Shown: in pieces, positions 1-37,849 of the stretch | Numbering within the stretch: position 1 is the stretch's first letter | Layout: the number at the start of each line of letters is the position of its first letter | NCBI GenBank assembly: GCA_016931115.1 | Contig: JAFGFM010000168.1 | Coordinates: forward strand, 1-37,849 | Source: Deltaproteobacteria bacterium | Lineage (GTDB): Bacteria > Desulfobacterota > DSM-4660 > Desulfatiglandales > HGW-15 | Direction of reading: 5' to 3' | Length of the DNA stretch: 37,849 nucleotides | Program-made: the position numbers and the translations under genes | The notes under the pieces: generated by a model | The model's input: only the letters and a program-made list of their open reading frames with translations | The model's database searches: none | What the model was told of the DNA's origin: nothing

Positions 1-28
1 CAAGGTAAATACGAATATATTCCTGTAG

Positions 29-50
29 GGGTAGACCTGCGTGTCTACCC
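29..50. repeat. Palindrome followed by a T-run (dispersed repeat or terminator)
   Basis: GGGTAGAC (29-36) pairs with GTCTACCC (43-50) across a 6-nt loop, and GGGTTTTTT follows directly. On the plus strand this has the shape of a Rho-independent terminator for a gene left of the window. The core also resembles short palindromes that recur between genes in many bacterial genomes, so it may be a dispersed repeat acting as a terminator. Confidence 0.5.
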
Positions 51-95
51 GGGTTTTTTACAATTTTCTTTTACTGTGAAAAGGAGAAACCGCTC

Positions 96-986
96 ATGTG
101 TACTAGAGAATATCTCAAAGGGTTTGTAGATAATTATATGCAGGCACTGGAGAAGAGGGATTTTCCCGGGGTTCCTGTATCAGCATCTTACAAATATTCT
201 GAAAACTGTGCGCTTATAAGCTTGGGCGATGGCATTCTAACCTTCAAGGTAAAAGAGAGAGTAAGGCTTGAGATATATGATGTAAAGACCGGTCAGGCGG
301 CCATTCAATCTGTTCTTGATGATGGCGAAAGGCTCATCATGTTTTTCCTGCGCCTTAAAATACATGACGATAAAATAACAGAAATAGAGACACTGGTGAA
401 CACAGGCGCAAAGGGGGTACCCATACCCTTTGACCCTGCAAATATAAAAGAGATATCAGACCACTGGAAAAGGTCAATAAGACCGGCAGAGCGGGATTCA
501 AGGTTTAAACTCATGGATGTGGCAGACGGGTACTGGCGTGCAATGGAGACAGAGGGCACTGCCGATTATGTGCGGCCTGCTATACTTCCCGATGCAGAGA
601 GATATGAAAATGGCATGCACACCACAAACGAGGTTATGCCTGATTTATCAGAGCTGTTCGGCAAGGATGGCCCGGTCTTTACCCCTGCTTACCCATTCCC
701 TGATAATAGCCCGCATACTGCCCTTCAGGATTTTGATCACGGGGTGTGGAGGGGCACTTTAGTTAAAGACAGACGCTACCCTGTTATTGATGAGGAGAGG
801 GGAATAATTGTTAGCCTTGCAAGGTTTGCGGGTAAAGAGGATCAATCGAATAACCCCGATGCAGGGCCAGCCCCATATGTGGCGGAATTTTTTGCAGTTA
901 CAAGGGGCTGGATAAGGGAGGTGCATGTTGTGATTGCGCCGGTAAAACCCAGTGTGCCAACACCATGGCCGATTGATGTATGGTAG
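96..986 (+). CDS. Conserved protein, two tandem NTF2/SnoaL-like halves, function unknown
   Basis: A 296-residue soluble protein without signal peptide or membrane segment. The start is supported by AAGGAG 10 nt upstream of ATG. The first half (about 5-110) has the pattern YxKYSENC, LGDGIL, DVKTGQA and RLKIHDDKITEIETLV. This fits a family of NTF2-like proteins in which a TEN..LGDGLW-type start and an RLK...ItEiEt strand are conserved. The second half (about 135-285) repeats the fold idea with DVADGYWRAME, ERYENGMHTTN, DRRYPVIDEERGI and EFFAVTRGWIREVHVV. These halves usually form cone-shaped pockets for small hydrophobic ligands; no catalytic residue can be named here. The neighbour is an MFS transporter about 100 bp downstream, so a shared small-molecule substrate is possible. 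A palindromic heptad repeat ends the unit. Confidence 0.7.
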   Translation: MCTREYLKGFVDNYMQALEKRDFPGVPVSASYKYSENCALISLGDGILTFKVKERVRLEIYDVKTGQAAIQSVLDDGERLIMFFLRLKIHDDKITEIETLVNTGAKGVPIPFDPANIKEISDHWKRSIRPAERDSRFKLMDVADGYWRAMETEGTADYVRPAILPDAERYENGMHTTNEVMPDLSELFGKDGPVFTPAYPFPDNSPHTALQDFDHGVWRGTLVKDRRYPVIDEERGIIVSLARFAGKEDQSNNPDAGPAPYVAEFFAVTRGWIREVHVVIAPVKPSVPTPWPIDVW

Positions 987-990
987 AAGA

Positions 991-1080
991 AGGGGTCGAG
1001 GATTCATGGGTTCGAGGGTTCAAGTGTTTTTTTCATTTGTTTTTCCTCGGCCCCTCGACCCCTCGAACCCTTTCTTTTTT
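991..1080. repeat. Heptad-like imperfect repeats forming a long hairpin, T-rich end
   Basis: The left arm has GGGGTCGAGG (992-1001) and GGGTTCGAGGG (1008-1018). The right arm has CCTCGACCCC (1053-1062) and CCCTCGAACCC (1060-1070). Both pairs are perfect complements, so two alternative stems can form. TTTCTTTTTT (1071-1080) follows. Within each arm the sequence drifts with about 7-bp spacing, as in three other gaps of this window. It probably terminates the upstream gene, and the downstream MFS ribosome site TAGGAG begins at 1081. Confidence 0.55.
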
Positions 1081-1094
1081 TAGGAGTTTAGTAA

Positions 1095-2333
1095 ATGACA
1101 TATAATAGGGATTATAATTCATCAGAACAGACAGAAAAAAAGACTGATGCCCCAAAGGCACGCTCATTCTTTTTGACCTCTCTTCCATACTTCGTTCTTG
1201 CTCATGCTACACATCATATCTTAACAGCCCTTCCGCAGCCAATGCTCCCATATATGAAAAAGGAATTTAACCTGAATTATACCGAAGCAGCCACCATAAC
1301 ATCTGCCTTTTCTATTTCAGGAGGGCTTTCCCAAATGCCTGTCGGTCTCCTTGCAGACAAGATGGGTCCAACAATCCTTATTACAATGGGAATACTGGGT
1401 GTCGGTATTGGTGGATTTTTAGTGGGATTTTCTACCAGTTATTACACGCTTCTGGCAGCACTCATCTTTATGGGGCTTATGTCTGGTGGCTATCATCCGG
1501 CATCAACCCCTCTTATATCCATCTCTGTGCCGGTTCAACAGAGAGGTCGCGCGCTTGGGGTTCATCTGATTGGAGGGAATTTTTCTTTTTTTGTAGCGCC
1601 TATGGTTGCTGCCCTTATAGCAGGGGTATGGGGCTGGAGAAGCGTTTATATCATTCTTGCAATACCAACGAGTGTAGTCGGCATTTTCTTTTATTTATAC
1701 CTTAATAAGAAATATGGAAAAGCCCATATTGAGGCAATGAAGCGCAAACAGAGCGAAGAACATCCGCCACAACCAGGGCATAAACGACGTCTCTGGGCAT
1801 TCCTTGCAATGATGGTCCTCGGTGGCGGGGCAGCCGCCTCGGTTCACCCGTTTCTCTCAGTATATATGGTGGATGTCCTTGGGGTATCCAATGAAGTGGC
1901 GGCTGCATCCATGTCTATTATTTTTTCTTCAGGGATATGGGCCGGGCCTATTGGAGGTTATTTTTCAGATAAACTTGGAAGTGCCAAGGTTATTATCGTT
2001 ACAGATATACTGAGCGGACTCATGATATTTGCATTAAAGGAAGCGGGCTACGGGTGGGAATTATGGAGCGTCTTCTGGATAATAGGGGTAATCCATGCGC
2101 TTCGTTTCCCTGTTGCAGAGGCATTTATCATCAGCCAGACAGAAGCCAAATATCGCTCTACAGTCTATGGAATATATTATTCAACCATGCAGTATACAGG
2201 CGCAATATTCGCCCCGATCATGGGCTATTTTATAAGGAACTATGGCTTTCATACCATGTTCACCTTCTCAGCTTATGCGGTAACTGCTGTAGCGATAATC
2301 ACTGCATTTTTTATATATGATGCGAAGGACTGA
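1095..2333 (+). CDS. Major facilitator superfamily transporter
   Basis: A 412-residue polytopic inner-membrane protein with about 12 hydrophobic segments and a central hydrophilic loop (about 200-235, rich in Lys, Glu and His). The loop between segments 2 and 3 carries the MFS signature as GLLADKMGP. The second half repeats it as GGYFSDKLGSAK, so both six-helix bundles are intact. The length is usual for single-substrate MFS carriers and the layout resembles the fosmidomycin-resistance-like exporters, but the substrate cannot be inferred. TAGGAG 8 nt before ATG supports the start. It lies just downstream of, and on the same strand as, the NTF2-like gene, with a hairpin repeat between them. 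It is followed by 7-bp repeats and a convergent Fic gene. Confidence 0.85.
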   Translation: MTYNRDYNSSEQTEKKTDAPKARSFFLTSLPYFVLAHATHHILTALPQPMLPYMKKEFNLNYTEAATITSAFSISGGLSQMPVGLLADKMGPTILITMGILGVGIGGFLVGFSTSYYTLLAALIFMGLMSGGYHPASTPLISISVPVQQRGRALGVHLIGGNFSFFVAPMVAALIAGVWGWRSVYIILAIPTSVVGIFFYLYLNKKYGKAHIEAMKRKQSEEHPPQPGHKRRLWAFLAMMVLGGGAAASVHPFLSVYMVDVLGVSNEVAAASMSIIFSSGIWAGPIGGYFSDKLGSAKVIIVTDILSGLMIFALKEAGYGWELWSVFWIIGVIHALRFPVAEAFIISQTEAKYRSTVYGIYYSTMQYTGAIFAPIMGYFIRNYGFHTMFTFSAYAVTAVAIITAFFIYDAKD

Positions 2334-2341
2334 TAAAAAAC

Positions 2342-2428
2342 AGGCTCAAGGCTCAAGGCGTAAGGCACAGGGGAAAGATTTAATATATCTTAATTTAAAA
2401 TCTTGAATCTTGAATCTTGAATCTTAAG
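2342..2428. repeat. Two arrays of 7-bp imperfect tandem repeats
   Basis: Array one is AGGCTCA, AGGCTCA, AGGCGTA, AGGCACA (2342-2369). Array two is TCTTGAA three times and then TCTTAAG (2401-2428). The second array runs into the stop codon of the convergent Fic gene. The two unit sequences are unrelated but the period is the same. The arrays fill the gap between the convergent MFS and Fic genes. Confidence 0.7.
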
Positions 2429-3995
2429 CCTTGGTTCTTGAATATGGTTTTTTATGTACACTTTTTGTGGCTGCAAGTTTTTCTGTGACCAGGCTACCAA
2501 GGAATTTTGTAAAAGGTCTTATATCCTGTGTTGCACTCCCTTTTTCCAGGGCATCAATATATGCATCTCTCTTTTCAACAGGGATTACTGTCCAGGGGTA
2601 TCCTCCTGCCGCAAGCATCACATTCATCAAAAATCTTCCAATACGGCCATTGCCATCCATATATGGGTGGATATATACAAACATAAAATGTCCCATAACA
2701 ACGCGTACCCATGGCTCAGGTTCTTGCTCAAGTAAATCAAAGAATACAGGCATATAGTCTCTGACTGCTTCATGTCGTGGAGGTACATGCATTGAATTGC
2801 GTATATATACCTGATGATCCCTGTAACCGGCAAGGTCTGTTGCTCTCAATAAACCGGCTGTAACGCCTGGCCCAAACATCTCACGATACCAGTCCCTATG
2901 ATCATTTCTGCACACAACCCCTGGATTTTTACCCTCAAGTACTGCACGTACACTGTCTCTAACTTTTTTGTATGCCTGCCAGTACCCCAGCGCAGCCAGT
3001 GTATTAATCTGTTCACGATCATTCATGTTTTCATCCGGATCCCAATCACCGCTGCGAACCCGTTCTATAAGTTCATGACTCACCCGATAACCTTCAATAG
3101 AGAGTGAATGATATGCATCATTCACATAACTGTCATCGGCTTTTCTGAGATAGTCAGTAACACTGGAAAGAGGTTCAGGTGCTGGTGGAGTATTTATAAG
3201 AACAAGGTCTCTCATTTGACTCCACATCAGGCCAATACGGTTCACACCTGGTGAATGTTGAGGTACCGGAAGGATCGAATTTCTATTATCCTCGAATGGA
3301 TCTTTTTCACGGATACCATAGCCAGCAGTTTGCATTGTTTTTACAATATCATCCGCAATCCGGTCACGCCCTATGTTTCTGAATGCGCCTGCAAGACGGC
3401 CTGCAACTGTGGTTTTCCCCCCTTCAAGAAGCAATGCAAGCACATGGGAGGAGTCGTTAACCATGCCAAGAGCAGCACGGGCATCTGTACTATACTGTTG
3501 AAAAAATCCAGGCGCACAGTTCACCAAACCTTCGGGAACAGCGAACAGACGCAGGCCATCTTTGTCTACGACCTGGTTAATAGCCGGGAGGGTTGCCCGT
3601 ATGTCAAGTAAAGATGTGTTATGAGGAAGTTTTGTTATTTTATTTCGGGCTTTTGGTGAACGCACAATCAATTGTCTTGGAACAGTCATATTGCCAACAT
3701 GCAATAACAGGGATTGTTCTGGTGAAATGCACCAGAGTGAACCAAAACGCCCATTCAAATAAGCTATGCAGAAGTTCCAGAATGATGCATACCAAGCTGT
3801 ACTCTCACCAGTGAATTCTTGCTGGCGAACAGGAATATACCATCCTTTCATGGTCTCCTGTAAAAAGCCATTTTTTAGGAGACGCTCACGATGTGTTCGT
3901 GTCAAATCCTTAGAGCGTAAAGCAATAACACCAGAATCTTGCAGAATCTTTAGAATTTTAAGAGATTCTGCTAATTTTTCATTGGGGCTTACCAT
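2424..3995 (-). CDS. Fic-domain AMP-transferase fused to an AbiEi-like N-terminal region
   Basis: A 523-residue cytoplasmic protein. The core Fic motif HPYMDGNGRIGR sits near residues 443-454 and carries the catalytic His. Fic enzymes of this type transfer AMP, less often other phosphate groups, onto hydroxyl side chains of target proteins. Upstream, near residues 297-302, the sequence SLSIEG fits the inhibitory [S/T]xxxE[G/N] motif, so this is a self-inhibited class II Fic. The first ~130 residues (winged-helix-like start, then SPEQSLLLHVGNMTVPRQLIV) resemble AbiEi-type antitoxin/regulator proteins. That assignment is by pattern only. A TTG six bases further upstream is in frame, but AAGGA lies 8 nt before the ATG at 3995, which I prefer. 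The last codons are made of the 7-bp repeat. Three 24-bp repeats lie directly upstream. Confidence 0.8.
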   Translation of the reverse strand: MVSPNEKLAESLKILKILQDSGVIALRSKDLTRTHRERLLKNGFLQETMKGWYIPVRQQEFTGESTAWYASFWNFCIAYLNGRFGSLWCISPEQSLLLHVGNMTVPRQLIVRSPKARNKITKLPHNTSLLDIRATLPAINQVVDKDGLRLFAVPEGLVNCAPGFFQQYSTDARAALGMVNDSSHVLALLLEGGKTTVAGRLAGAFRNIGRDRIADDIVKTMQTAGYGIREKDPFEDNRNSILPVPQHSPGVNRIGLMWSQMRDLVLINTPPAPEPLSSVTDYLRKADDSYVNDAYHSLSIEGYRVSHELIERVRSGDWDPDENMNDREQINTLAALGYWQAYKKVRDSVRAVLEGKNPGVVCRNDHRDWYREMFGPGVTAGLLRATDLAGYRDHQVYIRNSMHVPPRHEAVRDYMPVFFDLLEQEPEPWVRVVMGHFMFVYIHPYMDGNGRIGRFLMNVMLAAGGYPWTVIPVEKRDAYIDALEKGSATQDIRPFTKFLGSLVTEKLAATKSVHKKPYSRTKA

Positions 3996-4026
3996 AACCA
4001 ATGTCCTTCATTTCATAACATAGATG

Positions 4027-4098
4027 TATTAGCTTTATCAGTTGTGAGAATATTAGCTTTTTAAGCTGTGCATAAATTAGCTTATTTTGCATTATTTA
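4027..4098. promoter_or_regulatory. Three direct repeats with exact 24-bp period upstream of the Fic gene
   Basis: TATTAGCTT at 4027, TATTAGCTT at 4051 and AATTAGCTT at 4075 are spaced exactly 24 bp. The first two 24-bp units agree at about 18 positions. They lie 32-100 bp upstream of the Fic start in an AT-rich stretch. The spacing suggests an operator for a repeat-binding regulator, plausibly the winged-helix N-terminus of the Fic protein itself (inference). Confidence 0.5.
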
Positions 4099-4126
4099 TC
4101 AAGTCCATAATAGGAAGATAAATTTT

Positions 4127-4367
4127 TCATGCAATAGGAGGTGGTGGCGGGGGTAGTTCTCCCCTCTCCAATGCCTCACGTGCCGATTTTACAGGTATCA
4201 TGGATTCACATGGCACACCCACCTGGCACAGGCCGCACCCATAACCCTCAAAATTATATTTCTCCATCACCTGTCCCTTCTTCCATTGTGTTGAGAGGTG
4301 AACTGGATATAGAATCCTTTATGATTCCCTTGATCTGCTCTTTTGTTAAGCCAGGTGTTTTTTCCAT
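4127..4367 (-). pseudogene. Internally deleted remnant of an epoxyqueuosine-reductase-like Fe-S protein
   Basis: Read from ATG 4367, the frame gives MEKTPGLTKEQIKGIIKDSI, then SSSPLNTMEEGTGDGEI and a stop at 4254-4256. The adjacent frame continues as EKYNFEGYGCGLCQVGVPCE, then SMIPVKSA and a proline-rich end with a stop at 4127. The N-terminal piece and the CGLCQxGVPCE piece are what I know as the two ends of QueG/reductive-dehalogenase-like ferredoxin proteins of Desulfobacterota. The several hundred residues that normally lie between are missing. I infer a large in-locus deletion followed by a frameshift. The ribosome site is weak. Family assignment is from memory of motifs, not from a search. 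Confidence 0.5.
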
Positions 4368-4442
4368 ATGCTATTTCTCTTGTTTCTTGTCCTTAAGGCC
4401 CATGTATAGTATAGAAAGATATATTTATCAAAGGGGTTATAT

Positions 4443-4880
4443 ATGACAATCAGGGAAGAGCAGATAATGGGATGCCCATCCTGCGGGCACAAACAAAAGG
4501 TAGGGTTTTATCAGGCTATTAATGTTAAGCTCAACCCCGAGTTAAAAGAACGGCTGTTCAGGGGAGAGCTTAATCTATATAAGTGTGAGAAATGCGGGAA
4601 CAGGGCTGTTGTTGATCTGGTGTTTTTATATCATGATGCGGATAAACACTTCTGTGTCCAGTACTGCCCCTTTGACCTTGTTGCTCAACGCAGCGATAAA
4701 CTTTCAAACATGTACACTGTTGAAGGTAAACTCAATATCCCTGCCAATATAAGGCTTCCTGAAACCGCACATTATATGTATGAACCCCATATTGTATTAA
4801 GCCTGGATGAGATGATCAGGTATGTGCAGTTCCGTGAAGCGCTCTATGAAAAACATGCTGATAAAAAGAAGTGGCATTGA
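4443..4880 (+). CDS. CpXC-domain zinc-ribbon protein
   Basis: A 145-residue soluble protein. CPSCG (about 11-15) and YKCEKCG (about 46-52) form the four-cysteine zinc ribbon typical of the CpXC domain, whose function is not known. The rest is a mixed helix/strand region ending in a Lys/His-rich tail. AAAGGGG lies about 7 nt before the ATG. It is the only plus-strand gene between the Fic and TonB genes and converges on TonB, with heptad repeats between them. No link to the transport genes is evident beyond proximity. Confidence 0.7.
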   Translation: MTIREEQIMGCPSCGHKQKVGFYQAINVKLNPELKERLFRGELNLYKCEKCGNRAVVDLVFLYHDADKHFCVQYCPFDLVAQRSDKLSNMYTVEGKLNIPANIRLPETAHYMYEPHIVLSLDEMIRYVQFREALYEKHADKKKWH

Positions 4881-4884
4881 AAGA

Positions 4885-4941
4885 AGGCTGAAAGCTGAAA
4901 GGAAAACCCTAAAAGCCTACAGCCTAAAGGCTACAGACTAT
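4885..4941. repeat. 7-bp imperfect tandem repeats between convergent genes
   Basis: AGGCTGA, AAGCTGA, AAGGAAA (4885-4905) are followed by AGCCTAC, AGCCTAA, AGGCTAC, AGACTAT (4914-4941). AGCCT (4921-4925) can pair with AGGCT (4928-4932), giving a small hairpin. The array fills the gap between the CpXC gene and the convergent tonB gene. Confidence 0.6.
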
Positions 4942-4949
4942 ATTCAAAA

Positions 4950-5648
4950 TCAATTCTGCTCAAGCTCAAAATTTACTGTTGTCTGGGCCAGAGTATTAAC
5001 CACCTCTCCATTCACTGCACCGGGTTTAAAAAGCCATTTATATACACAGGTAATAACGCTTTGATCAAATACCCCTGATGGATTTGATTCTATTACAGTC
5101 ACATCCTCCACTCCACCCCGAGTATTCACTATAAACTGTATAGTTACATACCCCTGTATCTTCTCCTGTTTTGCCCGCACAGGATAAACAGGCGGCATTC
5201 GCTTGACAGAAACTAACGGGTGATCGAGGTCACCGGCATTAAAGATATTGGGGAGCCCCAATTCAAGGACCGATATAGCGCCCGGGGCAGGTAATATAAA
5301 ATCAGAAGATCCGGTAAGACCTGGACCCATTTCAAAAGCCATGTGAGTCTTAGGTTTTGGACCTTTTACCGACGCAGCACTCACCAGAATATGAGGCCTT
5401 TTTGAAAGCGGCTTCAACGGTTCAGGCTCTTTGAACTCTTCAGGGGTCTCAGGCTGCAAGATAAATATCTCCTTATTATGTATTATATACCTTTTCCTGA
5501 CAGGATGATTCTCTACAGGTTTGAGAAGCGCAGGCATTAGAGTAAACATGAGCAGTGTCATAAATATCGCTGTTAAACCGGCCCACACCCTCAGGCTCTT
5601 TATGCCTGCGACCATATGAACAAGGATATATTTATTGTATCTATTCAT
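4950..5648 (-). CDS. tonB: TonB family energy-transducing protein
   Basis: A 232-residue protein with one N-terminal membrane anchor (about 20-42), a periplasmic Pro/Lys/Glu-rich linker (about 65-95, shorter than usual) and a C-terminal TonB domain (about 150-230). The domain is seen as MPPVYPVRAKQEKIQGYVTI, then a VIESNP turn and VYKWLFKPG. TonB couples the inner-membrane proton gradient to outer-membrane receptors. It is the last gene of module A, 47 bp after the FmdE gene, and most likely serves the two receptors in this window. No exbB or exbD is present, so the motor must come from elsewhere in the genome. AAGGG upstream of ATG supports the start. Confidence 0.85.
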   Translation of the reverse strand: MNRYNKYILVHMVAGIKSLRVWAGLTAIFMTLLMFTLMPALLKPVENHPVRKRYIIHNKEIFILQPETPEEFKEPEPLKPLSKRPHILVSAASVKGPKPKTHMAFEMGPGLTGSSDFILPAPGAISVLELGLPNIFNAGDLDHPLVSVKRMPPVYPVRAKQEKIQGYVTIQFIVNTRGGVEDVTVIESNPSGVFDQSVITCVYKWLFKPGAVNGEVVNTLAQTTVNFELEQN

Positions 5649-5695
5649 CTATATCACCCTTTTCCTGAACTATGGCAACCTACCCACACTTTGCA

Positions 5696-6268
5696 TCAGG
5701 CCAGGGCATAGTAATTTTTTTTCTGTGAGCATGGCCTGCAGATGGTCTCACCATTTTCTTCCACATCACGGGCATCCATAATGCCCTCGCCGCATGATGC
5801 ACAGACAACCCGGCGTAATGGTTTCCCGGGCATGTCTTCAGGTTTTAAGGATACATTCACATCCTTTACAATAAAGAGATCTTCTTCAGGTATCTTTGAG
5901 AAGTCAGGCATCTCGCCACCTTCTCCCCCCTGCTGTTTTCTTTTACCCTTTGTTGAGACCCTTACTGCCTTCCCGGTCTCAAGGTTTAGAAAGGTTGCAG
6001 CCATCTTGCCATAATCATATACCTTCATTGTCCTTTTTCCCGGTCTGCATCCTGTAAGGGCTGTGATGGCGTCAGCGCAGCATCTGTCTATCTCCACAAA
6101 TACCATCAGCTTTTTCCTGTCAGCGTTTTTAGGGTCTGTGATCCCGATTCTTTCAAGCCCTATCATTGTCATGCGTGTGCCCAGCACAATACCGGCACAG
6201 ACACCGCCGTGAAGATTTTTCGCCTCAGTAATGCATGTCTCATAGTCTGCAAAATATCTCTTTTCCAT
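5696..6268 (-). CDS. FmdE-family protein with C-terminal zinc ribbon
   Basis: A 190-residue soluble protein. The FmdE domain shows HGGVCAGIVLGTRM (20-33) and DRCCADAITALTGCRPGKRT (61-80), the metal-binding core of the family. The C-terminus has CASC (156-159) and CRPC (177-180), a zinc ribbon. The family is named after a gene co-transcribed with molybdenum formylmethanofuran dehydrogenase in a methanogen; its biochemical role is unknown. GGAGGG before ATG supports the start. It lies 13 bp after the DUF364 gene and before tonB in module A. Context suggests metal sensing, metal transfer or handling of a metal-bound imported compound in the cytoplasm. Confidence 0.85.
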   Translation of the reverse strand: MEKRYFADYETCITEAKNLHGGVCAGIVLGTRMTMIGLERIGITDPKNADRKKLMVFVEIDRCCADAITALTGCRPGKRTMKVYDYGKMAATFLNLETGKAVRVSTKGKRKQQGGEGGEMPDFSKIPEEDLFIVKDVNVSLKPEDMPGKPLRRVVCASCGEGIMDARDVEENGETICRPCSQKKNYYALA

Positions 6269-6281
6269 ATTCCCTCCGGTG

Positions 6282-7199
6282 TTATTTTGTTTTATCCAAT
6301 CCCAGGTATCTCATGCGATCGGTATTAATAATGTTAATCTTGTTGACACAGCTATTAAAAAGCCTGTATCCCCCTCCGCCTTCAGCAAGTATATCAAGGG
6401 CCAGATCACTTTCAGTTACGGCTACTGTCCCGACAAGCGCCACATTGCGCCTGAAAAGAGGTTCAGGCACAAACCCTGCTGTGGGGCCAACAATTGCTAT
6501 TGCTGCATCAGCCGGTACATACCCGATAAGTTCCTGGATACTTCCATTTGCTATGGCAGCCCCGGTAAACACTGCTGTCTCACCGTATGCAAGGCTTTCA
6601 GCCGTATATTTGGGAGATACAAAGCGGCCATAACCCGCCTCAGCCTCTGCCTGTGTCGCCTCTTTACGGTCTATTATTATAACCTCTGCAGGTTCAAGCT
6701 CCTTTAACCGCTTTAAAAGCGGTATGATTGCGCCTACCATACACACACGGCGGTTTTTAAAAAGCGCCTTTGTATCGGAAAGGTCACTTTCTTTACGCAC
6801 CTCATAATGGCCACCATCAAAAAATGGGACTGAAAGGGCATTAAGAGTCGCGAGCCTTATGATTCCTGAAAATGGCCCAGGTGCATTTCCCTTCGCCACT
6901 TCTGCTGCAGACATGCCGCGTATGAGAGGATGATTCTCCTTTAATATCCTTCTCCCTGCGTTTTTAACCACCTCAGGGGGCGAATATGCAACACCGCCAG
7001 CGCCGTTTGAAAGCTTTACACCAACAAAAAAAACACCCACAACCAGACGTTCTATCGTAAGGTTGAAAAGATCCTTTCCATAGTATTGAATAAGCGTATC
7101 TGTTGCCTCATCAAGTATTGCGACTGAACTCCCCTCATATGAATAGTCTGTTTCATCAGAAGGAGATGTCAATTTCAAAGGATGTTTATTATCGGCCAT
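6282..7199 (-). CDS. DUF4213/DUF364 protein, putative heavy-metal chelation domain
   Basis: A 305-residue soluble protein. The N-terminal DUF4213-like part (about 20-95) contains VGVFFVGVKLSNGAGGVAYS. The C-terminal DUF364 part contains CMVGAIIPL, EVIIIDRK, AVFTGAAIANGSIQELI and VGPTAGFVPEPLFRR, a Rossmann-like layout. The family is annotated as a possible heavy-metal chelation domain on structural grounds. An upstream in-frame ATG at 7238 exists and would overlap the methyltransferase end. AAGGAG nine nt before the ATG at 7199 decides for the later start. It sits in module A between a methyltransferase and FmdE. An enzyme or carrier acting on the metal complex delivered by the transporter is the natural reading, but this is inference. 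Confidence 0.85.
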   Translation of the reverse strand: MADNKHPLKLTSPSDETDYSYEGSSVAILDEATDTLIQYYGKDLFNLTIERLVVGVFFVGVKLSNGAGGVAYSPPEVVKNAGRRILKENHPLIRGMSAAEVAKGNAPGPFSGIIRLATLNALSVPFFDGGHYEVRKESDLSDTKALFKNRRVCMVGAIIPLLKRLKELEPAEVIIIDRKEATQAEAEAGYGRFVSPKYTAESLAYGETAVFTGAAIANGSIQELIGYVPADAAIAIVGPTAGFVPEPLFRRNVALVGTVAVTESDLALDILAEGGGGYRLFNSCVNKINIINTDRMRYLGLDKTK

Positions 7200-7216
7200 T
7201 TCTATAGTCTCCTTAT

Positions 7217-7843
7217 CTATTTCCACATATGTATCCATGAACCGTCTTCGCCCCTGTTCAATTTGAAATTTGTTATGTTTATTTTTGATTCAATACCATC
7301 ATAATCACAGTGTATCCCTCTCATGTGATGATGCTCTTTTTCCCAGTCATGGGGCCTTTCACCCATCTCTTCTCTCTTTGCCTCAACCTGTTTTTTTACC
7401 TCGGGCGTCCCCCTGCCTGTGCCCACATAGACCATTCCCCCCGGGGCCAGAATCCGGTAAAACTCCTCAAGTGCAGTCCCCGGCGCTGCCCAGAATGGGA
7501 TAGAGCCACGGCTTATAACCAGATCAACTGATTCGTTTGTTAGTGGTATTTTGTGGACATCAGCATGGAGGGTCCTTGCCCTTTTCTTTAGGCCCGCATT
7601 TGCAATATTTAATTCTGCCCTTTCAAGCATCTTTTCAGACTGATCCAGGAATATGAAGGCAAGATCGGTTATTTTTGCAAGGGCAAGACCGAGGTATCCG
7701 CCTCCTGCGCCTGCATCCACACAAAGACCGCTTGTGATGCCGGTCTTTTCAATAATCTTTTGGGCATAGTAATCATACATGGGGCTGTCTATTCCAAGCG
7801 CTCTCCTGTCATACCCTGTTACATCCATCCTTTCTTTATTCAA
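7217..7843 (-). CDS. Class I SAM-dependent methyltransferase (paralogue 1)
   Basis: About 208 residues. The SAM-binding motif I is CVDAGAGGGYLGLALAK; motif II ends in IFLDQS, where the acidic residue contacts the ribose; motif IV/V are DLVISRGSIPFW and ILAPGGMVYVG. No other annotated domain is visible. The long reading frame opens at a TTG (7867) without a good ribosome site. A TTG at 7843 has GGAG seven nt upstream, so I use that start. ITSGxCxDxGxGxGYLG and SRGSxxFW are shared with two methyltransferases of module B. The neighbours (second methyltransferase upstream, DUF364 downstream) suggest methylation of the imported compound or its precursor. Confidence 0.85.
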   Translation of the reverse strand: MNKERMDVTGYDRRALGIDSPMYDYYAQKIIEKTGITSGLCVDAGAGGGYLGLALAKITDLAFIFLDQSEKMLERAELNIANAGLKKRARTLHADVHKIPLTNESVDLVISRGSIPFWAAPGTALEEFYRILAPGGMVYVGTGRGTPEVKKQVEAKREEMGERPHDWEKEHHHMRGIHCDYDGIESKINITNFKLNRGEDGSWIHMWK

Positions 7844-7873
7844 TTTTACTCTCCAAAAAATTACCAAGTTTCT

Positions 7874-8770
7874 TCATTTCATCTTCCAGGCCATCATCCC
7901 TGAATAGACAGTGTAGCTCTCTTTATATATCCCGTTCACTGCGGATGATTTATAGTATTCACGTATCCTTCTCTTCACTGGTGCAGTACAAAGTTCAAAA
8001 TGTTCAAGAGAGCTGATTGTATGATTCGCGGCCTCTTCCCATGGCATTGATATGTTTCTCTTATTATTTTGGATACGCACCACAGGGTGGCATCCTTTAA
8101 GGTACAGGTATAAAAATGCATTGGTGAATAGAGAGCCCTTTTTTGATGTATTTTTCGGGCCAACGCCTTTAAGCACCTTCTGAACAACATCACTATTAAT
8201 CATTGGGCCGTATCCATGATTCTGAATAAAAAAGCTGTAAAAACCAAACCCCTTTGAGCATGCGAGCATGCGGTCAAAACCATCTACATCCTTTACGGCA
8301 GGGCTGTTGGTGACAAATACCAGATCAAATCTGTTTCTGAGGTTTAGCCTGTCAATATCAGCCGTCCACCAGGAGGCAGTAATGGTTTTCACATCAAGCC
8401 CCTTTTTGTCTGTATATGCCTTAAGGCGGTCAAGGGCTGTAGAAGAGATATCAAATGCAGTGACCTTTGCGCCTGCCTCGGCAAAGGGTATGGCGGCTGC
8501 GCCGGGGCCGGAGCCAATATCTAGTATCCTTGAGCCTTTGATTTTAAATCCCACCTCTTCCAACATCTCGAATATCTCGCCCATGCTTTTCTTTTTTTTG
8601 CGGGGTTTACTATGTTTTGATATGCCTGTATCTGTTGTGCCCCACCTTGTGTCCCAGAATTCAGCCTGTTCTTTGTCAGATTTATCATCAAAAACACCCT
8701 TTGATGATCGCCAGAAATCCATCCAGTTCTGTATGTTTTTATCTTTTGATTTGATTTTCATGTTGTTCAT
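7874..8770 (-). CDS. Class I SAM-dependent methyltransferase (divergent, larger)
   Basis: A 298-residue soluble protein. Motif I is ILDIGSGPGAAAIPFAEAGA and motif II is VTAFDIS; the acceptor region has VTNSPAVKD instead of the SRGSxxFW seen in the other three methyltransferases here. An N-terminal extension of about 80 residues is basic (KPRKKKKS near 58-65). AAAGGA lies six nt before the ATG at 8770, and the upstream PBP gene stops two bases earlier, so the two are translationally coupled. It is the first of two adjacent methyltransferases in module A. Because it is not a close paralogue of the others, it probably acts on a different position or substrate. Confidence 0.8.
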   Translation of the reverse strand: MNNMKIKSKDKNIQNWMDFWRSSKGVFDDKSDKEQAEFWDTRWGTTDTGISKHSKPRKKKKSMGEIFEMLEEVGFKIKGSRILDIGSGPGAAAIPFAEAGAKVTAFDISSTALDRLKAYTDKKGLDVKTITASWWTADIDRLNLRNRFDLVFVTNSPAVKDVDGFDRMLACSKGFGFYSFFIQNHGYGPMINSDVVQKVLKGVGPKNTSKKGSLFTNAFLYLYLKGCHPVVRIQNNKRNISMPWEEAANHTISSLEHFELCTAPVKRRIREYYKSSAVNGIYKESYTVYSGMMAWKMK

Positions 8771-8772
8771 CC

Positions 8773-9852
8773 TCAATCCTTTAATATTAATGTAAGTTCT
8801 TCATCAGTAAGGTCATAGTGGTAAAATATGGAGTAAAACCTCTTTGCCTTTTCTCTGAACCAGTTTTCAGTAAAGATATCCGGGTAGAGCACATGGGCTG
8901 TCCAGGGGATACCCACAATCCTGTTTACTCCGGGCGGCCTGTCAAACCAGTTAAAGGGTTTGCTGGGTGTAAGGTGAATATTCCTTTTTTTTACTGCGGG
9001 AATCATGTTCCATGTTTTGTCCTTATATGCCTGTGGTATGAATTCCCTGCTTGTGGTGATAATAACATCCGGCCTCCACATTAACACCGATTCCATTGTC
9101 ACTTCAGTCATGCCTGAGCCTGTATTTACAGAACAGACAGCCACATTGAACCCTCCGCACACATCAATAAGCTGGGAGTGTGGCGATCCGCTTGGGTCAG
9201 TTGAAAGGCCGTTATTACCTTCGGCATAGTATATCCTGGTTCTTTTCTCCTGTGGTATGGTTGCCACCCTCTCCTGAACCTCTTTAAGTACGCCCAGATA
9301 ATAGTCATTCAGTATTTTGGCCCTGTCGGGCACACCTAATACATCTCCCATGAATGTTATAGTTTTTGCATAACCAGTGGCGTTTCTGCTGTTTTCTATG
9401 CAGACTACCGGGATCGTGCCAAATTTTTCCTGCACTGTTTCCGCCCGAGAAGGGTCAAGCTCTACCTCCACACCGATAAAAACAAGGTCAGGCCTTGCCG
9501 CAATATATGCCTCGTAGTTTGTTTCACCCCTTCCCCAGCCTATGTTCGGAATATTGTGATATTCCTTTGGCAGTAATTTACCGGCATCCTTAGATGGGCC
9601 ACCCACCCAGCCGCCAAGCTTTTCAGGTGCGAGCATATAGATAAAGGTTGTAGGGGGCGGGGATGTGCTGAGTACCTTGGTTATCTTTACCGGGATCTTC
9701 ACCCTTCTCCCGGCCATGTCGGTTATTACCCTGTATTCTGTATCTTTGGCAATTTTCTCTTCAGTGCCATATACTGAAGATACCAAAACAAGGCATAGGA
9801 GAATTAGAATGATATTTTTTATTTTGTTGATTTCTGTTTTCATTTTTTTCAT
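8773..9852 (-). CDS. Periplasmic binding protein of a FecB/BtuF-type (class III) ABC transporter
   Basis: 359 residues with an N-terminal signal peptide (hydrophobic stretch about 13-29) and no lipobox Cys, so a soluble periplasmic protein. The N-lobe has DMAGRRVKIPVKITKV and ARPDLVFIG; the long backbone helix follows GDVLGVPDRAK; the C-lobe has YYAEGNNGLST, a conserved His in SPHSQL, and PFNWFDRPPGVNRIVG. These last motifs recur in the two PBPs of module B and, altered, in the radical SAM fusion. The fold delivers siderophores, corrinoids or haem in known members. It lies in module A between the ATPase and a methyltransferase. GAGAGG seven nt before ATG supports the start. Confidence 0.85.
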   Translation of the reverse strand: MKKMKTEINKIKNIILILLCLVLVSSVYGTEEKIAKDTEYRVITDMAGRRVKIPVKITKVLSTSPPPTTFIYMLAPEKLGGWVGGPSKDAGKLLPKEYHNIPNIGWGRGETNYEAYIAARPDLVFIGVEVELDPSRAETVQEKFGTIPVVCIENSRNATGYAKTITFMGDVLGVPDRAKILNDYYLGVLKEVQERVATIPQEKRTRIYYAEGNNGLSTDPSGSPHSQLIDVCGGFNVAVCSVNTGSGMTEVTMESVLMWRPDVIITTSREFIPQAYKDKTWNMIPAVKKRNIHLTPSKPFNWFDRPPGVNRIVGIPWTAHVLYPDIFTENWFREKAKRFYSIFYHYDLTDEELTLILKD

Positions 9853-9932
9853 AAAACTACCTCTCTTTTATACTGAAACCTGTTCTTTATCGGTCAGCGC
9901 CTATCCTGAAACTGTCGTTTTTGAATTGTGTA

Positions 9933-10718
9933 TCATGCCCTTGCAGCAATCCTTGTCATGGGTATAATAAATGGGATATCCTCGGTAAACCTTATATTGG
10001 CCTTTATGCCATAGACAGCCTCAAGATTTTGCCCTGTCATTACATCATTTGGCGCACCACTTGCTATGATCCTGCCTTTTTTCATCATCATGATTTTATC
10101 TGAGAACCTTGCCGCCATATTTAGGTCATGTATGGCAATGATTGCGGTAAGGCGTTGTTTTCTTACCAGTGACCGCAGTATCTCCATGACATCGATCTGG
10201 TGCCATACATCAAGGTTGCTTGTGGGCTCATCTAGGAGTATAAGCCCTGTCTCCTGTGCGAGCGCCCTTGCTATCAGCACCTTCTGCTGCTGCCCGCCTG
10301 ACAGTTCAGTAAAGTAATTCATTGCCAGGTCCTCAATGCCAAGCAACCTGAGCACCTCCCATACCTTCTCTTCATCCCTTTTATCTCCTCTCCATGAAAG
10401 ATATGGCCTCCTTCCCATGAGCACCACATCAAACACAGTATTGGGGAAGCCCCGCATTGACCCCTGGGGCACATAGGCGATCTTTTTTGCTATATCAACC
10501 CTGTTCATCTTCCCTATATTGTCACGGTCAACAGTAACATCGCCTGATGATGGCTGAAGGATGCTGTCTATGCACTTGATAAGAGTGGATTTGCCTGACC
10601 CGTTTGGCCCGACAATACTTACTATCTGGCCGTCACTAACATCCATGAAGAAATCCTTAAATATTCGTTTATTGTGATAACCGAAATTGAGGTTTTTGAT
10701 TGAAAGCTTGTTTATCAT
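9933..10718 (-). CDS. ABC transporter ATP-binding protein, FecE/BtuD type
   Basis: 261 residues with an intact ATPase: Walker A GPNGSGKST, Q-loop YVPQGS, signature LSGGQQQK, Walker B LILLDEPTSNLD and switch His in AIHDLN. It energises the FecCD-type permease encoded just upstream, and their ATGA overlap (10715-10718) shows tight coupling. About 80 bp separate it from the PBP gene. The C-terminal tail after residue 225 is short, without a regulatory domain. The importer type takes large chelates such as siderophores and cobamides. Confidence 0.9.
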   Translation of the reverse strand: MINKLSIKNLNFGYHNKRIFKDFFMDVSDGQIVSIVGPNGSGKSTLIKCIDSILQPSSGDVTVDRDNIGKMNRVDIAKKIAYVPQGSMRGFPNTVFDVVLMGRRPYLSWRGDKRDEEKVWEVLRLLGIEDLAMNYFTELSGGQQQKVLIARALAQETGLILLDEPTSNLDVWHQIDVMEILRSLVRKQRLTAIIAIHDLNMAARFSDKIMMMKKGRIIASGAPNDVMTGQNLEAVYGIKANIRFTEDIPFIIPMTRIAARA

Positions 10719-11842
10719 GACCAGAACTCCTTTCGTTTTCCTTTTAAGATAAGGGATAAAAACAGGGGGACGCCTATCATTGACATTATGATCCCTGTGG
10801 GCAGTACAACAGATCCAAGGATATTCATGGAAAGGGCATTTGCTATGAGCAGTATTGCCGCGCCGATTCCACCGCTTGCGGGTATAAGGTAGCGGTGGTC
10901 ATTACCCAGGATCATCCTGCCCATGTGGGGCGCAATAAGGCCGACAAACCCTATAACCCCAACAAATGAAACTATGGCAGCTACAAGCAGGCTTGAAACA
11001 GTCATAATAAGTATGCGGATATGACCTGCATTTACGCCCATGCTCTTTGCGCTTTCATCACCTGCGGTCATGAGATTAAGGTCCCACGCCCTGCTGAGAA
11101 TAAGGGGGAGACATATGAGCGATGCTATTAAAAGAAAACAGACCCCGTTCCAGTTGAGACTGGAAAGGGAGCCCATGCCCCATAAGGACATTATGTTTCG
11201 CTGCTCATCGTCTGCTATGTAGGTTAAAAACTGGTTTGTCGCCTGAAAAAGGTAATTAACTGCAATACCGGCAAGCACCATGGTCTCTGATGTGGCCCCT
11301 CTCAGCGCGGAAAGCGAGATGATAAATCCTGAGCAGAGCAGTGCGCAGAGAAATGCATTACCTACCAGGAAATAGGGACCGTTAAGTATGGTGACACCGA
11401 ACACTGCGCCTATTGATACACCGAAATGTGCGCCTGATGATATGCCAAGTGTAAATGGGCTTGCCATAGGGTTTTTTAAAACCGCCTGCATCACGCATCC
11501 GCACATGCCCAGGCCCGCCCCTGATATTATCGCACCCAGGATAAGGGGAAGCCGTATCTTTAGGATGACATGGGTTATAAGTTCATCGCTGGTAAACATG
11601 CCTGGAACCAGGCTGTTCACCAGCGTGCAATACACATCCGATATCTTCATGGGGACCTGTCCCAGTGTGAGTATTACACCTGCTGACAAAACCAGAAGGG
11701 CTGCAAGACTGATCAGAAAAAGGGCCTTTTTCCAGAGGGCGTGTGAGTGTGCTACTCTGGCTTTGCTGAATTTGCCCGTCTTTGTTTTTTTACCGGCTCC
11801 GTAAATTGACCGGATAGTAAATTGCCTATTCACCTGTTTCAC
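10715..11842 (-). CDS. FecCD/BtuC-family ABC transporter permease
   Basis: 375 residues with about ten membrane segments after a basic N-terminal extension of about 40 residues. Family landmarks are RLPLILGAIISGAGLGMCG, NPMASPFTLGISSGA, the coupling loop AGDESAKSMGVN, and VGFVGLIAPHMGR. The start codon is GTG at 11842, overlapping the stop of the SPFH gene by four bases (GTGA). It forms the inner-membrane channel of module A with the ATPase downstream. A single permease gene implies a homodimer, as in BtuC. Confidence 0.9.
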   Translation of the reverse strand: MKQVNRQFTIRSIYGAGKKTKTGKFSKARVAHSHALWKKALFLISLAALLVLSAGVILTLGQVPMKISDVYCTLVNSLVPGMFTSDELITHVILKIRLPLILGAIISGAGLGMCGCVMQAVLKNPMASPFTLGISSGAHFGVSIGAVFGVTILNGPYFLVGNAFLCALLCSGFIISLSALRGATSETMVLAGIAVNYLFQATNQFLTYIADDEQRNIMSLWGMGSLSSLNWNGVCFLLIASLICLPLILSRAWDLNLMTAGDESAKSMGVNAGHIRILIMTVSSLLVAAIVSFVGVIGFVGLIAPHMGRMILGNDHRYLIPASGGIGAAILLIANALSMNILGSVVLPTGIIMSMIGVPLFLSLILKGKRKEFWS

Positions 11843-12597
11843 CTGTTAAGGGCCTTCATACAACCCAGCATTTGCCCGGTTTCATCAACCCTGTTGGTCA
11901 CGACTATGAGATTTTTTTCTTTTGCTATCTCCGAGAGATTCTGGAACTCACGGAGCTTTAGGGCTGTCGGTGTCTCTTCATAAAGCTTTGCAGCCTCGCT
12001 CATGCGTTGTGATGCCTGATACTCACCGTCCGCCAGGATAATCCTTGCCCTTCTCTCCCTTTCCGCCTCTGCCTGCCTCGCAATAGCGCGCAGCATATTT
12101 TCCGGCAAAGCAATATCCCTGATGGTTACGACATCAACATTTATACCCCATGAGCTGGTGAGTGCTTCAAGGGAGGACTGGATCTTCTGATTCAGGGTCT
12201 CCCTGTCTGAAAGGATCATATCCAGATCATTCTGGCCCAGCACATCCCTCAGAGTTGTCTGGGCTATGAGGGCTGTTGCGGCCTCATAATCCTCTACCTC
12301 AACAATGGCCTTTGATGCATCCTTGACATGATAATAGATGACCGCATCTACATCAGCGCTGATATTGTCACGCGTTATGATGGTCTGCTTCGGCACATCG
12401 AGCTGCCTGATCCTGAGATCAACCCGAACAATCTGATCAATAAATGGGATGATAAAAAACAGGCCAGGACCTCTGATGCCGGAAAGCCTGCCGAACCTGA
12501 AAACGACTGCCCTGGCATATTGCCTTGTAATTTTAAAGGAAAGCAGGAATAAAACTAATAAAACAACAATGAGTATTATACTTTGTAAGATAGACAT
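11839..12597 (-). CDS. SPFH/stomatin-like (slipin) membrane protein
   Basis: 252 residues: an N-terminal membrane anchor (about 3-20) and an SPFH domain with AVVFRFGRLSGIRGPGLFFI, VDLRIRQLDVPKQTIITRDN and WGINVDVVTIRDIALPENM. A charged helical region follows (AIARQAEAERERRARII). Slipins form oligomeric membrane scaffolds. Usually they pair with an NfeD protein, which is absent here. Instead the gene lies between the TonB-dependent receptor and the permease and overlaps the permease start by four bases. A role in organising or protecting the importer is a guess from context. The ribosome site (AAAGAAG) is modest. Confidence 0.85.
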   Translation of the reverse strand: MSILQSIILIVVLLVLFLLSFKITRQYARAVVFRFGRLSGIRGPGLFFIIPFIDQIVRVDLRIRQLDVPKQTIITRDNISADVDAVIYYHVKDASKAIVEVEDYEAATALIAQTTLRDVLGQNDLDMILSDRETLNQKIQSSLEALTSSWGINVDVVTIRDIALPENMLRAIARQAEAERERRARIILADGEYQASQRMSEAAKLYEETPTALKLREFQNLSEIAKEKNLIVVTNRVDETGQMLGCMKALNR

Positions 12598-12618
12598 ATT
12601 TGACTTCTTTCAAATCTG

Positions 12619-12655
12619 ATGAACTGTAACCGGTTTAACCTCGGTTACAGCTCAT
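12619..12655. other. Intercistronic hairpin between receptor and slipin genes
   Basis: ATGAACTGTAACCG (12619-12632) pairs with CGGTTACAGCTCAT (12642-12655), 14 positions with one mismatch, loop of 9 nt. It starts eight bases after the receptor stop codon on the minus strand. No T-run follows, so it looks less like a full terminator than an mRNA-stabilising or attenuating hairpin that could raise receptor over transporter levels. Confidence 0.55.
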
Positions 12656-12662
12656 GGTTACT

Positions 12663-14756
12663 CTAGTATGCAAAAGACAATTCAATACCGATTGTTCGTC
12701 CACGATCAGGGTAATAACCCGTAACATATCTTGTTGCGTAATGTTCATTACCCAGGTTCCTGCCAAAAAGGGTGGTGTTGAGAACGAAATTGCTGAATTT
12801 GAAGTCCCTTTTGATATTTGCATCTATCCTTGTGTAGTCGCCGAGACCACCATACTGTGCGGTCCCCATCGGGCTGCTCGAGTTCTGCCATTCATCAACC
12901 TTTTTTATTGACAGGTTTGCTCTATACTCATTCCACCTCTGGGAAAGGATAATGGAATAGAGATTTTCTGGTTGGCTTATACCGTTGGCATCCGTCGTAA
13001 CCCCGTTGCTCACGGATTCATTATCCAGCATACGTGTCCATGTGATTTTATAATTGGTATTTTTCAGGATGTTGCCCTGGATCATGAACTCAAGCCCTTT
13101 TCTAAGAGTATCCGATTCCGAATAAAAATAGGAGGTCATGCCATCAATAGTGTAGGTGGTCGAACCGGCTGATTTCTGGTTTTCAGTTTCTATGCTGAAC
13201 CATGTTACAGCAGGTTTAAAAAAAGATGCAAAATCGGCGGCAATAGAAGCCTCAATGCGGTCCTGTTTTTCTGGGTGAGGGGTTGCATCGCCTGTGAGTC
13301 GCATATCAAAATCACCGACTGTCCCCTGTTCACCGCGGTAATATCGGCCGTCAAAGGTATAATTCTCGGCTATCTGCCAGTGTGCGCCAAGGGCAAACAC
13401 CTTTGAGGGGGCCATGTCTACATCATTATTGGCCGCATCATTGGTTGCCCTGGTGCTTGAATTGTCAATATGCTTGGTGTCTTCACGGTAGCCGCCGTCA
13501 AAGGAGAGGTTTCCATCCAGAAGTGTTTGTTCCAAAGATAAAGACCAGCCTTTGATAGTTGTATCATACCTGTTGTACCCGCTGCTGAGGTTAGGACCGA
13601 ACCCGGTGCTCTTTGAGATCTGCCCTCCTGCCTGAAAGAGAGTGTTACCAAAACGGGCATTGTGTCGAAGGCCGATGCCTTTTGTCTCTTCTTCATAATC
13701 TCTATAGGAAATATCTGTGGATATAAAACTGGCATTGTTTTCATGTTGATCATAATTGGTCTGAAAGATGTTCAGCAGGGTTACCTGGTCGGAAGTCCAG
13801 TTCATGGCCATATCTGACGAAAAGATTTCTGCCTTAAGCGGATCATAGTACCATTTAACATTCGAAAGCACGCCATTGAAATCAATACCGCGCTGCATCT
13901 CATTATATCCTGAATCCTTGTAGGCCATCACGTTGATACTTAATTTGCCAAAATTTAAACCGCCATTAAACATGCCGCCTTCTCCGCCCCTTCCGTCAAA
14001 CCAGGAGTCATCGCTTCGGCGGTCCATCTTTGCTCCAAGTATACCGGCATATCCATTTATTGCCCCTTCATCCCCGATTCTTGTTCCCAGATAGAGGCTT
14101 TCTGCTGTTGCCGCAGGGTGATCACCAACAGATTTTTCAACAGAACCTGTAAGAATGGCCTGTGTCTTTTGAGGTTGTTTTGTCCTGATGATAATGTATC
14201 CGGTATTGAGACCCGAACCGGAGCCGGAAGCGCCTATTGGAATGGAAGGACCAAGCGAGAGGGATGTTGAGCCTCTTACTATCTGCATCTCTTCAATCGC
14301 TGCAACAGGAAGTTTGTAAATTATCCTGTTTACAGAGGGGGGCAGTACAGCACCGTCTATAATATATGTAAAGCTTCCGCCGCCTCGCTGGGAAATCCCA
14401 AATGGGCTCCTGCGTCCCTGATATGTCAGGTTAATGCCTGTTGCCTTATCAAGCAGATCAAATATGTCGCTTGGCTGTAAATTTGTTATATCCTCCCTGT
14501 TGAACACCTCCGTGCCGAACTGGGCGCTTTTCTCAATCCTGTATATATTTGTAATACTGGAAGGATCAAGGTCCTGCCTGATTGAGATTGGTTTATCAAC
14601 CACGGTCATGGGCTCTACCTGCTGGGCCTGTGTGGTCTGTTTTTTTGATGTTTTTTCCTCTTCTGACTCATCATCACCTGCCGCTGCGTATGGCGCAAGG
14701 GCAAGAGCGGTTAATATCAAACTGATGTTTATTAATCTAAAGTACCTGTTTTTCAT
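12663..14756 (-). CDS. TonB-dependent outer-membrane receptor 1
   Basis: 697 residues. A signal peptide (hydrophobic stretch about 10-25, cleavage near AAAG) is followed by an acidic/Gln-rich stretch, a TonB-box-like EPMTVVDKP, a plug domain (about 75-210) and a beta-barrel ending in ELSFAY, a normal aromatic C-terminus for outer-membrane insertion. The long frame opens at 14813, but AAGGAG seven nt before the ATG at 14756 fixes the start. The first ~200 residues are nearly identical to receptor 2, while the barrel diverges. It heads module A, behind its own promoter. The ligand is unknown; the linked FecCD importer implies a siderophore-like or cofactor-like metal complex. Confidence 0.9.
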   Translation of the reverse strand: MKNRYFRLINISLILTALALAPYAAAGDDESEEEKTSKKQTTQAQQVEPMTVVDKPISIRQDLDPSSITNIYRIEKSAQFGTEVFNREDITNLQPSDIFDLLDKATGINLTYQGRRSPFGISQRGGGSFTYIIDGAVLPPSVNRIIYKLPVAAIEEMQIVRGSTSLSLGPSIPIGASGSGSGLNTGYIIIRTKQPQKTQAILTGSVEKSVGDHPAATAESLYLGTRIGDEGAINGYAGILGAKMDRRSDDSWFDGRGGEGGMFNGGLNFGKLSINVMAYKDSGYNEMQRGIDFNGVLSNVKWYYDPLKAEIFSSDMAMNWTSDQVTLLNIFQTNYDQHENNASFISTDISYRDYEEETKGIGLRHNARFGNTLFQAGGQISKSTGFGPNLSSGYNRYDTTIKGWSLSLEQTLLDGNLSFDGGYREDTKHIDNSSTRATNDAANNDVDMAPSKVFALGAHWQIAENYTFDGRYYRGEQGTVGDFDMRLTGDATPHPEKQDRIEASIAADFASFFKPAVTWFSIETENQKSAGSTTYTIDGMTSYFYSESDTLRKGLEFMIQGNILKNTNYKITWTRMLDNESVSNGVTTDANGISQPENLYSIILSQRWNEYRANLSIKKVDEWQNSSSPMGTAQYGGLGDYTRIDANIKRDFKFSNFVLNTTLFGRNLGNEHYATRYVTGYYPDRGRTIGIELSFAY

Positions 14757-14836
14757 GTTAAACTCCTTAAAATTCAAAGACTGACACTTGATATCCATAT
14801 CAATCGGATGCATCCTGATTGGTATGGGCGCTGTTT

Positions 14837-14917
14837 TTTGAAGTGCACCACCATGTTTTCTCCGTTGAATTAAAAGAATAATCCAGGTAGCAGATGCATT
14901 CGGCAGGCAACTTCAAA
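14837..14917 (-). promoter_or_regulatory. Leader inverted repeat upstream of receptor 1
   Basis: TTTGAAGT (14837-14844) and ACTTCAAA (14910-14917) are perfect complements enclosing about 65 nt in the 5' leader of receptor 1. I recognise no known riboswitch consensus inside it. It could be the closing stem of a structured leader. Confidence 0.3.
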
Positions 14918-14962
14918 GTGTTGTTAAAAAATATAAATGCCAATTTTAAAATACATAAAAGG

Positions 14963-14991
14963 TTAATACTAATAACAATATGTTAAGTCAA
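14963..14991 (-). promoter_or_regulatory. Sigma-70-type promoter of module A
   Basis: On the minus strand TTGACT (14991-14986), a 17-bp spacer and TATTAA (14968-14963). Transcription would begin near 14956, giving a leader of about 200 nt before receptor 1. Confidence 0.5.
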
Positions 14992-15054
14992 TAAAATTTT
15001 CAGCATCCTCTATAATTGATAAGATACTGATATAATAAGATAATATACATAAAA

Positions 15055-15073
15055 GATAATATAATTGATTATC
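15055..15073. promoter_or_regulatory. Fur-box-like palindrome in a GATAAT-rich stretch
   Basis: GATAATATAATTGATTATC is a 19-bp near-palindrome matching the classic Fur box (GATAATGATAATCATTATC) at 14 of 19 positions by hand count. Further GATAAT-like hexamers occur just to its left (15018-15045). It lies about 65 bp upstream of the module A -35 element, further than usual for a repressor site, and the region is AT-rich, so chance is possible. Confidence 0.3.
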
Positions 15074-15200
15074 TCAATCTCAATTATGGTTTAAAAGTAA
15101 TAAGACTGATAAAAACGATATATTGCCAGGCTGAAAACCAGTTAGGTAATATTGTGTAACAACCCTTGCCATTAAAGTCTCCTGATAAACGGTTAAAATA

Positions 15201-16289
15201 TTATCTGTAAATTATTCCCTTCATCTCTTCATCCGATACATCAACCCCGAGAAAGAGGCTGTAAAACTCCCTTGAATCCTTTATGATGTCTATCTTGTAT
15301 TCATCAGGGTAAAGCATATTTGTCAGCCACTTTAACCCCATGAGCCTCATAAAAGAGGGCGGGCGGTCAAACCAGTTGAAGGGCGTCCTTGGAATCAGAT
15401 AGACTTTCCCTTCTTTTACCGCCTTGACCTGTTGCCACGCCGAGTCTTTTTCCTTTACGACACTGTTATAAAATTCCCTGCTCTGGGCAATGATGAAGTC
15501 CGGGTTATACTTGTAGATATCTTCCATGGTCATCTTTTCAAACCCCATATGTCCTGATGTATGGCAGCGATGGATATTTGTATCACCGGTGTACTTGAGC
15601 ATTTCCACATGAATGGAGTCATCGCATTCCGTGCTGAGGCCATCATCCTTTTCCGCATAATAGACAGTTGGCCTTTTTTTCTGCGATGTTTTTTCAACAA
15701 CATTTTTAATATCAGTTAATGTCTTCCTGAAATAGTCACTCAGTTTTTTTGCCCGCTCCTCTCTTCCAAGGACATTTCCCAGAAAAAGATAGATCTCCGG
15801 GTAATCATTGAAGGTTTCAGCAACAGCATACACAACCGGGAGGTTCAGCTGATCCAGTGTCTCAGCCATCCTTCCCGGTTGTGTCGGGGAGGTTTTTTTA
15901 GTTGTCCACATAATTACAAGGTCAGGTTTTGCCGCATGAAGGCGTTCCAGGTTTGATTGTTTATCCTCACCGGACAATTTTCCAATATCAGGCAGATCGT
16001 GTACCGCCTTATTCAGGTATTGCTTGTCTGGACTGTTAAAACTTACAAGCATGGACGGGTCAATCGAATATACCAGGTATGAGCCATAGGCTGACGGCAC
16101 ATAAACCTTTTTAATTGAATCAGGTATGATTACTTTACGGCCTGCCATATCGACTATCTCGCGGGCTGATGCAATACCCATAGGAAAACTGAATAAAACA
16201 GTCAGCAGGAGAGAAATGATGAACAATACTAGCGACCATCCCCCTGCCCCTGATATTATATTTATTTGATTTGGGTATATTACCTTCAT
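15201..16289 (-). CDS. Periplasmic binding protein, FecB/BtuF type, paired with receptor 2
   Basis: 362 residues with a signal peptide (hydrophobic stretch about 20-37, cleavage near IASA) and no lipobox. The N-lobe has DMAGRKVIIPDSIKKVYVPS and AKPDLVIMW; the C-lobe has YYAEKDDGLSTE, an SIH motif and TPFNWFDRPPSFMRLMGLKW. It is closest to the PBP at 20615-21694 and more distant from the module A PBP. An in-frame ATG exists at 16307, but GGAGG lies nine nt before the ATG at 16289. It follows receptor 2 after 19 bp, so receptor and PBP form a two-gene unit. Its permease partner is presumably the one at 19608-20618, giving that transporter two alternative binding proteins. Confidence 0.85.
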   Translation of the reverse strand: MKVIYPNQINIISGAGGWSLVLFIISLLLTVLFSFPMGIASAREIVDMAGRKVIIPDSIKKVYVPSAYGSYLVYSIDPSMLVSFNSPDKQYLNKAVHDLPDIGKLSGEDKQSNLERLHAAKPDLVIMWTTKKTSPTQPGRMAETLDQLNLPVVYAVAETFNDYPEIYLFLGNVLGREERAKKLSDYFRKTLTDIKNVVEKTSQKKRPTVYYAEKDDGLSTECDDSIHVEMLKYTGDTNIHRCHTSGHMGFEKMTMEDIYKYNPDFIIAQSREFYNSVVKEKDSAWQQVKAVKEGKVYLIPRTPFNWFDRPPSFMRLMGLKWLTNMLYPDEYKIDIIKDSREFYSLFLGVDVSDEEMKGIIYR

Positions 16290-16308
16290 TGTGTGTTGCC
16301 TCCGCATT

Positions 16309-18381
16309 TTAATAAGATATAGAAGCTTTAATACCTACACTACGGCCCCTGTCTGTCCATGGCCCGAAGCCTGCTCTTTCCGTGGTCGCATATTTTTTAT
16401 TAGTGAGATTCTGCCCGAACAGGGTAATGCCCAGAAGAAGTTCTTTCCATCTGAAATCTCTCTGGATATTCGCATCTATCCGGGTGTATCCGCCGAGTTC
16501 TGTAGTATTACTCTCCGCGTCAAACCAGGAATCTATCTTCCTGACTGATACATTGGCCCTGTAATCTGCCCACCTGTGAGTAACAGATGCGGAGTAGAGA
16601 TTTTCCGGCTTGCTTATACCAAGCGAATCGGTTGTAACGCCGTCTCTTGTACTCTCATTATCAAGCATGTGTGTCCAGCTTATGTTATAGGAGGTGTTTG
16701 TGTTTTTAAGGATAGTTCCTTTGACCAACAGCTCAAGCCCTTTCCGATGATTGTCAGCCTCTGTGTAATAATAGTAGGTGCCGCCATCAAGCACATAGGT
16801 AGTTGAACTTGCAGATTTTGCGTTTTCAGCCTCTATATCAAAATATGAAAGCACAGGCTTCAGCCAGGCTGCATAGTCGGCAGAGACGGCAGCCTCAAAA
16901 CGATCCTGTTTCTCACGATGCGGGGTGGCATCACCCACAAGCCTCATGTCAAAATCCCCTGCGGTACCCTGTTCACCCCTGAAATAGCGACCATCCAGTG
17001 AGTAGATGCTTGAGATCTGCCAGTGACCGCCAAGGGCCAGGACCTTTGAAGGGGCCATGTCAACATTGTTGTTGGCGGCGCTGGCTGCTGCGCTGTTGCT
17101 GGAATTATCAATATGTTTAGTGTCCTGGCGATACCCTCCGTCAAAAACAAGGTTACCGTCCAGTAACGTATGCTCTATTGATGCTGACCAGCCCTTTACG
17201 CTTGTGTCATATTTATTGTAATTCGAGCTGGTATTTGGACCGAACCCATTGCTTTTGGATATCTGGCCACCCACCTGTACAAGGGTATTGCCAAAACGTG
17301 CATTATGTCTTAACCCTAAACCCTCGGTCTCTTCCTCATATGCACGGGAAGAACTGTTAGAATTAGCAAAACTCTCAACCATTTCGTGCTGATCATAATC
17401 CACCTTGAACAGATTCAGCAGGGTTATCTGGTTTGGAGTCCACTGCATGCCCATGTCTGTTGAAAGCATCTTTATCTTCAGGGAATCATAATACCACTTC
17501 ATATCAGATGTGCCCCTCTGCATCTCAAAGCTGCCTGAATCCTTGTATCCCATTACATTCATATTGAATTTCCCGGCCCTGAAACCGGTATTGACCATCC
17601 CGGCCTTCCCGCTCCTCCCGTCAAACCAGGAGTCAAGGCTTGGTTTATCCATCTTTGAGAGAAGTATGCCGACATACCCGCTGGCACCTGAGCTTTTCTC
17701 TCCCTTTGTTCCGGCATAAAGGCTTTCATTGTGTGCAGTCGGATGGCCGCCTGAATGTTTTTCAACAGAGCCTGAAAGTATTGCCTGTGTCTTTTGGGGC
17801 TGTTTTGTCCTGATGATAATAAAACCTGTATTAACACCGGAACCGGAGCTTGATGCGCCTATTGGCACAGAAGGGCCAAGCGTAAGTGATGTTGACCCAC
17901 GGACCACCTGCATCTCTTCAATGGCATCCACCGGTATCTTGTAAAGGATGCGGTTGACTGAAGGAGGCAGCACTGCCCCGTCTATAATATAGGTAAAGCT
18001 TCCGCCGCCGCGCTGAGAGTAAAAGAAGGGATTTCTGCGGCCCTGATAGGTAATGTTGAACCCGGAGGTATGTTCAAGAAGATCATTTATATCCGCAGGA
18101 TTAAGATTTTTGATATCCTCACTATTCAATATCTCGGTGCCGAACTGGGCGCTTTTCTCAATCCTGTAAATATTTGTAATACTGGAAGGGTCAAGGTCCT
18201 CCCTTAAGGAGATTGGTTTATCAACCACAGTCATCGGTTCTACCTGCTGGGCCTGCGTGGTCTGTTTCTTTGATGTTTTATCCTCTTTTGCCTCGTCATC
18301 ACCTGCCGCTGCATATGGCGCAAGGGCAAGAGCTGTTAATATCAAGCTGATGTTTACTAATTTCCCGTACCTAAATTTCAT
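16309..18381 (-). CDS. TonB-dependent outer-membrane receptor 2
   Basis: 690 residues with a signal peptide, a TonB-box-like EPMTVVDKP near 50-58, a plug domain (QGRRNPFFYSQRGGGSFTYI) and a barrel ending in IKASISY, again an aromatic terminus. GGGAGG eight nt before ATG fixes the start. From the signal peptide through the plug it is almost the same as receptor 1, pointing to recent duplication. Differences concentrate in the barrel, where extracellular loops choose the ligand, so the two probably take related but different complexes. It is transcribed from the conserved promoter at 18581-18650 with a leader of about 220 nt. Confidence 0.9.
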   Translation of the reverse strand: MKFRYGKLVNISLILTALALAPYAAAGDDEAKEDKTSKKQTTQAQQVEPMTVVDKPISLREDLDPSSITNIYRIEKSAQFGTEILNSEDIKNLNPADINDLLEHTSGFNITYQGRRNPFFYSQRGGGSFTYIIDGAVLPPSVNRILYKIPVDAIEEMQVVRGSTSLTLGPSVPIGASSSGSGVNTGFIIIRTKQPQKTQAILSGSVEKHSGGHPTAHNESLYAGTKGEKSSGASGYVGILLSKMDKPSLDSWFDGRSGKAGMVNTGFRAGKFNMNVMGYKDSGSFEMQRGTSDMKWYYDSLKIKMLSTDMGMQWTPNQITLLNLFKVDYDQHEMVESFANSNSSSRAYEEETEGLGLRHNARFGNTLVQVGGQISKSNGFGPNTSSNYNKYDTSVKGWSASIEHTLLDGNLVFDGGYRQDTKHIDNSSNSAAASAANNNVDMAPSKVLALGGHWQISSIYSLDGRYFRGEQGTAGDFDMRLVGDATPHREKQDRFEAAVSADYAAWLKPVLSYFDIEAENAKSASSTTYVLDGGTYYYYTEADNHRKGLELLVKGTILKNTNTSYNISWTHMLDNESTRDGVTTDSLGISKPENLYSASVTHRWADYRANVSVRKIDSWFDAESNTTELGGYTRIDANIQRDFRWKELLLGITLFGQNLTNKKYATTERAGFGPWTDRGRSVGIKASISY

Positions 18382-18426
18382 TTGAAAAACCTCCCTATTA
18401 ATTTAAATACATGCATCTCTCTTTTT

Positions 18427-18552
18427 CACAAAAATATCCATTTACAGGCCTTATTATGCCATCTGCCCGGTTTTCGTTTTACCGTGCATGAGCGAATCAA
18501 TTGTGTGGTTTTTAAATAAGAAAAACCTTTTACCGGAGAATGGATATTTGTG
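18427..18552 (-). promoter_or_regulatory. Structured leader candidate upstream of receptor 2
   Basis: AAATATCCATT (18432-18442) and AATGGATATTT (18539-18549) are perfect 11-bp complements enclosing 96 nt of the receptor 2 leader. Inside, on the minus strand, CCGGT can pair with ACCGG and GGTTTTT with AAAAACC. That gives a closing stem, a middle stem and a side hairpin. The layout is riboswitch-like, but I do not recognise a cobalamin, Moco or other known consensus. Confidence 0.4.
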
Positions 18553-18580
18553 GCTGTTGCTTATTTTATAAACTTATTTA

Positions 18581-18650
18581 GTACGCTTAACACGATATAT
18601 GCCAGAATTAACATAACAGATTTTGAATAGTCAAGTATATTTTGTAAAAA
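18581..18650 (-). promoter_or_regulatory. Promoter/operator block of receptor 2, shared with 27344-27413
   Basis: Contains TTGACT (18634-18629), 17 bp and TTAATT (18611-18606). The 70-bp block matches 27344-27413 at 52 of 70 positions with no gap, including flanks outside the -35 and -10 elements (TATAT..CAG region and the A/T tract upstream of -35). Conservation beyond the promoter hexamers implies a common regulator. Confidence 0.6.
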
Positions 18651-18792
18651 AGTTTAAACAGGAATAATAAGTGGCTAATTTTTTAAGTAGCTGGTGACTT
18701 TCTCCAAGGAAGAGTTGTCAAATTCCGGGATAGCATATACCTCTTATTATTCTGACTTGCATATGTGTTTTAAATTAGTTGCTCTTAAAATA

Positions 18793-19605
18793 TCAAAATA
18801 CAACCGCCACTTTTTTATGATCATTGACTGGATGTAATTCCTCTGGAACACAGATCCGGCCTCCATCGTTCAACTCAATAACATCTACATGGGTATTGTA
18901 GGTATCATAGAGGCTGGCCCTGTTGATTACCTCCGTTGTCGGACCATCTCCAATAATTTTTCCTTCTTTTAACATGACCACCCTGTCCGATATCCATAGG
19001 GCATGATCAGGAAAATGTGTGGTCTTTATAAATGTATACCCGCTATCTGCAAGATCCGCTATGCAGGCAAGAAGACGAATCTGGTTACCATAATCAAGGC
19101 CATTTGCCGGTTCATCCATGATAAATATATCAGCACCCTGCGTCAGGGCGCGGGCAATCAACACCATCTGGCGCTCACCCCCGCTTATCTTTGTATATGG
19201 ACGCTCTTTTAGATGCAAAATGGAAAGCCGTTTCAGGGCATCAAGGGCGGCCTGTTCATCCTTATCAGTATACCTGAAGAAGAAAGGCTTGTGGGGTATT
19301 CTTCCCATCATTACAACATCCAGCACCCTGTATCCGAAAGAGAGTCGGTGACTCTGCGGCACATAGGCAATACGCCGGGCCAGTTGTTTGGGAGAAATTG
19401 ATAACACGGGATGACCTTCCAGGAGAACTCGCCCGCGCTGTGGCCTGTAGAGCCCCACAATAAGTTTTAACAGGGTTGTTTTACCGCTGCCGTTTGGGCC
19501 AAGCAAAGCTGTAATCATGCCAGGTTCAAAGGATACTGATATGTCCTGAAGAACCGGATTATGCGTATAGCAGTAGGTAAGATGTTCCACTGTAAAAAGG
19601 GCCAT
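18793..19605 (-). CDS. ABC transporter ATP-binding protein of module B, FecE type
   Basis: 270 residues with Walker A GPNGSGKTT, Q-loop YVPQSH, signature ISGGERQM, Walker B IFIMDEPANGLD and switch His in TTHFPDHA. An ATG 12 bases upstream (19617) overlaps the permease stop but has its AAAGGA too close; I use 19605, with moderate certainty. The C-terminal ~35 residues after VINRASLYDTY extend beyond the core and have no match I can name. It is the last gene of the long module B unit and works with the permease immediately upstream. Confidence 0.9.
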   Translation of the reverse strand: MALFTVEHLTYCYTHNPVLQDISVSFEPGMITALLGPNGSGKTTLLKLIVGLYRPQRGRVLLEGHPVLSISPKQLARRIAYVPQSHRLSFGYRVLDVVMMGRIPHKPFFFRYTDKDEQAALDALKRLSILHLKERPYTKISGGERQMVLIARALTQGADIFIMDEPANGLDYGNQIRLLACIADLADSGYTFIKTTHFPDHALWISDRVVMLKEGKIIGDGPTTEVINRASLYDTYNTHVDVIELNDGGRICVPEELHPVNDHKKVAVVF

Positions 19606-19607
19606 AA

Positions 19608-20618
19608 TCAGTTCCATCCTTTCTTTGCCCTATGCAGCAAAAAAGCGAAAAAGGGTATTCCTATCAGTGAGGTGATGATGCCGATAGGTATCTCCACGCT
19701 GAATAATAAACGGGCCATGTCATCTGCGATCAGCAAGTAGATTGCCCCTACTAGCGCGGATACAGGCAGCAGGATGCGATTATCCGGACCAACAATCATC
19801 CGCGCCACATGGGGGATCAAAAGCCCGACCCATCCAATCATCCCGCCCAGTACCACAGTGAATGCGCTTATTATAGTAGCCAGAAGGATAAAACATGATC
19901 GCAGGAAGAGAACATTTACCCCCAGAGACCTGGCCTCTTCATCTCCCATACTCAAAACATTAAGGTAACCTGAAAGAAAAAGCAGGATAAAAATACCTAC
20001 AGCTATTGGTCCGCACAGGAAGAAGACTGTTGCATTGTCCACCGCTGAAATACTGCCCATAAGCCAGTATACAATGGCCGGTAACTGATCATAGGGGTCG
20101 GCAAGATATTTGATCACCGAGAGCAGTGAAGTAAATAATGCGCTGCTTATGATGCCGCCCAGGATCAGCATCAGAAGCCTGTCGTTCTTGTTGAGCATCG
20201 ATAGCCCTAATGCGGCGGCCACAGCAATCAGCCCGAATATAAAGGCGCCCACCTGAACCATAATCCAGCTTTTTGCCAGAGTCATTCCAAGGGCCGCCCC
20301 AAAGGAAGCGCCAGCAAGGACACCCAGAAGTCCCGGTGAAACCAGTGGATTAATAAACATGGACTGAAAGGTGGCTCCCGAAACCGAGAGGGCAGCACCT
20401 ATCAGGATGGCCGCAATTATCCTCGGTAATCGGATATTGATCAGGATATTTTTTAATATATCGTATTGTTGCGGATCATTAAATGGCCTTTGCCCAAATA
20501 TATGCTGTTTAATAAAATAGACCAGGTCTCTGGCACTCACAGGGTATTTCCCCATACACATGGATATCAGGACAGTGAGCCCTAAAACAATAATAAGGAT
20601 AAATATCGACTTTTTCAT
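19608..20618 (-). CDS. FecCD/BtuC-family permease of module B
   Basis: 336 residues with about nine to ten membrane segments. Landmarks are RLPRIIAAILIGAALSVSG, NPLVSPGLLGVLAGASFG, the coupling loop MGDEEARSLGVN, and GWVGLLIPHVARM. The start overlaps the PBP stop by ATGA (20615-20618), and its own stop is followed by the ATPase start within a few bases, so PBP, permease and ATPase are one coupled set. Unlike the module A permease it has no basic N-terminal extension. Confidence 0.9.
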   Translation of the reverse strand: MKKSIFILIIVLGLTVLISMCMGKYPVSARDLVYFIKQHIFGQRPFNDPQQYDILKNILINIRLPRIIAAILIGAALSVSGATFQSMFINPLVSPGLLGVLAGASFGAALGMTLAKSWIMVQVGAFIFGLIAVAAALGLSMLNKNDRLLMLILGGIISSALFTSLLSVIKYLADPYDQLPAIVYWLMGSISAVDNATVFFLCGPIAVGIFILLFLSGYLNVLSMGDEEARSLGVNVLFLRSCFILLATIISAFTVVLGGMIGWVGLLIPHVARMIVGPDNRILLPVSALVGAIYLLIADDMARLLFSVEIPIGIITSLIGIPFFAFLLHRAKKGWN

Positions 20619-21694
20619 TGCTGTAATATTTCTCTGGTAGATGCCTCATCAAGGGTCACATTGAGAAAAAGTTTATAAAAGCGCCTGGCCTCTGCATTCA
20701 TGTCAATGGTGTATGCATCAGGATATAACTGATTTGTCATCCATTTCAGGCCCAGAAGACGCATGAAGGATGGTGGCCGGTCAAACCAGTTGAATGGCGC
20801 GGTCGGAATCCTGTAAACATGGCCATCCCTGACCGCCCGGATGTTTCTCCATCTCACATCCTTTTTTATGCTGCTCAGGAACATAGAATCGTGGGAAACG
20901 ATTACATGGGGATCATAATTAATGACCTGCTCCATTGATATCTTCTGCATGCCATAGAGGGTGGCGCTGTTACACTGGTGAACATTTGCGCCTCCACTCA
21001 GGGGGATCAACTGGGCATGCACGGATGTATCGCATTCTGTGCTGAGGCCGTCGACCCCTTCCGCATAATAGACCGACACCCTCTCTTTATTTTGAATGGC
21101 TCCGGATGCCTTCTTTGTCTCTATTAATGTCTGCTCTGCATAAATGGCAAGGGCCTCTGCGCGTTCCTTACGGTTAAGCAGATCCCCCAGAAAGCGAAAG
21201 GCATGCGGATATTCGGTTAATGAATCCATCGCAATATAGACAACAGGTATGCCCAGAGTCTTTAACTTCTGCTCCAGCTTTTCATTAGAGGCAGAGAGCT
21301 GTTTCCACATCCAAACCAGTATTATATCGGGCTTTATCTTTAACAGGACTTCAAAATCAGGCATGGCCCCCTGTCCCTGCTGCCCACCTACTACTGGCAA
21401 TTGGTGTATACGCGCATCCATATATTGTTTTTCAGGTGATCTTAAACTGGCATTGAGCCCGGCAATCATGCCCGGATCAATGGCGTAAATCATATAAGTG
21501 GCAGGAGGGGATGAGCCAAAAACCTTGTTGATTACATCAGGCACAACAACATGGCGTCCTGCCATATCAATTATTTCTCGTGCCGATGCAGTCCTGCCCG
21601 GAAGATATAATATGAGTAAGAAAAGAAATATCTGTAAAAGAGATATTACAACCTTTTTTAACACTTTATTTTCGCATCTCAATCCATGTAGCAT
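20615..21694 (-). CDS. Periplasmic binding protein of module B, FecB/BtuF type
   Basis: 359 residues with a signal peptide (hydrophobic stretch about 16-33, cleavage near TASA). The N-lobe has DMAGRHVVVPDVINKV and KPDIILVW; the C-lobe has YYAEGVDGLSTE, an SVH motif and APFNWFDRPPSFMRLLGLKW. The gene starts inside the preceding methyltransferase. GAGG six nt before the ATG at 21694 is the best ribosome site, though a GTG at 21664 just after the methyltransferase stop would give a more ordinary signal peptide. It is followed by its permease with an ATGA overlap. Confidence 0.85.
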   Translation of the reverse strand: MLHGLRCENKVLKKVVISLLQIFLFLLILYLPGRTASAREIIDMAGRHVVVPDVINKVFGSSPPATYMIYAIDPGMIAGLNASLRSPEKQYMDARIHQLPVVGGQQGQGAMPDFEVLLKIKPDIILVWMWKQLSASNEKLEQKLKTLGIPVVYIAMDSLTEYPHAFRFLGDLLNRKERAEALAIYAEQTLIETKKASGAIQNKERVSVYYAEGVDGLSTECDTSVHAQLIPLSGGANVHQCNSATLYGMQKISMEQVINYDPHVIVSHDSMFLSSIKKDVRWRNIRAVRDGHVYRIPTAPFNWFDRPPSFMRLLGLKWMTNQLYPDAYTIDMNAEARRFYKLFLNVTLDEASTREILQQ

Positions 21695-22265
21695 CTTCAC
21701 CCTCTACATCTGATATTGTTTGACATCCACATAAGCCTGTTTTATCCAGTAATTCCTGAAGTCCTGCCCCGCTTAAGAAGTTGGCCTTTTGATTTTTATT
21801 CTTCGCTGCCCTGCGGCCCTTTCCTTTTAGCCTCATATGCATATTTGGAGGCGTATAGCGGCCAAGACCCCCACCGGTAAATGCAATGCCTCCGGGTTTT
21901 AAGACCCGAAAAATGTCTCGGAGCCCTTTTATCTGATCTACCCAGAACCAGAGAGACCCACGGCTTATGATTAACTCGGCAAAATTATCCTCAAAAGGGA
22001 GGGCGCTCACATCGGCCTCGGTAAAATGGACAATATTATCCAGGTGAAGCCCTGAGATATTTTGTTCTGCCTTTTTTAAATTATCCTTATTAATATCCAC
22101 AAAATATATCTCCAGATTGGTGATCTTTGCGAGTTCAATACCCATATAACCCGGCCCTGTACCTATATCGAGGCATATTCCTCTTTCTATTTGATAATCA
22201 TCCAGTATCTGTTGGGCTATGAGTGGATATACTGGCAGCAGTTCCGAATATCCGTCAACTAACAT
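21666..22265 (-). CDS. Class I SAM-dependent methyltransferase (paralogue 3)
   Basis: 199 residues. Motif I is CLDIGTGPGYMGIELAK, motif II ends in YFVDIN, then LIISRGSLWFW and VLKPGGIAFTGGGLG. A basic patch RLKGKGRRAAKNKNQKA lies near 145-161. AAAGGAG seven nt before ATG supports the start. It shares the DxGxGxGYxG and SRGSxxFW signatures with the methyltransferases at 7217 and 26550. It overlaps the downstream PBP gene and is preceded by an intercistronic structure, so it may have its own translational control. Its substrate is unknown; context points to the imported compound. Confidence 0.85.
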   Translation of the reverse strand: MLVDGYSELLPVYPLIAQQILDDYQIERGICLDIGTGPGYMGIELAKITNLEIYFVDINKDNLKKAEQNISGLHLDNIVHFTEADVSALPFEDNFAELIISRGSLWFWVDQIKGLRDIFRVLKPGGIAFTGGGLGRYTPPNMHMRLKGKGRRAAKNKNQKANFLSGAGLQELLDKTGLCGCQTISDVEGEDATWIEMRK

Positions 22266-22282
22266 AAATATACTCCTTTGGG

Positions 22283-22344
22283 GCCGGACCTTATGGCTGC
22301 ATAATACTGTGTATTACAGTATCTTTTTCATGCGATCATCCGGC
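22283..22344. other. Intercistronic inverted repeats within the module B unit
   Basis: GCCGGA (22283-22288) pairs with TCCGGC (22339-22344), enclosing a second perfect stem ATACTGT (22304-22310)/ACAGTAT (22316-22322) with a 5-nt loop. The two nested stems fill the 96-bp gap between the signal-less PBP and methyltransferase genes, just before the latter's ribosome site. Possible attenuator, processing site or small structured RNA. Confidence 0.4.
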
Positions 22345-22361
22345 ATGTAATGATTTATATT

Positions 22362-23252
22362 TTAATGCCTTCCTTTAACTGCCTTCATAAAAGATTCCCA
22401 TCCGTCCCAGCGCAAGGGGCATCTGTTTTCAGTCAGGAGAGAAGGCATGGGAACCTTATCTGATACGGGTACAAAGCTCTGCATGGACAGAAATTCCTGC
22501 ACCTTTTTGGACATGAGAAAGTCGCCAACCTCAAACAGCGACTCAGGTGCCTTTTTACCCCATACCATTACCTGGGGCATACAGAACAACCCCTCTTTCG
22601 GCCAGATAATGCGGGTATTTTTCTCACGGGAGATTCGGGCAAATGCTATATTGGTTATGCCCAGCGGGAAATTTCCTTCATCCACAGCAGTGACAACCTC
22701 CATAGGGTTTCCTCTGTGGATGAAGTTTGTTTTAAAATTACAAAATTTATCCGGGAAGTCTGCCTTTATAAATGCCTTTGTGACCACGGACACAATACGG
22801 AATTCATCCGGTATGAGGACCTTTCCGGCCCACTGCGGGTCCAGCAGCTCTTCCCACGATCCGGGGATTTCATTTTCTCCCAGCATATTCCGGTTGTAAA
22901 AAACAGCAAAAGGTATGATCCCAAAGGGATGGAAATAGCCCCTTGTGTCCGTAAAACCTTTATCTGAAAGCTCCCTTCTTACGGGGAAACGGCCCGGAAG
23001 TGATTGGAACCGCTCAGCGATATACTCGTGGGTGAAGTCAGCAAAATCATCTACATGGCCGACTATCAGATCAGGAAGGTCATCATTTTCCACATATGTT
23101 TTAAGCAGGCTTTTTTCATCTGCACGATGTGGCTGTGTCTCTACCTGTATGTCAATACCGTTCTTTTCGTGTAATTTTCCGCAGAATTCTTCCATCATCT
23201 GCACTATAGCCCTGCTGATATTAAGCGGACAGTGTAATAAAATTTTTGCCAT
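22362..23252 (-). CDS. Substrate-binding protein (type 2 PBP fold) without signal peptide
   Basis: 296 residues from the ATG at 23252, chosen because AAGGAG lies ten nt upstream; a longer frame to 23339 lacks such a site and overlaps the ABC gene more. The start MAKILLHCPLNIS has no signal peptide or membrane segment, so the protein should stay in the cytoplasm. The rest looks like iron-type type 2 PBPs: FGIIPFAVFYNRNML, SWEELLDPQWAGKVLIPDE, AVDEGNFPLGITNIAFA and FLMSKKVQEFLS. The gene overlaps the soluble ABC ATPase by 32 bases. There is no cognate permease of the usual type here. It may sense or carry the substrate inside the cell. Confidence 0.75.
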   Translation of the reverse strand: MAKILLHCPLNISRAIVQMMEEFCGKLHEKNGIDIQVETQPHRADEKSLLKTYVENDDLPDLIVGHVDDFADFTHEYIAERFQSLPGRFPVRRELSDKGFTDTRGYFHPFGIIPFAVFYNRNMLGENEIPGSWEELLDPQWAGKVLIPDEFRIVSVVTKAFIKADFPDKFCNFKTNFIHRGNPMEVVTAVDEGNFPLGITNIAFARISREKNTRIIWPKEGLFCMPQVMVWGKKAPESLFEVGDFLMSKKVQEFLSMQSFVPVSDKVPMPSLLTENRCPLRWDGWESFMKAVKGRH

Positions 23253-24036
23253 TTGAAATAATCTCCTTAAGAATATTATGATGTTTAATGCTTTCGCCTC
23301 TTCTGATATAGTCACGAAGACGTGAGATATCCTTTTCAAAGGCGACCAGTTGCTTCATGATATCTTTTTCAGCAGGTGTAGTTTGCTGGAGCCTGTACAT
23401 CCCCCCGTTCTTCATAATCACCCTCTGGTCGGACATTAACATCAGCGCAGGGTCGTGAGTTACTAACAGCACTATTTTACCCTGACCCTTGAGTATCTCC
23501 ATTGCCCTGAGGCGATCGATACCTGCATTTTCGATTTCATCTATCAGCACCACAGGCGCATTGCTGATCAATGCAACATCTCCCACCATAAGGGCGCGTG
23601 CCTGGCCACCGCTAAGCATTGTCAGATTATCTGCAGGATACACCGGCTCTCCGGCCAGTTCGTTTGTCACCCTGAGAACTTCGGCTATTTTCTTTTCAGG
23701 GGTTTCAATGGAGCGGACCTTTGCGTGCCTGGATAAAAATTTTTCAACCGATGAATCCATTACAAAATTCATCTTCTGTGACACTTCTGCTACAAGCCCC
23801 CTGGATATCCCGTCTCTGGTATATTCCTCCACAGTAAGATCGTTTATCAGGATTTCCCGGCCTGTGGGTGTTTCTCCGTCTGCATATTGCTCTATATCCG
23901 ATATAAGCTGGGTTTTACCCGAACCCGTAGGGCCTGCAACTGCAAGCACCTCTCCGGCGTTGATATCCAGACGGTTAATCGATTCTTTTCGCCTATCTTT
24001 ATCCAGCCCGCCAAGGACGCTGATCTTTTTCAACAT
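23221..24036 (-). CDS. Soluble ABC-type ATPase, not a standard transporter subunit
   Basis: 271 residues from the ATG at 24036 (AAAGG seven nt upstream), overlapping the GTPase end by seven bases. Walker A GPTGSGKT (35-42), signature LSGGQARAL, Walker B VVLIDEIENAG and switch His VTHDP are intact. Walker B reads DEIENAG instead of DEPTxGLD, and a hydrophilic, probably helical C-terminal segment follows (EKDISRLRDYIRRGESIKHH). No membrane partner is encoded next to it; neighbours are a GTPase and a signal-less PBP, both cytosolic. A role as a molecular motor or maturation factor, rather than import, is inferred. Confidence 0.8.
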   Translation of the reverse strand: MLKKISVLGGLDKDRRKESINRLDINAGEVLAVAGPTGSGKTQLISDIEQYADGETPTGREILINDLTVEEYTRDGISRGLVAEVSQKMNFVMDSSVEKFLSRHAKVRSIETPEKKIAEVLRVTNELAGEPVYPADNLTMLSGGQARALMVGDVALISNAPVVLIDEIENAGIDRLRAMEILKGQGKIVLLVTHDPALMLMSDQRVIMKNGGMYRLQQTTPAEKDIMKQLVAFEKDISRLRDYIRRGESIKHHNILKEIISNGKNFITLSA

Positions 24037-24731
24037 ACCTCTGCCTTTCCGAAATCTATCTTTTTGACATTGCCCATCTGGTAAGGGCTGCCGACAATTG
24101 TCTCTCCCGCACAGTAAGAACATATTGCCGCGGGCATCGGGTACCTGAGCGCTGTGCCACTGATTTTTTCAAGAGGGCTGTGATTAAGGATTTCATTCCT
24201 GAGACGCAGAGAGCCCCTTCCGTTAAGCCCGTTTATGTCTATGACCCTGGCATCAGGATTAAGCATCGTGACCTGATGCCTGAATACTTCCCTCTCTGCC
24301 TGTGAAACAATATCTCCCTTTGTGATAGCAACAATGTCGGCGGTACTCAGCATGGGGCCTATTTTTTTAGGGGTATCAATACCTACAAGGTAGTCGATAA
24401 CGCATATGGTAAGACAACCATTAACTGCAGGCGCGCAACGGTGACATAATCCGGCCGTTTCAAGGATGACGACGCCAGCCTTTTGTTGTTCTGCCCACGA
24501 CCATATCTCTTCCAGATTAGCGACATAAAAATGGTCCGGGCATATATAGTCGCTCAAACCAACTGCAACCGGTATCCCAAGACGGCGATAACGCTCATCA
24601 TCCCCTGTCTCCAGACAGTCGATCTTGCACGCTGCGACCCGGATACCATCATTTTGGAGATGCCGGATTGTGTGCAGCATTGCTGATGTCTTGCCTGATG
24701 ACGGCGTACCTGCTACTATAATAAACCTCAT
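24030..24731 (-). CDS. G3E-type P-loop GTPase (HypB/UreG/CobW-like)
   Basis: 233 residues. Walker A is GTPSSGKT (8-15); a Cys-containing metal/switch region KIDCLETGDDERYRRLGIP follows; the ETAGLCHRCAP segment (91-101) matches the G3E ExxG site with two extra Cys; TKGD (137-140) takes the place of NKxD; CSYC (204-207) is near the C-terminus. G3E GTPases insert or deliver metals (Ni in HypB and UreG, Zn in COG0523 proteins, support of cobalamin enzymes). Here four or more Cys could bind a metal or cluster. The ribosome site AGGAG is 13 nt upstream, a little far. It lies between the radical SAM fusion and the soluble ABC ATPase. Confidence 0.8.
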   Translation of the reverse strand: MRFIIVAGTPSSGKTSAMLHTIRHLQNDGIRVAACKIDCLETGDDERYRRLGIPVAVGLSDYICPDHFYVANLEEIWSWAEQQKAGVVILETAGLCHRCAPAVNGCLTICVIDYLVGIDTPKKIGPMLSTADIVAITKGDIVSQAEREVFRHQVTMLNPDARVIDINGLNGRGSLRLRNEILNHSPLEKISGTALRYPMPAAICSYCAGETIVGSPYQMGNVKKIDFGKAEVC

Positions 24732-24754
24732 GGATAAAAACAGGCTCCTATCTA

Positions 24755-26548
24755 TTATTCCTGCCAGCGCCAGTTATTATCAGGTTTACTGAAGGAAAGG
24801 TTTATATCCTTTGGATCAAAGGTTAGTCCGTAAAAATCCCCATAAAAGGTCTTAGCCTCTTCCATTACATCAAATTGACATTCATCAGGGTGTAGTACTG
24901 ATGCGATATACATGAGGCCGAGTATCCAGCGCGGGGTGCCGAAGTCCCAGCCTGGGGCAGGGTGCTTGTAAATCCGCATATTCCTGACCGCCTCAACCTC
25001 TATTCCCTGTTCAATGCATTCAGAGTAAAAATCTCCCACAGAATTAGATATAAAGGCGGAAATAAACATCACTTCAGGATTAAGCCTGTTAAGCTCCTGA
25101 ACTGTGATGGTGGCGCCAGGCCGTCCACCCGGAGGGATATCCCTGTTTACACTATAGCCCCCTGCTGTTTCAACAAGCTGGTTTTCAAGACGGCCACCAT
25201 TTATATAAAACAGGGGTTTTGTCATGGCATAATATGTGCAGGGCCTCACTGGAATAGTATTAACCATAGCCTCAATACGATTCAGTCGCTCTTCAAGATA
25301 TCCTGCCAGCCTCTCTGCCTGTTCATGCACACCCGCTTTTTTTCCAAAATGGCGGAGTGTATCAATATATTTATGCGGATTCTGTATGTTGATATGAAGC
25401 CTTTTAAGCCCGTCGTTTTGAAGTATCTCTTCCCAGGCTGATATGACTGTTGCCTTTGATTTTACACCCATTGCAATAAGCATCGCTTCAACTATTTCCA
25501 TTGCCCTGGTAAGCGGGTACCCCCCCTCAAAGTCACCTTCTTTAAATGATGTAAAAGAAGATGGCCCTACTATTTTCAGGTGATGAGAACAGGAGGGGCA
25601 TGCAGCGTGATCATCCTCTTGCAGATTAATTGGCAGCTTTACCCTTGCTCCCATTGGGCCATAGAAATCACGGTGTATAAAAGGGTGGTTGCACTGCGGG
25701 CATATGGTATGAAGATAGGCGCTTCCTGGTGTATTGAACAAGTAAACATAATCAAGCACACTTCTGACCTTTTCACAGAAGGCCTCTGCCTCACGGACAG
25801 TTGGTTCAAGAGAGATATCCGCTCCTTCAAATGGCAGAAAACGCATGATCTGAAAGGGTATATCCTTTGAGATACCGGAGATATACTCTGCCAGTTCCAT
25901 TACCTCCTGTTGATTTTTTTTTGTGAGGATAGATGAAACCTCGATATGCACACCGCCATTATAGAGCATATTCATGTTTCTCAATACCGGCGATATAAAG
26001 GGCGCTCCGCATGCTATGTAAGCCTCGTCGGAAAAACCCTTCATCCCGATATTGATGAAATCAAGAAAAGGAATCAGCCTGCTAAGAGCATCTGAGGTGA
26101 AATAGGCATTGGATGAACAACCTGTCTTGAGCCCCTCTTTATGGGCGATTTCTGCTGTTTTTAAAAAACCCGGAAAGGCAACAATGGGGTCATTCATTAA
26201 AAACACAATGCCTTCACACCCTGCTTCAATGGCCTTTGATACGATTTGCCTTGGCGTCAGATGTGTAAGGGCCTTGCTCTCAGGCGACATCTCACGGACA
26301 AGCACTGTGGAAATACATCCAGGACAATTGAAATTGCATCCTGTGGTGGTTATCTGTAAAAATTTTCCCTTTGGCCGGAAATGGAGTATGGGCATTGTCT
26401 CTATGGATATGGGACATGCAACCAGGTACTGATCCGGGTATTTCTCCTGCAATGTATTATTAATAAGAACATAACGTCCACACCTGCCGGTTTGTCCTTC
26501 AGAAATCCTGCATCTCAGTTCGCATATATCACAGTTCATGTAATCCAT
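24755..26548 (-). CDS. Radical SAM enzyme fused to a FecB/BtuF-like binding domain
   Basis: 597 residues. The N-terminus CDICELRCRISEGQTGRCGRY (C6, C9, C13, C23) and the radical SAM motif CNFNCPGC (C71, C75, C78) match AmrS/PFL-activase-like enzymes. A zinc-ribbon pair follows (CPQC 283-286, CPSC 317-320). The region from about 365 to 575 resembles the backbone helix and C-lobe of the PBPs in this window: YIDTLRHFG, QAERLAGYLEERL, ETAGGYSV, LNPEVMFIS and APGWDFGTPRWILGLMYIAS (compare PFNWFDRPPSFMRLLGLKW). No signal peptide is present, so a transporter-type binding domain is joined to a cytosolic radical enzyme. It starts one base after the methyltransferase stop, with AGGA upstream. Inference: it binds the imported compound and modifies it. 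Confidence 0.85.
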   Translation of the reverse strand: MDYMNCDICELRCRISEGQTGRCGRYVLINNTLQEKYPDQYLVACPISIETMPILHFRPKGKFLQITTTGCNFNCPGCISTVLVREMSPESKALTHLTPRQIVSKAIEAGCEGIVFLMNDPIVAFPGFLKTAEIAHKEGLKTGCSSNAYFTSDALSRLIPFLDFINIGMKGFSDEAYIACGAPFISPVLRNMNMLYNGGVHIEVSSILTKKNQQEVMELAEYISGISKDIPFQIMRFLPFEGADISLEPTVREAEAFCEKVRSVLDYVYLFNTPGSAYLHTICPQCNHPFIHRDFYGPMGARVKLPINLQEDDHAACPSCSHHLKIVGPSSFTSFKEGDFEGGYPLTRAMEIVEAMLIAMGVKSKATVISAWEEILQNDGLKRLHINIQNPHKYIDTLRHFGKKAGVHEQAERLAGYLEERLNRIEAMVNTIPVRPCTYYAMTKPLFYINGGRLENQLVETAGGYSVNRDIPPGGRPGATITVQELNRLNPEVMFISAFISNSVGDFYSECIEQGIEVEAVRNMRIYKHPAPGWDFGTPRWILGLMYIASVLHPDECQFDVMEEAKTFYGDFYGLTFDPKDINLSFSKPDNNWRWQE

Positions 26549-26549
26549 T

Positions 26550-27176
26550 TTATTTCCTCATCACTATCCAGAGCCCGATATCTTCATTATGCAAAATAGA
26601 ATAGGAATTTATGCCTGCGGTTTTGAGGGCTGTTTCAAAACGTTCACGGGTTTCAGGGCTCATGTTGCGGCGCATAAGATCTCCGAACTGCCCATTGGAA
26701 TTTTCATTGGACATCATTTTGCCTTTAATGGATTCCTTTAATTCACGGTTGCCGAATCCTCCGCCTATATAGGACCACCCGCCCGGCGCAAGTATACGGT
26801 ATATCTCCCGGAATGCCTGCGGCAGGTCTTCCCAGAAAAAGACAGAACCGCGGCTTACTGCCAGGTTAATACTGTTGTCAGGGAGGGCGATTGATGATAC
26901 ATCCCCGGTTATTGTCGCAGACCTCCCCTGTATGTTATTTTCCTGAATCGTTTGTTTAACTATCTCAATCATGTCAGGCGACTGATCAAGAAAGTGCATA
27001 TATAATTGAGTGGCCTTTGCAAGGGCTGCCCCCAGATAGCCGCTGCCACAACCGATATCCAGGCATGTGCCGCTTGTTATACCGGTTCTGGCAATGATCT
27101 GGCCTGCTATGATCGGATAAATTGGTTTAAAAATATTGCGGGCAATTGAGTCAAATTCTTTAGCCTTTTTTTCCAT
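26550..27176 (-). CDS. Class I SAM-dependent methyltransferase (paralogue 4)
   Basis: 208 residues. Motif I is CLDIGCGSGYLGAALAK, motif II ends in HFLDQS, then LAVSRGSVFFW and ILAPGGWSYIGGGFG. AAGGA six nt before ATG supports the start. It is closest to the methyltransferase at 7217 (shared ITSGxCxDxG and FLDQS..M) and related to that at 21666. It is the first gene of the long module B unit, behind the conserved promoter block and a leader of about 185 nt, and is followed without a gap by the radical SAM fusion. Confidence 0.85.
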   Translation of the reverse strand: MEKKAKEFDSIARNIFKPIYPIIAGQIIARTGITSGTCLDIGCGSGYLGAALAKATQLYMHFLDQSPDMIEIVKQTIQENNIQGRSATITGDVSSIALPDNSINLAVSRGSVFFWEDLPQAFREIYRILAPGGWSYIGGGFGNRELKESIKGKMMSNENSNGQFGDLMRRNMSPETRERFETALKTAGINSYSILHNEDIGLWIVMRK

Positions 27177-27343
27177 ATCTATTCCTTTTTGTTTTCAACA
27201 TATCTATAAAGAGCTATTTATATATCTTTTCCGGTTTCATTTTATAGAGCATCCATAAATCAATTTATTTGGTTTTAAATAAGGCTAACTAGCGACTAGG
27301 AGACAACATAGTCATGCTGTTATGTATTTTAAATCAATAAAGT

Positions 27344-27413
27344 GAACGCTTTAGATGCTATATGGCAGGAATAACATAAGGATTTTCAGGTAGTCAAGTC
27401 TATTTTTTAAAAA
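27344..27413 (-). promoter_or_regulatory. Promoter/operator block of the long module B unit
   Basis: Contains TTGACT (27397-27392), 17 bp and TTATTC (27374-27369); the start point would be near 27362. It matches 18581-18650 at 52 of 70 positions without gaps. The leader down to 27176 has several short inverted repeats (e.g. ACATA/TATGT and TTATTT/AAATAA on the minus strand) but no known riboswitch pattern. From 27414 to 27564 I see no gene. Confidence 0.6.
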
Positions 27414-27564
27414 AATTCAGGCGGGATTAAAATATGATCTGCTGGATCTGATAAAAACAGAATAATACTAATCAGATAATAAAATTTCTGTATGAATATT
27501 GGATAGCTAAATTATTCATTAGGGATCGTGCAAATGAAAGATAAAAAGACCGATAAATTTATTT

Positions 27565-28677
27565 TCAGTTTATAATTTTACCCATGGATGAGCCATCATA
27601 GCCGGGGATGGCATCTATCTCTTTTCTTAAAACCTGTGATTGCAGGGCATTGGTAAGGATCTTTATTGTGGGGTGGTTCATCATATCATCAGGGATAACA
27701 AGGTCGCAGCGGACAGAGATAATTGGGACAAAACCCAGGTCATATGAATCAGCAACAGCCCTGAGACCCAGAGCAGCGTCCACTACGTTACAGGCCACCT
27801 TGCTTGCGCCATCCCGGTGTGATGTCACCTCATTCTGGTAGCCGTTTATAGCAGTGCCAGGTATCCCTGCCTTTTTTAATTCATCATCAAGCAGAACCCT
27901 TAAGGCCGCCCCCTGCTCCCGGTTTACAAACCGCACCATAGGTTGAGCCAGGTCAGCCACATTGCGGATACCAAGAGGGTTGTTCCTTGCCACGATCAGC
28001 CCCTCCTCCATAAAGGAAAATCCAAAGATATGGCATTTCATTGCCCCCAGTTTCTCATTGGTAATGGCCACATTGGCCTCAGCATCACCTGTATTATGCA
28101 GATGAGTACCCGCAACATGGGCATTGCCCTCTGCCAGGCCGTTTAAAGAGGCATGGCTTGATGCAAACAGGCAGTGGACACGAAAGTCAGGCGCTATGCG
28201 CGATATATGATTGGCCAGGATCTCAAAGGCAGGATCGCACCCCATAAGTATTATTGAATTGTTAAGCAGGTGTTCAGGGAGGAATATCTGTGTCTTTTCA
28301 CCGGCATTATCCAGCAGGCCATCAGCCGCTTTCAGGCCGAAGGATGTTGCCCTTGCGCCCTTGAGCGGGATACCAACCAGGCGGTCACGAACCTTTGCAA
28401 GAGAGAGCCGGGTTGAAGGGGTGTTATCACCGTTTATTACATGCACCGGCTGGGCATCCACTGGTTCATCCAGTATAAAAAGGTCTTCAACACGACACCC
28501 GAATAAGCGGGCGAGCTGAAGGGCAATGGCTGTATTTGGAAGGTAACGCCCTGATTCAATATCATAGATGGCCTGACGTTTTATGCCTATTATCTTTGCC
28601 AGCTCTTCCTGTGAGAGCTTCTTTTTAACCCGGTACTGCCTGAGGTTGCAAATAATCGTATTACCCTGCTGAGTCAT
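27565..28677 (-). CDS. XRE-type HTH regulator with C-terminal substrate-binding-like domain
   Basis: 370 residues. An N-terminal helix-turn-helix (about 10-62) reads KKLSQEELAKIIGIKRQAIY then IESGRYLP. From about 115 a PBP-like domain follows: IILMGCDPAFEILANHI, LNGLAEGNAHVAGTHL, EEGLIVARNNPLGI, RFVNREQGAALRVLLDDEL and VACNVVDAALGLRAVA. This C-terminal type also occurs fused to MoeA-like proteins and recalls ModA. GGGAG seven nt before ATG supports the start. It is divergent from modABC, so it probably controls molybdate or tungstate uptake in response to an oxyanion or cofactor (inference). A palindrome in its own leader is a candidate operator. Confidence 0.8.
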   Translation of the reverse strand: MTQQGNTIICNLRQYRVKKKLSQEELAKIIGIKRQAIYDIESGRYLPNTAIALQLARLFGCRVEDLFILDEPVDAQPVHVINGDNTPSTRLSLAKVRDRLVGIPLKGARATSFGLKAADGLLDNAGEKTQIFLPEHLLNNSIILMGCDPAFEILANHISRIAPDFRVHCLFASSHASLNGLAEGNAHVAGTHLHNTGDAEANVAITNEKLGAMKCHIFGFSFMEEGLIVARNNPLGIRNVADLAQPMVRFVNREQGAALRVLLDDELKKAGIPGTAINGYQNEVTSHRDGASKVACNVVDAALGLRAVADSYDLGFVPIISVRCDLVIPDDMMNHPTIKILTNALQSQVLRKEIDAIPGYDGSSMGKIIN

Positions 28678-28693
28678 ATAAACTCCCTGTCAT

Positions 28694-28708
28694 ATGCCTT
28701 TTTGGCAT
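28694..28708. promoter_or_regulatory. Palindromic operator candidate between the HTH regulator and modA
   Basis: ATGCC-TTTTT-GGCAT is a perfect 5-bp inverted repeat 17 bases upstream of the HTH start codon. A TGCCAG motif recurs at 28757-28762. TTGACA (28774-28779) with TAGTTT 17 bp further on (28797-28802) may be the modA promoter on the plus strand. Confidence 0.35.
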
Positions 28709-28899
28709 GGAAAATAGTTAAGTTATTGGATTCCTTTATCTGTTTTGATTGCACGTGCCAGTATAAAATGTAATTGACAGTTAAATAATACAATTGTAGT
28801 TTCCTTATCAGGAATCATATGTTCTCAAAAAGAATTGGTCAAATAAATAATGCTGTACAAAAGATAGCATATAGAAGAGGCAGGAAAAAGGAGCAAAAT

Positions 28900-29697
28900 A
28901 TGGGCTATAAAAATAAAATGATTTTTCTTATTATCATCTGGTGTCTGCTGATTTGGCTTGTTGGTATCTCTCCAGTATCCTTTGCGGCACAGTGTGAGCA
29001 AAAGGTAACTGTATTTGCTGCTGCCTCAACAACCAATGCCATGACTGATGTGGGAGACCTGTTTGAAAATCATAAAATGGGAAAGGCCATTTTATCATTT
29101 GCATCAGCCTCAACTCTGGCAAAACAGATTGAACAGGGGGCGCCCGCTGATATATTTGTTTCTGCAAATTCAGAGTGGATGGATTATCTTGAATCAAGAA
29201 AACTGCTCGAACCTGGCACCAGGTTTGATTTTTTAAAAAATATCCTGATGCTCATTGCGCCGGTAACGAGCCCTATAGACCATATTGATTTGGTGAAAGG
29301 CCAGGATCTTGGAAAATATCTGGGTGATGGTCTTCTTTCTACAGGTGATCCGGATCATGTCCCGATAGGTAAATATGCTAAGGAGGCACTTATAAACTTA
29401 AGCATGTGGCAGGGCATTGAAAACAAGATAGCCAGGGCAAAGGATGTGCGCGCCGGTCTGGCCCTGGTGGAACGAGGCGAGGCGCCACTTGGTATAGTTT
29501 ACGCCTCTGATGTAAAAATATCAGACAAGGTAAAGGTTGTAGGGGTCTTCCCTGAGGAGAGTCATAAACCAATAACCTTTTCAGTAGCCATTATAGCAGG
29601 CAAAAAAAGCGCGGCAGCACTTGAATTCCTAGAGATGCTTAAAACTCCTGAGGCAAAGAATATTTTTACAAAATATGGTTTTATCGTAAACAAATAA
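28900..29697 (+). CDS. modA: Molybdate/tungstate ABC transporter periplasmic binding protein ModA
   Basis: 265 residues from the ATG at 28900, fixed by AAAAAGGAG seven nt upstream; a longer frame to 28819 lacks a comparable site. A signal peptide (about 8-27, cleavage after SFA) precedes the mature start QCEQKVTVFAAASTTNAM. SFASASTLAKQIEQGAPADI and VSANSEWMDYLE are the oxyanion-binding landmarks of ModA. Further on are GDPDHVPIGKYAKE and VERGEAPLGIVYASDV. Whether it prefers molybdate or tungstate cannot be told. First gene of a modABC operon. Confidence 0.92.
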   Translation: MGYKNKMIFLIIIWCLLIWLVGISPVSFAAQCEQKVTVFAAASTTNAMTDVGDLFENHKMGKAILSFASASTLAKQIEQGAPADIFVSANSEWMDYLESRKLLEPGTRFDFLKNILMLIAPVTSPIDHIDLVKGQDLGKYLGDGLLSTGDPDHVPIGKYAKEALINLSMWQGIENKIARAKDVRAGLALVERGEAPLGIVYASDVKISDKVKVVGVFPEESHKPITFSVAIIAGKKSAAALEFLEMLKTPEAKNIFTKYGFIVNK

Positions 29698-29718
29698 AAT
29701 TAAGTTTTACAGGTCATC

Positions 29719-30417
29719 ATGGCTTTTTTAAGTTTAACACCACTGGAACTGGAGGCCATCCGGTTAAGCCTGCTTGTTTCATTGTGGGCAGTAGCCGGTG
29801 GTCTACCATTTGGTATTGCTGTAGCATGGCTTCTATCACGCCATAATTTTCCGGGCAAACCCATTGTGGATGGCATTATTCATCTGCCGCTGGTTCTCCC
29901 TCCTGTGGTCATCGGGTATCTCCTTTTAATCCTGCTGGGGCGAAGGGGCGTAATAGGGGCATGGCTTTATGAATACTTAGGCATCACTATCGCCTTTACA
30001 TGGAAGGGCGCCGCAATAGCCGCTTCTTTAATGGCCTTTCCGCTCATGGTAAGGGCAATTCGCATTTCCATTGAGAATGTTGACAGGGGTCTTGAACAGG
30101 CTGCCCACACTCTGGGTGCCGGGCCTATAAGGGTTTTTTTTACAATCACCCTGCCATTGATTATACCCGGCATCATAACAGGCTTAATACTTTCTTTTGC
30201 GAGGAGCCTTGGGGAGTTTGGCGCCACCATTACCTTTGTGTCAAATATAAAGGGTGAGACGCAGACCCTTCCCCTGGCCCTTTATACCATGACACAAGTT
30301 CCAGGGGGTGAGATACCTGCGCTTCGTCTCTGCATTATATCTGTAATTATTGCCATGGCCGCCCTGATGGTTTCCGAGTTCCTGACCCGACATTTTTCAG
30401 GCCGTATCAGGGGTTAG
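29719..30417 (+). CDS. modB: Molybdate ABC transporter permease ModB
   Basis: 232 residues, about five to six membrane segments. The ATPase-coupling EAA loop reads EQAAHTLGAGPIRVFFTITL near residues 120-140, and FARSLGEFGATI is the typical ModB end of the loop region. It starts 22 bp after modA with a weak ribosome site and is followed three bases later by modC. Confidence 0.92.
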   Translation: MAFLSLTPLELEAIRLSLLVSLWAVAGGLPFGIAVAWLLSRHNFPGKPIVDGIIHLPLVLPPVVIGYLLLILLGRRGVIGAWLYEYLGITIAFTWKGAAIAASLMAFPLMVRAIRISIENVDRGLEQAAHTLGAGPIRVFFTITLPLIIPGIITGLILSFARSLGEFGATITFVSNIKGETQTLPLALYTMTQVPGGEIPALRLCIISVIIAMAALMVSEFLTRHFSGRIRG

Positions 30418-30420
30418 CAT

Positions 30421-31509
30421 ATGATTGATCTGAATATAAAAAAAAGAAATGGCCAGTTTCAGATTAATACGACGTTCGCATTCAGGCAGGCGGGTGTTAC
30501 AGCTATTATCGGTGAGTCAGGTGCAGGCAAGACCTCAATAATAAATATGGTGGCAGGACTTATGCGCCCTGATGATGGTCATATTATAATAAACGGGCGC
30601 ACCCTGTTTGATTCTGAGACCGGCTGTAATATCTCCCCGGAAAAAAGGCATATAGGTTATATCTTCCAGGATGGCAGGCTCTTTCCGCACCTTTCCGTGA
30701 GGCACAATCTGTTTTACGGGATGAACCTTATCCCCGGGCATGACCGCTTTATTACTGTTGACCAGGTTGTTGACCTGCTGGGTATAGGTCACCTGCTTAA
30801 ACGAATGCCATCAAACCTTTCCGGTGGAGAAAAGCAGCGGGTCGCCATAGGCAGGGCGCTTTTGACAAGCCCGCAATTTCTTCTGATGGATGAACCTCTT
30901 GCCTCACTTGATGAGGCGCGCAAATCCGATGTACTGCCCTTTATCGGTAAACTTACGAGCGAGTTTAAAATACCTATCCTTTATGTGAGCCACTCCCTGA
31001 ATGAGGTGCTCAATCTGGCAGATACTGTTGTTATACTCAAGGCAGGGAGTGTGATCGCCTATGGTGACGCAGATGAGGTCTTAAGCCGGCCTGATATGCA
31101 GCAGTTCCTGGGCACCTCAAATTATGGTGCAGTTATTCCCACTGTGGTGAAGGGGCAGAGCCATAATCTTACCACCCTTCATTTTCACGGGGGTGAACTC
31201 CATGTGCCTTCTCTGAACCTGGAAAAAGGGGCAAAGGTAGTGGTACTGATCAAGGCAAGGAATGTGGCCATATCCCTTGACCGGCCATTAAATACAAGCT
31301 TTCAGAATATCCTGCCAGCGCGGATCGATGCAATCATCGAAAGAGATGAGATGATGGTTGATATACGCCTTGATATAGGCTGCATGATAATAGCAAGGAT
31401 AACCTGTGCAGCAAGAGAATCCCTCGGGCTTAAGCCGGGACAGCAGGTTTTCGCATTGATAAAAGGTGTTGCTGTTTCAACTGGAAACCTCTCCATTGAA
31501 GATGAGTAA
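30421..31509 (+). CDS. modC: Molybdate ABC transporter ATPase ModC
   Basis: 362 residues. Walker A GESGAGKTS, signature LSGGEKQR, Walker B FLLMDEPLASLD and switch His in VSHSLNE are intact. The C-terminal ~70 residues (from about 290) form the TOBE domain expected of ModC, with ILPARIDAI and CAARESLGLKPGQQVFALIK. It begins three bases after modB, so the operon is tight. A promoter-hairpin element and strong bidirectional terminator follow. Confidence 0.92.
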   Translation: MIDLNIKKRNGQFQINTTFAFRQAGVTAIIGESGAGKTSIINMVAGLMRPDDGHIIINGRTLFDSETGCNISPEKRHIGYIFQDGRLFPHLSVRHNLFYGMNLIPGHDRFITVDQVVDLLGIGHLLKRMPSNLSGGEKQRVAIGRALLTSPQFLLMDEPLASLDEARKSDVLPFIGKLTSEFKIPILYVSHSLNEVLNLADTVVILKAGSVIAYGDADEVLSRPDMQQFLGTSNYGAVIPTVVKGQSHNLTTLHFHGGELHVPSLNLEKGAKVVVLIKARNVAISLDRPLNTSFQNILPARIDAIIERDEMMVDIRLDIGCMIIARITCAARESLGLKPGQQVFALIKGVAVSTGNLSIEDE

Positions 31510-31593
31510 AAAGTCCATAAACGCAAAATAGGGTTTAAAAATGAACTACCTTTAGTTGATGTTTAATTATTTTCATTTTAACATATATTATTA

Positions 31594-31690
31594 TTGACAT
31601 AAGGGTTATTTTTTTATATTTTCCACTTATCGGGTTTTTTGGATTTAGCCAGAAAGGCCGGAGGAGCTGCTCCACCGGCCTTTCCATTTA
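31594..31690 (+). ncRNA. Candidate small RNA element E1 (promoter plus hairpin)
   Basis: TTGACA (31594-31599), 17 bp and TATTTT (31617-31622) predict a start near 31629. A strong hairpin follows about 25 nt later (31653-31683). No gene follows on this strand. The module is homologous to 32707-32800: same ATTGACATAA start, same GGGTTTT..GATT.AGC stretch and a hairpin with two CCGG boxes 17 nt apart. A short stable RNA is a reasonable reading. Confidence 0.4.
31653..31683. terminator. Bidirectional terminator between modC and the molybdopterin-binding gene
   Basis: AAAGGCCGG (31653-31661) pairs with CCGGCCTTT (31675-31683). The interior GGAGC/GCTCC stem extends it, leaving almost no loop. It lies between convergent genes and can serve both strands. 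Confidence 0.75.
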
Positions 31691-31708
31691 TTTTCAGCAA
31701 AATAATTA

Positions 31709-32587
31709 TCACTGCTTGCCAAACCCGCATACAGGATAATAGCACTCTTCACATCTTGCACATAAACCGCCATGTCCAAGCGATAACACATACTCCCTGG
31801 TAACTGTTTCACCGGTTATTATCAATGGTAACACTAGATCAAAAATGCTGGCCCTGTGATACATAACACAACCAGGTAAACCCAGAACCGGTATGTTCCC
31901 AAGGTATGCTAGCAGGAACATTCCCCCTGGATATATGGGAACCCCGTATGTTACAATCTTTGCCCCGGTCTTCCTGATACTCAAGGGAGTCAGGTCATCC
32001 GGGTCCACGGACATCCCTCCTGTGAGGGCAATAAGGTCAGCCCCTTCGGAAGCAAGTTCATGAATAGCCGCGACGGTCTTTTCTACATCATCAGGTACAA
32101 ATACCTGCTTTATAACCTCACAGTTGAGCCTTGCGAATTTTTCTTTTAATATCGGCCCGAATTTATCCTTTATCCTTCCGCTGTATATTTCAGTACCGGT
32201 TGAAATAACGCCCACCCTCAAATTTCTTAACGCCTTTATTTCAATAACCGGGGAAAATTTCTTGCATATCTTTTCCGCCTCTCTGATATTCTTTTCAAGT
32301 GTTCCAAATGTGATAGTCCTCATTTCACCAACAGGTGTTTCAGTGGCAACAACATGATTCCCATGTAATGTAGAGAAGAATATGCCTTCAATGGAATTGA
32401 TTTTTAGGAGCGCCTCTTTGTTCACCTTGAGCACCCCTGGCCCGGTCGAAAAAAATCTGATCTGGCCTTCTCCCATATCTTTCAGTTTAATGCCATGCCC
32501 TGAAGCGGCCTTTGCAATTATTGCTGAAGCATCCTCTGCCTGTAAAAAATCGACATCAAAAGTACTTTTATGTTTGAAATCATTCAT
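31709..32587 (-). CDS. Molybdopterin-binding-fold protein (MoaB/MoeA/CinA-like) with Cys-rich tail
   Basis: 292 residues from the ATG at 32587 (GCAGGAG seven nt upstream). The central and C-terminal part is the MPT-binding fold: LRVGVISTGTEIYSGRIKDK, then LIALTGGMSVDPDDLTP and PGGMFLLAYLGNIPVLGLPG. The N-terminal ~130 residues are a separate domain, not the usual MoeA domains, and the protein is shorter than MoeA (about 400). The tail has CARCEECYYPVC, a CxxCxxCx4C cluster that could hold zinc or an iron-sulfur cluster. In this setting it may act in Mo/W cofactor assembly or sensing. It has its own promoter and is flanked by the two homologous elements E1 and E2. Confidence 0.8.
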   Translation of the reverse strand: MNDFKHKSTFDVDFLQAEDASAIIAKAASGHGIKLKDMGEGQIRFFSTGPGVLKVNKEALLKINSIEGIFFSTLHGNHVVATETPVGEMRTITFGTLEKNIREAEKICKKFSPVIEIKALRNLRVGVISTGTEIYSGRIKDKFGPILKEKFARLNCEVIKQVFVPDDVEKTVAAIHELASEGADLIALTGGMSVDPDDLTPLSIRKTGAKIVTYGVPIYPGGMFLLAYLGNIPVLGLPGCVMYHRASIFDLVLPLIITGETVTREYVLSLGHGGLCARCEECYYPVCGFGKQ

Positions 32588-32650
32588 ATGTTTTCTCCTG
32601 CAGCCAGACAAGCCGGACCATTCATTTAGGTGTATTAAGTATTTTCGCAA

Positions 32651-32679
32651 TGCATAGTATAAATATTATTTGCTGTCAA
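32651..32679 (-). promoter_or_regulatory. Promoter of the molybdopterin-binding gene
   Basis: On the minus strand TTGACA (32679-32674), 17 bp and TATGCA (32656-32651). It points away from element E2, whose -35 begins at 32707. Confidence 0.5.
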
Positions 32680-32706
32680 TAAACGACATTTTAATATGTA
32701 TTAATA

Positions 32707-32800
32707 TTGACATAAAACAGTGAAGACTCTATTGTCTATTAAAATCGAAAGGGTTTTCGATTCAGCAAAAAAACCGGGAGAGTTGCTTTCCCGGTTTTCT
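32707..32800 (+). ncRNA. Candidate small RNA element E2 (promoter, hairpin, terminator)
   Basis: TTGACA (32707-32712), 17 bp and TATTGT (32730-32735) predict a start near 32742. AATCGAAA (32743-32750) pairs with TTTCGATT (32755-32762). The terminator stem is AAACCGGGA (32771-32779)/TCCCGGTTT (32789-32797) followed by a T-rich stretch. No plus-strand gene follows for over 1.2 kb, so the product would be an RNA of about 55-60 nt. Homologous to E1. Confidence 0.45.
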
Positions 32801-33335
32801 ATTTGTGGGATATATTCTCAGCAACCACAGCAAATTCTTTAGAGCGTTTAGGACTTAAGAAAAGAGGTTGGATTTGTTATAAAGGCAACAAGCGCATGAT
32901 TGATGCATAATCACGCTTTTATTTTCATGGCTTAATCCCGGCTTACTTGAGTAACTATCTGATTATATTACCCTGGTAAAGAATTTTTATTATGTTAGGA
33001 TTTTTTATTAACATTTACAACTATAACTGGTAAAAAAAAACTCTTTATTTTGGCGTAATATATTGTATTTTTTATTTTTTTACATATCAACCTTTGAGCC
33101 CTTCTACATTTTTTTTATTCGTATTGAAACATATGCTGTCCAATGGGTGAAATGTCTTGACATGAAAAGTATGTTTTATGGTTTGTAATTCATCCTATAA
33201 TTGCCACCACTTTGCTACTATAACAGCAAAAAACACCATAAAATAAAAGAGGTCAAGAAATAATCTCCTGACCTCTAAGTTTTTGGTAGCATTGTATATT
33301 TTCACATCTAACTATCTGTTATTATTCCTATATTA
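32801..33335. other. AT-rich stretch without genes
   Basis: No reading frame of useful length on either strand. Contents: a TTGACA (33157-33162) without a convincing -10, and a terminator-like hairpin AGAGGTCA (33248-33255)/TGACCTCT (33269-33276) followed by AAGTTTTTGG on the plus strand. The stretch ends at a tRNA-like fragment. Confidence 0.5.
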
Positions 33336-33385
33336 CAGACTCATAATGAGGGGGGTCAGCGGTTCGATTCCGCTCAGTGGCTCCA
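33336..33385 (+). pseudogene. tRNA-like 3' fragment (T-arm, acceptor end, CCA)
   Basis: AGCGG-TTCGATT-CCGCT (33358-33374) is a perfect T-arm, followed by CAGTGGCT and CCA (33383-33385). A CTCATAA heptamer (33340-33346), as in Met-tRNA anticodon loops, lies upstream, but its flanks cannot pair and no D-arm or matching 5' acceptor strand precedes it. I read it as a remnant of a tRNA (less likely tmRNA) 3' end, as left at the attachment site of an integrated element. Confidence 0.5.
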
Positions 33386-33399
33386 ACAAAAAATTTTAA

Positions 33400-33448
33400 A
33401 TTTGAGATTTCAGATTTCAAATTCTCCAGTCTCAAATGTCAAATCTCT
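33400..33448. repeat. 7-bp imperfect tandem repeats abutting the ArfB stop codon
   Basis: ATTTGAG, ATTTCAG, ATTTCAA, ATTCTCC, AGTCTCA, AATGTCA, AATCTCT: seven consecutive heptamers in phase, ending exactly at the stop codon of the next gene. The period matches the arrays at 991, 2342 and 4885, although the unit sequence differs. Confidence 0.55.
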
Positions 33449-33871
33449 TCAATCCTCAAAAGAAACCTTTCCCCGGAATTTCTTAATCTTTCCCCTCTTC
33501 TGCTTTGAATCTATCCTTTTTTCCTTTGAAGCAAATGACGGCGCGGTTTTCACACGGTACTTTGGCACCTTTGAAGCCTCCACTATCAGAGCGGCAAGTC
33601 TCTCTATCGCATCCCTCCTGTTCTGCTCCCTTGTGCGATGCCTTTCTGCCTTAATGATAAGGGTTCCATCCTTTGTCATGCGGCTCCCCGCAAGCACGAT
33701 AAGGCGTCTTCTGATGTTGTCAGGTAATGATGTGGAATTCTTTACATCAAACCTGAGCTGAACAGCAGTGGAGACCTTGTTCACATTCTGACCGCCTGGA
33801 CCGCTTGACCGTATAAAATCCTCTTTCAACTCACTGTCCGGTATAATTATATCACTGGTAATCTCTATCAT
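33449..33871 (-). CDS. arfB: Peptidyl-tRNA hydrolase ArfB-type ribosome rescue factor
   Basis: 140 residues. The catalytic GGQ loop is SSGPGGQNVNKVSTAVQLRF near residues 22-41. The basic C-terminal tail (SKEKRIDSKQKRGKIKKFRG) fits the ArfB tail that enters the empty mRNA channel of stalled ribosomes. The length and the absence of a codon-recognition domain separate it from RF1/RF2. AGGAAG nine nt before ATG supports the start. No functional link to its neighbours is evident. Confidence 0.88.
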   Translation of the reverse strand: MIEITSDIIIPDSELKEDFIRSSGPGGQNVNKVSTAVQLRFDVKNSTSLPDNIRRRLIVLAGSRMTKDGTLIIKAERHRTREQNRRDAIERLAALIVEASKVPKYRVKTAPSFASKEKRIDSKQKRGKIKKFRGKVSFED

Positions 33872-33971
33872 GGCACAACACTTCCTCTCTATATTTTAAG
33901 GCCCCTTTTATAAAAGAATTCATTATCAGGGCAGTGATTGTCAACAGTTTTATGCTTCAGACAGTTTTATA

Positions 33972-34000
33972 TTGACATACAGAACTTAACTCCATATAAT
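33972..34000 (+). promoter_or_regulatory. Consensus sigma-70 promoter of the alcohol dehydrogenase gene
   Basis: TTGACA (33972-33977), 17 bp and TATAAT (33995-34000): a perfect consensus promoter, start near 34007. It predicts strong expression unless an unseen regulator acts. Confidence 0.8.
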
Positions 34001-34048
34001 TCTTAATCAAAAAAGATGTCTAATTTCAATTAGTTAAGGAGGAAGGGT

Positions 34049-35149
34049 ATGAAAATCAAGGCAGCAATAGTAAAAAAACCATCGGATCCATTTGTTATAG
34101 AAGAGGTAGATCTGGATGAACCCAGAGACAATGAAATACTGGTACGCATAAAAGGGTGCGGGCTTTGCCACACAGACCTTTCAGGCCAGCATGCATACCT
34201 CCCGGTAAAATTTCCAGGTGTTTTCGGACATGAAGGTGCTGGTGTTGTTGAAAAGGTGGGTAAACTGGTAAAAAAGGTTATGCCGGGTGATCATGTAGCC
34301 ATGAGTTATATCTCCTGCGGCACATGCGGTCCATGCATAAAAGGTCATCCAACCCATTGTGATAACTTTTTCCCATTCAACTTTTTCGGAACCCGCCCTG
34401 ACGGCAGCACATATATGAAACAGGGAAGCCAGACCGTGTATGGCTCATTTTTCGGCCAGTCTTCATTTGCCACATATGCGATTGCCTCAGAGCGCAATGT
34501 AGTAAAGGTACCCAAGGATGTCCCTGTAGAGATGCTAGGGCCACTGGGATGCGCACTCCAGACAGGTGTGGGCGGTGTGTTTTACTCACTTCAGGTTAAA
34601 CCAGGCTCATCTATTGCCATATTCGGCGGCACAGGTTCTGTTGGTGTAAGCGCCATCATGGCCGCGGTCGTGAGCGGGGCAACAAAGATAATAGTTGTGA
34701 GCAGAAGCGATGAAAAGATGCAGAACACAAAACAGTTCGGCGCAACCCATCTGGTAAACTCCGGCAAGTGTGACCCTGTCGAAGAGATCAGAAAAATTAC
34801 AGGCGGCGGCGCAGATTACTCTCTTGAGTGTACAGCCATACCTGAAATACTCAGCCAGGCAGTAGACTGCCTCTGCATGGGCGGAAAGTGCGGGCTTATA
34901 GGCGCAGCGCCAATGGGTGTAAGGGCAAGCCTGGATATGCAGAGCATCCTCAATGGCCGCACAATCACCGGCATTGTAGAAGGTGATGCAATATCCGATA
35001 TCCTGCTTCCGGTCATGATAGACCTTTATAAGCAGGGACGTATGCCCTTTGACAAGATGATAAAGTATTACCCCTTTGAAAAGATCAATGATGCAGTTGC
35101 AGATGTTGAAAAGGGAAGGACATTAAAGGCCATTTTAAAGTTCGATTAA
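34049..35149 (+). CDS. Zinc-dependent NAD(P) alcohol dehydrogenase
   Basis: 366 residues, medium-chain dehydrogenase family. Catalytic zinc ligands lie in GLCHTD (C40) and GHEGAG (H61, E62). The structural zinc has all four Cys (C90, C93, C96, C104). The nucleotide-binding fold shows IAIFGGTGSVGVSAI near 190-205. The layout fits aryl- or benzyl-alcohol dehydrogenases, though alkyl alcohols cannot be excluded. AAGGAGG with a six-nt gap precedes ATG and the promoter is consensus. It is convergent with an aldehyde:ferredoxin oxidoreductase unit, and together they could interconvert alcohol, aldehyde and acid. Confidence 0.85.
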   Translation: MKIKAAIVKKPSDPFVIEEVDLDEPRDNEILVRIKGCGLCHTDLSGQHAYLPVKFPGVFGHEGAGVVEKVGKLVKKVMPGDHVAMSYISCGTCGPCIKGHPTHCDNFFPFNFFGTRPDGSTYMKQGSQTVYGSFFGQSSFATYAIASERNVVKVPKDVPVEMLGPLGCALQTGVGGVFYSLQVKPGSSIAIFGGTGSVGVSAIMAAVVSGATKIIVVSRSDEKMQNTKQFGATHLVNSGKCDPVEEIRKITGGGADYSLECTAIPEILSQAVDCLCMGGKCGLIGAAPMGVRASLDMQSILNGRTITGIVEGDAISDILLPVMIDLYKQGRMPFDKMIKYYPFEKINDAVADVEKGRTLKAILKFD

Positions 35150-35166
35150 AAGGGTCATGCTATAAC

Positions 35167-35193
35167 AAAAGGGCGGGTATTTCCCGCCCTTTT
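35167..35193. terminator. Bidirectional Rho-independent terminator
   Basis: AAAAGGGCGGG (35167-35177) pairs perfectly with CCCGCCCTTTT (35183-35193) around the 5-nt loop TATTT. T-runs occur on both strands. It lies between the convergent alcohol dehydrogenase and MoaD-like genes. Confidence 0.88.
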
Positions 35194-35207
35194 TCTCTAA
35201 AACAAAA

Positions 35208-35447
35208 TCACCCCCCGTGAACCGACTGAAAAATCCTGATATCAGCGCCATCTGTCAACATATCTTCAGGCCTTAACAAACGGCTGTGCATGGCAATGGC
35301 AGGTGCCCAGGCATCAGGGATCTTCAAAAATTCAAGGAGATCCCCTGCTGTTGATCCATCGGGCATTACTATCTCTACCCCCTCAGCCGAACTGTACGGA
35401 GGGAGCTTTCTGCCCAGGACACCGAATAACTGTACTCTTACCTTCAT
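35208..35447 (-). CDS. MoaD/ThiS-family small ubiquitin-like protein
   Basis: 79 residues starting MKVRVQLFGVLGRKLPPYSS and ending in SVHGG; the C-terminal Gly-Gly is the functional end of MoaD/ThiS proteins, activated by adenylation and used as sulfur carrier. A longer frame to 35510 would run back into the oxidoreductase gene. The ATG at 35447, 11 bp after that gene's stop, fits the family length, although no strong ribosome site is seen. Its pairing with an aldehyde:ferredoxin oxidoreductase suggests a dedicated role in making the (tungsto)pterin for that enzyme. Confidence 0.82.
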   Translation of the reverse strand: MKVRVQLFGVLGRKLPPYSSAEGVEIVMPDGSTAGDLLEFLKIPDAWAPAIAMHSRLLRPEDMLTDGADIRIFQSVHGG

Positions 35448-35457
35448 ATCTAAAAAA

Positions 35458-37176
35458 CTAAAAATTGTGAACGCCGTCCAGCTCTGCATCTGTAAATGGG
35501 AACACCACATTATGCGGCGGCAGAGGCTCTTTCATAAAGAACTCAGGCAGTCTATCATCCTTGGCTGTAAGACCTGCCTTTTTGTTAAACTCCTTTTCCG
35601 CCTTAAGTATACGCACACCAAGGTTACGCAGGTCTTCCACCTTCCAGCTTGTGCCCAGCCTTGCGTTAATAAGCCTTATAAACATCTCCTTTGCATCAGG
35701 TGCAGCAATGGAATACATGGCAAAGAGGCACAGGCCCATACTGTCTGCCATTGCGCAGAAGATCTGGTTTTCTCTAGAGTTCTCAAGCTGCCCCTCTTTT
35801 TTAAGCGGATCAAGTATATGGCCCAGGTACATGGCCACCATGTTTCCTGCTGTATGGTCTGCCCCCATTGTTGATGTTGCAAAGGTTACTCCGTTACCGA
35901 TCATGCCCCTGGGGTCATAGGCAGCAATAGACTGGTTCTTGACTGCCGCAACCCTCGGATTATTAAAATGCTTTCCAACAGCGGATGGGCCGTCACCAAA
36001 TATCCTGCCCATTTCAGTGCCCTTTGCTATCTCATCCATTATCTCTATGGGGGCATTTTTGTCACCAAACTTTCTGTAGCCTGAATCCATTGCTACCGCT
36101 ATTGCAACGCCTGTGTTCATTGTGTCAAGGCCAATATCATCACAGAGAAAATCCATGCGGGCAATGACATCAAGATCATCTATACCGCACATACCGCCCA
36201 TTGCCCATACAGTTTCATACTCTATTGAGCTTGAAACATATTTTCCATTCTTATCATTAAAGACATTGGAACACCTTATAATACACTGTGAGCAGCCCAC
36301 ATGACCTGTCTGGCCGCCTCTCTCCTTTATTGTGTTTGCAAGGGCCTCTCCGCTTATCTTCTGCCACCCCTCAAACTCACTTTTTGTTGCATTATAACAT
36401 GGAAATGCGCCCATCAGATTTACAGGGGCTACCAGCGCAGGGGTGCCAAATGCAGGAAGGAGTTCACCCTCAAACGGGTTTGCCTTGACAAGGGCTGCAA
36501 ATGCCTTTGTTGCCTCATTGAAGGTCTCCTTATCAACCAGCGGATCAGCCTTTTTCCCATTCTGGGGGATAATAACCGCCTTTAAACCCTTTGAACCCAT
36601 AACCGCACCTATGCCGCCTCTGGCTGCTGCCCTGCATGGACGTTTATCAGTATCGCTCCCCTGGATTGATGCTGACTTCATCATATATTCGCCTGCGGGC
36701 CCGATACAAAGAACCGCATTTTTATCACCGTATTTTGCATGGAGCTTTTCAACAAGGGCATAGGTTCTCATGCCTTTATATTCAGATGCATCTATCAGCT
36801 CCGCATTGCCCTCAAGATCAAGCTTCAGGATGCTTAAATCACCGGCCTTAGGCTTACCATCAACTATAATCGCCCCGATACCAAGCTTCCCCAGTGCACC
36901 CCCCGAAGTGCCGCCCACATTGGCCTCCTTGATACCGCCTGTTAAAGGGCTCTTTGCGCCTATAGATACCCTGCTTGAGTTGAACATGTTTGTCCCGCAG
37001 AACATTCCTGTAGCAAAAATAAGTTTATTGTCAGGGCCGAGCGAATCACAACTGGCTGGTACTTCCTTATTGATCATTATAGAGGTAAGCCCTCTGCCAC
37101 CAATACCTTTATATTCGTCGGGCATTGCCTCAACCTTGATTGTCTTTGTATTCATATTTACTCTGATAAAATTCAT
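35458..37176 (-). CDS. Aldehyde:ferredoxin oxidoreductase family, tungsten-pterin enzyme
   Basis: 572 residues. The N-terminal domain has GGRGLTSIMINKE, NMFNSSRVSIGAKSP and EANVGGTSGGALGKLGIGAI, the pterin-embracing part. CSQCIIRC with a distal Cys (DSMGLC) gives the four ligands of the [4Fe-4S] cluster. The family oxidises aldehydes to acids, or reduces acids, with ferredoxin; members usually hold tungsten bis-pterin. The length is slightly short of the archaeal enzymes (about 600). GGAGGAG before ATG and an excellent promoter support expression. MoaD-like downstream and the alcohol dehydrogenase opposite complete an alcohol/aldehyde/acid set. Confidence 0.9.
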   Translation of the reverse strand: MNFIRVNMNTKTIKVEAMPDEYKGIGGRGLTSIMINKEVPASCDSLGPDNKLIFATGMFCGTNMFNSSRVSIGAKSPLTGGIKEANVGGTSGGALGKLGIGAIIVDGKPKAGDLSILKLDLEGNAELIDASEYKGMRTYALVEKLHAKYGDKNAVLCIGPAGEYMMKSASIQGSDTDKRPCRAAARGGIGAVMGSKGLKAVIIPQNGKKADPLVDKETFNEATKAFAALVKANPFEGELLPAFGTPALVAPVNLMGAFPCYNATKSEFEGWQKISGEALANTIKERGGQTGHVGCSQCIIRCSNVFNDKNGKYVSSSIEYETVWAMGGMCGIDDLDVIARMDFLCDDIGLDTMNTGVAIAVAMDSGYRKFGDKNAPIEIMDEIAKGTEMGRIFGDGPSAVGKHFNNPRVAAVKNQSIAAYDPRGMIGNGVTFATSTMGADHTAGNMVAMYLGHILDPLKKEGQLENSRENQIFCAMADSMGLCLFAMYSIAAPDAKEMFIRLINARLGTSWKVEDLRNLGVRILKAEKEFNKKAGLTAKDDRLPEFFMKEPLPPHNVVFPFTDAELDGVHNF

Positions 37177-37230
37177 CCTGCTCTCCTCCTGTTCGATATA
37201 ATGAGTATGTTATCTTAAAATTGCACATGA

Positions 37231-37259
37231 AGTATAAAGGCTATGACATTTCAAGTCAA
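37231..37259 (-). promoter_or_regulatory. Strong promoter of the oxidoreductase unit
   Basis: On the minus strand TTGACT (37259-37254), 17 bp and TATACT (37236-37231), start near 37224. A 12-bp element GCTATGACATTT (37240-37251) lies in the spacer and recurs upstream as GTTATGACATTT (37295-37306), a possible regulator site pair. Confidence 0.7.
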
Positions 37260-37306
37260 CCAATATTTCTTAATTTTTCTTGTAATATCAATAGGTTATG
37301 ACATTT

Positions 37307-37667
37307 TTTACATAAGGTTTAGTTTTAACTACTTTCCTGATGGCCTTTCATCTTTCACAGGCTGACAGTTTTCATGGCCTTGCCTTATCTTTTATGGCTT
37401 TCCATATCTGCCAAAATTATGACGATTAAAACCGGATAATGCCTTTTGACCTGCCCCAAAAAGAGTGCCAATATATAGTAACTATTAACTGGTTGATATT
37501 TATAGTATTTTACCTGGCTATTTTTAGCTGCTCAGGGTATATATATTGCATTAATTATTATATCCCCGGATAGAATAAATAGTGTATCGATATAAGAATA
37601 ACCTGGGAAATAGAATCAGTGTGAAGCATTTCAACCGCTGCTGATAATGCGTTTGAGGAGTGAGACA
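37307..37667. other. Intergenic stretch without a gene
   Basis: About 360 bp of AT-rich sequence between two divergent genes. I see no reading frame of useful length, RNA gene or clear promoter for the gene to the right. A weak sigma-54-like TTGGCAC (37471-37465, minus strand) was noted and not accepted. Confidence 0.5.
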
Positions 37668-37849
37668 ATGAGCAAGTCCAGGCGTGAAGGAAAACCTGCT
37701 GCATTAGGCAACTACATTATCTACATTATAATTATCTGGACAGTCTTAATAGCTGCATCCCTTACGTGGAGCTTATACCAGCGTCATGAGGCGGCAGTGC
37801 AGATGGTTAATGGGGCAGCATCATTAAACCTTGAGAAAAACTTTATACC
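37668..37849 (+). CDS. N-terminus of a membrane-anchored protein, probably a sensor (partial)
   Basis: The frame is open to the window end: 60 codons. GAGGAG seven nt before ATG supports the start. The protein opens with a basic stretch MSKSRREGKP, then one membrane segment YIIYIIIIWTVLIAASLTW, then SLYQRHEAAVQMVNGAASLN, probably extracytoplasmic. This order is common at the start of sensor kinases and related signalling proteins, but nothing beyond the anchor is visible. Confidence 0.6.
   Translation, partial: MSKSRREGKPAALGNYIIYIIIIWTVLIAASLTWSLYQRHEAAVQMVNGAASLNLEKNFI

Follow-up and report, generated by a model that had tools for sequence, protein, structure and literature searches.

A single gene of the window (the whole stretch of 37,849 nucleotides analysed here), at positions 24755..26548 of the reverse strand, encodes a protein in which a radical SAM enzyme is joined to one half of a transport receptor. 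The 597-residue product ends in a half-clamshell, made of the backbone helix and C-lobe of a class III binding protein (about residues 376-580), from which the N-lobe is absent. Very probably the fusion is part of molybdenum and tungsten (Mo/W) acquisition, and the occurrence of a radical enzyme with half a receptor lobe among Mo/W uptake genes suggests intracellular chemical processing of an imported metal complex. The parts are of known kinds, and their combination is new relative to the searchable literature: neither the fusion architecture, which the first-pass annotation of this DNA had taken to be undescribed, nor an anaerobic molybdophore was found described in the open-licence literature.

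Chelators of Mo and W are mainly known from aerobic nitrogen fixers, and the supply of both metals to strict anaerobes in sulphidic settings is poorly understood. The gene set described below, consisting of TonB/FecBCD, methyltransferase and radical SAM genes and headed by Moco/Tuco riboswitches in several genomes, points to an uncharacterised metal carrier, implied in sulphate reducers, acetogens, syntrophs and methanogens. The fusion also shows one half of a transport receptor put to new use, presumably to hold the substrate of an enzyme. The fused lobe also offers a handle for fishing out the ligand, and the substrate is directly testable.

The radical SAM half

Residues 1-330 (25559..26548, reverse strand) comprise a four-cysteine N-terminal motif (C6, C9, C13, C23) and a radical SAM barrel. 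A CxxxCxxC motif follows at residues 71-78 (26315..26338, reverse strand), and its cysteines C71, C75 and C78 are expected to ligate the radical SAM [4Fe-4S] cluster. All seven cysteines, which the first-pass annotation had read as AmrS-like N-terminal cysteines and CxxxCxxC, are present and invariant in the 44 family members; zinc-ribbon-like cysteines (C283/C286/C317/C320) also occur in this half of the window protein. Pfam detected Radical_SAM in the window protein at 1e-14 and PF04055 in 44 of 44 members, and residues 36-270 superposed on pyruvate formate-lyase activase with Z 19.1 (VIA-align), NifB being matched with Z 16. By its cysteines and partial TIM barrel the protein is assigned to the radical SAM superfamily, and cleavage of SAM is predicted. 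No signal peptide was recognised, in agreement with the earlier reading: the top hydropathy within the first 45 residues was 0.2, compared with at least 2.5 in most receptors, and the protein is predicted to be cytosolic.

The C-terminal half of a binding protein

Searching solved structures with phmmer returned class III binding proteins only, all matching the C-terminal part of the window protein (4hn9, 7e-11; 4ovk, 3e-10; 4pag, 1e-8; also a Helicobacter nickel receptor), and Peripla_BP_2 of Pfam was detected in 34 of the 44 fusion homologues. In a profile comparison, residues 376-597 matched the C-terminal half of 40 receptors from the operons (probability 99.9, E 9e-36); between residues 272-404 and the receptor N-lobe the same method found no similarity (P 0.2). 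An AlphaFold model based on 44 aligned homologues (mean pLDDT 90.5, pTM 0.91), which replaced an earlier one built on five sequences (pLDDT 71), has helices only at residues 345-429, followed by a complete alpha/beta C-lobe, and no beta strand at residues 304-436. The best structure was again 4hn9, on which residues 349-578 superposed with Z 21.0 and rmsd 2.6 over 220 residues (VIA-align); MolA (3psa, Z 18.2), BtuF (Z about 15) and haem receptors were also resembled. Residues 337-404 (25337..25540, reverse strand), which occupy the position of the receptor N-lobe, are all-helical and contain an invariant GGYPxTRA motif (conservation 0.77 over residues 340-360), and the backbone helix and class III C-lobe occupy residues 405-580 (24809..25336, reverse strand) by profile comparison and predicted structure.

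The backbone helix and receptor-type C-lobe claimed in the first-pass annotation are therefore supported by phmmer, Pfam, profile comparison and the predicted structure alike, and the structure prediction and fold search proposed there did find a class III lobe. The same annotation spoke of a transport-type binding domain that captures the imported compound again inside the cell; a complete binding protein at this position is ruled out by profile comparison and by the model, and since the N-lobe is missing the fused domain cannot be one that closes in this way. What stands is a transport-derived binding lobe on a cytosolic radical SAM enzyme, as indicated by fold, homology, the missing signal peptide and the retention of the lobe in all intact close homologues.

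The lobe is strongly constrained: its conservation (mean 0.67) equals that of the radical SAM core (0.66), with peaks in the loops at residues 441-456 (0.75), 495-507 (0.73) and 530-545 (0.87), the last being its most conserved part and containing the GWDFGTPRW loop (residues 533-541; 24926..24952, reverse strand). By comparison, only three columns are invariant among the free-standing receptors encoded in the same operons. The fused lobe consequently probably has a specific job common to the family. The loop APGWDFGTPRW had been read as standing in place of PFNWFDRPP of the window receptors; it is present, but is nearer to the 4hn9-type motif AWDSPVPG..LG..YIASVLHP, and the ligand-face loops of the fused lobe are unlike those of the window and operon receptors, so that recapture of the same compound by the lobe, as suggested in the first-pass annotation, is a conjecture, as is the release or insertion of a metal proposed there. 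Several viperin-type alignments extend into the lobe up to residues 475-479, a hint from the model that this part may lie close to the barrel opening.

One family in bacteria and archaea

A first scan with the single window protein as query gave no match; an alignment of the lobe, used for a profile scan of 84,980 species genomes, detected 54 loci in Thermodesulfobacteriota, Bacillota, Synergistota, one Treponema MAG, and Methanomicrobiales or related archaea. The radical SAM half lay in the same open reading frame at every intact locus, the exceptions being contig ends, frameshifts and stops, and with 44 full-length members from bacteria and archaea we rejected a chance or mis-assembled fusion. 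Likewise, every intact homologue keeps the C-terminal domain. Within the phylum of the window, the fusion was present in 6 of 297 sampled genomes.

In a tree of radical SAM halves the fused proteins formed one clade with respect to AmrS-type relatives (support 100/99), within which archaeal and bacterial members are largely separate, and by this sequence evidence the fusion arose once. Desulfosporosinus BRH_c37 has a second, shorter copy without the lobe, which we interpret from the sequences as a late loss. At L045:12973-13974, 3' of a Moco riboswitch, a radical SAM half of 333 amino acids without the lobe nests beside the fused copy in the tree.

The nearest unfused relatives, which are long-branched, have FecBCD genes adjoining them in L128 and a FecB gene close by in L129, so that the link with transporters may be older than the fusion. 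At L128:5964-11059 the order is FecB-FecC-FecE, then the unfused relative and a 386-amino-acid protein without a Pfam match; L127 holds the same pair without importer genes. A separate observation concerns L030:15640-18030, where the fusion gene is interrupted in frame by a TAG in place of a conserved Gln codon and the adjoining methyltransferase gene contains TGA codons, representing either decay or an assembly error.

Gene neighbourhood in the window

The genes listed here lie on the reverse strand unless stated otherwise. One bp upstream of the fusion gene is its most constant partner, a class I SAM methyltransferase gene (26550..27176), and 388 bp further upstream a regulator with HTH_3 and PBP_like (PF12727) domains (27565..28677), whose homologue in L052 lies between the fusion and methyltransferase genes. 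Divergent from this operon are ModA, ModB and ModC (28819..31509, forward strand); ModA (294.8 bits, cut-off 253) and ModC (421 bits, cut-off 285) pass their NCBIfam cut-offs, and ModB was assigned by homology.

Downstream, after 23 bp, comes a GTPase of the CobW/HypB/UreG type (24030..24731), then an ABC-type ATPase without a permease partner (23221..24123) and an SBP_bac_6 binding protein without a signal peptide (22362..23339, probable ATG start near 23252). This set at 22362-24731, found also in L048 and L069, is apparently, from sequence, a second case of transport modules used inside the cell; the L069 homologue of the SBP_bac_6 protein begins MASILLHCPL and likewise has no signal peptide.

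Farther on lie a class I methyltransferase of the same group as the first (21666..22265, by domain scan), a FecB-type receptor with the PFNWFDRPP motif (20615..21700; 4pag, 4e-76; MolA 3psa, 3e-12), a FecC/BtuC-type permease (19608..20618), a FecE-type ATPase (18793..19617), a TonB-dependent receptor (16309..18381), a FecB-type receptor identified by sequence comparison (15201..16307), a second TonB-dependent receptor (12663..14813) and a second FecC/FecE/FecB set (8773..11842, with genes at 10715-11842, 9933-10718 and 8773-9852). The permease, the FecE-type ATPase, both TonB-dependent receptors and the second set were recognised by sequence and have homologues at other loci. A Band-7/stomatin-like protein (11839-12597) adjoins the FecC1-FecE1 genes, an order repeated in L043 and L070. 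The series ends with a DUF4213/DUF364 'heavy-metal chelation' protein (6282..7238) and, by domain scan, an FmdE-family protein (5696..6268) and TonB (4950..5648).

Gene neighbourhood across loci

We compared 42 non-redundant fusion loci with 40 control stretches of 20 kb, a rough background because all controls came from genomes of the window's phylum. Methyltransferases of this group were encoded at 34 of 42 loci, receptors at 27, FecC-type proteins at 24 and DUF364 at 12, each against 0 of 40 controls, and the suggested co-occurrence of the fusion with FecCD operons thus held on inspection. ModA, a PBP_like regulator or MoeA, taken together, occurred at 13 of 42 loci and 0 of 40 controls (p 6e-5). 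Enrichment of FmdE (4 of 42) and TonB receptors (5 of 42) was weak at the thresholds used; Pfam identified 9 of 114 neighbour proteins as TonB receptors. A ModA-type gene directly follows the fusion in L064 and the methyltransferase in L042, and L081 has a WtpC-like gene beside the fusion that scores slightly below its cut-off (433 bits, cut-off 440).

Other neighbours were confined to single loci. At L046:5197-8906 (Desulfosporosinus fructosivorans), NifD/NifK/NifH-like genes lie between methyltransferase and fusion, beside a second nif set; a nitrogenase link as general explanation was dropped, such genes being present at this locus only. At L070:11758-14348, in a Methanomicrobiales genome, three tandem CooC/NifH-like ATPases are encoded beside the fusion.

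Riboswitches and the identity of the metal

Rfam detected Mo/W riboswitches (RF01055) in L039, L041 (three), L045, L049, L055 (two), L061 (two) and L064, and together with Moco-II RNAs such elements occur somewhere in 8 loci. In six of them (L039, L041, L049, L056, L061, L064) the RNA heads a same-strand gene run that holds the fusion. In L061 the RNA is followed by FecC, FecE, PBP, radical SAM, PBP, fusion and methyltransferase genes; in L064 by PBP, methyltransferase, fusion and ModA-type genes; in L041 by DUF364, TonB receptor, methyltransferase and fusion genes; in L039 by TonB receptor, methyltransferase and fusion genes; and in L049 by a radical SAM gene and the fusion. The L056 run consists of Moco-II, methyltransferase, TonB receptor, FecBCD, FmdE, a further methyltransferase and the fusion. 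The Moco-II RNAs at its head are in tandem (L056:1333-1452), an arrangement that may widen the known Moco-II gene set.

All 3 RF01055 sites of the L041 genome (3.1 Mb) fall within the 21-kb fusion locus, and 2 of 3 sites of the L061 genome are in its fusion locus. In the seven genomes that have such an RNA at the fusion locus, these loci make up about 0.45% of the sequence and contain 11 of 47 sites, a figure that overstates the association because these genomes were chosen for having a site there. RF01055 RNAs without stem P3 are of the tungsten-cofactor type (PMC2408646); P3 is missing from the L039 and L041 RNAs and present in those of L049 and L064, which by this sequence criterion would be of the tungsten-cofactor type and the molybdenum type, respectively. 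The window had no Rfam match at E 0.5 and its genome no RF01055, and the link with Mo in the window consequently rests on ModABC and the regulator. Together, riboswitches and neighbouring genes directly support a role of these operons in Mo/W supply; they narrow the metal to Mo or W, neither of which had been named in the first-pass annotation.

Proposed role and alternatives

Our leading reading, held tentatively, is that the fusion is a cytosolic radical SAM enzyme of Mo/W acquisition in anaerobes which dismantles an imported chelator on its half-lobe. The C-lobe of a class III protein, minus the N-lobe, is joined to the radical SAM unit and would dock on it, in a geometry that we infer, and its conserved loops would position the organic ligand that carries Mo or W at the barrel mouth. 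A composite pocket shared by barrel and lobe would replace the two-lobed clamshell, and in it a 5'-deoxyadenosyl radical would modify the ligand jointly with the methyltransferase encoded 1 bp upstream. Most likely, a chelator taken up via the TonB receptor and the FecBCD importer would be dismantled or remodelled. Mo or W would thereby be freed for cofactor assembly, a possible parallel to the anaerobic opening of haem by HutW/ChuW.

The strongest competitor, which we regard as unlikely, is that the enzyme builds: methyltransferase and fusion would produce a small chelator of Mo/W out of a common metabolite, or bring it to its mature form, with the lobe holding product or intermediate, and DUF364 and FmdE proteins may take part. 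The methanogen loci L072 and L074 have only methyltransferase and fusion genes within 10 kb; this minimal unit runs counter to the dismantling reading, as no importer lies nearby, and at such loci synthesis fits equally well. DUF364, a proposed maker of flavin-, pterin- or siderophore-like chelators (PMC2954201), accompanies the fusion as counted above, and repression by Moco is equally compatible with chelator synthesis. However, neither NRPS or NIS synthetases nor other backbone-assembly families were among the 25 commonest of 119 Pfam families in the 114 neighbour proteins, a set in which biosynthetic genes of rarer families may have been passed over, and exporter genes did not emerge as a constant partner. 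With importers and TonB receptors as partners and no backbone-assembly genes standing out, we modestly favour dismantling of an imported carrier over synthesis.

It is improbable that the fusion acts in late Moco/Tuco assembly or metal insertion, with the lobe holding molybdate, tungstate or pterin, the radical SAM unit modifying the cofactor and the GTPase serving as metal chaperone. Moco-type riboswitches and MoeA genes at several loci would fit, as would the HypB/CobW-type GTPase and cytosolic SBP that adjoin the fusion, but GTPase and soluble ABC ATPase genes recur at only 2 of 42 other loci (L048, L069), the constant partners are importer genes and the methyltransferase, and a general assembly step would hardly be expected in as few as 6 of the 297 genomes sampled from the phylum.

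Slightly less probable still is a ligand that carries iron, cobalt or nickel or is a tetrapyrrole, with the Mo genes incidental. In its favour, Fe and B12 ligands are the usual cargo of FecBCD and TonB systems, the fused lobe is also like BtuF and haem receptors and a cobalamin biosynthesis operon adjoins the fusion in L030. The cobalamin riboswitch there, however, follows the fusion gene and precedes that operon, and scans of the other loci yielded no RNA of the cobalamin, NiCo or iron type, whereas Moco-type RNAs recur and head gene runs. Cobalamin itself, suggested by the L030 operon and by the BtuF-like best match within the window's own genome (in a B12 salvage locus on contig C143), was set aside as the principal reading, since the riboswitches point to Mo/W.

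More broadly, and tentatively, anaerobic bacteria and archaea may share an undescribed chelator-based Mo/W economy in which a radical SAM enzyme has acquired one lobe of the importer's receptor, lobe and radical barrel forming one pocket that chemically unlocks or builds the carrier under Moco/Tuco riboswitch control.

Comparison with known systems

The nearest NCBIfam family is that of the AmmeMemoRadiSam enzyme (TIGR04337, AmrS), with which the fusion has in common the C-x2-C-x3-C-x9-C and CxxxCxxC motifs and the domain order over residues 4-324. The window protein reaches 112.7 bits against a cut-off of 220, falls in a separate clade and adds the C-terminal lobe; as it misses the cut-off, classing it as an AmmeMemoRadiSam member is not warranted. 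Neither AMMECR1 nor Memo was detected in the ten window neighbours that were scanned or in the 25 most frequent families of the neighbour set.

With class III binding proteins of the FecB/BtuF/MolA type it has in common the backbone helix and C-lobe (E 9e-36; Z 21.0 to 4hn9, 18.2 to MolA 3psa). Unlike them, it has no N-lobe and no signal peptide, would be cytosolic, is fused to an enzyme and has other ligand loops. Since the second lobe and an export signal are both missing, it should not be classed as a substrate-binding protein either. MolABC, the molybdate/tungstate importer of Haemophilus, is a FecBCD-type importer for group 6 metals whose MolA structurally matches the fused lobe; we know of no radical SAM partner of this system.

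An association of DUF364 proteins (Dhaf4260, 3l5o) with genes for the transport of Mo, W, V and Fe has been described (PMC2954201), and the fusion loci, 12 of 42 of which encode DUF364, join these neighbourhoods to a radical SAM fusion not mentioned in that paper. HutW/ChuW/HmuW are anaerobic haem-degrading radical SAM methyltransferases encoded with TonB- and ABC-type haem uptake genes (PMC10035031, PMC10404700). No HutW/ChuW family was listed with the 14 NCBIfam families matched at E up to 1, in a library that may hold no HutW model. As far as its profile matches show, the fusion would belong to another radical SAM family, and it differs further in its Mo/W rather than haem context and in its fused binding lobe. 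What the two would have in common is the idea of opening an imported chelate in the cytosol, the activity of the fusion being predicted; by analogy only, the fusion would work most like a haem-opening radical SAM enzyme behind an importer.

Follow-up and report, generated by a model that had tools for sequence, protein, structure and literature searches.

Putative small-RNA genes of one family in a molybdenum- and tungsten-related gene setting of two deltaproteobacterial sister species

In this study, two promoter-hairpin units, E1 and E2, were analyzed in a stretch of 37,849 nucleotides (hereafter the window), which is contig C221 of a draft deltaproteobacterial genome of 5.18 Mb (G000, the home genome). 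We propose, with moderate confidence, that a single family of small-RNA genes has three members in this genome, E1 and E2 among them, and that the family probably adjusts the uptake or use of molybdate and tungstate. The parts of this proposal differ in strength. Judged from their sequence features, the units are likely to be small-RNA genes, and a role as dedicated regulators of molybdenum and tungsten (Mo/W) is put forward only tentatively. The first-pass annotation of the window had suggested a small-RNA family tied to Mo/W genes. The family part of this suggestion held: a third copy and copies in a sister species were found, tail and hairpin are conserved in two of the three counterpart pairs, the stem carries double changes, and the units lie in a setting of Mo/W genes. 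The tie to Mo/W is one of location only.

The features of the window that concern E1 and E2 are as follows.

27565-28677, minus strand: regulator with a helix-turn-helix and a PBP_like domain (Pfam PF01381, PF12727), divergent from modABC
28819-31509, plus strand: modABC molybdate transporter genes, upstream of E1 (NCBIfam modA, modB and modC equivalogs over cut-off)
31581-31602, plus strand: 22-bp block of E1, ACATATATTATTATTGACATAA, lying over the -35 box and common to all copies (pattern search, at most 3 mismatches)
31594-31622, plus strand: sigma-70-like promoter of E1, TTGACA-17-TATTTT (consensus match)
31629-31690, plus strand: putative small RNA of E1, with a tail (inferred start at about 31629) and a terminator-type hairpin at 31652-31684
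31709-32650, minus strand: gene with a MoCF_biosynth domain (the MoCF gene) between E1 and E2 (Pfam PF00994, E 4e-26)
32694-32715, plus strand: 22-bp block of E2, ATATGTATTAATATTGACATAA, which departs from the consensus at 3 positions and diverges from the promoter of the MoCF gene
32707-32735, plus strand: sigma-70-like promoter of E2, TTGACA-17-TATTGT (consensus match)
32742-32800, plus strand: putative small RNA of E2, with a tail (inferred start at about 32742) and a hairpin whose stem spans 32770-32798

E1 has modC on one side and the 3' end of the MoCF gene on the other, and its block starts 72 bp past the last modABC stop codon. E2 is located upstream of the MoCF gene and is oriented away from it. 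The sequence ATTGACATAA, reported earlier as shared by the two units, has just two occurrences in the window, 31593-31602 and 32706-32715. The sigma-70-like elements were likewise confirmed, and each unit has a perfect TTGACA, a 17-nt spacer and a -10 element of the TAT type. The predicted RNAs are about 56-58 nt long. Their terminator-type hairpins are present as described, and the folds were better than those of 200 of 200 shuffles (z -3.7 for E1 and -4.5 for E2). It had also been stated that no gene stands behind the units, and this is correct for both: E1 reads into a convergent gene from its 3' end, and E2 is followed by about 600 bp with no listed same-strand ORF of at least 80 aa. The resemblance between E1 and E2 was borderline when taken alone: its best local score was 29, and 2000 dinucleotide shuffles reached 27 at most. 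It became decisive because further copies were found.

An initial exact pattern matched E1 and E2 alone in the home genome. The first-pass annotation had proposed a check for further copies in this genome and a model search of related genomes, and both succeeded. A model built from E1, E2 and the sister copies R1-R3 detected a third home copy, E3, close to a contig end (G000:C225:11989-12114, minus strand; E 7e-13). The sister genome of the same genus (G002) carries R1, R2 and R3 on one contig, which gives three homologous copies per genome. The order on this contig is methylase, R3, R2, MoCF gene, R1, modCBA, regulator. By sequence, R1 is the counterpart of E1 and R3 that of E3; R2 corresponds to E2 by position, and their sequence similarity is weak. 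Five of the six copies flank modABC or the MoCF gene, or follow the adjoining tetrapyrrole-methylase gene, and the sixth, E3, adjoins a cluster with TupA-like, TonB and FmdE genes. R3 lies directly after the methylase stop codon, and the hairpins of E1 and R1 lie between tail-to-tail genes.

The six copies have a common anatomy. All of them match the promoter consensus TTGACA, exactly 17 nt, and a -10 box starting with TAT. The 22-bp block (consensus ACATATATTATTNTTGACATAA) had three sites with at most 3 mismatches in the home genome, all of them in E copies, and five in the sister genome, namely R1-R3, the opposite strand of the R3 promoter, and one site on contig C82. The reversed block used as a control gave none and three sites, respectively. 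Within the two genomes, the block is essentially confined to the family copies. The 5' tail is about 23-33 nt long and, in most copies, unpaired in folding; that of E2 forms a small hairpin of its own. It is followed in all copies by a terminator-type hairpin of 31-35 nt, with a stem of 14-16 pairs, 29-38 nt past the -10 box. Several copies have a weak U-tract behind this hairpin. Assuming a start 7 nt past the -10 box, the predicted RNA is 56-68 nt long to the hairpin end. The hairpin has a fixed size and a GAG-NUG-CUC tip (with one G-U in E2), which is absent from the other GGCCGG hairpins of the two genomes. In the hairpin alignment, 94.4% of the cells pair and four pairs are doubly changed, and pairing falls to 46-68% when the partner is slid by 1-3 columns. 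These counts are supportive of a conserved stem, not proof, as they come from six related sequences.

Some details reported for E1 and E2 hold for these two units and not for the whole family. CCGG boxes 17 nt apart are found in both and in five of the six copies, and R2 has CCAG on one side. TCAGCAA follows E1 and E2, but it does not stand just after R1, R2, R3 or E3. The stretch GGGTTTT..GATT.AGC is shared by E1 and E2, and also by R1, but not by the other half of the family. Accordingly, two tail types can be told apart: GGGTTTT..GATT in E1, R1 and E2, and CTATTTCTTCC in E3, R3 and R2.

The identity between counterparts differs along the unit. For E1/R1, it is 95% in the block, 64% in the spacer and -10 box, 90% in the tail, 94% in the hairpin, and 44% in the next 40 nt. 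For E3/R3, the corresponding values are 100%, 85%, 85%, 91%, and 50%, and for E2/R2 they are 77%, 46%, 53%, 80%, and 55%. These segment identities indicate that two pairs, E1/R1 and E3/R3, behave like functional RNAs, and that what E2/R2 retains is chiefly the hairpin, together with part of the promoter block. No Rfam family matched the window at the gathering score, and none matched E1, E2, E3 or R1-R3 at E values up to 0.5 (window, L129 and L131 searched).

A nucleotide profile trained on R1-R3 alone was run against 300.8 kb of the home genome. Its best matches were E3 (7.1e-25), E1 (4.8e-20), and E2 (1.3e-7), and the weaker matches were hairpin reverse strands and one terminator beside E3, nothing else. 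The converse profile, trained on the home copies, recovered R1, R3 and R2. When the region up to the -10 box was left out of the R1-R3 profile, E3 (1.2e-14) and E1 (2.7e-14) were still top-ranked, and E2 (1.9e-5) stood behind two reverse-strand matches. The window, L129 and L131 were already known to contain copies when they were profile-searched. A family-blind sample of 543 kb, made up of 20 other stretches from each genome, was also searched. Model R2 found nothing below E 0.78 in this sample, and a promoter-plus-hairpin scan of it gave six weak matches, none with the perfect TTGACA that all six family copies have.

Model R1 gave strong matches in the home and sister genomes only among 17 genomes of the taxonomic family, and model R2 did the same among 85 genomes of the order. 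These searches scored up to 150 (41 under stricter filters) of hundreds to thousands of first-look candidates, and the absence outside the genus is not airtight because only part of the candidates was scored. With at most 3 mismatches, the 22-bp block had 21 matches outside the genus in the 85 genomes; the reversed-block control had eight matches, three of them in the sister genome. Seventeen of the 21 were inspected by eye, and no comparable unit was seen. The best E value was 0.7 among 80 named MoCF-gene loci and 0.05 among 43 viral contigs picked by a loose pattern, where the matches were AT-rich and were taken as chance. Weak model matches on G000:C132 and G002:C115 were rejected as copies, being ordinary GGCCGG hairpins, and those in G008 and G071 were rejected because they looked unrelated. 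Among the candidates scored, the family appears to be restricted to the genus, in whose two sampled species alone it was found among the 85 genomes of the order. As no more than two genomes carry it, the evidence from conservation has little depth.

The neighboring genes place the copies in a metal-related setting. The MoCF gene has an 85% identical orthologue at the same position in the sister genome, and its nearest named relatives are deltaproteobacterial MAGs with about 53% identity. A MoCF paralogue with 66% identity occurs at G000:C69:16589-17425 and G002:C128:54933-55769, and no family copy was detected beside it. The regulator with helix-turn-helix and PBP_like domains is, by its position only, a candidate controller of the 22-bp block. 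No such block was found at either the modA or the MoCF promoter, which leaves a common Mo/W regulator hypothetical. These two promoters (window 28752-28800 and 32650-32690) have TTGACAG..AAATAATA in common in both species, which is possibly a common operator. The word AATAATA was spotted by eye in the E, modA and MoCF promoters and is too AT-rich to judge.

Downstream of E3, in the same direction, comes an FmdE-family gene; its cluster also encodes a TupA-like binding protein, whose NCBIfam match fell below the cut-off, as well as a tetrapyrrole methylase and a TonB receptor. The matching place in the sister genome has no FmdE gene. Since R3 directly follows the methylase gene there, with no FmdE gene between, FmdE may have been lost or gained between GGCCGG hairpins. 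The tetrapyrrole-methylase-family protein (L129:4103-5095) has an apparent N-terminal signal sequence and adjoins the TonB and TupA-like genes, a company that is unusual for a cobalamin-type enzyme. The terminator after its gene (L129:5104-5167) resembles a decayed family copy (nhmmer 0.0022).

Matches to the AOR family (PF01314), all over the cut-off, numbered 17 in the home genome and 20 in the sister genome, which we take to be unusually many. One of the 17 lies in the window at 35458-37176. Matches to PF00384, fragments included, numbered 12 and 11. Neither Hfq (PF17209) nor ProQ (PF04352) was detected in either of the two genomes, which are drafts of about 98% completeness; known control genomes were matched.

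We believe that the following course of events would account for these data. The 22-bp block would be a regulator site or a strong upstream element, and the copies would then respond together. The RNAs would be released as short transcripts and act in trans, and their differing tails would pair with different mRNAs. As neither Hfq nor ProQ was detected, any such pairing would probably do without them. The most likely role is the adjustment of molybdate or tungstate uptake or use, because the copies lie amid modABC, a gene for a molybdopterin-binding-domain protein and TupA-like, TonB and FmdE genes, and because the two genomes encode 17 and 20 AOR-family members. The E1 hairpin probably doubles as a transcript-end signal between modABC and the convergent MoCF gene.

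Duplexes between the six tails and gene start regions were predicted with ViennaRNA, with background sets of 232 genes in the home genome and 237 in the sister genome and gene starts called by a crude script. For the AOR-family set, 15 loci were fetched in each genome (from 17 matches in the home genome and 20 in the sister genome), of which 14 and 15, respectively, were used. The molybdopterin-oxidoreductase set, from which second fragments and sub-cut-off matches were left out (3 of 12 and 3 of 11), held nine and eight genes. Against the background, AOR genes were enriched for R2 (p<0.001) and R3 (p=0.003), but neither tail was clearly better than its shuffled versions (5 of 60 as good for R2 and 35 of 60 for R3). 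On the molybdopterin genes, none of 60 and five of 400 shuffles were as good as E3; its counterpart R3 (6 of 60 and 85 of 400) did not match this signal. The tails of E1, R1 and E2 gave no target signal. Given six tails and three gene sets, the tail signals do not reach significance. The orthologous pair L253/L252 is a lead only: it ranked 3 of 232 and 2 of 237, and its predicted duplex spans the same start region in each species. Near the locus in the sister genome, a rank of 5 of 237 was obtained both by modA as a target of R2 and by the MoCF gene as a target of R3. The home genome did not repeat these ranks, and the near-locus targets were thus inconsistent across species.

Other reasons for the conservation could apply, as the part common to all copies is mostly promoter and terminator. 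The copies may be local transcription-control DNA, that is, terminators for the modABC, MoCF and tetrapyrrole-methylase genes, each after a co-regulated promoter, with the RNA as a functionless by-product. The E1 and R1 hairpins between tail-to-tail genes and the position of R3 directly past the methylase stop would suit this, conservation across copies is highest in the hairpin and promoter, and both genomes have further GGCCGG-type hairpins. However, a mere terminator requires no promoter with a conserved 22-bp block, E2 and R2 are found at the promoter end of the MoCF gene, with nothing there to terminate, the tails are conserved in two of the three pairs, and the GAG-NUG-CUC tip, which the other GGCCGG hairpins lack, is retained. 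We regard this explanation as unlikely, yet worth serious consideration. RNAs of the CsrB/RsmZ type bind and titrate an RNA-binding protein, and the constant hairpin might be a decoy of this sort, with variable tails that matter little. The presence of several copies, whose hairpin size and tip are fixed across paralogues while the tails diverge, would agree with a decoy. It is nonetheless improbable: GGA motifs are mostly within the stem, there is one main hairpin and not many, and neither Hfq nor ProQ was detected.

That the units are attenuators or leaders of a downstream gene is very improbable. The same-direction FmdE-family gene behind E3 could be read in this way, but the other five copies have no close same-strand gene behind them (R2 is followed by R3 only), and the matching place in the sister genome has no FmdE gene. 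The first-pass annotation had also offered direct repeats left by insertion of the gene between E1 and E2. Two copies do flank one gene. Against such an insertion, or a mobile repeat, copies occur beyond the gene flanks (R3 beside R2, and E3 on another contig), the unit is long (about 95-120 bp) and of low identity rather than a short exact duplication, no terminal inverted repeats were seen by eye, the positions are common to both species, and the MoCF paralogue on C69 and C128 has no model match. This origin is hardly credible.

Two further elements were noticed. A segment at window 33335-33385 resembles the 3' half of a tRNA gene, similar to tRNA-Met, with the anticodon loop CTCATAA, the T-arm GGTTCGATTCC and an acceptor end. 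ARAGORN found no tRNA in the window, and the half may have been left behind by an integrated element. Another orphan unit, distinct from the family, occurs at G000:C64:17386-17518 (L207:2887-3019, minus strand) and at G002:C85:34109-34240 (L208). It has TTGACA-17-TATTAT, a well-conserved stretch and then a GGCCGGGAG hairpin, is conserved between both species, and looks like another small-RNA gene.

Should the RNAs be expressed and respond to Mo or W, a bacterium with 17 AOR-family matches in which neither Hfq nor ProQ is detectable would possess an RNA regulator dedicated to these metals, and the sharing of Mo/W among enzymes in tungsten-rich anaerobes would become directly testable. A more far-reaching form of the proposal is that a dedicated Mo/W-responsive family of sibling small RNAs in an uptake locus re-allocates scarce Mo/W among an unusually large number of Mo/W enzymes without Hfq or ProQ. 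This would be a counterpart of the iron sparing by RyhB, and we offer it as a doubtful possibility. The Moco riboswitch is an instance of RNA-level control connected to the molybdenum cofactor. Unlike it, the present units have no Rfam match, precede no Moco gene, and have a simple hairpin.

In the open-licence literature, as far as the accessible portions of the papers go, no small RNA described as Mo- or W-responsive was found. The consulted sections of a computational survey of non-coding RNAs in a sulfate reducer did not mention molybdenum or tungsten (PMC11124144), and those of two further papers contained no Mo/W-responsive small RNA (PMC9765008, PMC8139620). According to the available excerpts, HrrF of Haemophilus influenzae is a Fur-regulated small RNA that down-regulates modABC and whose stability is Hfq-independent (PMC4144887). 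The present family is similar in being linked to molybdate uptake genes, although here the link is location. It differs in being multicopy, whereas HrrF is iron-responsive via Fur, and the two are likened by description, not by sequence. VaRyhB of Vibrio anguillarum is iron-controlled, and the portion of the report consulted describes an effect on molybdenum-cofactor biosynthesis genes (PMC11790442). The Mo-related setting is alike, but VaRyhB is under iron control, and again the likeness is one of description and not of structure. The Neisseria siblings NgncR_162/163 share 78% identity, form three stem-loops and bind Hfq, as given in the accessible part of that study (PMC9973317). Like them, the present family has several related copies, some of them adjacent, with shared structure and partly different sequence; unlike them, it has one main hairpin and differing tail types, and no Hfq gene was detected. 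Overall, intergenic multicopy small RNAs are a known kind, and the present family and its setting appear to be new.
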